Source: Lycium barbarum | Lineage: Eukaryota > Streptophyta > Magnoliopsida > Solanales > Solanaceae | Assembly: GCF_019175385.1 (NCBI RefSeq) | Contig: NC_083341.1 | Coordinates: 64,203,800 to 64,267,799 of the forward strand | Reading direction: 5' to 3' | DNA length: 64,000 bases | Part shown: piece after piece, positions 1 to 64,000 of the stretch | How positions within the stretch are numbered: the stretch's first letter is position 1 | Layout: each line of letters begins with the position of its first letter | Translations under genes and position numbers: made by a program | Notes under the pieces: generated by a model | What the model was told of the DNA's origin: nothing | The model's input: only the letters and a program-made list of their open reading frames with translations | Database searches by the model: none

Positions 1-1
1 A

Positions 2-220
2 GCGAGGCTGAGATGGTTTGGGCATGTGATGTGGAGAGATGAAAATGCTCCGGTGCGGAGGTGTGAGAGGTTGGCCAGCGACGGTTTCAGAAGAGGTAGA
101 GGTAGGCCAAAGAAGTATTGGGGGGAAACGATTAGACAGGACATGGCGCATTTCCTGCTTACGGAGGACATGACCTTAGATAGAAGGGTATGGAGGACTC
201 ATATTAGGGTAGAAGGATAG
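2..220 (+). pseudogene. RTE LINE reverse transcriptase, C-terminal fragment
   Basis: The frame is open from base 2 and reads [20 protein letters not shown], then a basic [11 protein letters not shown] segment, then [16 protein letters not shown] before a TAG. This is the very C-terminal tail of RTE-clade LINE ORF2 proteins, beyond the polymerase domain. The endonuclease and RT catalytic motifs lie outside the window, so it cannot be judged whether the copy was ever complete. No frameshift or stop interrupts this short stretch. An ATG at 26 exists, but it is internal to the frame and not a real start. The product would normally act in target-primed reverse transcription. On its own this piece can do nothing. 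Confidence 0.8.
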
Positions 221-579
221 TAGGTAGTCGCGTCTATCCTCCCTTAAGAGTAGTTATGTTGTTCTATAGTTTCTTGTCTCCTGATTTCTGCGAGTATCTG
301 TTGGTTTATAATGACTTATTTACTTTCATTGTTTTCATTTTCATAGTTATCTATAGCAGTTAATTCTTCTTTTACCATGACTTTCTTGCTTTGTTATTCC
401 TTTCTTTCATATTATTTTCGATACACTTGATCATATCTAACCTTTTGTCTTTTCTTGTCTGTGTCTCCTCTCTTGAGCCGAGGGTCTTTCGGAAACAGCC
501 GCCCTACCTTTCAAGGTGGGGGTTAGGTCTGCGTACACTCTACCCTCCCTAGACCCCACATAGTGGGATTATACTGGGC

Positions 580-598
580 TTGTTGTTGTTGTTGTTGT
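580..598 (+). repeat. (TTG)n tail of the LINE
   Basis: About six TTG/TGT units in a row mark the 3' terminus of the RTE element and its junction with LTR sequence. Confidence 0.85.
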
Positions 599-694
599 AA
601 GGCAAGTGTATTGGTATTTTGAATGTCATACTTGTCTGCTGTGATCTCTATTTCAGTCAGGATCCTCTTTACTGTATTTCATGCTTTATATACT

Positions 695-752
695 CAGTAC
701 ATATCTCGTACTGACCCCCTTTGTTCGGGGGGGCTGCGTTTCATGCCCGCAG
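695..752 (+). promoter_or_regulatory. LTR triple stem-loop block, copy in 599-1298
   Basis: Stem 1 is CAGTAC/GTACTG (695-700, 708-713). Stem 2 is CCCCC/GGGGG (715-719 with the G run at 727-733). Stem 3 is CTGCG/CGCAG (734-738, 748-752). A fourth pairing, GACGG/CCGTC, lies at 886-890 and 900-904. Function is unknown. Conservation across LTR families is described in the findings. Confidence 0.6.
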
Positions 753-1011
753 GTACATATACTCGATTTGGCGATCCTCCAGCTTAGGATTTCCACTCAG
801 CTGTCTTGGAGAGATCCATTGTTCCGGAGCTTGGACTTTTGGGACAGATCTTTTGCTGTATATATGCATGTTTATCCAGGGGTACGACGGAGCCCTGTCC
901 CGTCATATTTCGCTATCGATACTCTTAGAGGTCTGTAGACATATGTGTGGGTTATGTATAAGTTTTGTTCAGCTGTGTCTATATGGCTTATGTATGGCAT
1001 TGACATGTTGT

Positions 1012-1128
1012 GGCACCCTTGTCGGCTTGCGTATTATAACGATATATAAGGGCAGCCTTGTCGGCTTGCGTTTTATAACGATATATAGTGGCAGCCTTGT
1101 AGGCTTGCGTATTTTATTACGATGTGAT
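1012..1128 (+). repeat. Tandem repeat, 3 copies of about 40 bp
   Basis: Three successive units each contain the CCTTGTMGGCTTGCGT block followed by an AT-rich ACGATATAT stretch. Other LTRs in the window have one CCTTGTCGGCTTG unit at the matching place, so this is a local expansion. Confidence 0.75.
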
Positions 1129-1298
1129 TGGTTGTGACTCCTCGGGAGACAGATTATCATGATATGTGACATTGTGAACATTTGGATCTTTGTCAATTCC
1201 TATATTGTCTATAGTGTCAGCCTGACTATGTTTAACAGGTACGTATATGTGTGTCCATCTCGGGCACTGGTCATGGCCCATGGGGTTGGGTCGTGACA

Positions 1299-2459
1299 GT
1301 TAGTTCCGAAGCGAGTGGTACGTTGACACCATGGGTCCCTTGCAAGTGATTGCTATTTGGGCTAACAAAGCATTTACAATATGTATACGGATATGATACT
1401 AACTCGGGTTGTATTACATTTTACTTACTTATATTCGTATGATAGAGGTGATACTGGTCTTGGCTGCATTACATTGAATCATGACTCATTCTGGTGATTT
1501 CATAATTGATTTTCCTTGTTGTTGAGCTGTTGTGTTTACACAAAATTTCATGGTCTTGTTTGACAAATGATGGGAGGTTATGTTGATGTGATCCCACTAG
1601 AATGGCTAAGGTTGAAATGTACAGGAGAAACATTATTGTCAGCCGCATTGGTCGTGCTTACTTTTATTGTTTAATTGATAAATTATTATCGACTGATGTC
1701 TATTTTGAATTGTTATGCTGTTGATTCTGCCCGTCAAACTATGAGTCTATTAGATCGCTTGAAGAAAGGTAAGGCTTAGTGATTTCAATTGGAATGGGTT
1801 AACATGAAGGGTGTTGTCCTTACTTATTTACTATTGAGGATTAGGTGGTCTAGGAGTCCTTCTGAGCTGAAACAGATTGTTTCCTATTAGTCCTTATTTT
1901 CTGTTGTTATGTTGACATGGCAATGGTAAGAAGATACGAATATTCTTAGGGTAGTGTGTTCACTTCTGGGGGAGGATTCATTAAGGTGAACGATTGTACT
2001 TATCTGTTTATCTTATTGATTTTATACCGTATTGCGTGAACTTATCTTAGTCGGGCTATGATGCTTACTTGTACGTGTAGTGTACTGATACTACTTTTGC
2101 TACATCCTTTTGGGGTGTATATGTGTGTTTCAGGTTATTGCTTGAAGGTTTCATAGGTCGGAGTGGCAAACATCTTCTTACAGCTTCTATGCATCTCGTT
2201 CCATGGCAGAAGTTGTGTCTTTTTGTTTTAAGTTTATTCCTTTGTATTGTAGAAGCTCTTTTACATGTCTAGACTAGGTCCCGGAAATTGTAAGCTCTAA
2301 TTAAATAAAGAGTGTCATTTATGCTTTCTCACTTAATGTTTATAATTATGAGCTATTGAATGGAAAAATGAGTTTTAATAATGGGTTGGTTAGTGAGGGT
2401 TCGCCTACTAGGAGATAATCTGGTAGGTGCCCGCACGATCCGTAATTTGGGTCGTGACA
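1299..2459 (+). mobile_element. LTR fragment, A-like family (3' end)
   Basis: The end at about 2390-2459 (GGGTTCGCCTACT... GGTAGGTGCCCGCACGA... GGGTCGTGACA) matches the end of element A's LTRs at 9985-10045 and 15790-15856. The 5' part is lost or replaced by the preceding LTR fragment. No coding sequence was seen. Confidence 0.6.
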
Positions 2460-3003
2460 AAGTCTATGTTATATAAATCCACGTTTAAAGAATGTTTGTG
2501 TAAGTTTATGTTATTATAGATTAATTACTGTTAGTATATGAGTATTCTCTTAATTTCTTAATAAAATCGATGGATTAACCTTTAAATTCCTAGGTTTTGA
2601 AAGGCCTTGAAAATGTCTATATTAGAAAGGAGGAAATGTTGGCCATGTCCGGAGTGTGGTTAAAGAAGAGATTTATTAAGAACAAAGGTTAAGAGAAAGA
2701 TATGAACAGAGTAAGAAGAGTCCTGTCCTAATTTGTTTGTCAAAAAAGGGAGAAAACACAGAACCATCGAAATATAAAGACATATACATAATGAAAAGAT
2801 ACTTAAGGAGTGAGGAAGTATCGCGTAGGATTGTTAAAATTTGACATACACAGCCGTCATCCAAAACTTTTAAAATTATATTTTTGATTTTCAATATCTC
2901 TGCGTTTAATATAATTCCATCTTCTTTTTAGACTCATCAAATCTGTTAATGGCTGTCACTTTGCCAAAAAGTGAAGATGAAGGCTCATCTATTCAGACAA
3001 GAC
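2460..3003. other. Unassigned AT-rich stretch before element B
   Basis: No reading frame, repeat or element end is recognised. This may be older host DNA or a very decayed repeat. Its last five bases, AAGAC, are the likely left target duplication of element B. Confidence 0.5.
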
Positions 3004-4496
3004 TGTTACACCTGAAAAAAATTTCGCGTCGTTTGCATTGTAAGTAAATTAACTTAAGCCCGGAGAGGTTATGGAACCCTATAAGGTTAAGGAAGACTTC
3101 TAACAAGTGCTAAGAAAGTGTATAAAGGTTCCCGGATCAAGTGAATCGAAGAAATTAAGTTGTCAAAATTTTGAAAAACCATGGTAGAATTTTGGATAGG
3201 AATTTTAGTCCAACTTGAGAGAGGTATATCTGCTAGAATATGAGGAGTTATGGAATACCAAACCTATGTAAATTCAAGTTCTGCGAGTCTTCTTTCCAAT
3301 GAAACTAATAGATCGCAATTCTGAGAAGTACGGAATAGAGTATGACCCGTACTTTACCAGAAGTTTCCAGAAAATTCGAAATTTGACTTTCCAAGTACGG
3401 GCTGGAAAGTATTGGACATACTTTGAAGTATGGTTCGTAGTTTTTGGTCGTACTTTGCCCGAATTTTCTAGAAAATTGAAAGTTGGTGGACAATTCCTAT
3501 AAATTGATTTCCCACGATTTGGGGTCAATTCTTTTAATCAAAACAGATCCCTAGTGTCTCTCTAACACCCATAAAAACCCCAAATCAAATCAAGAGAATA
3601 TTAAGCCATAAAATCCTCAACTAGTTCATACAAAGTGTTGGTTCTTGCTTATAGATAAAGTTGGGGTGAGTAAGCTTTGAAGTAAGTTGGTGTGGCTAAA
3701 TTTTTTCAAGTATAAGGTATGTTCTTCATCTTATTTCTTATGTTGAGTTAATTTGAAGGTTAAACAAGTCTTATAAGTGAAAAGAGTTTTGGAGAAGAAG
3801 TCATAAGTGTGTGTTGTAGTTGATGGCAAAGGATTGAATTTGAAAAGAAGTTTTGGATGGATTTGAGTCTAGTTTGAATATAATTTATTGGGTATGATAT
3901 TGTTAATGTTGTTATTAATGTTTAGGAGTTGTTGTGGAGTTTTATGGTAGTAGGTGATACAGGAGAAATGTTGCCCAAATTTCATTAGCTTACCTAATAG
4001 TGTATTTTCATCTTATAGGCATTTGAACGACTTAATTATAGTGTGAATGATCTTAAATAGACGGCGATGTATGTTAAGGCTGTCCCTTTATTTCTTATGG
4101 CATGATCCTATTGTTACAAACTTACAGAAATGATGTCCAAAGTGATTCTATTCCTAGAAATACAAGAGGCTCATGTCTCTTGATGTTCTTGTGATATTAC
4201 GGATTCTTGTCTCATGATTATTGATCTTGTCTTATGGTTATTGATATTGTTTATTGTTGTTAATCTCATCTTATGGTTATTGTTCCATCAAGGTGAGATA
4301 CTAGATGATGATAGTTCCATAATGGTAATCGGAGGCTACCGATAGTTCCATAATGGTAATCGGAAGCTACCGACCTTAAGTCACTCCGATAGAGTCATAA
4401 TGTTTTCTTGGGCTCTCTTGCATGCTTATATATATATATATATATATAGCTATTTTCTCACACTGAGTCGCGCTATAGTCGGCCGGGTATGGCACA

Positions 4497-4612
4497 TATT
4501 GTGCACACCACTGTAGTTAGGTACGGATAACACTGAGCCTATATGGCCGGGTACGGATAACGCCGAGTCTATATGGCCGGGTATGGACAACACTGAGCCT
4601 ATATGGCCGGTA
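4497..4612 (+). repeat. LTR minisatellite in element B, about 32-bp units
   Basis: Units resembling CACTGAGCCTATATGGCCGG, each followed by GTAYGGAYAA, occur about three times. The 3' LTR has roughly one unit at 24380-24415, so copy number changed after insertion. Confidence 0.7.
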
Positions 4613-4746
4613 CAGTATTACATGTATATGCATGAAAATGCTTTTTTTAAATAGCAAGAATGCATGACATCTGCCTTAAGAGGCATTCAGAGGTACAGGT
4701 TGTTCTCTCTTATCTAATGTTGCTTTCCATATCATTATATTATGTT

Positions 4747-4751
4747 GTTAT
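4747..4751. repeat. Target duplication of element A, left copy (GTTAT)
   Basis: GTTAT precedes TGTAATGATC at 4752, and an identical GTTAT at 15857-15861 follows the element's terminal GTGACA. Removing A restores the continuity seen in B's 3' LTR at about 24549. Confidence 0.9.
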
Positions 4752-5261
4752 TGTAATGATCGGCTTTGTCATTATAGTCTTTTTGGCACTTTTTGACCTT
4801 CCCCGAAGCTTGTTAGCTCATTTTTGACCCGAGGGGACCGTTGACAGCTTTTTGAGGCATTCGGGGTTGATTTGGGCGACCTTTTGGAAACAATTGGGCT
4901 TTAAGTGAAAAAGAGTTGACTCAAAGTTGACTTTTGGGTAAACGGACCTTTTTTAGAAATTCGTCGACTCCGAAAGGTCCAGATGGTCATTTAGAATTTT
5001 TGTGCATATCTAGTTTGGTTCCTAATGCACTCCGGTGCATTTTGGGACTTGGGTTGAGAAGTTGGAATTGAGGTATCGGGGGTTGACTCAGTCAACAAGA
5101 CCTTCGTTAGGAATTCTGAGGCCACGACTGCGTTCGTAGCGTGTTTTTATGTATGCCTGTATATCCGGTATGTGAGCAGATGGCCTCGTGAGTTAGTCGG
5201 AAATTCGAGTTGAAAGTGTGAAACTTGGGATTATTCTGGTGTTTGGTGCCCGCTTTGGTGG

Positions 5262-5408
5262 CACCAGCACCACGGTAGCGGTACCGCTATAGCAGTCACC
5301 CTGCCGCTGGAGCGGCCTGTGCAATTTTGGGTTGACCGTTATAACGGTCAAGGGACCCCCGAAGCGGTGACATTGAAGCGGCCTGATGGTCGCGGAAGCG
5401 GTGTCGAG
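5262..5408 (+). repeat. Palindrome-rich cluster in element A LTR
   Basis: AGCGGTACCGCT at 5277-5288 is a perfect 12-bp palindrome, and TTGACCGTTATAACGGTCAA at 5332-5351 is a perfect 20-bp palindrome. Further AGCGGYC half-sites follow. The place in the LTR corresponds to the ACGGNCCGT clusters of other elements. The region is deleted from A's 3' LTR. Confidence 0.75.
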
Positions 5409-6429
5409 CAGTTATTTCATTAAATGAAGTGTTAAATGCCCTAAGTCCCTCATTTATTTCTGTTCCAAAATCTGGGCTATTGGGAGCAATTCTAGGATAT
5501 TCTTGGTGGTAAGTTCTTCTAATCCTTTTACTATTTCATTGTCCTTAATCAGCTTAGAATTCCTTTATCTTGATAGTTCATTAAGTGATTGAAGATAAAA
5601 AATGGGTTCAATGAGTAATTCTTTCTAGGCTTCTAAATCATGATTTGTTGGTTGGGTTAGCGCTATTAAGCATGGAATTGATGATTAGAATCCTCTACTT
5701 CATAATTTCTTCCTAATTAGTGTCTAATTTATGGAATTGGAAGTTAGGGTTTATACCCAAATTTGGGGGTTTTGCCTAGAATTCGAATTTGAGTAAATTG
5801 ATGATTCTTCTAGCTTGATATTGATGGGAATTAATCACCTAGAGCTTTAATTTCATGTTGGAACCTCTAGATTCCTAATTTCACCCTTCTAGTTCATAAA
5901 ACTCATTCCATAGGTTAGGGATTTGGGTCTTGAATAGAAGTAGGGTTCATTTGATGTTCTTCTTGATTTCAATATTCCTAGACTTTCCTTATCTTGAGGC
6001 TCAAAGGAAATGGAAGTTTAAGGAGTGATTGTTGGTGATATTCCTGTTCGGCCTTCCTGGTAGGTTACGGTTTTTACCCTATGATGAGACTTCATTTAGC
6101 AAAGCATATATTTAGATGATATTGTCAGAGAAAGCATGTAAATCTTTGGGTATGAAGCTGGGTTAGATATTATCTTAGGTTGGGCCCTGTTGTGTGTTTG
6201 GGGTTAACCAACCCGTTGTGTTATGACTTATCTTGTTCTATTGTTATTGGCTTGATTGCACGTGAAGATAGTAGACATTGGAGACTATTGATATATCTTG
6301 ACCATGATATTGTAGTATTTTACTTGTTGACGTTTGATACGAGAATAGTGTTCTATCATGGCTTATTGTGTAGCCTTTTCATGATATTGTTGGTGTGCCC
6401 ATGTGTGGCACTTTTGATATTGGTTGATT

Positions 6430-6693
6430 ACTGATATTGAGGTTCATATAGCCGCATTTGTTTCTATTACCAAATGAGGTTCAGATAGAGACACCAACGC
6501 ATATATATTGCCAGTTACTATTATTGTGGCCGTTGTTATTACTAATTGTTATAGCCCTGTGTGGCATTGTGCTGTTGGTTTACCGCAAGACGGGTTGGTA
6601 GTATTGTAGTTACAGAGCAAGTTCTGCCAAAATTTTCATGAGATCCCTGAGAGTTTAACATTCGAGGACGAATGTTTTTAAAAGGGGGAAGGA
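6430..6693 (+). pseudogene. pol: Fragment D: pol C-terminal tail, 3' untranslated part and polypurine tract
   Basis: The first bases translate as ...PHLFLLPNEVQIET after a stop, matching the YPHSFPLPKE ending of element B's polyprotein just after the chromodomain. From about 6490 the sequence is non-coding and ends in a hairpin (6657-6676) and the purine run AAAAGGGGGAAGGA before the LTR. Only a few dozen codons of the original polyprotein are left and they carry a stop, so no function remains. Calling it a pol relic depends on the match to B rather than on any motif of its own. Confidence 0.6.
6657..6676 (+). promoter_or_regulatory. Polypurine-tract-adjacent hairpin, fragment D
   Basis: AACATTCG-AGGA-CGAATGTT is a perfect 8-bp stem with a 4-nt loop, followed at once by the polypurine tract and LTR. 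Equivalent hairpins occur at 61004, 22801, 15185, 28285 (minus) and 44205. Confidence 0.7.
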
Positions 6694-8154
6694 TGTTACA
6701 CCCCGTAGTTTCATGTGTTGGGATTGGAGCTACCTTTCAGGAAATATGTGAGCTTATATGTGTTTAACTTATGGTTATAAGGATTTAAGTTCATATAGTA
6801 AGCTATGAAAGGATTGAAGTGCAAGTGAATTAAGGAAATTAAATTTGTTGGAACTTGGAAGAAAATATGAGGGGCAATTTTGGCCCAAATTGGAGAAAGA
6901 ATATCTTTTAGTAGATGAGGAGTTTTGAAGCAAAACAAAAGCCTAAAATGAAGTTCGTCGAGTCTAGTATCCAACGCGATAAACCGCTCGTCGATAGGAC
7001 ATCGGAGTGGACAATTATGGACGTTACAAGTTCAGCTGACAGAGCAGAAAATGGGTGCTACAGTACCCGACCCGAATTTGACCCTTATAAAAAGGGTAAG
7101 AACCCTCTTTTTACATCAGATTTTTCTGGCAATTTCCAGAAATTTTAGAGAGAGAGAGGGAAACAAAAAGTGAGCAATTTTTAAGTCGCGGAGTAGTGGT
7201 TTAGGTCCGGGTAGAGCATGGTTGTGATTCTAGTATTGTTTTGCCGTGGATTTTAGTGTGGATATTGAGGGTATTGCTGTCTTAACAAGAAAAAAGGTAT
7301 GAATCTTTCTCTCTTGGTATTATTTAAGGTTTATTTACGGAGATAAAGTCATCAAATAATTGTGTAGTAATTTGGTTAGTTATGGAATTTGGAAAACCGC
7401 GTGTGGGTTGTTTTATGGTACATATTGGTGTTGGAAATGATGTTATTGTTGTTGTTGTTATTGGTTGCTGAATTGAGATTTCGGGTTAGGCATATAAACA
7501 GGGGAGATGCTGCCCGAATTTCGGCAGATTCTAAAGGGATTTTAATTAAAGGCTTAAGACAAGTGTATGATGGTGAGCCTAATAATAGTATGAACGATTT
7601 TATATGTAGATTACAAGTTTGGAGATAAGTGGAAAGGTCAAGGAGCAAGATTCCAGGTATGTTAAGGCTAAACCGTTCTTTCTAACGGCATGATTCCTTA
7701 TTGTAAACCTTTGTACTATATCCATAATATCGTTGCTTCCACAAATGCTAGAAGCCTATGAATCCCATGATCCTTATGATATTATTGAGCTTATTCATGG
7801 CCTTTGGAATAATTCCTTGTGATTGATCTCACCTTATGATACTTGTTCCTTCAAGGTGAGATATAGCGATGACGATAGTTCCAATAATCCAATGAGTTTA
7901 GGAAGGTGTCTTAAGGAATGTTTTGTGGGACATGCATAGAGTGCTAGTAGAGGGTCCCTAATGAAGTATTTAATGTTCGAAGAGAGGGTTATGTTGTATC
8001 TTAGGACTTGGTTAATGTTTAGTTAAGCAGGAAGAAGTACTAATGGCCTCAGTTGTGCTTATAAGTCTTATGTAATAATTTAGACCCTACGAGTTAAGAT
8101 ATGACCACGGGAAGGGCATAGAGATTACTTGTAGATGTTTAGTTATGATGTTGA

Positions 8155-8425
8155 TTATAGTTACCACTGGTCTATGACCAGTCGGGCAGATGTTACCGCC
8201 GGGCTACGGCCGGTTGGGCAGATGTATGTATGTATGTATGTATGCATATATTTACCACTAGACTGCAACCAATTGGGCAGTTACCACCGTGCTGCGACCA
8301 GTCGGGCAGTTACCGCTGATCAGTCGGGCAGTTGCGCTCTACCGTCGGGCGATAATCGGACGAGCGGTTATTACCACCGGACTGCAGCCGGTCGGGCAGT
8401 GACCACTGATCAGTTGAGCAGTTAG
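8155..8425 (+). repeat. LTR minisatellite in D, about 30-bp units plus (TGTA)n
   Basis: Units around TTACCACCGGACTGCGACC plus GGTCGGGCAG recur about six times with changes. A (TGTA)n run lies at about 8221-8247. Confidence 0.75.
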
Positions 8426-8734
8426 TATAGGATGATTAGTAAGATAAAGGCACAGTACTATACATAGATATGGTTAAGCATGCGAGAGTATAAAGAGAGA
8501 CATGTATCATATATGTATCGGGTTGCACGCCGCAACACATATTCAGATAATGTTTGATGATAAGGTAACCAGGACTATGGTAGGGTATACAGTCCTAGTA
8601 AAGATTGCAAGAAGATGAAGAGGTATGTATACATATGCTAGATTTCCATCGGTAGTTCAGAAATGCCAAGTTGATTCTTATTCTTCTCATCTTTAGTATA
8701 TGGCTATTTTGTTGCACCTTTCGCCTTGCATACT

Positions 8735-8792
8735 CAGTACATTGCTTGTACTGACGTCCCTTTGCTGGGGGCGCTGCGTTTCATGCCCGTAG
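8735..8792 (+). promoter_or_regulatory. LTR triple stem-loop block, copy in D
   Basis: Stem 1 is CAGTAC/GTACTG. Stem 2 is CGTCCC/GGGGCG, with one U-G pair. Stem 3 is CTGCG/CGTAG, with one G-U pair. The block is about 445 bp before the LTR 3' end. Confidence 0.65.
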
Positions 8793-9581
8793 GTCTTGAG
8801 ATACAGCTTGACGGATCTTTCTGTAAAGATACCAGCTTAAAGGCAGAGTTGTGGCGCTCCACTTGCTTCAGAGTTGCCCTGTGAGTCAGCATGGTTGCAT
8901 ATACATTTGCATGGGTATGGCAGGGCCCTGTTTCGGCCACTTTTTGTCATGTACTCCTGTAGGGGCTCGTAGACAGATATGCATAGTTAGATATCTTATA
9001 ATTATCTCGACTTGTACTATGTTGTATCATTATTATGGATGGCCTTACCGGCGCATACACTCGAGATTAGTTTGAAGACGTAAGTATGTTATCTTTTGGG
9101 CTTGTGCCCCTATGGCTTATAGTACCTTGGTCTTATGTTGCCTTTCGAGATACAGAAAATATGAGTTACAGTTGGTTCGCTCGGTTCCTGTAGGGTGCCG
9201 AGTGCTAGTCACGCCTTAACAAGGTTGGGGTATGACAATGGAATTTGCGGGTCCCCCCCATGGGTTGTGCTGCCAAGATGTGATGTTCCATCATCGGAGT
9301 ACATGTGTACGGTGCATGTATTGCATTCACATTTCTTAGATTACTGCATCACATTGTACTATGGCTTTTATTGTGATATTCTTGTGATGTACTTGTGATG
9401 TACGGATTCGAACTATGTATTTTGAGACTTGGCAGATTTGGGTTTAGATGTTAAACATAGGGGATAACGTGTACTTGGATTCTGGCTCGTGTTTGGCTTA
9501 TACCTTGTTGATTTACCTGTTTATCTTACTTTATTGCCTTTATATGTGTTAGCTAAACTTAGTCAGCCTATGATACCAACA

Positions 9582-9634
9582 AGTACTTATTGTTTGTACT
9601 GACTTACACTTGCTGCAATATTTTATGAATGCAG
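9582..9634 (+). promoter_or_regulatory. LTR stem-loop block, A-type copy (two stems clear)
   Basis: Stem 1 is AGTAC/GTACT (9582-9586, 9596-9600), and the last stem is CTGCA/TGCAG (9613-9617, 9630-9634). A middle stem is not evident. It sits about 410 bp before A's 5' LTR end. Confidence 0.45.
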
Positions 9635-10048
9635 AGTTCCAAGTAGGATCGACCTCTGCTTCTCTTGGCTGATAGTGTTTCAAGAGTTACTGCTTAGAGT
9701 CTTACAGGGTGAGCATGGGGACGTCCACCGCCTTGAAGATTCTTCATTAATTTATGTCTTACTTGATAGTCCGAGACATATTCAGACTATTTATGTATTA
9801 TTGTTATTTCCAGACTTCTAGATGCTAATTAGTTGCTCTTGTATGACTAGATAGATTTATGGGGTGGTTTGATGTATTTCCTTACTTCCACATATTCTAT
9901 ATCATTATCGTCATACTTACGTGATTTTTATCTCTTCCGCTTGTTTATTCACTTATTCATGATTTTACGATTGTTGGGATGAGGGTTCGCCTATCGAGGT
10001 GGGAAATTAGGTGCCCGTGCGACTTAGCTAAATTGGGTCATGACAAGA

Positions 10049-10060
10049 TGATATCAGAGC
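10049..10060 (+). other. Primer-binding site of element A (tRNA-Met type, mutated)
   Basis: TGATATCAGAGC differs by one base from the usual TGGTATCAGAGC, complementary to the 3' end of initiator tRNA-Met. It lies 3 nt after the LTR end. Confidence 0.85.
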
Positions 10061-10103
10061 CCTAGGTTAACCGGTCTATAATAAAAGAGCGTGTCTAGTA
10101 GAG

Positions 10104-10145
10104 TCTCGTAGATCGGTGCGATGCGCTTCGTACTTATCTACGAGA
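10104..10145 (+). promoter_or_regulatory. Leader kissing-loop-like hairpin, element A
   Basis: Outer stem TCTCGTAGAT/ATCTACGAGA (10104-10113, 10136-10145) is 10 bp. Inner stem GTGCG/CGTAC has one G-U pair. The 8-nt loop ATGCGCTT has a GCGC core. It lies 44 nt past the primer site. The geometry equals that in B, E and I. Confidence 0.65.
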
Positions 10146-10257
10146 GACTATAGGACATATAGGAAACTTCACTTTCTTTCCTTCTTTCATGCTACTTTAT
10201 TCTAATTGGTATCTGGAACAATCGAATTGGCTCTGACTCTTATATCTTCTTTCTCAG

Positions 10258-11700
10258 ATGGTGAGGAATCGAGCTAAGATAGCCCGAGACTAGGTGCTAG
10301 AGCTCCCAGCTACAGCTGGCACAAGAGGGTGAGCGACAGCTAGAGGACGTGGTAGAGCTAGAAGCCGCGGGGATGCCCCAGCCAGGGGCAGGGCTCCTGC
10401 GGTAGGGTAGCGGCATGAGAGATCTCCATCTCTCGAGCCTGAGATTCAGCAGGTTCGAGGCTAGGCCGCTGAGGGTGATAGGGCTCCAGCTCGGGCACAT
10501 CTTGAGATCACTTCAGAGCAGACTATGCATGATACTATGACTCGTGTTATACTCCATTTATATGCCCAATAGTCTGCCGCTGATGTTACTACTCCAGGCG
10601 AAGGTTCGTAGACTAGAGTTGGGGCGCAGCCCTCTAAGCAGAGACTGACTCATGCAACACACCCTGCTGCGCATATGGCTCTACGAATGGATATCGTGCC
10701 AGCCTCGGGATATGACCTTAGACCCGTGGCGGGCCCTGTTATGATCGTCACTGATCAGGTGTTAGTTGGGAGGTTTAGGAAGTTGGAGCCGCCGAGATTC
10801 TCAGGTACTTCTACAGAGGATTGTATGAGTTCATTTTGGACATGCATGAGTTGTTACATAGGATGGGGATCGTTGAGTCCCATGGAGTCGACTATGTATC
10901 CTACAAGTTTCGGGGAGGCACGAAGACTAGGTGGAGGTATTACTTGCAGACCTGAGGGTTCTCCTCCACTGACTTGAACACAGTTTCATCAGGCCTTTCT
11001 TAAGAAGTATGTGCCCCGGGCTTTGAGAGAGATGCGTAGGGATGAGTTTGTACATCTACAGCAGAGGGGATTGTCTGTGGAGGCCTATGTTACTCACAAC
11101 TTGCACTTGGCTAGTTATTCAGCTTCTAAGATCCCTACTGAGCCTGACAGGGTTAGGCGTTTTGTTAGTGGGCTCGTTGGTTCTCTTCAGATTTCTAGCC
11201 TTCAGCTTAAGGCTATAGGGGCTTCCTTCTAATCCATCATTGAGCATGCTTCTTTAGTCAAGGCCGCTAAGGCTACTGCATTTGGAGAGAGTAGTGAGAA
11301 GAGGCAGCGATAATTTGGGAGCTATGGTGGTTCTAGCTCGAGGGGTGCCGGTCAGTCTTCGAGGCCGTATCAGCCCTATTCTAGCCGCCCTGTGCATTCA
11401 ACCCTCCTCCAGTAAGCCACCCAGGCAGAGAGCTCTTGAGAGCTCATTTTTTTGACCAGTAGATTGGTTGTTCCAGCCGGGTCCTCAGCTTCAGCCTATC
11501 AGTCTCGGCCCTCTAAGGGTTGTTTTGTGTGTAGAGAGTTTGGCCATATCACTAGGGGGTGTTCCCGATCCAGGCAGGGTCATCAGTCCCATAGGACTCC
11601 GGTATCGTCAGGTAGTCGAGGAGGTACTTCAGCGAGGGGTAGTGCTCAGTCAGGCTGTGACGGTTCTCAGGTTAGTAAGGTGGGTTCTAGAGTTTGAGAG
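10258..11700 (+). pseudogene. gag: Element A gag (capsid/nucleocapsid), broken
   Basis: The frame starts at ATG 10258 (MVRNRAK...) and is soon broken by TAG and TGA codons. Readable pieces lie at 10675-10974, 11011-11229 and 11452-11694. They include the gag-like LVGRFRKLEPPRFSGT segment and FLKKYVPRALREMRRDEFV, typical of the capsid domain of plant chromoviruses. A CCHC zinc knuckle, CFVCREFGHITRGC, is encoded at 11521-11562 with all four metal ligands intact. Gag forms the cytoplasmic particle and binds element RNA. Stops such as CGATAA and CAGTAA look like decayed Gln codons. Pol follows directly, as in single-polyprotein chromoviruses. Confidence 0.85.
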
Positions 11701-11779
11701 GTGGATCTCAGTATGGATGTGGAGGGGCCCAGTGTTACTCATTCCTAGGTAGACTCTAGGCAGAGGCCTCAGATCCTGT

Positions 11780-12230
11780 TATTTCAGCTATCATTTCTGT
11801 CTTACATAGAGCAATATCTGTGTTATTTGATCCTGGATCCACTTATTCGTATGTGTCTGCATATTATGCCGTTGATTGGGATTTGCCTTGTGATAGCATA
11901 GCTATACATGTTCATGTGTCTATTCCGATCGGAGATTCTATTGTGGTTGATTAAGTTTATCGGTCGTATTTGGTCACTTTTATGGATTATGATAACTTTG
12001 GTAGATTTGATGATTCTTGATATGGTGGGCTTTGAGCAATATTTGTGTTATTTGATCGGGCTTTGATCCTGGCTTTCTCCTTATCATGCGATCTTGGACT
12101 GTCATGCCACGATAGTCACTTTCGCCGTGCCGGGCATTCCTAGACTTGAGTAGAGGGGTACTCTTAGCTCCGCTCCGTAGAAGATTATTTCCTTTGTTCA
12201 ACGAAGAAACTAGTCAACAAGGGGCGTTTA
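11780..12230 (+). pseudogene. pol: Element A aspartic protease region, broken
   Basis: The frame reads AISVLFDPGSTYSYVS, with the catalytic DPGST of a retropepsin encoded near 11829-11843. Later, PYHAILDCHATIVTFAVPGIP, at about 12077-12140, matches the region between protease and RT in Tekay-type polyproteins. Stops at about 11953, 12018 and 12151 and frame changes disable it. The enzyme would mature Gag-Pol inside the particle. It lies between the zinc knuckle and RT, as expected. No separate start is expected because it is part of the polyprotein. Confidence 0.75.
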
Positions 12231-12289
12231 GTTTATCTAGCTCATATGCGTGACACTATTGTTGCATTTCCACCCTTGAGTCCTTTCCT

Positions 12290-13720
12290 ATTGTGAGCGA
12301 GTTTGCAGAAGTATTCCCGTCTGATCTGCCGGATATGCCACTCGATCGCGATGTTGACTTCTATATTGGCTTAGATTCGAGCACTCACTATATTTCTATT
12401 CTGCCGTATCGGATGGCACCGGCCGAGTTGAGAGAGCTTAAGGAGCAGTTATAGGATCTATTGAGCAAGGGGTTCATTAGACCGAGTATCTCCCCTTAGG
12501 GTGCTCCTGTGTTGTTTGTGTAGAAGAAAGATGGATCTATGAGGATATGCAGTGACTATCGCCAGCTGAACAAGGTTATTATTCGGACCAAGTGTCTTAT
12601 GCCTCGTATTGATGATTTATTTGACCAGCTTCAGGGTGCTTCAATGTTCTCGAAGATTGACTTATGTTCAGGCTACCACCAGCTGAGGATCTGGGCTAAG
12701 GATATTCCGAAGACAACCTTTTGGATGAGATATGGACATTATGAGTTTCTTGTGATGTCATTTGGGCTTACCAATGCCCCAACTGCATTCATGACTTTGA
12801 TGAATGGCATCTTTAGGCAATTTTTTTATTCCTTTGTGATTGTATTTATTGATGATATCTTGGTGTATTCCAAGAGTAGAGAGGAGCATGAGAGCCATCT
12901 TCGCACTGTACTTGGGTTGTTGAAGAAGAATAGCTTGTTTGCTATGTTTTTGAAGTGCGAATTTTGGTTGGAGTCTACGGCGTTCTTGGGCCACGTTATG
13001 TCTAATGATGGGATCATGGTCTATCCATAGAATATTGAGGATGTGAGGGATTGGGCGAGGCCCACTACTGTGACTGAGATCCGTAGTTTTATGGGTTTGG
13101 CCAGTTTCTACCGCCAATTTGTGAACAATTTTGCTTATATTGCTTCGTCTTTGACCAGGTTGACTCAGAAGGATGTTCCCTTCCAGTGGTCCGATGATTG
13201 TGAGGAGAGCTTTCAAAAGATCAAGACTCTTTTGAGTTCAGCCCCGATTCTAGCATTACCCGTAGAGGATAAGTATTTTGTGGTCTATTGTGATGCATCC
13301 CCTATGGGTTTGGGTGCCATATTGATGCCTTCCCGTCAGTTGAAGATCCATGAGAAGAACCAATGATTTAGAGTTATTGGCCGTGATCTTTGCTTTGAAG
13401 AATTGGAGGCATTACGTGTATGGTATCCATTGTGAGGTTTTCACCAATCATCGTAGCCTTCAACATGTGTTTACGCAGAGAGATCTTAATTGCATGCAGC
13501 ACCGATGGATGGAGCTCTTGATGAACTATGGCATCTCTATTCTTTATCATCCAGGGAAAGCCAATGTGGTTGCTGATGCCTTGAGTAGCAAGGCCATAAG
13601 TATGGGGAGTTTAGCTCGTTTGGTTGTTTTCGAGGGTCCGTTGGCTATCGAGGTTCAGACTTTGGCCAACAGTTTCGTTCGTCTTGATATTTCATCCCTA
13701 GGCAGAGTTTTGGCTTATGT
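12290..13720 (+). pseudogene. pol: Element A reverse transcriptase and RNase H, broken
   Basis: RT begins with EFAEVFPSDLP and continues with PYRMAPAELRELKEQL, where a TAG interrupts. Motifs follow in order: [42 protein letters not shown] and the catalytic FIDDILVYS, whose Asp pair is at 12851-12856. The connection continues with [11 protein letters not shown] and, after a TAG at 13028, RSFMGLASFYRQF. RNase H starts at YCDASPMGLGAIL near 13290. Near 13360 a small deletion shifts frame, and the rest (DLELLAVIFALKNWRHY, ILYHPGKANVVADALS) is read in another frame to about 13720. Catalytic residues remain but the frame is dead. Confidence 0.9.
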
Positions 13721-13821
13721 ATAGGCAAGATCATCCTTATTAGATCAGATCTGGACTCATCAGTTTGAGGATGCTCGGTTGAGCAAGATGTAGGGTTCTA
13801 AGGGGTGAGACCAAGGAGGCC

Positions 13822-14720
13822 ATGATTGATTCTGAGGGTATTTTGAGGATTAAGGGGCGCGTGTGCGTGCCTCGTGTTGGAGACTTGATTCATTTGATTC
13901 TAACTGAGGCTTATAGCTCTCGATATTCCATTCATCTGAGGGTGACTAAGATGTATCATGATTTGAGGCAACACTATTGGTGGCGTCGGATGAAGAGGGA
14001 TATAGACGATTTCGTGGCTAAGTGTGGTATATGTAAGAAAGTTAAGTATTGAGCACCAGCGACTCGGTGTATACTTCAGAGGATACCCATTCCAGAGTAG
14101 AAGTGGAAGAGGATTGCCATGGATTTTGTTGTGGGTCTTCCAAAGACCCTGGGTGACTTTGACTCAATTTGGGTGATGGTTAATCGGTTGACTAAGTCCG
14201 CTCATTTCCAGTTCAGATTTCCTATACCGTGGAGAAGTTAGCCAAGATGTACATTCGTGATATTATGGGATTGCATAGGGTTTCTATCTCTATCATATCT
14301 GATCAGGGTACTATTTTCATTTCCCATTTCTGGAGAGCTTTTCATGAGGAGTTGGGTGCTTGATTGGATCTTAGTACAGCTTTCCACACCCCGACTATGG
14401 TCAGTCCAAGCGGACCATTCAGGTGCTCGAGGATATGTTGAAAGCTTGTGCTGTTGATTTTGGAGGTCATTGGGATCAGCACTTGCCGTTGGCAGAGTTT
14501 GCGTACACCAACAGTTTTCACTCGAGTATCGACATGGCACCTTTTGAGGCTTTGCATGGTAGGAGATGTAGATCTTCGGTTGGTTGATTTGATGCATTTG
14601 AGGTTCGAGCTTGAGGTACGAATCTGTTGAGAGAGTCTCTTGAGAGAGTGAGGGTTATTCAGTCCAAGCTTTTGGCAGCTCAGAGTCGACAGAAGATGTA
14701 TGCGGATCGAAAGGTCTGAG
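13822..14720 (+). pseudogene. pol: Element A integrase, broken
   Basis: The zinc-binding region reads KMYHDLRQHYWWRRMKRDID, then CGICKKVKY with the two cysteines. After a TGA at 14050 the core follows: [20 protein letters not shown] with the first catalytic Asp, then a stretch near 14290-14330 equivalent to the second Asp (SDQG), which is frame-shifted. A piece matching the end of the core (PFEALHGRR-like) lies at about 14535-14570. Several stops and at least two shifts occur. The enzyme would insert the cDNA into the genome. Domain order and spacing fit Ty3/gypsy. Confidence 0.85.
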
Positions 14721-14752
14721 ATTTAGAGTTCGCTGTTAGTGAACAGGTTCTA

Positions 14753-15135
14753 TTGAAGATCCCACCCATGATGGGTGTTATGAGATTTGGGAAGAGAGGC
14801 AAGTTGACTCCGAGGTATATTGGGTCATTTGAGATTCTTGACTTTATGGGCAATGTTGCTTATGAGTTGGCCTTGCCGCCAGGCATGGCAAGAGTTCATC
14901 CAGTTTTTCATGTGTCTATGCTGAAGAAGTACCATGCTGATGGTACTTATATTGTTCATTGGGATTCTATATTTCTTGATGAGAATTAGACCTATGAGGA
15001 GGAGCCTATAGCAATTTTAGATAGGTAGGTTCGAAAGTTGAGGTCCAAGGAGATTGCTTCTGTGAAGGTGCAATGGGAGCATCGTCCTATTGAGGAGACC
15101 ACTTAGGAGACTGAGTCTGATATCTGTAGCTGATA
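14753..15135 (+). pseudogene. pol: Element A integrase C-terminus and chromodomain, broken
   Basis: The frame runs MGVMRFGKRGKLTPRYIGSF, then PPGMARVHPVFHVSMLKKY (GPY/F-type module of chromoviral integrases), then a stop at 14987. The chromodomain segment follows: EEEPIAILDR, a TAG, then VRKLRSKEIASVKVQWEHRP, ending with another TAG in place of the expected Trp. Chromodomains guide integrase to marked chromatin and fit the heterochromatic nesting seen here. Three of the stops (ILDR-stop, EETT-stop, a TGA near 15131) look like C-to-T or G-to-A changes. The domain's presence is the main reason for assigning A to the chromovirus/Tekay lineage. Confidence 0.85.
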
Positions 15136-15184
15136 TCCTCAGTTGTTCACTGATTCAGGTACTTCTCCGTTCCTTTCCCTTCGT

Positions 15185-15200
15185 CGCTCGAGGATGAGCG
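15185..15200 (+). promoter_or_regulatory. LTR-adjacent hairpin, element A
   Basis: CGCTC-GAGGAT-GAGCG is a 5-bp stem. The loop GAGGA motif is shared with hairpins of the other elements while the stem differs. It lies 20 nt before the 3' LTR. Confidence 0.6.
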
Positions 15201-15220
15201 ATGGTTTTATTGGTATCTGA

Positions 15221-15856
15221 TGTAATGACCGGCTTGGTCGTTATAGTCTTTTCGGCACTTTTTGACCTTTTCCGAGCTTGTTAGCTCACTTTTGACCTGA
15301 GGAGACCATTGCCAAGCTTCCTGAGGTGTTTGGGGTTGATTTGGGAGACTTTTTGGAAAGATTTGGGCTTTAAACGAAAAAACACTGAGTCAAAGTTAAC
15401 TTTTAGGTAAACGGACCTTTTTCAGAAATCCGTTGATTCTGAGAGGTCCGGATGGTCATTTATAACTTGTGTGCAAATATGGTTCGGTTCCTAATACACT
15501 CGGGTGCATTTTGGGACTTGGGTTGAGAAGTTGGAATTAAGGTATCGGGGGTTGACTCGGTTTCCTTACTTCCGCATAATATATATCATTATCGTCAGAC
15601 TTATGTGATTTTTATCTCTTTGGCTTGTTTATTCATTTATTCATGATTTTACGATTGTTGGGATTAGGGTTTGCCTACCGAGGTGGGAAAGGTAGGTGCC
15701 CGCGCGAGTTAGCTAAATTGGGTTGTTTACATGATTTTTATCTCTTTGGCTTGTATATTCATTTATTCATGATTTTAAGATTGTTGGGATGAGGGTTTGC
15801 CTACCGAGGTGGGAAAGGTAGGTGCCCGCGCGACTTAGCTAAACTGGGTCGTGACA
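15221..15856 (+). repeat. Element A 3' LTR, internally deleted
   Basis: It starts TGTAATGACCGG, like 4752, and follows the 5' LTR to GGGGTTGACTCGG. It then jumps to TTTCCTTACTTCC, equivalent to about 9868 in the 5' LTR, so roughly 2 kb of LTR is missing. It ends GGGTCGTGACA at the GTTAT duplication. Confidence 0.85.
15606..15856 (+). repeat. Tandem duplication of the LTR end, about 126 bp x 2
   Basis: TGATTTTTATCTC...TTAGCTAAAYTGGGTY is present twice, at 15606-15731 and 15732-15856, with few differences. The first unit ends in a decayed LTR terminus (GGGTTGTTT). Confidence 0.85.
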
Positions 15857-15861
15857 GTTAT

Positions 15862-16374
15862 TCATGCCTTCCATACTTGGTACATTATTCGTACTGACGT
15901 CCTTTTTTTTGTGGACGCTGTGTTCATGCCCGCAGGTAGATAGGGAGACGGCTCAGGCCCTTAGACTGACTTCTCAACAGTTGTACCTGAGCACTCCATT
16001 TTTTCCGGAGTTGCAGTCTAGTTGGAATAGTTCTTTTGTGTACAGAAGGGTATGTCGGGGTCCTGTCCCACCCTTATTATGCTATGTACTCCAGTAGAGG
16101 CTCATAAAAAGATATGCACAGTTCGATGTTCTATGGCCATCTCAGTCTATATTCTATCGTATCGTCATTTTCATAGCCTTCTCGGCTTGTATACTTGAGC
16201 TCCACTTGATGACGTATCTATTTATCTTTTAGGCTTGTGTCCCATACAGCTTATGGTGTCTATGAGTTAGCATTATAGCCCACTCAGGTATGGATATGAG
16301 ATGCATGTATGTTTTGTGGTGCTCGGTAGGTCAGATCGGGGCGCCCATCATGGCCCTCCAGTTGGCTATTGACA
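15862..16374 (+). repeat. Element B 5' LTR, second part
   Basis: It resumes after the second GTTAT and aligns with 24554-25067 of the 3' LTR (CTCCAGTAGAGGCTC, GAGCTCCRCTTGATGAC). It ends TTGACA and is followed by the primer site. The frame at 15864-16097 is LTR sequence. Confidence 0.85.
15878..15935 (+). promoter_or_regulatory. LTR triple stem-loop block, element B 5' LTR
   Basis: Stem 1 is TGGTAC/GTACTG, kept through two wobble pairs. Stem 2 is CGTCC/GGACG. Stem 3 is CTGTG/CGCAG, with one wobble. The block is about 440 bp before the LTR end. Confidence 0.65.
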
Positions 16375-16378
16375 AAAG

Positions 16379-16390
16379 TGGTATCAGAGC
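16379..16390 (+). other. Primer-binding site of element B
   Basis: TGGTATCAGAGC is the intact tRNA-Met type primer site, 4 nt after the LTR end. Confidence 0.92.
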
Positions 16391-16431
16391 AATTCGTCCT
16401 AAGGTTGTCTATGAGTCGTGTCCAGTAGAGC

Positions 16432-16471
16432 CTTATTTATAGGTGTGTAGCGCTCCGCACTTATAAATAGG
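16432..16471 (+). promoter_or_regulatory. Leader kissing-loop-like hairpin, element B
   Basis: The outer stem is CTTATTTATA/TATAAATAGG, with one wobble. The inner stem is GTGTG/CGCAC (16443-16447, 16456-16460). The 8-nt loop TAGCGCTC contains the self-complementary hexamer AGCGCT at 16449-16454. It lies 42 nt past the primer site. Confidence 0.7.
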
Positions 16472-16656
16472 AGGCTGCATGGCATTTAGGATTGTTACCC
16501 TTCTTTGTATCCTAGATCGTACTATAGAGCCGAGTCATAGGGTGTAAATCTTTAACCTGACATTTGTTGTTTACAGTTTGACCACGACTCATTCAGAAAG
16601 GATTATGGGTGATTCGAGGATTGCAATGATGACATGGGAGAGGATTAAGTTACACT

Positions 16657-16968
16657 TTGGTGGAGGACCCAAGTGAGGATGTACCCTCCATTGGAAAGGA
16701 CCCATCTGACATCATGTATTCTATGAATATAGATTCTTCAGAGATTCAGGATGAATCAGCATTACATGTATCATCGACTTTAGTAAGCATAGAGGAGCCA
16801 GGAAAAGCTTCGTTGTTGCCAGTTTCACCTTTGGCCATAGTTGGGAAAGGAAGGGAAAGGCCAATGCTGGGAGTTGAACCTCAAGGTTTGGATTTAGGTA
16901 GACCAACGGAGAGTACAGGGCCTTCTGAGAGACCGAAGAGTTTGCAGCCTGAGGACTCTATTAACTAA
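16657..16968 (+). pseudogene. Element B 5' reading-frame remnant, function unknown
   Basis: A 103-codon stretch reads MVEDPSEDVPSIGKDPSDIM... and is rich in Ser, Pro, Glu and Asp, with no recognised domain. It lies where gag should begin, about 270 bp past the primer site, and an ATG at 16606 in another frame could be the original start. It has neither the capsid segment nor the zinc knuckle seen in element A. It may be an N-terminal extension of gag or a non-gag insertion. I do not recognise it and assign no role. The acidic composition differs from the basic gag of A. Confidence 0.35.
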
Positions 16969-19559
16969 GACTTGACGGTATCTTCGGAGCAAGGCTCAAA
17001 TGAAGGTGGTGGTCAGACTGGATAGGTTTGTATAGTTGGTACATCTGTAAAAGTTCCAGGTGGCGATGAGCGACGATAGAGAAACAATAGGAAGAAGAAT
17101 TTTTCTAGCCCATGTTAAACCGATTCGTGCCAGATCAGAGTTTTAGAGTAGGGCCATGGGAAGTCCCACATCCGTCTGAATTTCAAGACAAGAGCAACCA
17201 ATGATGGAAGGTACATTTATCGCTTCAATAGTGTTAAAAATTAAACAAGTATGATTTTGAAATGTTTTATGTTATGCAACGACAGTAAGTCATAAAACCC
17301 CGATGATTATGTTAGGGAAAGGACAAAGAGTAATGTTAAAAACGAACCTAGAGTGATTTTTATGGTTAGACGATGGGTTAAAACTGCGAATAGGTTGAGA
17401 GAACAGTGGAAAAGATATGTTGTGGCAATAAGGAAATATTATGATTAATTAGGAAAGGAATGTGTGAGGAACATAGTTCGACGAAGAGACTATATCTACA
17501 GAATTACGAATGATGGGTATTAAGAGAAATTAGTAAGGTACAAATGATTGGTAGGTAAGAGGAGATCGTACAGTATAAAGGGGATGAGTGGCAATGCCAA
17601 GTATCACTAATATAGTAGTAGTGTTTATACAACCTTGAGGATGGTATTGATATATCACGTGCAATTTTGTTAAGATAACTTTTGAAGTATTCCCGATGAG
17701 ACCTAAAAAGAAGAAAAGTTTGATAGGATTTTTAGTTGGGCAACAGCGAACGAGTGTGGTTATACTATGACTAGTTAGTAACACAAGGCTGAATGGCTAA
17801 TGGAGGAAGTGAGTGATGTTTTGAAAGAATCATTTGCATGACGAACATTGGATGAGTTTGAAGTCGCAAATTGATACAAAATATGCCCTTCATTGATGAG
17901 ACGAACTTATAGTCTAAAGAAAACCTGCCTAAAGAATGAGTGTTTGTGTAGGAAAGAAAAGGAGGAATATTAACAATCAGGGGAGATTTTTGGAGAATAG
18001 AATTTTGTCCTAGATACTATTACAGTGATGAAATGGGAAAGCGAGTAATAAGAGAAGGGTGATTTCTGGAAGGACGGTAAGGGAAATTATGAAGATCTCT
18101 TCGATGAGAAATTAGACCCCATCCAGGGCCAGTTTGCCTATGAGAATATGTGACCCTGCACATGTATGTGCACCTGAACAAATAGACTCAGACGACGAAC
18201 AGTTACAACTAAGATTAGTCGCGGAAATTACAGGGAGTAAGTACTTGCAGGAAAAAGGAGAGCTACATGGGATGTTAAATATAGAGTAGTGGGTTAACCT
18301 TAAGGGGGGAAGATGAGACGACAAGTATGGGATTAGAAGTATGAGTTGTTAGAAGATGGAAAGATAATGGTAAAAGATTTGAAAACTACCTCGAAGGGAT
18401 TTTACGCTTGCAGGCCGATAAGGTGTAAAGACGATTTGATGATAAACATAACCAGTCAGTCATATGCACGACTAAATAAAGATTGGGAGATAGTACTCTA
18501 AGGATGGAATTACTCGAAGCTTAAAGATAAGGTTGTAATAGAAAGTTCAGTAATGGAGAAACAGAGAAGGATTGAGTATGATGGCACTCTAAGTGAATAA
18601 TGGACTAAGATAAGAAGTTAAGTGAAATAGCCATCGCGAGCTAGTCGTGTGGATATGAAGTTCCAGCATCGCATACCGGTTGGCAAAGTATTGTGTAGGG
18701 AAAGCCTTAAAGGCAAAACATTCGAGTTAGAATCTAGTAACGTCTTTGTTGAGGGAAAGATGCGGAGTTAACAATAGAAAAGGGATGAAATGAAAATGAA
18801 CTATTCGAAGGAACGCGAGTATTTGACGATAATAGCCTACTATGAAAAAAAAATTGTATGATTATATGGAAGCAAAAGCTTATGATGGTATGAGAATTCC
18901 AGACATAGAATATTCAGGAGCGTAAAGGAATTAAAATCGCGTTCAAGTGAAATCGAACAAGATAGACCTAAATGAGGAACTAAAGGCTAGTGGCAGTAGT
19001 GTAGAAGATAATGAGGAGTAAGTTTGTGTAAGACAGCTTCATGGCATTAAGATGAGTAAGGATAGATCTAGCATCGAAACGGGTAACGATTATTCTGGAA
19101 GGTAGCAGAAAGGTATAAAATTATATACCGCATAGATGACATAAGTATGTGAGAGGCTTGCTAAGATCACTATAGAGATTCAACTGGTGAAACGTAACCT
19201 AGTGGAGAATAGCAATAGCAAAATATGGTATATGTCGGGAAAACCTGAGTAAAGACATAGTACCTTAGATATGGTATATTTCTAAAAACCAAAGCTCCAA
19301 AGAGGATTAAGGAAGGAGTATCTCAGCAAGATGGATTCTTAAGATATCAGAACCGACTAGCAAGGATATATGATCTATTCAGAGGCAACAAATATGTATC
19401 ATGCCCTTAGTGGACCGATATAAAGGAAATATTACAAAGTTCGTGGTTCGTTAATAAATAAACAGAAGCTTGAAAGACCGAGGTAACATATGGATGTGTC
19501 GTCATGGAATGAAGGAATGATCAATATGGATGTCATAATTGTAACGAATCATATAAGCT
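16969..19559 (+). other. Element B interior, heavily decayed
   Basis: This should hold gag, protease and RT, but I could not recognise any of their motifs. The + strand is A/G-rich with many in-frame stops in every frame. Frames listed on either strand here (for example 17530-17784 minus, 18112-18324 minus) show no family resemblance. Confidence 0.5.
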
Positions 19560-20182
19560 ATATATATGGGATTGTTCGGTTACCTAGCATCTTTGTTTAT
19601 CCGGTTAAGATGCCCAGTTCTTTACTAGCACCTGAAGATTAGTACATTCAGAGAAACCTGAAGAATATAGGTTACCCCATTGCTGACTTCCACCTTGAGG
19701 TAAGTGGGAAGGTACAACACACTTTTCGGATGTCTCAGGATATATATTATGAACATGTATGCTAGATCTTTAAGAAAGTTGTGATGACCAGTTAGTGTGG
19801 CTTGAATTTGCATTCCAAATGGCCCGTATGAAGCTCTATAATAATGGGAGAGTATCAGATTGTTTGAGATCTGGAATTTAATTCTGAAAAGATTTATGAG
19901 AATTATTAAGCAAGAAAAATTTACCCTCGAATACTTTAGACTTCACAAGATTACGCAGGATAGGCCGAAGGGCCAACGAGATGTACCCTCAGATTGGAAT
20001 CTGCATATTCAGTGTTTTACACGTCGATGCTTCGCAAGTGTATTGAGAAATCCCTTACAGTTGTACAAATTGATGATATTCAGGTTACAGAACAATTATC
20101 GTACGAGGAAGTTCCTACTACCCTCTCAGATAGCTTCAGGTTCGTGGATTGAGAACCAAAGATGTAATATTGATGGAGATAT
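19560..20182 (+). pseudogene. pol: Element B integrase core to chromodomain start, broken
   Basis: By switching frames one can follow the integrase core. It gives an IVRLP...AQF-like stretch at about 19560-19620, a region matching the segment before the catalytic Glu at 19650-19760, and the ...LEFAF...MA-P-YEALY signature near 19800-19850. Downstream, at about 20005-20160, one frame reads SVLHVSMLRKCIEK, then VVQIDDIQVTEQLSYEEVP, then a decayed LSDSFRFVD start of a chromodomain. Solo LTR C interrupts at 20183, and the rest resumes at 22508. Multiple frameshifts and stops make it nonfunctional. The YEEVP chromodomain entry is the basis for the chromovirus call. Confidence 0.7.
20178..20182. 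repeat. Target duplication of solo LTR C (GATAT), left copy
   Basis: GATAT at 20178-20182 is repeated at 22508-22512, directly flanking the LTR. Confidence 0.88.
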
Positions 20183-20265
20183 TGTTACACCTCGGAAATT
20201 TCCTCATGAGCGTACAGTGAAAAGTTGCAGAATTGCATTTTGGCCAGTTGGACGTAAAGTGAAAT

Positions 20266-20494
20266 ACGGACCGTAAAGTGGTATACGGCCCGTATACTGG
20301 CATGTCGTATTTCAACTTGCAAAATTTCAACTTTCTGTCAAATGTTTAAAAACGACTTGGAATACGGACCGTAAATCGAAATACGGCCCGTAAACTGAGT
20401 CGTAAATTGCCATGATCTCCAGTATGCCTTTTTGTTTCTAATATGCTTAAATACGGTCGTGAAGGATGGACCGTAAACTAGTATACGGCCCGTA
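20266..20494 (+). repeat. TACGGNCCGTA palindrome array, LTR C
   Basis: Five copies: TACGGACCGTA at 20266-20276 and 20363-20373, and TACGGCCCGTA at 20285-20295, 20382-20392 and 20484-20494. The second extends to the 17-bp GTATACGGCCCGTATAC at 20282-20298. Half-sites lie between them. Confidence 0.85.
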
Positions 20495-22026
20495 AAGTGG
20501 GTTTACGACTACTGTGCACTTCAGTCACTGTTCATTCCGGAATAGATTTTAAGTCATTAAAAGGAGACCTAACCTCATTCAATTCATTTCAACTCCACGA
20601 TATTTCTCTCAAGAAGCCTCTAGAATACTCTCTACTCTTCTTCAGAAGAAAATCAAAGGAAATTAGTGATCAACTACATGAAACCCATGAAATCAAGTGT
20701 AAGAATCACACTAAAGTTAATCTTTTTCAAGAAAACCCAAAAGAAGTGAAGTAGGGTTGTGGTGCTAAAGGAGTAATTCCATTCAAGGATTGTTCAACCA
20801 TCATCTAAGGTAAGTTTCATGACTAAAAAATGTTGTTTAAGGTATTGGAAAGCTAAGATACCTGAATTATAGAAAGACATGGAAAATGGGTCATAAAAGG
20901 GGGGAATAGTGCTATGATTTAATAGGGGTTGGATTGAATCATGAATGTTGATATGTTGTGGTTATGAATACGTTAAAAATGACATTTAAACTATGAAATA
21001 AGTATTATATACGCGAAAACGCAATAATGAGTTATAAGTATAAATGTGGACAACTTGGAGGGAGATGGTGGATTGTGGTTAATGTATATGAATGATGATT
21101 GTCGATTACAATATTGTGGATGTTGTTGTGAGCGTTTGGGAGTTGATGTAGGATATGGGAAAAGTAGTATAAACAAAGGAAATGTTGCCCAATCTTCCCT
21201 AGAATTAGTGGCGCGTTCTTATAGTTGATTAACTAACGCAAATGTGAATTCTATCTTGAAGGCAGAAACGAGATATCGAAGGAGAACAAACAAATGCTAG
21301 CCTAGTTAAACGTCAAAGGTATGTGAGGCTAGTCCTTTCTTTCTATGGCATGAATCCTTTAGCATGACTCTCTTCCTTATCCATGAATCTCTTAAGTTCC
21401 GGAAGACATGAGTCTATCTCTATAATTAGCTACACAAGGTAATAAGTAAAGTATAGAAATTCTAATACATATGATTTGATACCCCTATGATGTTAATGAT
21501 GCGATTTATTGCTTACACTAACCTTATATGCTCATTCCTTCAAGGTGAGGCAGGATGTCGATGATTGCTCCATAATGAAATTGGGGGATCACGACATTAC
21601 GTCACCCCGATAAAGTATAGCTGATCTTGAGCCTTATGCATGTACTATGATAAGATAAGCATACCATGATGTGCATATTATGATGATGATGATATAACAC
21701 CGCGCCTAGTTGGACGGGCAGTACCGCTAAGGCGGGCAGCTATACGTATACACCATGGCCAGATGGCATGGGCAGACACCACTAGTAGGTGGCATCAGAT
21801 GATACCCCGGACGCGGGAGGCCTGGACGCAGGCTAATGTTATTGATTATCACACCGATTCGATATGGACGGGCAGCTTATAAATTTTGCATATATGATAT
21901 GATGATGAGTTTGAGTAAGATAGCATGCATTACTTCTTTTATATATTTGTCAGTCGGATCCAGATGTTTCATATTGATATTCCCTTTATATCATTGTCTT
22001 CTTTCATTGTTCATGCCTCTCATACT

Positions 22027-22083
22027 CAGTACAATGTTCGTACTGACGTCCGTTTTCTTTGGACGCTGTGTTTATGCCCACAG
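22027..22083 (+). promoter_or_regulatory. LTR triple stem-loop block, LTR C
   Basis: Stem 1 is CAGTAC/GTACTG. Stem 2 is CGTCC/GGACG. Stem 3 is CTGTG/CACAG, a double change from the CTGCG/CGCAG of other copies that keeps pairing. Downstream GACGGG/CCCATC (22210-22228) is the fourth stem with one mismatch. Confidence 0.7.
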
Positions 22084-22507
22084 GTAGACAGGCAGGAGAG
22101 CTCAATCCAGACCCGTAGTAGCTGTCAGCTGATTGGAAGCACTCCCTTGTCCCGGAAGTGCTTGATTATTCTTTTGTGTATATAGTCATGTATATGTATT
22201 TTTGGGCATGACGGGGTATTGTCCCATCCTCATGTTTGGGACTCCAGTAGAGCCTCTTAGATGCGCAATGTGGGTTAGATGGTCTCACGAGATGGCTACT
22301 GTATATATATATATAAGTATCACTATTTTGATAGCCAAAAGGCACATGTATATAAGAGTATTTATATTTTCATATGAAATATGAATTTCCTACGCTTGAG
22401 TATAAATGTGATAAAAAGGGCAATAAATGAGCAAGATGAGCAATAGAGCGAGCGGTGCTCGGTGGTTAGCCCCGGGTACCCGTCGCGGCCCTAGTTGGGT
22501 CGTGATA

Positions 22508-22836
22508 GATATTATGAAAGAATGTGAAGGTAGAAAAGATGACTTAAGAAGCTAAGAAAGATATGGGATCCAAATATCCGCATTCTTTTCCATTACCAAA
22601 GGAGATCTAGACTGAGACATCGTAGTCTTCAGGTATGTATATGTTGTGAGTTACTGTCATTGGTCGTGTGGGGCCATTGTTGTTACTGATTGATTTAGCC
22701 CTGTGTGGCATTATGCTGTAGGGTTGTTGCATGATGGGTTGGTAGTACTATAGTTACAGAGGAAGCTCTGCCGAAATTTCCATAGATGTCCTGAGAGCCT
22801 AACATTTGAGGGCGAATGTTTCTAAGGGAGGAAGGA
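22508..22836 (+). pseudogene. pol: Element B chromodomain end, 3' tail and polypurine tract
   Basis: After solo LTR C the frame resumes near 22535 as DD-L-RS-E-like codons with stops, then MGSKYPHSFPLPKEI, which ends the polyprotein as in D and I. The rest is a non-coding tail with CCCTGTGTGGCATT and GCTCTGCCGAAATTT, also present in D, then a hairpin and the purine run AAGGGAGGAAGGA. Only a few codons of the chromodomain survive. Its interruption by C at 20183/22508 shows that C landed inside this domain. Confidence 0.65.
22801..22820 (+). promoter_or_regulatory. Polypurine-tract-adjacent hairpin, element B
   Basis: AACATTTG-AGGG-CGAATGTT pairs over 8 bp with one U-G wobble and precedes the purine run and the LTR at 22837. 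Confidence 0.65.
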
Positions 22837-25067
22837 TGTTACGCCTCAAACATTTTCACATCATTTTCGTTTTAAGTAAACTAACGTAAGCCCGGAGAGG
22901 TTATGGAACCCCTATAAGGTTAAGGAATACTTCTAACAAGTGCTATAAAGGTTCTGGGATCAAATGAATCGAAGAAATTAAGTTTGTAAAAGTTTTGGAA
23001 AAACTTGACAGAATTTTGGATTGAAATTTTGGTCAAACTTGAGACACGTATATCTCCTAGAATATGAGGATTTATGGAATGCATAACCTAGATAAATTCA
23101 AGTTCAGCGAGTCTTCTTTCCAATGCAATTGACAGATCGCAATTCTGAAACGTACTGGATAAACTACGGTCCGTACAAAAATGTATGGGACGTACATTTT
23201 AGACGTACTTTACCCGAATTTTCCAGAAAGTTGGAAATTTGACTTTCCATGTACGGGCTGGAAAGTATTGGACATACTTTGATGTACGACCCATACTTTT
23301 TGACCATACTTTTCCCGAATTTCCAGAAAATCGAAAGTCGGTGGACAATTCCTATAATTTGATTTCCCACGACTTGGGGTCATTTTTTTTCAACAAAACA
23401 GATCCTTGGTGTCTCTCTAAGATCTCTCTAACACCCATAAACATCCCAAATCAAATATAGAGAAGTTCAAGCCATAAAATCCTCAACTAGTTCATAGAAA
23501 GTGTTGGGTTCTTGCTTCTAGATGAAGTTGTGGTGAGTAAGCTTTGGAGTAGGTTGGTGTGGCTAAAGTTTTTCAAGTATAAGGTATGTTCTTCATCTTA
23601 TTTCTTATGTTGAGTTGATTTCAAGGTTAAACAAGTCTTATAAGTGAAAAGAGTTCTGGAGAAGAAGTCATAAGTGTGTGTTGTAGTTGATGGCTATGGA
23701 TTGAATTTGAAAAGAAGTTTTGGATGGATTTGAGTCTAGTTTGAATGTAATTTATTGGGTATGATATTGTTGATGTTGTGATTAATGTTTGGGAGTTGTT
23801 TTGGAGTTTGATGGGAGTAGGTGATACAGGGGAAACGCTGCCCAAATTTCATTAGCTTACCTAATAGTTTAATTTGATCTTATGGGCGTTTCAACGACTT
23901 AATCTTTGTGTGAATCGTCTTGAATATAGAGCAAGCTCGGGAGGATAGACATTGAGTAGTTAAATAGACGATGAGGTATGTTAAGTCTGTCCCTTTCTTT
24001 CTTATGGCATGATCCTATTGTTACAAACTTACACAAATGATGTCCAAAGTTATTCTATTCCTAGAAATATAAGAAACTCATGTCTCTTGATGTTCTTATG
24101 ATATTATGGATTCTTGTCTCCTGATTATTGATCTTGTCTTATTGTTATTGATCTTGTTTATTGTTGTTAATTTCATCTTATGGTTATTGTTCCTTCAAGG
24201 TGAGAAAAGCTGATGATGATAGTTCAATAATGGTAATTGGAGGCTACCGACCTTAAGTCACTCTGATAGAGTCATAACTTTTTCTTGGGCTCTCATACAT
24301 GCTTATATAGCTATATTCTCACACTGAGCAGCGCTATAGTCGGCCGGGCACGAAACCTATTATGCACACCACTGCAGTTGGGTACGGATAACATCGTGCA
24401 TATATGGACGGGTATGGTATTATATGTATATGTATGAAAATGTTTTTTTCTAAAAGGCAAGCATGCTTGACATCTGCCTTAAGAGGCATTCAGAGGTGCA
24501 AGTTGTTCTCTCTTATCTTATGTTACTTTCCATATATTTATATTATGTTGTTATTCATGCCTTACATACTCAGTACATTATTTGTACTGACGTCCGTTTG
24601 TTTGTAGACGCTGCGTTCATGCCCGCACGTAGACAGAGAGATAGCCCAGGCCCTTAGGCTGACTTCTTAGCAGTTATACCTGAGCACCCCATTTGTTCCG
24701 AAGTTGCAGTCTAGTTGGCAAGGCTCTTTTATGTACAGACGGGTATGGCGGGGTCCTATCCCGCCCTTAATATGTTATGTACTCCAGTAGAGGCTCGTAG
24801 ACAGATATGCACAGTTAGATGTTCTATGGCCATCTCGGTCTATATGCAGTTGTATCATCATTTTGATAGCCTTGTCGGCTTGTATACTTGAGCTCCGCTT
24901 GATGACATATATATTTATCTTTTGGGCTTGTATCCCATACAGCTTATGTTATCTATGAGTTAGCATTATGGCTCACTCAAGTATGGATATGAGATGCATG
25001 TATGTTTTGTGGTGCTCAGTAGGTTTGCTCCGGGTTCCCGTCATGGCCCTCCGATTAGGTCATGACA
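22837..25067 (+). repeat. Element B 3' LTR
   Basis: It starts TGTTACGCCTC and ends GGTCATGACA, followed by AAGAT. It is uninterrupted and gives the reference for the split 5' LTR. It holds TACGGTCCGTA at 23165-23175, several CGTAC sites to about 23300, and a single minisatellite unit near 24380. Confidence 0.88.
24571..24628 (+). promoter_or_regulatory. LTR triple stem-loop block, element B 3' LTR
   Basis: Stem 1 is CAGTAC/GTACTG. Stem 2 is CGTC/GACG (one pair lost). Stem 3 is CTGCG/CGCAC (last pair lost). The fourth stem GGCGGG/CCCGCC (24747-24752, 24760-24765) differs from GACGGG/CCCGTC of element I by a paired change. Confidence 0.65.
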
Positions 25068-25380
25068 AAGATGAAGACTACCTAGAACATTTGCACATGG
25101 AGAAGCTTTAAAAAAGAAAAGCATAATTTCAAAAACGAAAAAAAAAAAGACAAAATTGAAGACCTAGTAAAACAGAAATTAGAGACGTTTTTTCAAGAAA
25201 AAGAAAATCAAGACAAGCATATAGTAAAAAATCCTAGTCCAAAAATATCTCTAATACACAGTTCGGACCCTGAAGATTTCAACGAAGATTTATATATATC
25301 GGTAAACACAAGAGAGTTGGGCCAAATTTCATGAACTAGATGGCCGGACAGTATTGGGCCGTAATTTTATATTTGTACAT
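25068..25380 (+). pseudogene. Unidentified coding-like remnant, Lys/Glu-rich
   Basis: Between element B and a MITE end, the frame starting at ATG 25071 has one TAG at its fifth codon. It then stays open to a TGA at 25332, about 82 codons. It is rich in Lys, Glu and Asn (KKEKHNFKNEKKKDKIEDLV), then reads KISLIHSSDPEDFNEDLYIS. The composition suggests a former protein rather than random AT-rich DNA. I cannot assign a family. A pararetrovirus-like or other retroelement origin is possible but not supported by any catalytic motif. No other copy was seen in the window. Confidence 0.3.
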
Positions 25381-25425
25381 GCTCCCTCAGTCCCAATTAA
25401 AGTGTCTTAGCTAGTGTTTGACCAT
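25381..25425 (+). mobile_element. Stowaway-like MITE terminal fragment
   Basis: CTCCCTCAGTCCCAATTAAA then GTGTCTTAG resembles the CTCCCTCYGTCCCAATT terminus of plant Stowaway-type MITEs. The element is cut by the edge of E's LTR at about 25432. Its other end is not in the window. Confidence 0.5.
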
Positions 25426-25752
25426 TGATTTTTTCATGACCTGTTTTGTGAGTCATGATGGCATGGGGCAAACCATCACCTTAATCAAATACATTTATAA
25501 GAAATATATACTGTAATAAAATTTGAAATCATACACAATTAAACGGTTGCAACCCCAAAACCTGGTCTGATTTGTACGAGAGCTTCTAAAACCGAAAATA
25601 CATAGTCCGAATAATGAAATACAAGTCTCAAATACTGGAATAAAACGTTGTCTATTGAATAAGAAGTATACAGAATAATCATAAGAAGAGGTCCAGGGCT
25701 GCAGATCTGGCTAGTAGCTCGCCCTAAAGTCTCTAATGAAAAGCCTCGAGAT

Positions 25753-25843
25753 CAGTCACCATGTCGCGAACTGGGACCTGGATCAACTCTGCACTCTACA
25801 AAAAGTGCAACAAGAGTAGTATGAGTACAATACTAGTACTCAT
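25753..25843 (-). promoter_or_regulatory. LTR stem-loop block, element E 3' LTR
   Basis: On the minus strand stem 1 is ATGAGTAC/GTACTCAT (25821-25843), stem 2 is TGCACT/AGTGCA (25790-25809), and a weak third is CAGT/ACTG (25753-25773). Position and order match the + strand elements, but the sequences of stems 1 and 2 differ. Confidence 0.6.
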
Positions 25844-26206
25844 AGGCATCATAGGACAATAACGATTAGATAACGCATATAAGATGAAGAAATCAACAAG
25901 TAAGCAGACAAGGCAATCAATTGCAGTCACGAATCATACTTCAAGTAAAGGTTCACTGTCTTTTTGTCATTTAGAACAAGTATCATCATAAAGGTTCAAT
26001 TCTTCCATCCTTTAAGTTAAGAAAACCCATAAGGTTCAATCTTTGTATCACCCAAAGAACATGTAGTATGGATCACAAAAATAAGTATAAATGTTATGCA
26101 ATGCAAATAAAATGCAATGCAATGCCACACAGGTCAACTCTCGTACATACGTGCTAAGGGCTATGCCTCAAAGTCATGACCCATGAGGGACTCGCGAAGT
26201 CCTTGT

Positions 26207-26395
26207 ACCAAATGCCACACATGCTGCCACATAGGCTGAGTTATCGATAGTGCCACATAGGCTGAGTCATCAATAGTGCCACACAGGCTAAGTCATCAAT
26301 AGTGCCACACATGCTCCCACACAAACTAAGTCATCAATAGTGCAACACAGGCTGCCACATAGGCTAAGTCATCAACAATGCCACACAGGCCAACT
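26207..26395 (-). repeat. LTR minisatellite in E, about 26-bp units
   Basis: In plus orientation the unit is near TGCCACACAGGCTAAGTCAT then CAATAG. About five to six units occur with small changes. A shorter array is in the other LTR at 46568-46690. Confidence 0.8.
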
Positions 26396-28264
26396 TTCAC
26401 TCCCCAGCAAAGACCTCGGAAGCTTTCAATCACTTTCTAATCATCCTGTCAATCATGTATGTAAATGGGATGTATGTCAATGCATGAAAACAAATTCAAC
26501 AACATCGCAAATCATAGAATCAATGAATGCTTGTCATAAATCCTAAACACAACTTAAGTCATTCGTATTATCCTTCCCTTTTTCATGAGATAAGTGGGAT
26601 ATAAAGTGACAAGGCAAATCAATCGATAATCACAATATATTAGCAAACGTGGCAACAAGACCACATAACAGCATCCATACCAAGCCAGTGAATTATCACC
26701 ACAACCATGCTCGAAGGCCTTTCATTCTTTTCCCGTCAATATCTAAAAACTACATACGATTCTCTAATTGAATGATAGAAAGGTAAGCCATAACCTATCT
26801 CGAAGCTGTCAACCTGAGCCTTTCCCTTCCGAAGTGTCTCCGAATGGTCAAAATTCCGATCCGAACTCGTCCAAATTCGTCAAATGAGTTCAATCTATTC
26901 AAAATAGTATTCCACAAGGTTAAATGACTCTAACGATACCTATATTGTTATACTTCTATTCGGAACCCCAAAATGAACTAAAAATAGTCAAACCCGAGCC
27001 CCAAAGGCAAAACAGTAATTTCATTTGTAAAATTAGGTTCAATATATTCAAAACAGTAGTCTACGAGTTTAAATGAGTCCAATGATACCCCTATTGCCAT
27101 ACTTTGATTTAGAACCCAAAAAGGCAACCCCGAGCCCCCAAGGGTAAAACTAGAATTTTATTTCAAATTAGGTTACGCATAGATTAATTAGTCTAGATCC
27201 AAAAAACTCATTCAAAAAGCCATCATCTTGATCCTCAAATCCATGATATGCAACTTTTCATCTTTTGGGTTCAAACCCCCAATTTTCCCCAACCAAACAT
27301 GGATAAAATTGATAGCCAACGGAAATAATATTGAGAGAAACATCAAAATAAAGGTTAGATACTTACCCCCTTGTTGAAACGAGAACAAAGCTGTGAAAAT
27401 CACCTCATACGGAGCTCTAGTACTCAAGATATCCTCAAATACTAAATGGACGAAGTCTGATTCTTAATGCAGAGTGATTTCCGCTTCCGTGGCCAAAAGG
27501 TCGCACCTTCAGCCTGCCAAATGCCATTTCTGCACATGTGGACCATTTTTTGCACCTGCAGGGTAGCATGTGAGGACGCCACTTCGCTAGTTAAGAACAC
27601 CAGCCCCAGAAATCCTCTCCGATACTAAAATGGCCATACTCTCAACGTCAAAATTCGACAATTCTTTTTGCTATGGCTTTGTAATTACGATACGGATCTA
27701 ATGGTTCAATCAAAACACAAAACAAAGGTCGTATGGTCGATATGGTACCCTTTATGTCCGAATAAATGATGCCGAACCTTCAAACACGAGCGCGACACAA
27801 GCCAAATGCATCCGAAACTCATCGAAATCTCACCAAAACTTGCGGACAAGTCCAAAATCATCATACGAACTTGTTAGAACTTCAAAAACATTGACACGAG
27901 ATCATCTTGACCCGATGTTGACCGTGGTCAACTCCAACCAAACCAAAACCAACATTCCCAACCAATGACTCAAAACACAAACAGACGCTTGGGGACCCGA
28001 ACCAAAAGCTCAACTAAGTCAAAAATCACCTTCCAGACCTAACAGAACTATTAGAATTCAATTTCGGATGCACTTTCCCCAAAGTCAACTATTGGTCAAC
28101 TCTATTTCACTTATTCAACTTAGAAATTTCTAAATTTCTCAAAACCTGCCTCGGGAACCGGATCAGCCATCTCCTCAAGTCATAAATACATAAAAGAGAC
28201 TACGGGAAGGGTATTTTGGGAAAAAGAAGTCAAAAAGCTCAAAATGACCAAACGGGTCGTTACA

Positions 28265-31200
28265 TCAGATATCAATGAAATAATCGTTCATCCTCAAACG
28301 ATAAAGTAAAGTACGAAAGCTGATGGCAACCAAGGAGTCTCTATTATAAACCTCAAGAAAGCCGCCACAGCAAAAAATACGCCGAAGGTGCTGCTAGTTT
28401 ACCTTATCAATTAAAACTACCTTTAACTTAGCTCAAAGACCCAAATTTCCATTTCTTCATAAACGAAATTCTTTTCACAGCTGGTCCTCGAATATAAGAA
28501 CTGACTCCGCTTGAGTTTCCTGACTTTTTGATAACCATATGTACATACGAGTACGATTGATTCTACAAATATCACCTTAATCACCACACTCATTTAGTTG
28601 TAGCCATACACCATTGTCCAACCCGTACCAATAAAATATTTTAATTCTACTGATCTTTGTTTCGCACCTTCCAAGGCCTCCTTCACACCAAGATTCCTTA
28701 GAAACACATAGACACACGCCACAAGCCCAATTCATGACTTCCTTTTACCAGAAAAATCCTTGCTTTATCTGAGAAAATTCTAAGCAATTCCATCAAAATT
28801 GATCTTATCCAAGCTGATTGTGCTAATTCCAATTTCGTTAGTTACGTTTCATCGAGCTGAAGCTATTGAATTGACTCCCAATCTTCCCAAATCTTTAGAT
28901 ATGGGTTACTCAAATAGCCATAAATCTTCAGGTAATATATCCATAAACTAGCGGTATTAGATGCATAGACCTGATCCGATTATAATGCACCTTTCCCTAA
29001 ATGTTACAAATAATCATCCGAACAGTCTTGAAATCTTTATAAAATAGATCGTAAGTCTTCCATAAATCTATGGTGACCTAGTGTAATTTGTTGCTCCTGA
29101 ATGCTCACCCTCGTGCTATCGTTCCTAACCTCAAAAGTTGACATTTCCCAAGTCGTCAATCGAGCACTGATGAACTATAGCTCATGACTTTAACTCTTCA
29201 TGTTCCTCAACTCGCACTAGTCACCCAAATACGATAAAATTCATGGAATCTAATTACATCGAACTCTCCGCTTGTACTTTGACTAAACATGTTCATAATC
29301 TCTAACACTCCAACGTAAAGCCTATGGCCCCGAATTTCACCTTTCACAACCATAATATCTCTGCGATGCCTTTAGCAAATCCAAAATTGTCAAATTTTAC
29401 AATCCATGTGCCTTACCGTGCCCAAATACTCTCAAGTCATTCATAATTGAAATACTAAGCCATACTATCTAACCATCACTTCGACACAATCTACTGCCAC
29501 TGACATAGTCTTACCTCAAAATTAGGTCTTCAACTTTCCATTGTAGAGATTCCTTCTTATCAATCAACTCTAGTCGTCTATCCAAGGATGCCCTGAAGCT
29601 ACCCATCTTGGTACTGTACAAGTTACCTCCTCATCAATCTCCAATCACAAAGTCCCATTGGCACTTGCCTTACACTATGTCGAATTGTCCATAGACTTCC
29701 TTCCTCAACTATGCTTATCAATTTTACACCATATTTGAATGATATAATATACTTTCACCATAACCCGTACATGATTCAAGTAGTCACGCTGCTATAAATT
29801 TATGTCCTTTCCTTTTCTGAAGATGTACCTTACTCCCTCCGATTCAAGATCACCCATGCCTTACCTTAATTCTCACTTCCATATTCCATTTCAAAATCAC
29901 CATCACCGCTATCGACCAAACATCACTCAAACCCACTCAAGAGTGTATTGCAATATCATAAATCTTGCAAAATAGCTGAGTCAATCCTAGAGATAGTCGG
30001 ATATCACACACTTAAACAACCAAAAGTTCCATACCGACCAACTCTGGTTATTCCTATAAGAATCAATAACTGTCGATGCAATACCCTAAACCGCCACCAC
30101 ACTGATCCATAATCCGTAGGGCGATCCTTAATTACCGTACACACAATCTTACTAACGTTCTCATATAACTTCCTAAAAGTACCCTTGCAAAAATCCCTTA
30201 ACTAAAGAATCCTTCTTCCATCTTAGTTCATGAGTTTACTGACCCAACATCGATACCCAAATGTTCTATAGTAAACTAACCTCTCATGCTTTCAACCAGT
30301 ATTGCTAATCCTTAATTTTTGATATGTTCTTCACAACTTGAATACGTTTCAAACCATCATTGATCTTCCATTTCAAATGTCCTTATTGACCAACGTTTCA
30401 CTTAAGGGTACTTAAACGATGCTTGCCCGCAAAGAACTACCTCTAACAATAATGTGATTATCCGTCTCATTCGGTCAACTCTAGAAAGTCACAACACCAG
30501 TAACTGTAGAACTTCTTAAGCATTAACCTTTATATACCATGCACACAATTCTTATCCAAGAACTAGATGCAACACCCGTTAATTCCTTACAAATAAAACT
30601 TCAACCCTGTCCAGCGCTAGAGTTATTCCTATTAGTCAATCATTGCCCCATTATTATCCTACGACCTAATCGAACATACCAACTCGTCTATGAAACCTTA
30701 CATCCACTTTAGATTAAATAATTGCAACATAACTCTCAAATCAACAAGCACTAGGTTCAAACGATCCCCTTTTATCACTAACCTCGAAACACCAAACGAC
30801 CCTACGAACACACCCTTTATTGACGAAACACATCTGTCTATTTCCTTAAGTTTCACTAGTCATAAGTAACCTTGCCACCTGACCTAGAACAGGTAGCCAT
30901 TTCTTGAAGAAACCCCCAACCTCTAGTTCTCACTCCAACACTACAATTTTGTCACATCGAAGCCTGACGTAACTTTTTAGAGCCTTATATGATATCCACC
31001 CTCACACACCTTGCAAACTTATCCTGATGAGAATGTTGGATACCAATTGTTCCCTTCGTATAGCGGATCCATCCAAATTCACTTGCTTAAGCCCCAGTCC
31101 CGTAGGACAATAAAGTGATTTTACCATGATACCCTTAAAAATATTACTTCCTCACACCTTATCTTAAAAGTCTCCTTTCATATCCTTATCCTTAAACTCT

Positions 31201-31728
31201 ATTCATCGTCTTAACATGGTCATTATGCTCTTGTCAAATCCGATGATCCTCCCTAAGATTATGCTTGTTTCCATATATAGACATCTATACTCTGCTACTG
31301 CTGAATCATTGACTTGCCATTGATACACTCGTGCCACCCAAACTATCATAATAAACTTTGACAATGCTGAAACATTCCCTAACCAGCCACACCTCGAGCA
31401 AATCATTCTTGTTAAGCTGTAATTGCACTTCTGTGACTTTCGAGCAACTAATCATCGAAGACATGGCGATCATGTAGCCCTTCATATTATCTCTCCCCTT
31501 TTCCAAGAATATTACAAAATAAACGAGTCTTAATGACAGCCCCACACAACTGAATCTTCAAGTCATAGTTGGAAACTAAACTTAGTCACACGTCCATATT
31601 CGGATGACACATCTTGTACCATATCGCACCACGTCATATCAAACTACTTATTTACGAATTCAAGAATGTGTTCTGACCATCAGAGAGAGAATGGAACAAT
31701 TGGTTCATATTCAAATTTGAATGAACTC
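28265..31728 (-). other. Element E interior, decayed, no recognisable domain
   Basis: It follows the LTR with a GAGGAT hairpin (28285-28300). Beyond that I see no gag, RT or integrase motif in any minus frame. The plus strand is strikingly C-rich and G-poor (for example 20 C and 4 G in 29461-29520), so the sense strand is G-rich. The frames at 31203-31545 minus show no family likeness. Confidence 0.5.
28285..28300 (-). promoter_or_regulatory. LTR-adjacent hairpin, element E
   Basis: The minus strand reads CGTTT-GAGGAT-GAACG, pairing over 5 bp with one wobble, about 20 nt before the 3' LTR. Confidence 0.5.
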
Positions 31729-31901
31729 TGATGTGCCAGGAATTTTGGCACATCTAATGCTTTTTAACTCTATGTTTTACTTGTTTTCAAGCAAGTTTGT
31801 GTTAGTTTGATGTGTTTTGTGTGTTGTGCAGGTATTTTGAAGTTAGAATGCTCGGAAAGCCAATAAATGAGGAAAAGAAACAATCTGTTCTGATAAGCAT
31901 A

Positions 31902-32135
31902 AGGACGGACCGTCAACATACTCGACGGCCCGTCGAGTTACCTCGTCGATAAGTTTCTACGAAGTGACAATTCATCATATCATCATCAGATCGTCGACTT
32001 GCACCGTCGACATGATCGACGGTCCATCGAAGTGCTTCAACGGTGAGTTCCTGCAGAGTGATAAAAGTATACTCAGATCGTCAAGTTAGTCGTCGAGTAT
32101 GTCGACAACCGTCAAAGTGCAAAGACGACCCGTCG
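31902..32135 (+). repeat. CGTCGA / ACGGNCCGT palindrome cluster, F 5' LTR
   Basis: GACGGACCGTC lies at 31904-31914 and CTCGACGGCCCGTCGAG at 31921-31937. Many CGTCGA and CCGTCGAAGTGC half-sites follow. The 3' LTR equivalent (44413-44655) has TCGACGGTCCGTCGA at 44529-44543. Confidence 0.85.
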
Positions 32136-32190
32136 AAGTGCAAGCCGAGATGGAAAATGACTAGGATTGATTATTCTGAGTTTTGACTTG

Positions 32191-32198
32191 TATAAATA
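32191..32198 (+). promoter_or_regulatory. TATA box, F 5' LTR
   Basis: TATAAATA lies in CTTGTATAAATACCTG, about 55 bp after the palindrome cluster. The same sequence is at 44705-44712 in the 3' LTR. Confidence 0.7.
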
Positions 32199-33079
32199 CC
32201 TGTTTAGGTTTTATTTTTAAGACATCTGGAGTTTTAGACTGGGAGTAATTACTTTTGAGTTGTTATTGCTTTTGAAGATTTCCAGACAATTACATTCATT
32301 ACTTTCAAGTTTTATTCGTAAGTTCAATACAACAATTCAATTATGCAATCTTCAACCTTTTATTGTTTTCTTGTTGCCATGAGTAGCTAAACACCTTTAC
32401 TAAGGTTGTGAACCCAAGGATAGGTGTTTTGTGATTGGGGATCGTAAAGATATACGCATAATGGATTGTTAGGGTTTATTTGTTCTTCGTATTCATCATA
32501 TAGTTAGTGGTTGCAAACATTAGCTCACGCCATAAACTTTAGTTTATTTGGGAAAATTGCTAGGGTTAGGTAAGAACAAATAACAAGATCTCAGGGCTTT
32601 AAACCTTGTTTAATAAATTCACTTAGGAATAAGAGGAATGTACTTGGCATAATTAACCGCTCTTCATGCATACTTTCTTATCTTCGGAAAAAGCATAGAA
32701 AGAGATAATCTTTTCTTATTGGGAAATAGTTCAGATTCATATAGAGGTTAAGTGCATCCATAAAAATAGTCCATTAGAAGTATATCAAGATCGATACCCA
32801 TAATCATTCACTTTATCTAACGGGGACACAACCTTGGTTCTTTTTACCCATATATTTACAACTTTAAATTTCCAGTCACTTTACATTAGTCCACAAACCA
32901 AATCAACTATAAAACCCTTGTCTGAAATACACCAGGACCACAAGATTAGTACAATACTTGTTTAGTAAACTTTTCACACCATATTCTCTGTGGGATTCGA
33001 CCCCAACCTCGTCGGGTTACTATATTTGACAATGTCCGCGTTATACCATTAATAGGTGTAATTTTAGCGTTTCAAATTT

Positions 33080-33097
33080 TGGCGTCGTTGCCGGGGA
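33080..33097 (+). other. Primer-binding site of element F (tRNA-Asp type)
   Basis: TGGCGTCGTTGCCGGGGA is 5 nt after the LTR end. The known Athila site has TGGCGCCGTTGCC, so one base differs. Confidence 0.85.
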
Positions 33098-33192
33098 ATA
33101 CGGTTTTGAAATTACTAAATAATGTTTACTCTTCTTAAAGTTTTTGTCATATTCCAACACACCTCGTTTGCTACCTTGTAAACCAGGTGATC

Positions 33193-34320
33193 ATGGCCAA
33201 CAACAAACTTCCAGTCGAGAATGCTTTTGCTGATGAACCAGAAGCAAATGAAGACTTTGCATCTGCAATCGTTCATCCGAGGGTGACTGCTACTACTATC
33301 AAGTTTGACAATTTCCTCTATCATATGCTCAAACAAGAGGGATACTTTCGGAATGCAGTCGATGATGACCTTCACCAACATATACCAAACTTTTTGGATG
33401 TGTGCTCTCAGCATATCCAACGGGGTGTGACTCAAGAAGCAGTCTGACTGAAACTCTTCAAATATTCGTTAGCCGGAGAAGCAAGAAAATGGTTAACAAA
33501 GATGCCCCAGAACTCTATTGCTACATGGGAAGATATGGTAAGAGTTTTTCTCAAGAAGTGGTACCCCCCGAGTAAAAGGGCTGAAATTCGTGATCAAATT
33601 TACGAATTCAAACAACGTAATGGGAAACAACGTTTTGAAGCTTGGGAGAGGTACAAGGAATATTTGGATAGGAGTCCAAACCATGGTTTTCTAGAACAGA
33701 TTTTGAAGGAGAAGTTTTACAGAGGTTTGGATCCTATGACCCAAGCAATAGCCAATAATACTGCCAGTGGGTGTTTTATAAATAAATCCTATGCTACTAT
33801 TACTGATATACTTAACCGATTGACTACCCACAGCCAAGCATGACATTCAAGTAATTCCGATGGACTATCACTTGGAACACCGTTGATTCAAAATATTGTG
33901 AAAGATAGCTAGGAAACGCAGCAGACATTGTCACAATTGGCTACTAGTCTCTCTTTACTAACAAAGAGGCTTGATGAGAGAGAAGCGAAGAAGGTGAACA
34001 TATGTGAAGATATCGCAGGCATGCCACCTGGAATGTACCAAGTCCCAGAGGGTCTGTATCAAGAGGGCCCCCTCTGCAAGTTGAGAATGTTTAGTATGCA
34101 GATTACATAGCGAAGGGGGAGATTTGCGGGCCAATTCAGAGATACTGGCGACCCCAACAAGGGCAGGGGTCATACAATCAAGGGAACTATAACAACAACT
34201 AAGGGAACTACAACAACAACTATGGTGGACCAAACCAAGGGATATACAACAACAATGACGGAAATTTTGGGAACAGAAGTTCCAACCCTTATATTCCACC
34301 AAAAGAGAAATCTAATGACC
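33193..34320 (+). pseudogene. gag: Element F gag, broken
   Basis: ATG 33193 begins MANNKLPVENAFADEPEANE, and the frame is interrupted by TGA at 33445. It then continues LFKYSLAGEARKWLTKMPQN and WEDMVRVFLKKWYPPSKRAE, the conserved capsid segment of Athila/Tat gag (retrotransposon gag family), to TGA at 33841. After a TAG (33910) and a TAG at 34108 the frame changes, and an Asn/Gly-rich NYNNNQGNYNNN-like segment follows. I saw no CCHC knuckle. Gag would form the particle. The conserved W and the ARKWL motif make the identification fairly safe. Confidence 0.85.
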
Positions 34321-34328
34321 AAGGTAGT

Positions 34329-36155
34329 TTGAGGTTGGAGTCAATGCTTGAAAAAGTGTTGGCGAGTCAGACAAACACTGAAAAGACATTATCTGGACTA
34401 TCAGAGGTGGTGGTCTCTCATTCAGCAGCTATTCAGAATCTTAAGCAGCAGATGTGTGATCTTTCCAAAGAGAAGCACCCTGCTAGAAAAGGAAGGCTTC
34501 CTAGTGATACTATTCCAAACCCGAAAAATAGTGGGGGAGTGGAACGTACTTTTGCTATTAGCACAAGGAGTGGTAAAATACTTCAAGGTGCTGACAAGAA
34601 TGTGGTTGATCTAGAACCTATTATTAAGGAAGAAGAGGTGCGTTCTGAAGTGCCTATTATTGATGAGGAAGTTCGAGGTAAAGAAAAAGTTGCTGATAGT
34701 CCAGAAGTTGCTGCTGATATATGGAAACACACGATAAAAGGAGCTCTTCGCCCTTCGACTCAGATGTACAAAGCAAAGCCTCCCTTTCCTCAGAGATTGG
34801 CAAAGAAGAATGATAATGCCAAGTGTCAGAAGTTCTATGATCAGTTGAAGCAGTTAACAGTAAATTTTCCATTCTTAGATGCTGTCAAAGAGATTCTCGG
34901 ATTTGCTAAGTTTGTGAAAGACCTGCTTATAAAGAAAAGGCCTGTTCAACATGAGATAGTGAATTTAACTCATCAAGTGAGTTCAATTATTGCTTCCACC
35001 ACAGTTCAGAAGAAGGGAGACCCAAGGGCGTTCACCATTCCGTGCAATATTGGGCTTCATGCATTCGCCCGTGGTCTGTGTGATAATGGGGCGAGTATTA
35101 ACTTGATGCCCCTTGCTATTTTTAAACAATCTGCATTGGAGACTCCTAGACCGGCTTCTATGCGATTACAGATGGCAGACAGATCTATCAAGAAGCCAAT
35201 TGGAGTTATAGATGATGTGTTGGTGCAAGTGGGTAAGTTCATGTTACCTGCTGATTTTGTGATTTTGAATTGTGCAGTGGATAGAGATATTCCCATTATC
35301 TTGGGAAGACCGTTCCTTGCTACGGGAAGAGCGCTTATGGATTCTGAAAAGAATGAAACTAAGTTCCGAGTGAATGATGAAGAAGTAACTTTCCAAGCAA
35401 GCAAGGGGATGAAGTTGCAAAGCGCTTATGAGAGTATCTTGGTTATTGATTCGTTTGATGGGATTGATGATGTTGTTGAACATAAAATGGGAGAAAAAAG
35501 TCTGGGAAAAGCTCTCGCTGCAGTTCTGATAAATTTTGATGCTTGTGATATAGAGGGCTACGTGGAAATTATAAACGCGCTTGAGGGTCGAGGTTCTTAC
35601 ACTTATCACCCAAGAAAGCTTGATCTTGATCCTGCAAATAGAACTACCCCACCATCTATGCCTTCTATTGTCGAGCCTCCAAAGCTTGAGCTCAAGCAGC
35701 TCCCATCACATTTAAGGTATGAGTTCCTTGGTACGAACAAGACATTGCCAGTAATTATTTCAGCATTATTGACTGAGGAACAAATTGAGCGTCTAGTGGA
35801 GATTTTACGCGAGTGCAGACGTGCTATTGATTGGACCATAGCAGATATTCGGGGTATTCCTTCTGGTATTTATGAGCATAAAATTCAGCTAGATGAGGAT
35901 AGCAAATTGAGTGTTGAGCATCAGCGGAGATTGAACCAGAACATGCAAGAGGTCGTGAAAAAGGAGATCATAAAGTGGTTAGATGCTGGGGTAGTGTATC
36001 CGATTGCAGACAGTAAGTGCGTAAGTCTTGTTCAATGTGTACCAAAGAAAAGAGGTATTACTGTGGTGCCTAATGCAAAGAATGAGCTAATTCCCACTTG
36101 TACAGTTACTGGGTGGCGTGTTTGCATGGATTATAGGAAGTTGAATACTGTGTAA
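34329..36155 (+). pseudogene. pol: Element F gag end, protease and RT start (long open frame)
   Basis: An open frame of 608 codons continues from gag without its own start. The N-terminal third is coiled-coil-like (MLEKVLASQTNTEKTLSGLS). Next come a linker and the retropepsin core around residue 250, CDNGASINLMPLAIF, with catalytic Asp at 35082-35084. The usual motif is D-(L/T/S)-G-A-S, so Asn in the second position is unusual. IPIILGRPFLATGRALMD follows, the second protease motif. RT begins near residue 480 and reaches WRVCMDYRKLNTV, where TAA ends the frame. A small indel separates it from the remaining RT. Confidence 0.88.
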
Positions 36156-37362
36156 AGACCATTTTCCCATGCCTTTCATCGATCAGATGTTGGATAGGCT
36201 GGGTGAGAGGTCTTACAATAGCTTCCTAGATGGATACTTGGGCTATAATCAGCTCAACATTGCTTTGGAAGATCAAGAGAAGACGACTTTTACTTGCCAG
36301 TATGGGACGTTTGCGTTCAGCCGAATGCCCTTTGGGTTGTGTAATGCACCAACCACTTTTCAGAGGTGCATGATGTCGATCTTTTCTGACATGGTAGAGG
36401 ACTTCTTGGAGGTATTTATGGATAATTTCTATGTTGTGGGTGATTCATTTGATGATTGTCTCGACCATCTGGGTCAAGTGCTGAAAAGATGTGAGGAGAC
36501 AAATCTGGTGCTAAATTAGGAGAAGTGCCAGTTTATGATGAAAAAAGTGATCGTCCTCGGTCATAAAATCTCTGAAAAGGGAATAGAGGTCGATGAAGTG
36601 AAGATAGATGTGATTGCAAAACTTCCTCCACCCATCTCAGTCAAAGGTGTCCAAAGTTTCTTGGGACATGCTGGGTTTTACAGGCTCTTCATCGAAGACT
36701 TCTCCAAGATTGCTAACCCGATGTACAAGATTCTTGAAAAAAAGGCTAAGTTTGTATTTGATGACAAGTGTCGAAAGGCGTTTGATGAATTGAAGGAGCG
36801 CCAGACTACTGCTCCTATGATTGTTACTCCGGATTGGTCATTACCTTTTGAGCTGATATGTGATGCTAGTGGGTTTGCAATAGGTGTTGTGCTTGGTCAG
36901 AGGCACAATAAAATTATACACCCGATCTACTATGCTAGTAGGACACTTAATATGGCACAGATGAACTACACGGTGACCGAGCAAGAACTGCTTGCAATAG
37001 TTTATGCTTTTGAGAAGTTTCGGTCCTATTTACTGGGATCCAAGGTTGTGGTGTACACTGACCATGTTGCGTTGAGGTATTTGATGGAAAAGAAGGAAGC
37101 TAAGCCGCGACTGATTCGTTGGGTCCTTCTGTTACAAGAGTTTGATTTCGAAGTAAAAGATCGAAAGGGATCCGAAAATCAAGTCGCAGATCATTTCTCT
37201 AGGCTTAAAGAAACTGGGCTGCCAGCAGAAGAACTTGACATTGAACATGCGTTTCTAGATGAGCAAGTTTTGGCGGTGTCTATGCAGGTGGCGCCTTGGG
37301 TTGCTGATTTTGCTAACTACTTGGTGACTGGTGTCATTCCCGACGAGATAAAATCGTATTAG
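36156..37362 (+). pseudogene. pol: Element F reverse transcriptase and RNase H, broken
   Basis: It reads MPFIDQMLDRLGERSYNSFL, then GYNQLNIALEDQEKTTFTC and RMPFGLCNAPTTFQRCM. The catalytic box is FMDNFYVVG instead of F-M-D-D: the second Asp codon is AAT at 36424-36426, so RT would be inactive even without stops. A TAG at 36517-36519 replaces an expected Trp-like position. RNase H follows, with [39 protein letters not shown] and [10 protein letters not shown], and the frame ends at TAG 37360. Apart from this, long stretches are open, so F is younger or better kept than A and B. Confidence 0.92.
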
Positions 37363-37374
37363 AAAAAAACGTTT

Positions 37375-38618
37375 TTGCGGGATGTTCGTCAGTACTATTG
37401 GGATGAACCATACTTATTCAGAACTTGCGCTGATAACATTATTCGGCGTTGTGTCCCAGAGAGTGAAGTATTGGAGATTTTGAAGGCTTGCCACGACTCT
37501 CTTGTTGGGGCACATCATAGTGGTACGAGGACTGCTTCCATGGTTCTCGAATGTGGTTATTATTGGCCTATTCTTTTTCATGATGCCAATCTGATGGTGC
37601 GTTCTTGTAATCAATGCCAAAGGCAAGGTAATATTGGCAGGAGGCAAGAGATGCCTATGAACTTTATAATGGAGGTTGAAGTGTTCGATGTTTGGGGAAT
37701 TGATTTTATGGGTCCCTTTGTAAGCTCTTGTGGCTTGAAATACATCTTGGTGGATGTTGATTATGTCTCCAAATGGGTAGAAGTGGTGGCTTTACCTAAT
37801 AATGAAGCCAAGAGTGTCATGGGATTCTTAAAAAAGAACATATTTACTCGTTTTGGTACCCTAAGGGCAATAATCAGTGATGGTGGTTCTCACTTTTGCA
37901 ATAAAGCTTTTGCGGGATTGATGGAGAAGTATGGAGTCAAGCATAGGGTGGCAACCCCGTATCATCCTCAGACAAGCGGGCAAGTTGAAGTCTCTAATCA
38001 GGAGATAAAGGGTATTCTAGAAAAGACGATGAATGCAAACAGAACTGATTGGGCCCGCAAGCTCGATGATACTCTATGGGCTTACCGGACTGCCTTCAAG
38101 ACTCCGATCGGGACTTCACCCTTCAAGCTAGTTTCAAAAAGGCATGTCACCTGCCAGTTGAACTTGAACATAAGGCTATGTGGTCCTTGAAGAAGCTGAA
38201 CATGAATTGGGAAGAAGCGACCAAACTCAGGTTGTTTCAGTTCAATGAGATGGATGAGTTCCGCTATCAGGCATATGAAAGTGCAACGCTATACAAAGAG
38301 AGGATGAAGCAATATCATGACAAGAAAATCCTGAAGTGGGAATTCTACAAGGGTGACCCCGTCTTGCTATTTAATTCTAGATTGAAGCTGCTTCCGGGCA
38401 AATTGAAATCACGGTGGTCAGGTCCCTTTGAACTGGTAAGTGTCTCACCCCATGGAGCTATTGAATTGAAGTCCGAATACGGAACTCAGACATTTAAGGT
38501 GAACAGGCAGAGGGTGAAGCACTACCATGGTACGATTGACGGAGATAGAATTATGGACCGATATCGGTTGAAGCACCTTGGGATGAATGTTGAAGCAGCA
38601 AGTCCCGAACAAGGGTAA
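37375..38618 (+). pseudogene. pol: Element F integrase, one frameshift
   Basis: The zinc region reads [13 protein letters not shown]..., then [18 protein letters not shown] with the paired cysteines. The core has [10 protein letters not shown] (first Asp), [14 protein letters not shown] (second Asp) and [12 protein letters not shown] (Glu), so the D,D,E triad is intact. Near 38130-38150 the frame shifts, and the C-terminus continues as [20 protein letters not shown] and LKSRWSGPFELVSVSPHGAI, typical of Athila/Tat integrases, stopping at 38616-38618. No chromodomain is present, as expected outside the chromovirus branch. Integrase would insert cDNA in the nucleus. Confidence 0.92.
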
Positions 38619-40215
38619 ACTGATAACATCGTCGTGCTGCGACGTTAAATTAAGCACTTCTTGGGAGGCAACCCAAGTTTAAAATTCTGTAATTTTTTTT
38701 TAGGTTTTAGATTTTTATTTTTTTACAGGTGTCGAGAGCGCAGGAACTGAAACTCAAAAAAACCAGCAAAGTTACACCAAAGCATAAATACGGGTCGTCA
38801 ATGTGTTGACGGACCCTCAATGTGCAATGACGGTATGAAGAGCTGAGATTCTGAGGCTTAGGAATTGCTCATCTGCAGGTAAGTAAATCGACAAGCATAT
38901 CGACTGACAGTCGACATGTTCGACGACGCCGTCGAAATGCTCGTCAGCAGGTATGCTCTGTCCTGAAATTTTTGTCGTCTTTACGCTGTAAAAACTTCAA
39001 AAAAAAATTCTTTAAGGGCAACAGTCGCGATCCTTAAATAAAACCAAAAGACCCAAAAACGGGTAGAGCAGTTATTCACCTCCCTTTTCAAATTCATAAC
39101 TCCCTCCATATTCACTTCATAACTCCCACAAATTCCTCCATTAAATCAGCACCCATTACACTGAACAACCCTAAAATAACAACACCCACTCATTTTTCGA
39201 AGTTACTGCCCCAGTTGCTCTGCCTTCTCTGAGTTTTCTTTAATTTTGGGTCAAGTATTCTTCAAAGTCTCTTTCTCTATCAGGTGTGTACATGAATGTT
39301 GGCCTTTACTTTGTTTTTATGTTGGTTGTTATTTGAAAATTGCTAAAAGAGATGACTAGGGTTCCTAAATTAAGTGAAGAATTGGATTTTGGAACCTAGG
39401 CTGTAATTGATGGTATTGAAACAAGTTGGGTGTGCTTTTAACTAGGATACATGGGTAATATAGGTTATGTGAATACTAATGGTATAGATCATGACTTAGG
39501 GTTTGTATTTGTTGAATGAAATCTATGTTTGAATTGGCAAAATTGTGAAATTATGGATGGGGGAAGGGAATTTGGTATGATTGCTGTTAGATGGACTCAT
39601 GGGGACGAGAATATCGTGCCCCCATTGAGTCGGCGGGCATTTTGATCAACTTTTTGATTCATTATGCCTGCCAATGGTTCGAGAAAGAGGAACTCTGTTG
39701 AAACATGATGCTTGAGGAGTGAAGTCTGACCAACTCTAACGGGTCGGAGGGTATTTGGATTAAAAATCTTGGTTTGAAATCATTATACCCACCAAACATA
39801 ACCTGGATAATGGCCTAAAGTCCAAAAAGTCAAAAATGAGGGTGAAGTCTGAGTAACCCGAAACCCCAAAACCGCAAATGTGCCTAATAATGAAAAAATG
39901 GTTCTCTGATTGGTTCAAGTGGACAACGCAAAGTCAAAAAAAATGTTTGATGTCTGTTAACTGTTGGTTGCTGCTGCAGGGTCGTAAACATGTCGACGGC
40001 ACTGTCGACAGGTCGACGAACCGTCTTTGTACAAAGACGATCCCGTCGAGCTGTTTGATGGTCCATCGATTGTTTCGACGGCTCGTTAAAGCACATCGAT
40101 GGTCTGCAGACTGAGACATCAGAGAACTGAAACACAATTTTTTTTTCTCAAAAACTAACTGTTTAGATTTCAGTTGTACGGATTGACTAGATTGTGGTTT
40201 TTGTTGATCACAGCT
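38619..40215 (+). other. Element F spacer between pol and the downstream ORF
   Basis: About 1.6 kb without a convincing gene. It contains two CGTCGA-rich patches (about 38800-38955 and 39985-40105), including CGTCTTTGTACAAAGACG at 40022-40039, a perfect 18-bp palindrome. A pyrimidine-rich stretch ending TTGTTGATCACAG directly before the ATG at 40216 resembles a splice acceptor, which would fit a spliced RNA for the next ORF. Small frames around 39878-40135 overlap the palindromes and are not counted. Confidence 0.6.
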
Positions 40216-42719
40216 ATGGCGCCACCTAAGTTGACAATCACCCGAGGGGGTGGCTCGAGGGAAATGCAAAGAGCAACGGGTCGAAGGAGGCCCGGTTACC
40301 AACCCACACTTAGAGACGAGGGGTCGGATGATGAGCCTGAGGTTATGCCCGTGAAGAAGACCAGGGCTGATCCTCCCTAGTGGAACAGGCAGGTCACAGC
40401 ACCGGCTCCTACACCTCCCAGTTCCCCCAGTCTAACGAGGAGGAATCATCTATATCTGGGTCCGGTGATGGATCCGAGGAGGAGGGATCAGAGGCTGCAT
40501 CTAGAGATGTCTTACCTGCTGCGCGAGCACAGTCTACTAAGGAGGCTGCTCATTCCTCTCAGGTACATGCTAGATCCCAGCCCCGTCAAAGCTCACAGTC
40601 GGGTGATGATGAGACTGATACTGATACTGACGCCGAGCCAGCTAGGGGTCGGGAACTAAGAAGCAAAAGGCTCGAGGATCATTTTACTGTTGAGGGTGCT
40701 AGGAAACTGTGTGAATATGGCATTGAATTGAAAGGTGATGACACTCAGCATGAGAATCGCACCATAAATGAGGAGCGGCGGATCAGTTTTGAGGGGCTAG
40801 AGATCTTACCCAGGGCCAGGGAGCTCATTCGCCACGATCAGTTAGAGTTTATGCGAGAGCCGCCTGGGGAGTATTGTCCGGTCTTGGTTCGTGAGATATA
40901 TGCTGCATATGGGGCTTTGATCAGAAGAGTTAGAAAGAAGCTCCAGAAATCGCCACTGAGCAAGGTTGAGATTAGAGGGGTGAGTGTTGATATATCTGCC
41001 CAGGCTATCAACAGAGTATATTTCGGTGATAACTACACCGCCCTGAGGCAGACGATTGAGCTTGAAGATAAATTACGGAGGTGCAAGGAATAGTCCGTCA
41101 GGGACTGGGTATCTACAGCGGTTGGTCGCCCGACCAAGAGAGTAGAGTGTATTAATTTGAAGAATCGAATAAAGAAGCAGTGGTTGACTCTAGAGGGAAA
41201 TTTTTGGTGGAGCGTGGTGCAGATGCGACTTCTCGCCACTCAGGCCGATAATGCTCTTACGGTTGACAGGAAAGTTGTTGTAGCCGTATTGATGTCCAGA
41301 TACCCGATTGATTTCAGGGCGTTGGCTAGTACGGAGATACAGTTGACGGCTTCCCAGCCCAACACTTCCCTGACATTTCCATGCCTGATTATAGAGCCTG
41401 TTCGGAGGTCACAGGTGCTGTGGATAGATGATATCGACCACGTAAATATAGCTTCGTCAGTTTATTCGAAAGAAAAGAGCAAGAATGAGGCCGTTTATGA
41501 GAGCCAGGGGGAAGCAGATGGGTTTCTAGTGGTACTTGGAGGGGTAGGGCTTCCCAGCCCAACACTTCCCTGAGCACTTGGAGGGGTAGGGCTTCCTAAC
41601 CCAACACTTCCCTGACATTTTCATGCCTAATTATAGAGCCTGTTCGGAGGTCACAAATGCTGTGGATAGATGATATCGACCACCGGATTACATCTTCGTC
41701 AGTTTATTCGATAGAAAAGAGCAAGAATGAGGGCGTTGATGAGAGCTAAGGAGAAGTGGATGGATTCCTAGTGGCACTTGGAGGGGTACCCCTACCGCAG
41801 GAGCCTGTTCTTCCCGGGGCCGCGGGTGACTCTACACTGGAGTTACCGGCCATTGCTACCCCTATTATTGAGACTGTCCAGGCTGCAGATTCTGAGACTC
41901 CAGCTGTTGATGTTGGTGATGATTTCGTGGACACTCAGATTGCTATTCCTGACCCACAGACGTCAGCTCCACCGCCTCCGAGTTCAGTCCCACAACCAGC
42001 GGGTCCAACTGCACAGCCCCAGGGTACTGCTAGAGTTGATCCATATGCCTTCTTAATGGAAAACTTTAGGAAATTTGCAAAACAGGCGGCTACAGCAGAC
42101 CACTCGTCAAAGATCACAGTAAACCAGCTGGATGATTATGTGAGGACGAGAGTGGAAGAGGCATTAGATCCTGTGAGGACGACACTGTCCGCGCGGTTGG
42201 ATGGCATTGACTGTATTGGAGATGACTCGCCCAACAACTTCCACAGATGTCATGAGGGCAGAGTTAGAGCAGCTTAAGGTTGATACTGCATTATTGAAGG
42301 CCCGTGATCCGAGCCTAGTAGCAGAACCACCGTCTATTGCGGAGGATATTGAGGAGGAGCTTCCAGTGGTGAAATTAGTGGCGCCTACCGCAGTAGGTGA
42401 TTGGGGAAAGAGAAATAGAGTGGCCCGTGATGAAGAGGAGGTGCGAGAGAGCACTCGCACAAGGGGCCCGAGTATGGAGGAGCAGCAGGTGGCAGAGGCC
42501 ATTCAGAGATCGCTCATAGAGAATGTCCAGTTTAGGACAAAAGGAGCCACCTCGAGTAGTGCTCCCAGTGGCGAGACATTGCCAACACCCCTTCCTACTC
42601 CAGTGCCAGTGCCTACGGGCACAACTACTGATGTTGCTACTGATGCTGCTACAGAGATTGCTGTTGGTGCGATTGCACCACCAGATGCCTCGCAGACCGA
42701 TGAGTCGCGAGATGAGTAG
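40216..42719 (+). pseudogene. Element F downstream ORF (Athila extra ORF, plant transposon protein-like), broken
   Basis: ATG 40216 gives MAPPKLTITRGGGSREMQRA, and a frameshift near 40378 leads to an acidic Ser/Glu-rich region (NEEESSISGSGDGSEEEGSE). From about 40660 a folded domain follows, LEDHFTVEGARKLCEYGIEL to LLATQADNALTVDRKVVVAV, interrupted by a TAG at 41091. Its order (SVDISAQAINRVYF, then VWW-like NFWWSVVQMRLL, then LTFPCLI) resembles the putative plant transposon protein domain found in Athila-type elements. After a tandem duplication (41349-41790) comes a Pro-rich and then helical region, MRAELEQLKVDTALLKARD, ending at 42719. Position matches the env-like ORF of Athila, but I see no clear signal peptide or membrane segment. 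Confidence 0.65.
41349..41790 (+). repeat. Imperfect tandem duplication, about 200 bp, inside the downstream ORF
   Basis: GCTTCCCAGCCCAACACTTC...CTTGGAGGGGTA occurs twice (from about 41349 and 41591), plus a short extra copy of its edge at 41549-41590. The second copy has several base changes, so the duplication is not very recent. It breaks the reading frame. Confidence 0.85.
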
Positions 42720-44204
42720 CGCGCCTAGTGTGCCACAGGTATTCCTACTCCCTGGTATTACTTTTTCTGCATTGGGGACATTGCAGACTTTTTCAGTTGG
42801 GGTGGGGGTATTTGATGTATCATATATGTGTTTAGGACCCCCTCGGCTTTTCTTTGCCATGGTTCTTTTCTTGAGGGGTTTATTTCCTATTGAACCTGGA
42901 ATGTTTAGGTCATGTTTAGATAAAGTAAAGTATTGTTGACTTATGTGGTGGTGGTTTGATTAATTTAGGGATATCTTAGCTTGATTTTTAGAAAAAAAGT
43001 ACTCCCTTCCAAAAATTTTGACAAAATGGACTTGGTTGTTTAATTGACATGCATGCTTCTTTGTGTGACATTTAGATTATTGGGCTACCTTCTATGTGGA
43101 ATTATAGCGAGGAGACTAGTGTGTTGACAATTCTGATGCCATGTGTTGTGAGGTTTTTGTAGTTATATTCTCTAATTTTTTATGTGATTTAGAACTTACC
43201 TGGTTAGTCGTGCCTGCATTCTGAAGATAAGTGAAGCTGTGAAATGATCTTAGGCTTTGTTTGTGTTAGGAAACCCCTGTTTAGCCTGAATATCAGCCTA
43301 CTCATAGATTAATATCCCTTCTTAGCCATTTTGAGCCTACCTGTCTTTGATTAGCCGTAACAAGCCGATACACGTTCTTAATATCCATCTTTTTTGCACC
43401 CGGTCCCTCCTTGGCACTAAAATAATAAGATTGAGGATACAAGCTTAAATTGGGGGTGATAGGTAGACTAAATGGAAGATGAGGCATAAGCCTAAAGTGG
43501 GGTGAAGTAAAGTGCCAAGTTAAAAGACAGCGGTGTGGTAAGTGTAAAAGAAAAACAAAACAGCAACCAAAGAAAAAAAAAGAGAAAAATGTATGGAGTA
43601 GTAGAATCACAATAAAAACCACACCAAGGCAACAAAAAGAAAGAAGGGAAGAAAACAAAAGGCAAAAAGGGTAAAAGAGAAGAATAAGATGTAGTGTTCA
43701 AGGAGGGTGAGTCACTGTTATTCAAATATCTATCCTACCCGTCCCCAAGCCTACATTACAACCTTGAAAAAGTCCTACTGTGATCACAGCCGAACTATCC
43801 AAAGTCGAGGGCGCTGAAAATAAGGGCAAGCTTATGGTATTTGCATGCATAGCTAGAGAATTTCTTTGTGAGTGTGAGTGTTTCTCTTCTCCTTTGTCTT
43901 CTATCCCATTCAGTGTGTACATATATGTTGGGACATTCTTTGGTCTTTGTGAGTGCATTAGAATTTGTTAAGTGACTGCTTCCCGTGAGTCTTGATTCGT
44001 GTGCGCGATGGTTTCTGTGATAACTAGATGTCATAAATTGAAGCCTCATGGTTAGTTGCAACGAGTCCTTGATTGGTTTTGTTTTGATTGGGGGGAGAGT
44101 TATTGTGATACACTTGATGTGCCGGAAGTTAATTGCCACAACCACTGTAGACAGCTTTGCTTTGTGATATCAAGACATTTGTAGATCGAGGCTGTTAGTT
44201 AACA
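42720..44204 (+). other. Element F 3' non-coding region
   Basis: No gene recognised. A purine-rich stretch at about 43545-43690 has many AAAG and GAAAA runs. TTAAATTGGGGGTGATAG at about 43446 resembles the true polypurine tract (TTAAGTTGGGGGTGT) 800 bp further on. Confidence 0.6.
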
Positions 44205-44241
44205 TGCTTGAGGACAAGCAAAGACTTTAAGTTGGGGGTGT
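44205..44241 (+). promoter_or_regulatory. Element F hairpin and polypurine tract
   Basis: TGCTTG-AGGA-CAAGCA (44205-44220) is a 6-bp stem with AGGA loop. AAAGACTTTAAGTTGGGGGT follows, directly before the LTR at 44242. This mirrors the hairpins next to the LTR in the chromovirus elements. Confidence 0.75.
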
Positions 44242-45594
44242 TGATGTGCCCGGAATTTTGGCACATCTAATGCTTTTTAACTCTAAGTTTTACTTGTTTT
44301 CGAGCAAGTTTGTGTTAGTTTGATGTGTTTTGTGTGATGTGCAGGTATTTTTAAATTAGAATAGTCGGAAAGTGAAAAAACGAGGAAAAGAAACAATCTG
44401 TTCTGATAAGCATAAGGACGAACCGTCAACATCCTCAACGGCCCATCGAGTTGCCTTATCGATATGTTCCTGCGAAGTAACAATTCATCATATCATCATC
44501 AGATCGTCGACTTGCACCATCGACATGATCGACGGTCCGTCGAAGTGCTTCAACGGTGGAGTTCCTGCAGAGTGATAAAAGTATACTCAGATTGTCGAGT
44601 TGGTCGTCGAGCATGTCGACGACCGTCGAAGTGCAAAGATGACCCGTCGAAGTGCAAGCCGAGATGGAACAGGACTAGGATTGATTATTCCGAGTTTTGA
44701 CTTGTATAAATACCTGTTTAGGTTTTATTTTTCAGACATCTGGAGTTTTAGACTAGGAGTAATTACTTTTGAGTTGTTATTGCTTTTGAAGATTTCTAGA
44801 CAATTACATTCATTACTTTCAAGTTTTATTCGTAAGCTCAATACAATAATTCAATTATGCAATCTTCAACCTTTTATTGTTTTCTTGTTGCCATGAGTAG
44901 CTAAACACCTTTACTAAGGTTGTGAACCGAAGGATGGGTGTTTTGTGATTGGGGATCGTGAAAGATATACGCATAATGGATTGTTAGGGTTTATTTGTTC
45001 TTCGTATTCATCATATAGTTAGTGGTTGCAAACATTAGCTCACGCCATAAAATTTAGTTTATTTGGGAAAATTGCTAGGGTTAGGTAAGAACAAAAAACA
45101 AGAACTCAGGGCTTTAAACCTTGTTTAATAAATTCACTTAGGAATAATAAGAGGAATTTACTTCGCATAATTAACCGTTCTTTATGCATACTTTCTTATC
45201 TTTGGAAAAAGTATAGAAAGAAATAATCTTTTCTTATTGAGAAAAATAGTTTAGATTCACATAGAGGTTAAGTGCATCCATACTAGCAGTCCATTAGAAG
45301 TATATCAAGATCGATACCCATGATCCTACACTTTATCTAACGGGGACACAACCTTGGTTCTTTTTACCCATATATTTACAACTTTAAATTTCCAGTCACT
45401 TTAAATTAGTCCACAAACCAAATCAACTATAAACCTTTTTTCTGAAATACACCAAGACCGCAAGATTAGTACAATACTCATTTAGTAAACTTTTCACACC
45501 ATATTCCCTGTGGGATTCGACCCCAACCTCGTTGGGTTACTATATTTGACAACGTCCGCGTTATACCATTAATAGGTGTAATTTGAGTGTATCA
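44242..45594 (+). repeat. Element F 3' LTR
   Basis: 1353 bp, starting TGATGTGCCCGG and ending GTGTATCA. It is highly similar to the 5' LTR with scattered substitutions and small indels. AATTC follows as the probable target duplication. Confidence 0.92.
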
Positions 45595-45599
45595 AATTC

Positions 45600-45746
45600 G
45601 CACGATAAGAATAAAATAATGGAAGTTTCCTAAATGCCCTATAGCCTCTCGAGGATGGGTATGGACGTCTACGCACCAATACACAAGACTGTACTAGATA
45701 TTTCTCTTGTACTTGTGAGGCAGGTGAACCTATAGCTCTTAAACCA
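45600..45746 (-). other. Element E leader and primer-binding site (minus strand)
   Basis: On the minus strand, TGGTTTAAGAGC (45735-45746) is a mutated tRNA-Met primer site. It is followed by GAGGCTATAGGGCATTTAGG, which resembles the leaders of A, B and I. This orients E. Confidence 0.75.
45647..45688 (-). promoter_or_regulatory. Leader kissing-loop-like hairpin, element E
   Basis: On the minus strand the outer arms are TCTTGTGTAT and ATCCTCGAGA (8 of 10 positions pair). The inner arms are GTGCG and CATAC (one mismatch, one wobble). The 8-nt loop TAGACGTC has the self-complementary GACGTC (45664-45669). It lies 47 nt past the primer site. It is partly decayed but has the same geometry as A, B and I. 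Confidence 0.55.
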
Positions 45747-45749
45747 ACT

Positions 45750-47061
45750 TAGCACAACCCGTTTCACGGGTCATGATGGCACCCACACTATACCTCCTGG
45801 TGGGTGAACTATCCTTTTCATCAAATACATTTATAAGAAAGACATGCAGAAATAAAAGATGAAATCATACTAAATGGTGTTGCATGACATATATATTATA
45901 TAGGTGCGAAAATATATAAACGATTACAAGCCCAAAACCTGGTCTGACTTATACAAGTGCTTCTAAAGTCGAAAAATACATAGTCTGAATAATGAAATAA
46001 AAGTCTCAAATACTAGAATCAAATAATATCTGTGGAATAAGAAGAAGACAAAATAATCATAAGAAGAGATCCAAGGCTGCAGATCCGACTAGTAGCTCGC
46101 TCTAAAGTCTCTGATGAAAAGCCTCGGGATCAGTCATGAGGTCGCAAACTGGAACCTGGATTAACTCTGCACTCCACAAAAAGTGCAGCAAGAGTAGTAT
46201 GAGTACAACACTAGTACTCATAGGCATCATAGGCCGGAAACAATTAGATAACATATATAAGATGAAGAAATCAACAAGTAAGAAGACAAGACAATCAAGT
46301 ACAATAACGAATCATATTTCAAGTAAACGTTCACAGTCTTTTTGTCATTTAGAACAAGTATCATAATAAAAGTTCAATTCTTCCATCCTTTAAGTTAAGG
46401 AAACCCATAAGGTTCAATCTTTGTATCACCTAAAGCACGTGTAGGATGAATCACATCAATATGTATAAATGTTATGCAATGCTATGCAATGCAGTCCACA
46501 CAGGACAACTCTCCCGTATAAAGATTGATGTGATTCAATCCCGTACTTGCGAAGTCCGTGTACCAAATGCCACACAGGCTACCATACAGGCTAAGTCATC
46601 AATAGTGCCACACAGGTTGCCACATAAGCTAAGTCATCAATAATGATACGCAGGCTGCCGCACAGGCTAAGTCATTAATAGTGCCACACAAGCCAACTAT
46701 CGCTCTCCGGCAAAGACCTTGGTGCCTCTTCATTACTTTCTCATCATCATGTCAATCATGAATATAAATGGAATGTGTGTCAATGCATGAAAACAAATTC
46801 AACAGCTTCGCAAATCATAGAATCTATGAATGCATGTCAAGAATGCTGAACACAATTCAAGTCGTTCGTATTATCCTTCCCTTTTTTATGAGATAAGTGG
46901 GATGTAAAGTGACATGGCAGATCAACCAATAATCACAATATATTAGCAAACATGGAGACAAGCCCACATAACAACATCCATACCAAGCCGGTGGATTTAT
47001 TACCACAACCATGTCCGAAGTCCTATCATGCTTTCCCCGTCAATATGTACAAACTACATAC
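45750..47061 (-). repeat. Element E 5' LTR, part (minus strand)
   Basis: It matches 25432-26750 of E's other LTR, then stops at 47061 where element G begins. It contains the stem-loop block (46131-46221) and a short minisatellite (46568-46690). The frame at 46136-46366 is LTR. Confidence 0.8.
46131..46221 (-). promoter_or_regulatory. LTR stem-loop block, element E 5' LTR
   Basis: Stem 1 is ATGAGTAC/GTACTCAT (46199-46221). Stem 2 is CTGCACT/AGTGCAG (46167-46188). A weak CAGT/ACTG lies at 46131-46151. The stems are kept although the loops differ from the other E copy. Confidence 0.6.
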
Positions 47062-47339
47062 TGTTGATGCCTAATTTTTAACCTCCTATAATTTATTTTA
47101 ATCACTCAAAGTCCTTGGATGACAAACAAAATGAATCATGCATTTTTAGAGGTCAAAATGATTTGTATAAAATTGTTTAGGTCAATATTTTTACTCCTTT
47201 AAATTGATAAAATAATTTCTATGATATTATAAATCATTTAGGAATTAATTGGTACATTTTATGACATTTATGATTTTTTTTATTTAATCAAAGTAAAAAA
47301 AAATTGAAATTATTTATTTAATTATTTAAATTGTCAAAA

Positions 47340-49577
47340 TGTCACACCCCGAAACCCACCATAGACGTGACCGTCATCTGATGTCATGAATAACTTCAGA
47401 AGAACTTAAAAGATGCATAATGACACTTGAACCCGCCAGGCTCAATAATAACCTCCAACAGTTTATAATATAAATTTAAACAAGTCATGATGTAAGAATA
47501 AAATTAGCGGAAGTATTTATAATTTAAATAATTCAACCCCAAACATGATAGTGTGCATGGCAGAGTTAAGCAACAACTCTTCTTCTTCCCACATTCGAAT
47601 GTATACTAAAGAGCTTCTAAGAATAAGGAATAAACGTCTTACTCATCAGGACGCAGCCCGAAAACTAATATAAATAAATGGAATCAATAAATGGGGTGTC
47701 CCACGAACAAGCATGTGGGCTCACCAAATCAGCAGGTTCAGCAAGTTCTCTTAAACGTTCTGAATGTCACGAACCTGCACTTCTTCGTTACCTAACATAC
47801 CATAAAAAACAATAATGGTATGCCTGAGTACTTCGTACTCAGTGAATGCCTCGGGGACAACAAGTGATGAAAATAAAGTGTAATAACATATAAAGAAATC
47901 AGTTCTGTGGATAGTGTGACACAACATGGAAACAATTATTCAACTTTTTTATCTCAATGAAAGATAATTATCAAAACAGGTTATAAAGTCCTTGTCAAGT
48001 TCCAACTCCAAATATGCCATTTAAGTTGATCATGATTATTAACAATAGTTCCATTAAAAGATAGGAATATCACACTTGCCAATACAGGCCCAAAATCAAT
48101 CATAACGAAGGGATGACCTTTGAGGTTCCCTAATCATAGCAGTGCATCACACCGGAATATGAAATTCAACTGTGGCTATCCTCCCTCCCGAATAGATAGG
48201 CATAATCAGAGCCCAGGTAGCGAACCCGAAAGTGACCATTCTTCCTCCTGAATGGCTAGGCATTATCACACTAGGATCCATAGTGGCTACCCTTTCTCCT
48301 GAGTAGCTAGGCAAAACACAACAACCAGTTTTCATAGCATAGAAGCCAATGCATAATTCATTTGTAATTTAGTCACATCATCAATTGCCATTAAGGTTCA
48401 TTATGCCATATTGAAAGAAAAAGTCATTCCAATCAATGCTTTGAAAACGTTTAACTTCTTTACGAAAGATTTCCATGTCCTAATTCATTAATGAGAATAT
48501 CATTACCAACCCTTAACCATCGTTATTAAGCATCTCTTATAGAGGAAAACGTTTATAATATCATATACATATATAGGGTTTGTTACAACCTAGGTTTAAT
48601 GTGGGTTTGTCCCCTCACACACATTAACCACCATTTAGACATGAATTAGAGTTCAAGAAACATGAAAAGATTACTTTTCTTTTCATTCATTAATGAACCT
48701 TGAATGAAATTTATACTTCCAACAATAGTTTCAAAAAGTAATTTTCATTCAAAATAAGTTTTCAAAAGAGAAACATACCCTAATTATGCTTTACGTATCT
48801 TAACAATTCACCATCTTAACGAAGAACACCCAAAACCCTAGCTTGAGTCACTTTGAGAAGGATTACTTTGCAAACCCTAGGTTTTTGTTACAAGAATTAT
48901 ATTAAGAATCATGGGTTTGATGCTAGGATGGATTAATAACGATAAAGATGTTCTCACCTTTGAGTTCAAGACTTGGAGGAATGGTTTTCGTTCTTAAGGT
49001 TTTTCAGAAAGTGGAGGAGTAAATAAAATAACTGAACGATTTATAATTTTTGGGTGAAAAATTTACGTTACGGTAGCGTGTTACTGTCCCGTAATGCGTG
49101 TTACGGACTGTAAAACCTCACCGTAACGTGAACAAAATTTCCAGAATGTTTGGTGAAAAAAATTGACATTATAGTATGGTGTTACGGTCCGTCACACGTG
49201 TTACGGTCCGTAACGCCTCACCGTAACGTGGACCAAAATTCCAGCAAAAATAGGATATAGTAAAACGGGCATAACCTTTTGTACATAGTTTTGCTTGAGC
49301 TTGGAAACCTACCATTGGAAAGCTATTTCAAAGATCTAAAATTTCATAAGGATGTGTTTCCAAATTCTCAACAAATGTTTACAAAAATCACCCAGAAGAC
49401 AGACCTACTTAAACTTATACGAGATTAGGAGCCCTTAAGAACTTCACTAGTTGGTTTGAGTTCAAAACAACTACCTTCCACCCGAATTCATCCCGAATGG
49501 ATTCATATAGATAAAATATCATCTTAATACTAGATTTTTACACATTCACGCCTACTTCAAGTTTACGGGGTATTACA
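47340..49577 (-). mobile_element. Solo LTR H (Ty3/gypsy, minus strand)
   Basis: On the minus strand it begins TGTAATACCCCGTAAAC at 49577 and ends GGTTTCGGGGTGTGACA at 47340. CAAAA flanks both sides (47335-47339, 49578-49582). No internal region is present. It carries TTACGGTCCGTAA at 49201-49213 with related half-sites, a repeat at about 48165-48325 (units around CCTCCTGAATGGCTAGGCA), and a stem-loop block. Confidence 0.9.
47769..47842 (-). promoter_or_regulatory. LTR triple stem-loop block, solo LTR H
   Basis: On the minus strand stem 1 is CTGAGTAC/GTACTCAG (loop GAA), stem 2 is CATACCAT/ATGGTATG (8 bp), and stem 3 is ACGAA/TTCGT. The sequences differ from other LTRs, yet order, spacing and distance to the LTR end (about 430 bp) are kept. 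Confidence 0.7.
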
Positions 49578-50277
49578 CAAAAAGTCAAATTGGCAAATGT
49601 TTCATTCCCTTTAATCCAAGGAATTTGAGTAATTAAAAGAATTGACCATTTTACCCCTCAATCATTAATTTTGTGTATTTGCATTATTTGTTCAAATTAA
49701 TAATTGTTTCTAGTATTTAATTAGAATAATTAGTCAATTAGAGAGGCATTATTGCAAATGGATTTATAATTATTTAGTTGTTTATATTATGGCGACAATT
49801 GAATTAGCCAATTCATGGTGTAAAGCACTTGGGGTCATTTTTAAATAATTATCCTCCTAGTGGATTTAATTGAAAAGACCAAATCTATTGAAAAATTAAT
49901 TAAGGTCATATTTTCAAAATGAGCTTATTTACGCCATTATCCTTTTTAAAATTAACTAATGGATGAATTATGTCCTAATTTGATACTACGGTCAATAATT
50001 GGTTGTTTTAAATGTTTGTCTATTTTGTTAAATTACCCGTCCTGCCCCTATACACGTATATACACCGAGTATACATAAGTATACATATACATAGGGGAAA
50101 AGGGCGGCCATGTCCATCCTTTTAAAATTGGACTGAGTCCCGTCCAAAACTGACCAGACCCGGCTCACAAGAGCATCAGCATAAGGGAGGGGTAAATAAT
50201 AAAATACTCCCTCATTTCCATTTCCTCACACCAAACGATCCCTACGCTCTCCCCTTTCTCCTCTCTTTCCTCTTCTG

Positions 50278-50284
50278 TATAAAA
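50278..50284 (+). promoter_or_regulatory. TATA-like box in G
   Basis: TATAAAA lies in CTTCTGTATAAAACCCTAAT after a CT-rich stretch, plausible as the LTR promoter. Confidence 0.5.
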
Positions 50285-50913
50285 CCCTAATAGCCGCCTC
50301 AAGATTCCTTTCTCTCTCCATGCCAAAAATGGCAAACATTCAGTATTCGCAGGCTTTTTGCAGTCTTTGTATGTCTTTTAGCATGCAAAAATTAATTCCA
50401 ACTGTGTTCTCGTTCAATCTCGCCCCAAACACGGTACTAATCTTTGTTACTTTCATTTTTCCTTTTAGTTTTTGAGTCAAGCATGCAATTTTCTGGTTTT
50501 TTTGGTATTTGTACGAACAACATCTTTATTGGTTAGTAAGGAAATGACTCGGATCGACCTAGATATATATGTCAGATCTGCCCGTGTATGTGTATCGCCT
50601 CATAGATCTCAGCCGTTAATTCTGTGCATTGAGTGTTTGCATCTGAAAAATTAGTTTGTACGACATCAAAATTTTAAGCCTTTGCAAGAATTTAACCTTC
50701 ACCAAAAAAAGGAAGTTTTGACAATCCCAAAAGCTAGAATTTGAAGTTCAACTTGAAATTTAAGCTTCATAGTATAATTTTAGACATAAGCTCTCCCTTA
50801 GGGTTTGAGTCTATCAGTTAGAAATTTTTATTTACTTAGTTCTTTTCTTGTGTGGTTGAGTTCGAGAATTGGAAGCACAAAGGCTCCAAATCCATTCTTG
50901 TTCACAACTGCGC

Positions 50914-50932
50914 AAAAAAAAAAAAAAAAAAA
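50914..50932 (+). repeat. Poly(A) run, about 19 bases
   Basis: An uninterrupted A run within G, followed by GGTAAG. It could be a slipped microsatellite. There is no sign that it is a retroposed tail. Confidence 0.8.
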
Positions 50933-53543
50933 GGTAAGCTTTTATCATTTTCTTGCTTTAATTCAGTTTTTGGTCAGTTTATGCCTAGTGTAGTGTTCAT
51001 CTAGCTATTAATATGGTGTTTGTTAGAATAATTGTATGAAGATGCTTATAGTAATTGAATAGGTGGTTCAACTTAATAGTGTGCTTGGTACTGAGGTGTA
51101 TCTGAATTCTCAACTAAGCCTTGAATGCTTCATAGTCTCCTAGACACTTAGAATATTGGCATATAGTCTTGAATTTGACAAGTTAAGTCTGAATTGATGG
51201 GTACCGAATAAACTTAGTCCTATTTTAATAAACTAGCTACTATTAAGTTAGTATTAGACATTAATCAAGGACATAACCATAATACAAATGAGTTTAAAAG
51301 GGGTCTGAGTTAATTGGAAGGCTATTAGAGTGAAGAGTGTGGACTAACAAATAGATCATTAGATGTTAATAATGGATTAGGTGGATACACTGCTTTATAG
51401 GACTTATCTTCTTCAATATTAAAGTGGGACTACATAAAGGGAAGGGAAGATGGAATCACCTAGGTCAGTTCGAACCTTGTGTGCACATTATGTGTTAGTA
51501 CGAAGAATCTTGTCTAAGAATTAAGCTGCTAAGTGATCTAAATCAATCTATTAAAAAGGGCTAGGTCATTGGAACTTGAGTAGAAATCTAAACTCTGACC
51601 ATATAGCCTATTTGTGAACATGAGTATCCTCTTTCCCTTGCACCTGCGTATTGCAATTTGGGACCTGTTTTATTACTGATTGAGTCTTTGTCTTTTTCTG
51701 AGAATCTAGTTATCCCAAAAGTCTTAAAGGTTTGATTATATTAAGTGTTTAAAAGATCACTATTAAGAATCAGGATTAATCTAAGTCTATTTGATTACTT
51801 GTTTACATGAAATGTCTCTGAATCTTGTTTGAATATCTTAAGTGCATTAAAATGAGAGTTGACACTGGTCCTAGTCAATATGTGAGATTGTCCCATGCCT
51901 GAGATCTGTAAAAGAGTGTGAGTCAAGCTGCTAACCTGAATTTATGCTTTAATCACAAAATCTGCATAGTTTTATTTGGAGTGAACTGGTTCAAGGTTCG
52001 AAGTGAAAGTCTGCCTATTATGTTCCCTCTTGAACTATTTGAGTTTTGGTCTGAGCTTTAATACTTTGTCCATGTGTTTAGTTGCCATTACTTGACTGAA
52101 TATTTTATATGAACCTCTGTGACTTGGTTAGATAGAGTTTATAATATGACATGACCTGCTGAATGTTCAAGCTAGCTTGTGATGATTCTGTGAAGTTAAA
52201 ATGACTAAAGGAACCTGCTAATGACAAATTAACCCATGCTATGACTCTGTATGAATTTGATTAGTCCTTAGTGGTGAGAAATAGTTCTAGTCCTAGCCTA
52301 AATGATCCTGGTTACTTATGTGTACATGTATTTGAACTTGTGAAGATACTTGGCTATGAATAGTTAAGTGACAGGGTTCCTTATGATTAGAAGGGATTAA
52401 GAGTAAGTTGAAAATCACATGGCCTAGAAAAGCCTTTTTTAAAAAGTGCCTTGAGAGAGGATTAAGGGAGAACCAAGCATTGCTCGGTTCATAATACCCT
52501 TCCTCCACATAAAAGGCACCATGGCACTTCTATAAGCCTATGGGGTGCATGCTTACTGTATAAATACCTTAGAATCATATGGACTCTGTTGTCAAACCAA
52601 GGAACCTAGATTAGAATCAGACACACACTAATGAATAACTTATTGAAACTAAGTGATGAATCTAGGTGCATATAGGTGATTAAGCTAGACATAAAACGAA
52701 GAATTTAAAGGAAGCATGCAATCTGAATATTGAGTACATTGAAATTGAATCATTAGAGACCATTAGGGTTATGTGGATCCCTCTTCCAAATATTTTACCA
52801 AAGAGATATAGTTGATTTCGTTATTCTTTCTACCTTCTCTGAGTTATATCATGCATAAGGCCTGCATATCTCTCCACATGGTACTTTCACCTTATTAAAT
52901 CTTAACTAGAGTATGAAGATCCATTTCTATACCATCTTTATGTATCTAGAACTGCTTGAAACTTGTTTTCTTGTGCTGCACCTGTTTCCTCAACTTGCAT
53001 TGCTTTCTCTGTATGCCATAGTGTCTTGCGTATAAGCATCCAAGCTGAGATAGGTCTTGTTCTACCTATGTAGTGTTTGCTTGCTTATGCCATGAGTCCT
53101 GTGTCTTGTGTGTTTCACTTCTGATCAGCATGATAACTGTTTCCTGTGGCTTCCCCATTCTGTGTTTGGCATATTGTGTGAAATACATATTCTTTCCATT
53201 CTTGCATAATTTAGAACTATGATGCAGTCCCTGTGTCTAAATTGAATCTACCTTCCCTCCTATTATGTAAACATGCTAGAATCTAAATATTGATGCCAAT
53301 GTCTAACTGTATAACTTATATGGTTTTAGGTGTTTGTTTAACTAGTCTATATCTGAGTGTAGTCTTTATACAAGGTAGGAATCATTTTGATATAAGTAAA
53401 GGGGGTAAAGACCTGTTCAATTAGTTAAAATGTGAACTCTAGAACATGTGTTAAGGCTGGATATATAGAAAATATACATTAGGTCCTCAAAAGCTAAAGG
53501 TATACACTTGATACATATTTGATATACAAACCATAATTATATG

Positions 53544-56500
53544 TGTTATATCCCGTATTTTCGTGTATTCGGGAAAACTCGAAATAATGTTGATTTGAAT
53601 TAATATATGTGTGTGTTGTTCATGAAAAGAATATGAATGTGGAAGTGTCGAGGAAGGCTAAGGGCGAAAATTGGAACTTCGGAAATTAGTTTCGGGAATT
53701 TCAAAACAAGAATTATTATCAATTGGGCTCAAAAAATAAAAGTTGAAAATGAGGCCCAAAAAGGAGGAGGGTGGCCGGCCATCACTTGGCCCAAACCCCT
53801 CTAAGTTAATGAATATTTGACATGTGCAAATTAATATAAGTAAGCACTTATCCATTGGAATATTCAAGAAAGAAGTCAAGGAGAAAAACAAGCACAACAA
53901 GAACAAGAGGAGCAAGGCATTCGGCCATGCCCTCAATTTTTGCCTCCTTGAAATCTTGATTTAAAAATATTTTTCTTGTGGTATTCCTACCATATTAAGG
54001 GCCCTCTACAACATGGTGCAATTGTTTGGAAAGGAAGAGCCCTTGTTTCCTCAATATGACCACATGTTTGAGTGAAGAAGATTGGAGAAAAAGGTAAGAA
54101 TTCATTCCATATTATTACGTTATGAAGGTTTGTTTATGTTGTAATACATGGAAATGAGTAGAATTCATGAAAATATGGAAGTTTGCAAAGTGGGTGTGCA
54201 TAGCTATGTGTGGCCGTGTGTATGTATTAATGTATACATGTGATAAGTTGAAATTTATGTTGTATTCTAGTTATGTGTAGGATGGAATTCATATTGAGAA
54301 TGAAAGTTGAATGGATTTGATGGAAGTTGGAAGAATGGAATGTTGGCCGTGTGGTATTAAAATTGGAATGGGAACAAATCACTTTTGCTTACCATGTTAG
54401 TTGTGTTGTTGTGATTCTTACAATATAAGTAAAGATGAAATGATGTAAGTTTGCATTGAAATGGAATGTAGAAGTTTATGTCGTTTTAGTATGATTTTAT
54501 GACATTATGGAAATGGGGTTGTTAAGGTGCAAACTATGATGATTGTTGATGAACTTGAAATATGGAAACATGTCATGAATATGTATGCCAAAGATTAGAA
54601 GCTTTGGATGAATTATGACTTTGGCGGGAAGTTTGTATATTATGTATATCTCATGAATATTTTGTAGAAGTGATATGAAATGCTTCTAAATTGTGTTGTA
54701 ATGATCTTAATTAGTAATGAATACGAGAATGTTGATATTGATTTGAAAATATGAAGTTTGAATGAAGGGTATGACACTATGTCGGAAAGAAGGTTAGTTG
54801 TGCCATATTGTATGTTTTGTTGTAGTTGTTGTTATGGTTGGTGTTGTTGTTGGGTTGTTGTTGACTATTTTGGCCGAGTTGAATTCTCGGGGATGCTATA
54901 TGTATAGGGGAAATGCTGCCCTAATTTCTGTAGAAAAGTGTTGACTTGAGATTTAAGCCTAAAGCCTTATGGTTAACCTTTGGTAAATGTGACCATTTGC
55001 AGATTTTGGACGAAACGGGAAGTGAACTTGGAAAGGCGTAAAGTGCGTAAAAGGTATGTAAAGCTACCCGATTCTTCTTTTGGCATGTCCTAGATGTACT
55101 AGGATCGGATTCGAGCCTCGGAGAATATTCTGCTCATCGGAATCCGCGTCTGAAATTGTCACCTTTTCGTTCAATAGAATTGAACCCTTTTAGTATGCTT
55201 TATTGAAAAATTATGCAAAATTTCTCCAAATCACTTAGGAAGTTATGGAATGCCCTAGGACCTCTGTAGGTGACCCCATAAGCTTAATACGCGTAATTTG
55301 AGCCCGCCGCTTTGGTTGTCCCGAGGTGGGCCCACTATTTCCGATTTTACCCTTATGGTCCTTTGCAACTTGATTTCAAGTAATTTTTAAGGAAATGTCT
55401 TAACTACTTTTCCAACTACTAATGATACTTATTCTGGATACTATATTGAGTCCCTGGAAAGGTACGATATTTTGGTATTACGTTTAGCTCCACTATTCCC
55501 GCTTTGCTCTCTTATTGTACTATTGCCTTATCTTCGAACAATATAAAAAAAATGAAACGTTTTAACTACCCTTTTAACGACTAAGGAAAATTGTTTTAAT
55601 GATTCCCTCGAGTCTGGTAAACTATTTTGGAATATGAAAATGATCCCAGAAGGATGATTCTTCCGTAACTCATTATGACATACGACATACACCTACTATG
55701 ATTCTGTCCGACTTCATTGATTTGATTTGTCATTCGATATGCCTCATTGAGTCTCTGGAAATCTGTGATATTTTTGTTGCATTTAGTCTCTCACTACTCC
55801 ATTCGTGGATGCCCCAATGTTTCCCACACTGAACCCGGCCCAAGATATGTTGTCAAGCGTATTCCATTGCATTGTTCGCCGTGCCTCGATGTGAGGGGGC
55901 AGGTATATATATACATGGGTTTTGGAGTATGTTGTGCCATGTACACACATTCTGATATGATATGATCTGATATGGCCATTTGATACGATATGATATGTTA
56001 TGTTACGGGGTTATCCCCTACTCTGTTTCTTATAAGTGGTGGCACCAGCGTCGGGGGTGGCCACGTTCTGTTCCGCCGAGCCCTTGGCAGGGGCCGGATA
56101 TGATATGGTATATGTTTCTGAACACACTCCTCATGTTTTGAAAATATGCATTTGATACGTCGGATGTCACACTTACTTCTCTGTAAGTCCTGTTTCGGTT
56201 ATGATCTTGTTCCGTATTGGGACCAGGTACGACATATGTTTTCAACAAATACTATTTATGCTTTATGATCAATATTTTGCTAATCTGGATATTCTGTCCA
56301 TTTTCTGTACCTTCTGCTTTGATTAAGACTTCGATTACTACGTTCTATGCTTTACATACTCAGTACATATTTCGTACTGACCCCCTTTCTTCGGGGGCTG
56401 CGTTTTCATGCCGCGCAGGTACACAAGACAGATTTGCTGACCGCCTGCCTAGGACATCTATTATGCTATATTGGGAGCGCTCTTTTGTCCAGAGCCTATA

Positions 56501-56818
56501 TGTTGGTATAGTCCGTCGCTATTATATATGTATGCTATTCAGGTGTATGACGGGGCCCTGTCCCGTCTTATGATTATGTTATGATCTGTAGAGGTCTGTA
56601 GATATACTTGTGCGGGTTCTGTATATGTTTGGGTATGATATGATCTGTGACAGCCTCATCGGCTTCCATGTACTGTGTCGGTTCTTTCATGCTAATTGCC
56701 AACGCCAAGTGACTTTTATGTTTAAAAATATTCTGTCCTTAAGGGAATTTGGGTTATTGGGTACGCTTGGGTGTCCTGCACGGACACTAGTCGCGGCCTA
56801 CGGAGTTGGGTCGTGACA
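53544..56818 (+). repeat. Element I 5' LTR
   Basis: 3275 bp, starting TGTTATATCCCGTATTTTCG and ending GGGTCGTGACA. It contains GATAT-rich repeats at about 55955-56005 and the triple stem-loop block. Frames on either strand here (53658-53936 minus, 55747-55965) recur in the 3' LTR and are not genes. Confidence 0.92.
56361..56418 (+). promoter_or_regulatory. LTR triple stem-loop block, element I 5' LTR
   Basis: Stem 1 is CAGTAC/GTACTG, stem 2 CCCCC/GGGGG, stem 3 CTGCG/CGCAG, and the fourth GACGGG/CCCGTC at 56549-56554 and 56562-56567. The block is about 400 bp before the LTR end. Confidence 0.7.
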
Positions 56819-56822
56819 GAAG

Positions 56823-56834
56823 TGGTATCAGAGC
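56823..56834 (+). other. Primer-binding site of element I
   Basis: TGGTATCAGAGC is the intact tRNA-Met type site, 4 nt after the LTR. Confidence 0.93.
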
Positions 56835-56874
56835 GGTTCATCCTCGGAGTGTCTACAGACCGTGTCTAGTAGAG

Positions 56875-56916
56875 TCCTGTTTATCGGTGTGTTGTGCACC
56901 ACATCTATAAACAGGA
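56875..56916 (+). promoter_or_regulatory. Leader kissing-loop-like hairpin, element I
   Basis: The outer stem TCCTGTTTAT/ATAAACAGGA is a perfect 10 bp. The inner stem is GTGTG/CACAT, with one wobble. The 8-nt loop TTGTGCAC has self-complementary GTGCAC at 56894-56899. It is 41 nt past the primer site. It is the best-preserved copy in the window. Confidence 0.75.
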
Positions 56917-59089
56917 AGCTACAGGACATTTAGGGTGTTACCTTTATTTGATTCTTAGATCGTGCGATAGAGCCAGCTGTAGGAAATGAATCCCTTTCTT
57001 TACTAACCCTTGATTTCAGCTGGAGAACGGTATCGACGTAAGACAGCGACTGACGATATTGGAAGCTACACAGTACACAGGTAAGTAATGATATGAAAGA
57101 TGTATGCTGGGTAAGGTGTTTGGAATACGATTAAAACATAATGTTGAAAATTAAAAAGGAAAGTGTAGCAGGTGCAGTTTGAGTTGGACATGTGAGGTAA
57201 GCCTCGGCATATTTATACTTTGATCTGAAATTGTTAGCCCCGTGTGGCTATGATGTGATATGATATGATACGTATATACGTATATGTGTTGGCCCTGTGA
57301 GGCATAGTTGGTGTTTCCTGTGTACAGGTTTTGGGATAGTAAGAAATACAAAGGAACCTCTGCCCAAATTTTTCTAGGAATATGAAGAGGAAAATGAGAT
57401 ATAAATTCTTAACCTGTCTTGAAGGTCGATACCGATAGGATAAATTTATTATGTGGATTAAAAGTTTAAGAGGTACCCTCCATGTCATTTGTAAGAAGCA
57501 TTGCCCTTATCGGGAAAATTTTATCTCGAGAGGGCATATACGAGTAGCGAATTCATAATTTATTTGGAGGGACCAGAAATATGTTCTAACCCTATTTTGT
57601 TTTAGGATAGCCCATGAAAAGGGCAAAAATGTCCAACGATTAAGTTTCCTCTAATTGGAAGAATACAAAACGTATGACAAGTAGTCGGGAATTGAGTGGT
57701 TCGCTCACGACTCAAATATATATATACAAATATGGAGGTAATTATGTGAATTAAGTACTAAAAGATTCCGCGAAGTTCGTTGGATTCTAGCTTTCTTTTG
57801 CTGGTGGTCGCAAGATACCCTACTACACATTTTATCAGTTTTCCTCGACTGGTGGGAGATGGAATTTGTGGAATGAAAACTCAATCTCGTGGGTTGTTTA
57901 GAAACATACATGCATGAACGTAAATATTGAGGGTTTACAGGGGGCAACACGGTAACTATATAGCTAGAAAAATAAAAGAATTCTCGCTAGGTCGGGGTGG
58001 GACCCGCTACGAGAACGTTCTGAAAAGTTGTCAAGACCCCGACTTGTCTTAAATTACGTGACAAAGGGCTGTGCGGGGCAATCAATGTGATTATACCGGT
58101 CTTAACGTGCCTAAATGCATTGAAGTTGTAAGGTTAAGCGTGCCAGGGCCAGAGCAATTCTGGGATGGGTGACCCCCTGGGAAATGTGCAAAATTTTTTG
58201 CAATCATAGGTATAAGAGACGAATAAGAAATTCGGGGTAACCTAAAGGGAATTAGGATATGTGGAATGGTTAGAAACTTTATAGGGGTCGCACGAGCTGA
58301 GACGGGTTGGATTGTTAAAAAGAAAGAAAAAGCAGCGCAGCCCTGAGGTTAGAGTAAATTTGAACAAGTGATTGAAGATGTGTTGTAAAAGAAATGGTAG
58401 TGATATATATATATATGTATGCGTAGGGCCCCCATTTATGACTGTGTCGATTGATTGGTGAACCCTAATAGCCAGTGTTGTAACATACCGGAAACATTAA
58501 CTGGATAGAATTTACGAGAAAAAGGGCAAGGTGTGGTATCAATGTGCGAAATCGATTGATACTCGGTTTGCTACCGGTTGGGATTGAAAGATCCTAATAC
58601 AATGATGTTTTGAAAGAAAGGAGAATAATCGAGTGGAAGGTCAGGAGATCCAAATGTTAGAAGAAGTGAACCGTGAGAAACGTAATTAAGCGGAGCCTCT
58701 GAAAGAGTCGACGGGCAAAGTACGAAGTCAATTGCGAAAGTAAACAAAGATGGAATAGTACAGGGCGAAGGAAAACTTATGGCTTGAAATGATGAATTAT
58801 GTGAATATCGAATGATTCGATTGTCGAGCAAATAGAATGACAGGTAAGGAATGGGTATGAAGAAAGAATGTGATTATTATGAGAAAAACAACTACGTTAA
58901 TTATATTACTTGAGTACCAGCTATCGTATAAGATTGCGTACTATATACTTGTGATTCTGTTAATGTCTCGAAGAGAAAATTAAGTTGCAGGTCAGAAAGA
59001 AAAGACATGAATATGGTAGGAGTATAACCCTAAAAAGGAGGGGGAGCGAATGAAAGTATGGTAAAGTAAGTATAAATGAAAACAATTGA
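56917..59089 (+). other. Element I interior without recognisable gag
   Basis: Nothing resembling gag, protease or RT was seen. 57225-57380 resembles the pre-polypurine tail of B and D (GCCCTGTGAGGCAT, AACCTCTGCCCAAATTT). 58085-58190 is 5S rRNA-like. Both suggest rearrangement of the interior. Confidence 0.55.
58085..58190 (+). pseudogene. 5S rRNA-like segment inside element I
   Basis: It aligns with plant 5S rRNA from about base 5 onward: TGATTATACC (GCGATCATACC in 5S), AGGTTAAGCGTGCC (A-box region AAGTTAAGCGTGC, 58131-58144), then GGGATGGGTGACCCCCTGGG (C-box region, 58162-58181). The middle is diverged. The usual 5S terminator context is absent: after GGGAAATGTGC comes a T6 run. This could be a captured 5S pseudogene or part of a Cassandra-type LTR, which carries 5S sequence. 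I cannot tell which. Confidence 0.75.
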
Positions 59090-60890
59090 CATGCAGAAGA
59101 TTGAAGCGATAAAGGATTGGCCTAGGCCTTCGACGTCGACTGAAATACGTAGTTCTATGAGAATGGTCAGATTATAGCCTATGTTCCCCGGCAGCTCAGA
59201 CCGCACAAGGGAAAATTAATTCGCTCATGATTTGGGACTAGCTACGGTGATTCGTGCTTTAAAGATATGGCGGCATTACTTATATGGCGCCTGCGTTGAT
59301 ATTTATACGAATCCTAAGGGCTGCCAGTATACGTTTTAAGAAAAAGGGAGTCGAATTCGCGGTAGAGAAGATGGTTCAAATTATTGAAAGATTATGATGT
59401 TAATATTTTGTGCCACCCTAGAAAAGTTAAAGCGGTGACAGACGCACTTAGTCGTGAGTCTACGGACGGCTTGACCGGCGTACATTCAGAAAAAAAGAAT
59501 TGGTCTGTAAAACTCTTTAGTCAACTAGCCTTGGAGTCCGTTTGGTCGGTTTTGAAGATATTGGAATTTCGTTCGAAGAAGTTACCGAATCATCGATCAT
59601 GGGAAAGGTAAAGCAGCGCCAGTTTGAGGATCCTATTCTGGTGACGTACAGAGATACGACCTTTGACAAGGAAATGATCCAGCTCGAAGTTTTACCGGAT
59701 GAGCATTGTTATACAGAGGCAGATTATGTGTGCCCGACATCGTAAGGCCTGTTGACCAGTGCCCAAATTGTCAGCAAGTTAAAATTAAGTATCAGAAACC
59801 AGGTGGACTGTTTCAGGAAATGGAATTCTGACTTGGAAGTGAGAGATAATTAATATGGATCTCATTACAGGTTTGCCGCGCACCCCACGGAAGTATGATT
59901 TCCATATGGGGTATGGGTGATAGGCTGACAAAATCAGCCCATTTTCTCCCCGTCAGGACTACTTATTCAGTTGAGGATTTTGCCAGGCTATATATATTAA
60001 AGGAATAGTGAGACTCCACGGAGTTCCTATATCTATTGTCACTGACAGAGGTATTCAGTTTATGACTAATTTCTGGAGGTTTGTTTTCAGGAAGGATTAG
60101 GGGCTCAGGTAAGTCTGAGCATAAGTATTCCATCTTCAGAACGACGGACAGTCCGAGCACTCTATACATACACTAGAAGATATGTTACGGGCCTGTGTTA
60201 TTGAATTCAGAGGTAGCCGGGACGTTCATCTACCGTTAATCGAGTTTGCTTATAATGACAGCTACGATTCTAGCTCGATACGAGGCTTTGTAGGGCAGAA
60301 AATGCAGGTCACTGATTGACTGGTTTGGTATTGGCAAAACAGGATTAATCGGTACAGGTATGATCCGACAGGCAGTTGATAAGGTGAAACTTATCCGAGA
60401 GCGGCAATTAGCAGCCCAGAGTCGACAGAGATCGTATGCTGACAAACAGCGTCGACTCTTAGAGTTCCAGGTCGGCGATTGGGTACTTTTGAAAGTATCG
60501 CCTATGAGAGGCGTAATGCTATTCGGCAAAAAGAGTAAGCTCAGTCCGCGATATATCGGACCCTATCAGATTATTTGAAAGATTTGGAATGTCGCCTATG
60601 AGTTAGATTTACCATCTGATCTGGGAGCGGTACATCCAGCATTTCATGTATCTATGCTTCGCGAATGCATTGGTGGCCCTCCCAAAATATTCTCAGTAAG
60701 AGAGATTCAAGTGATGGAAGAATTGTCTGACGAAAAATAATCTGAAATCATTCTGGATCGCCAGGTGCCGAGATTACGCACTAAAGATATACCCCTATTA
60801 AGGTCTTATGGCAAAACAATAATGGAGGAGAAATGACCTTGGAAGTAAAGGACGGAATGAAAGGAAGTGGCCCCACTTATTTCTTATGCC
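59090..60890 (+). pseudogene. pol: Element I RNase H, integrase and chromodomain relics
   Basis: RT/RNase H linker pieces (QKIEAIKDWPRPSTSTEIRS) start near 59097. RNase H end motifs RRWFKLLKDYDVNILCHPRK and VTDALSRES lie at about 59360-59460. Integrase core pieces follow by frame switching: DLITGLPRTPRKYD near 59860, a VTDRGIQF-like second Asp region near 60040, and EFAYNDSYDSS near 60240. The C-terminus is open at 60360-60577 (KVKLIRERQLAAQSRQRSYA, then MRGVMLFGKKSKLSPRYIGP), followed by AVHPAFHVSMLREC and a chromodomain start, SEIILDRQVPRLRTKDIP. Many stops and shifts are present. Most of the RT is missing. Confidence 0.8.
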
Positions 60891-61003
60891 CACAGGTAAT
60901 CTAAATTCCTTACTTGATTACATTCATGGAGAATGTGTATCAATTGTGCTGACCGTAAAAGAAAGCTCCCCTGAAGTACTTACAGACCCTATAAGACTAA
61001 TCT

Positions 61004-61039
61004 AACATTCGAGGACGAATGTTCTAAAGGGGGGGAGGA
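61004..61039 (+). promoter_or_regulatory. Element I hairpin and polypurine tract
   Basis: AACATTCG-AGGA-CGAATGTT (61004-61023) is a perfect 8-bp stem. AAAGGGGGGGAGGA (61026-61039) primes plus-strand synthesis immediately before the LTR at 61040. Confidence 0.8.
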
Positions 61040-64000
61040 TGTTATATCCCGTATTTTCGTGTATTCGGGAAAATTCGAAATAATGTTGATTTGTAAGGAA
61101 TGAGGCCATATGTTGATTTGAATTAATATATGTGTGTGTTGTTCATGAAAAGAATATTAATGTGGAAGTGTCGAGGAAGGCTAAGGGCAAAAATTGGAAC
61201 TTCGAAAATTAGTTTCGGGAATTTCAAAACAAGAATTATTATCAATTGGGCTCAAAAAATAAAAGTTGAAAATGAGGCCCAAAAAGGAGGAGGGTGGCCG
61301 GCCATCACTTGGCCCAAACCCCTCCAAGTCAATGAATATTTGACATGTACAAATTAATATAAGTAAGCACTTATCCATCGGAATATTCAAGAAAGAAGTC
61401 AAGGAGAAAAACAAGCACAACAAGAACAAGAGGAGCAAGGCATTCGGCCATGCCCTCAATTTTTGCCTCCTTGAAATCTTGATTTAAAAATATTTTTCTT
61501 GTGGTATAACTACCATATTAAGGGCCCTCTACAACATGGTGCAATTTTTTGGAAAGGAAGAGCCCTTGTTTCCTCAATATGACCACATGTTTGAGTGAAG
61601 AAGATTGGAGAAAAAGGTAAGAATTCATTCCATATTATTACGTTATGAAGGATTGTTTATGTTGTAAAACATGGAAATGAGTAGAATTCATGAAAATATG
61701 GAAGTTTGCAAAGTGGGTGTGCATAGCTATGTGTGGCCATGTGTATGTATTAATGTACATGTGATAAGTTGAAATTTATGTTGTATTCTAGTTATGTGTA
61801 GGATGGAATTCATATTGAGAATGAAAGTTGAATGGATTTGATGGAAGTTGGAAGAATGGAATGTTGGCCGTGTGGTATTAAAATTGGAATGGGAATGAAT
61901 CACTTTTGCTTAACATGTTAGTTGTGTTGTTGTGATTCTTGCAATGTAAGTAAAGATGAAATGATGTAAGTTTGCATTGAAATGGAATGTAGAAGTTTAT
62001 GTCGTTTTAGTATGATTTTATGACATTATGGAAATGGGCTTGTTAAGGTGCAAACTATGATGATTGTTGATGAACTTGAAATATGGAAACATGTCATGAA
62101 TATGTATGCCAAAGATTAGAAGCTTTGGATGAATTATGACTTTGGCGGGAAGTTTGTATATTATGTATATCTAATGAATATTTTGTAGAAGTGATATGAA
62201 ATGCTTCTAAATTGTGTTGTAATGATCTTAATTAGTAATGAATACGAGAATGTTGATATTGATTTGAAAATATGAAGTTTGAATGAAGGGTATGACACTA
62301 TGTCGGAAAGAAGGTTAGTTGTGCCATATTGTATGTTTTGTTGTAGTTGTTGTTATGGTTGGTGTTGTTGTTGGGTTGTTGTTGACTATTTTGGCCGAGT
62401 TGAATTCTCGGGGATGCTATATGTATAGGGGAAATGCTGCCCTAATTTCTGTAGAAAAGTGTTGACTTGAGATTTAAGCCTAAAGCCTTATGGTTAACCT
62501 TTGGTAAATGTGACCATTTGCAGATTTTGGACGAAACGGGAAGTGAACTTGGAAAGGCGTAAAGTGCGTAAAAGGTATGTAAAGCTACCCGATTCTTCTT
62601 TTGGCATGTCCTAGGTGTACTAGAATCGGATTCACGCCTCGGATAATATTCTGCTCATCGGAATCCGCGTCTGAAATTGTCACCTTTTCGTTCAATAGAA
62701 TTGAACCCTTTTAGTATGCTTTATTGAAAAATTATGCAAAATTTCTCCGAATCACTTAGGAAGTTATGGAATGCCCTAGGACCTCTGTAGGTGACCCCAT
62801 AAGCTTAATACGCGTAATTTGAGCCCGCCGCTTTGGTTGTCCCGAGGTGGGCCCACTATTTCCGATTTTACCCTTATGGTCCTTTGCAACTTGATTTCAA
62901 GTAATTTTTAAGGAAATGTCTTAACTACTTTTCCAACTACTAATGATACTTATTCTGGATACTATATTGAGTCCCTGTAAAGGTACGATATTTTGGTATT
63001 ACGTTTAGCTCCACTATTCCCGCTTTGCTCTCTTATTATACTATTGCCTTATCTTCGAACAATATAAAAAAAATGAAACGTTTTAACTACCCTTTTAACG
63101 ACTAAGGAAAATTTTTTTAATGATTCCCTCGAGTCTGGTAAACTATTTTGGAATATGAAAATGATCCAGAAGGATGATTCTTCCGTAACTCATTATGACA
63201 TACGACATACACCTACTATGATTCTGTCCGACTTCATTGATTTGATTTGTCATTCGATATGCCTCATTGAGTCTCTGGAAATCTGTGATATTTTTGTTGC
63301 ATTTAGTCTCTCACTACTCCATTCGTGGATGCCCCAATGTTTCCCACACTGAGCCCGGCCCAGGATATGTTGTCAAGCGTATTCCATTGCATTGTTCGCC
63401 GTGCCTCGATGTGAGGGGGCAGGTATATATGTACATGGGTTTTGGAGTATGTTGTGCCATGTACACACATTCTGATATGATATGATCTGATATGGCCATT
63501 TGATACGATATGATATGTTATGTTACGGGGTTATCCCCTACTCTGTTTCTTATAAGTGGTGGCACCAGCGTCGGGGGTGGCCACGTTCTGTTCCGCCGAG
63601 CCCTTGGCAGGGGCCGGATATGATATGGTATATGTTTCTGAACACACTCCTCATGTTTTGAAAATATGCATTTGATACGTCGGATGTCACACTTACTTCT
63701 CTGTAAGTCCTGTTTCGGTTATGATCTTGTTCCGTATTGGGACCAGGTACGACATATGTTTTCAACAAATACTATTTATGCTTTATGATCAATATTTTGC
63801 TAATCTGGATATTCTGTCTATTTTCTATACCTTCTGCTTTGATTATGACTTCGCTTACTACGTTCTATGCTTTACATACTCAGTACATATTTCGTACAGA
63901 CCCCCTTTCTTCGGGGGCTGCGTTTTCATGCCGCGCAGGTACACAAGACAGATTTGCTGACCGCCTGCCTAGGACATCTATTCTGCTATATTGGGAGCGC
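61040..64000 (+). repeat. Element I 3' LTR, truncated by window end
   Basis: It is collinear with 53544-56478. It has 27 bp near 61096-61122 that the 5' LTR lacks, bounded by two copies of ATGTTGATTTG. It contains the stem-loop block at 63881-63938, where stem 1 has one mismatch (GTACAG). Confidence 0.92.
63881..63938 (+). promoter_or_regulatory. LTR triple stem-loop block, element I 3' LTR
   Basis: As in the 5' LTR, except that GTACAG replaces GTACTG in stem 1. Stems 2 (CCCCC/GGGGG) and 3 (CTGCG/CGCAG) are unchanged. Confidence 0.65.

What the first reader, a model, noticed from the sequence alone, without database searches (positions are those of the whole stretch)
56875..56916. Dimerisation-type (kissing-loop) hairpin in the leader of four Ty3/gypsy elements
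Seen: 41-47 nt past the primer site, A (10104-10145), B (16432-16471), E (45647-45688, minus) and I share one plan: 10-bp outer stem, 2x2 internal loop, 5-bp inner stem, 8-nt loop. Outer stems differ completely yet pair: TCTCGTAGAT/ATCTACGAGA, CTTATTTATA/TATAAATAGG, TCCTGTTTAT/ATAAACAGGA. The loops of B, E and I hold different hexamers that are each self-complementary: AGCGCT, GACGTC, GTGCAC. A has a GCGC core. Known: retroviral dimer initiation hairpins (HIV-1 SL1) sit just past the primer site and have a palindromic loop hexamer such as GCGCGC or GTGCAC. Inference: these plant elements pair their genomic RNAs by a kissing loop, with family-specific loops that would favour self-pairing over cross-pairing.
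Basis: partly seen in the sequence, partly recalled or inferred. Interest (0 to 1): 0.93.

Follow-up and report, generated by a model that had tools for sequence, protein, structure and literature searches.

The report
Kissing-loop hairpin of plant retrotransposons
A genome, by its relatives likely a plant's, holds over twenty thousand matches to a hairpin pattern that mostly sits, where checked, just past the start-of-copying site of jumping genes, and in the copies read its loop usually spells one of six self-matching six-letter words, which likely lets two RNA copies of the same family clasp each other loop to loop, much as in HIV.

Summary
The hairpin is real and far more widespread than the four copies reported. 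The structure is a 66-nt rod: conserved lower stem, variable 10-bp stem, 5-bp stem, 8-nt loop. The window's genome (1.67 Gb) holds 18,249 + 3,285 exact matches to two lower-stem patterns, none to the reversed patterns. In 196 usable copies of the first 200 listed, loop positions 3-8 are palindromic in 150, with six recurrent palindromes: GTGCAC, GCCGGC, GCGCGC, GAGCTC, GACGTC, GCATGC. None of 39 other 6-nt windows compared has more than one. GCCGGC appeared in a second list asked for after the hypothesis was set. Two one-sided neighbours of it are rare: 22 and 11 against 2,568. Stems tolerate G.U more than A.C, which points to RNA. Best reading: a dimer-initiation kissing loop that works like HIV-1 SL1. 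Dimers themselves were not tested.

The parts
56823..56834 (+). primer binding site of element I (TGGTATCAGAGC)
   Evidence: exact match; the tRNA-iMet label is recalled
56863..56928 (+). 66-nt hairpin rod of element I: lower stem 5+4 bp, upper stem 10 bp (56875-56884/56907-56916), inner stem 5 bp, 8-nt loop
   Evidence: (z -4.95)
56892..56899 (+). 8-nt loop TTGTGCAC of I; palindrome GTGCAC at 56894-56899
   Evidence: same loop in 47 of 100 listed genome copies
10049..10060 (+). primer site of element A (TGATATCAGAGC, one change)
10092..10157 (+). hairpin rod of element A; loop ATGCGCTT at 10121-10128, two changes from the ATGAGCTC loop of its nearest relatives
   Evidence: (z -4.45)
16379..16390 (+). 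primer site of element B
16419..16484 (+). hairpin rod of element B; loop TAGCGCTC at 16448-16455, one change from the TAGCGCGC loop seen 5 times
   Evidence: (z -1.66); its place in the tree is not supported
45735..45746 (-). primer site of element E (TGGTTTAAGAGC, two changes)
45635..45700 (-). decayed hairpin rod of element E; loop TAGACGTC (45671-45664) keeps palindrome GACGTC
   Evidence: not the predicted fold; with three other GACGTC leaders, support 99/96

Best explanation
The hairpin just past the primer site of these Ty3/gypsy-type elements carries, in most copies read, one of six self-complementary hexamers in its loop, and likely works as a dimer-initiation site: the loops of two genomic RNAs of the same family would kiss, seed the RNA dimer and so favour packaging of like with like. 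Shown from sequence: the hairpin, its place after the primer site where checked, its high copy number, stem covariation with G.U tolerance, and different palindromes at one fixed loop position that differ by paired changes. Inferred: that the palindromes pair between molecules, that this starts genomic RNA dimers in the particle, that dimerisation matters for packaging, and that different words keep families apart.
For: (1) Copy number: 18,249 and 3,285 exact matches to two lower-stem patterns in the genome, reversed-pattern controls 0. Of 20 places that were fetched, the script found a primer site and the hairpin in 18. (2) Loop positions 3-8 are palindromic in 80 of the first 100 listed copies and in 70 of 96 in the second list (4 odd-length rows of 100 dropped). 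Pooled 150 of 196; column shuffles give mean 36, maximum 57 in 5000. (3) Six of the nine hexamers seen at least 3 times there are palindromes; at each of 39 other 6-nt windows compared there is at most one. The 46 non-palindromic copies lie 1 (34), 2 (11) or 3 (1) changes from a recurrent palindrome. (4) Inside the loop, pair 4-7 is T-A 53, C-G 21, A-T 21 of 100; pair 5-6 is G-C 32 and C-G 49 of 96 in the second list. (5) In one 17-nt context: GCCGGC 2,568 copies, GCCCGC 22, GCGGGC 11. (6) Sample at round-number positions, 250 kb: the script found 13 leaders, 10 with a palindromic loop. (7) Stems: G.U 172 against A.C 27 cells in the first list, 69 against 23 in the second. (8) None of 31 leaders with a palindromic loop has a second copy of its hexamer between primer site and 110 nt past the hairpin (about 1.5 expected), so no obvious partner there. 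(9) Each of the six words self-pairs more strongly than it pairs with any other, without a kissing-loop energy term. (10) Two of the commonest words, GCGCGC and GTGCAC, are the main HIV-1 dimer-site words (passages of PMC516451 and PMC5874298), and five of the six words keep the two central G-C pairs that PMC5874298 calls critical.
Against: No dimer was seen; all evidence is comparative, in one genome. Copies are related, and the shuffles do not correct for that. On the tree (41 leaders, loop removed) the four palindromes then known need 5 changes over 33 rows (8 rows with other loops left out), but the independent-pairs test has too few cases to be significant (2 supported pairs, p 0.5). Both lists are the first 100 places on contig C1. 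In the loop, G.U and A.C deviations are about equal (9 and 10; 14 and 9), so the loop itself gives no clear RNA-over-DNA signal. GCATGC lacks the central G-C pairs. L038 has GGGCCC in another register. Three non-palindromes (GCACGC, GCGTGC, GTGCGC) occur 3 times each, all one transition from GCGCGC. The rare neighbours of GCCGGC need transversions, and the GCGCGC count in that context was not obtained. E and L039 are not predicted to fold this way.
Confidence: 0.85

Rival explanations
1. The palindrome is a DNA site for a two-fold symmetric protein (promoter or chromatin factor), and the hairpin around it is an inverted repeat that matters as DNA.
For: DNA-binding dimers also select palindromes; loop deviations show no clear preference for G.U over A.C (9 and 10; 14 and 9).
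Against: Six different palindromes at one place, all starting with G and ending with C, do not fit one factor. Stems show 172 G.U against 27 A.C, which a DNA-level inverted repeat does not explain. The word sits at the tip of the hairpin.
Confidence: 0.06
2. The hairpin is a Gag-binding, export or translation signal that acts as a single molecule; the palindromic loop is incidental.
For: Packaging and dimerisation signals overlap in retroviruses (recalled; titles and abstracts listed); a structured leader of a plant pararetrovirus serves RNA export (passage of PMC12786077).
Against: A monomer has no reason to keep loop positions 3/8, 4/7 and 5/6 complementary through paired changes; the two one-sided neighbours counted are rare.
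Confidence: 0.06
3. The loop pairs with a different partner, such as another stretch of the same RNA or a host RNA.
For: Ty1 uses two different complementary hairpins (abstract of PMC5454406).
Against: 0 of 31 leaders have a second copy of the word within the leader; a foreign partner would not force self-complementarity. Regions outside the leader were not searched.
Confidence: 0.03

Closest known systems
HIV-1 SL1 / dimer initiation site
   Same: stem-loop between primer site and gag; GC-rich palindromic hexamer in the loop; two of the same words, GCGCGC and GTGCAC (passages of PMC516451, PMC5874298)
   Different: unrelated host; no Rfam family reached its cut-off; six recurrent words in one genome instead of three prevalent ones; conserved lower stem with a variable upper stem
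Yeast Ty3 dimerisation site DS/PAL6
   Same: a Ty3/gypsy element with a palindromic hexamer (CUGCAG) at a hairpin tip, proposed to start dimers by a kissing loop (passages of PMC11381356)
   Different: it lies at nt 391-396 in the GAG reading frame, not just past the primer site; one word, no series
Yeast Ty1 kissing complex
   Same: loop-loop pairing starts the dimer (abstract of PMC5454406)
   Different: two different hairpins with complementary 7-nt motifs, not one self-complementary loop
Barley BARE dimerisation and packaging signals
   Same: a plant LTR retrotransposon said to have conserved dimerisation and packaging signals, shared by a Gag-less parasite (passage of PMC3735527)
   Different: a Ty1/copia element; the main text has 0 occurrences of 'kissing' and 'palindrom'

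Membership tests
Retroviral-type dimer initiation hairpin | lies in the leader just past the primer site, before gag | tested here: met
   18 of 20 fetched copies have the primer site upstream; a gag match downstream was shown for A only
Retroviral-type dimer initiation hairpin | stem-loop with a self-complementary hexamer in the loop, kept palindromic though its letters change | tested here: met
   150 of 196 copies, six recurrent palindromes
Retroviral-type dimer initiation hairpin | stem supported by compensatory changes | tested here: met
   few independent lineages
Retroviral-type dimer initiation hairpin | leader RNA dimerises, and loop changes abolish it | not testable with these tools
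   needs native gels or SHAPE
Retroviral-type dimer initiation hairpin | descent from the retroviral hairpin | tested here: inconclusive
   only two weak Rfam matches, microRNA models at 17-18 bits, E 0.095 and 0.72, far below their cut-offs; convergence is likelier (inference)
Ty3/gypsy LTR retrotransposon | gag, RT, RNase H, integrase in this order | tested here: met
   element A only: Retrotrans_gag, RVT_1, RT_RNaseH, Integrase_H2C2, SH3_Tf2-1 in order; that this order marks Ty3/gypsy is recalled
Ty3/gypsy LTR retrotransposon | paired LTRs and primer site | tested here: met
   element I: repeat copies 98.6% identical and primer site
Chromovirus | chromodomain at the integrase end | not tested
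   the nine pieces scanned gave no chromodomain; stretches further downstream were not scanned

The most novel reading that the evidence does not exclude
The loops form a self-recognition code: families in one genome hold at least six mutually mismatched palindromes that evolve by paired changes, so each family dimerises and recombines mainly with its own kind, and coding-deficient elements such as I ride along by keeping their helper's word; HIV-1 reached two of the same words by convergence.
Probability: 0.4. Interest if true: 0.88.

Novelty: new variant of a known kind. Interest (0 to 1): 0.82.

Why it matters
Dimeric genomic RNA is reported for retroviruses and yeast Ty1/Ty3 (passages), but a 2025 review of the plant LTR-retrotransposon life cycle does not use the word (0 occurrences of 'dimer'). 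If true, an abundant group of plant elements has a defined dimer site that can be tested with short RNAs, and a natural series of loop words in one nucleus would let one ask whether RNA-RNA recognition limits co-packaging and recombination between coexisting families.

Tried and rejected
Related sequence outside the genome: patterns and reverse-transcriptase searches gave nothing in viral contigs. In genome contigs the first pattern gave nothing and the second three records titled as bacteria, taken as chance and not examined further. Literature: searches for a printed description (a search by letters) showed none for plant Ty3/gypsy among the rows listed; most lists were capped and only open-licence papers are held. 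MicroRNA precursor: rejected. B's AGCGCT as a palindrome in its own right: doubted, since the TAGCGCGC loop is one change away. The GCGCGC 17-mer count was asked and never answered, so that table has one empty cell. The tree-based sign test lacked power.

Full report
Observation. A, B and I have complete 10-bp outer and 5-bp inner stems; such perfect hits occur 3 times on the window's + strand, 0 times on the - strand, and 3 times in 40 simulated 64-kb strands. E is present but worn: 8 of 10 and 4 of 5 pairs, and RNAfold does not predict it. The quoted third stem belongs to I. Folding the leaders shows a longer rod with a conserved lower stem of 5 and 4 pairs. On the four-sequence alignment 92.7% of cells pair, 6 of 24 pairs change on both sides, and slid controls reach at most 60.4% paired.

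Where it is. The window lies at G000:C5:64203800-64267799 of a 1.67-Gb genome. Element A has gag, RT, RNase H and integrase pieces in Ty3/gypsy order. Element I has 98.6% identical repeat copies taken as LTRs but no open frame of 120 codons between 56900 and 61100.

How common. The I/A-type lower-stem pattern occurs 9,129 + 9,120 times, the B-type 1,613 + 1,672 times, reversed controls 0. Twenty places of the first list were fetched; the script found the primer site and hairpin in 18. In 250 kb taken at round-number positions on contigs C1-C12 a script that ignores the loop letters found 13 leaders, 10 with a palindromic hexamer in the loop. The other three, GCGCGT, GCGTGC and GCGCAC, are one change from GCGCGC. 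Three more leaders seen by eye in the first 200 kb have GCGCGC, GTGCAC and, in another register, GGGCCC; the last 50 kb were not read by eye. The 28 leaders L004-L031 all have GTGCAC, but they were found by similarity to I and are not an independent sample.

The loop. In the first 100 listed copies, positions 3-8 read GTGCAC 51, GCGCGC 16, GAGCTC 10, GACGTC 3, and 19 other words once or twice. The second list was asked for after the hypothesis was noted. Of 96 usable rows it gave GCCGGC 42, GCGCGC 24, GCATGC 3, GTGCAC 1, and 26 non-palindromic copies. GCCGGC had not been seen before and is GCGCGC with both members of pair 5-6 exchanged. Pooled, 150 of 196 are palindromic against a shuffled mean of 36 and maximum of 57. 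The same script compared the 6-nt windows that start from 17 before to 22 after the loop's zero point: only the one at loop position 3 has more than one recurrent palindrome. A hexamer palindrome cannot fold on itself, so paired changes inside it point to pairing between molecules. Whole-genome counts in one 17-nt context give 2,568 for GCCGGC and 22 and 11 for two one-sided C/G neighbours; these need transversions, and the GCGCGC count could not be obtained.

RNA or DNA. In stems, G.U cells outnumber A.C cells 172 to 27 in the first list and 69 to 23 in the second. Both are mismatches in DNA, so selection on RNA pairing is the simple reading. In the loop the two are about equal (9 and 10; 14 and 9).

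Relatedness. A tree of 41 leaders with the loop removed groups E with three other GACGTC leaders (support 99/96), puts A nearest to GAGCTC leaders, and I among GTGCAC leaders; B's place is unsupported. The four palindromes then known need 5 changes over 33 rows, the least possible being 3. Eight changes at loop position 4 and seven at position 7 fit into ten joint changes. The independent-pairs test is too small to be significant. Loops could also have moved between families by recombination.

Mechanism. I commit to a kissing-loop dimer initiation site. Shown: structure, place where checked, abundance, palindromes, paired changes, and no second copy of the word in 31 leaders. Inferred: pairing between two RNAs, start of the genomic dimer, link to packaging. 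Loop-duplex energies are -7.9 to -12.1 for self pairs and -6.3 to -0.1 for the 15 cross pairs, without a kissing-loop term; GTGCAC with GCGCGC is the weakest barrier (-6.3, or -7.1 with the other flank). That different palindromes mismatch each other follows from their letters and is not itself evidence of selection for separation.

Known systems. HIV-1 uses mainly GCGCGC, GUGCAC and GUGCGC, with two central G-C pairs critical (passages of PMC5874298; PMC516451). Yeast Ty3 has a palindromic dimer site in a hairpin inside GAG (passages of PMC11381356), Ty1 two complementary loops (abstract of PMC5454406), and BARE conserved dimerisation and packaging signals named in passing (passage of PMC3735527). 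A 2016 review of Ty1/Ty3 packaging has 0 occurrences of 'plant' (PMC4974528). I found no description of this hairpin in the searches named under Tried and rejected. It works like a retroviral dimer site; descent from one is neither shown nor needed.

Noticed in passing
window 53587-64000 and G000:C5:64268119: A second copy of leader I lies 7,520 nt after the first, just past the window end, so the two 98.6% repeats look like part of an LTR-internal-LTR-internal tandem.
   Followed up: no
window 56900-61100: Between leader I and the second repeat there is no open frame of 120 codons, though the repeats are 98.6% identical; the element looks coding-deficient and would need a helper.
   Followed up: partly
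G000:C1:47997052 and C1:48005440: Two hairpin copies carry the same 13-nt insert in the 3' arm, the exact reverse complement of part of the 5' arm and loop start (read), as if templated by the hairpin.
   Followed up: no
window 31729-45598: An element with 93.8% identical repeats and a different primer site (near 33080) lies next to E's leader and seems nested in E.
   Followed up: no
L038 minus strand, near 8868: A diverged leader with loop AGGGCCCC: palindrome GGGCCC in register 2-7 instead of 3-8.
   Followed up: no
window 57070-57090, 10250-10258: Leaders contain splice-like motifs (CAG|GTAAGT after leader I, TTTCTCAG just before an ATG in A), so leader splicing is possible; read from the letters only.
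   Followed up: no
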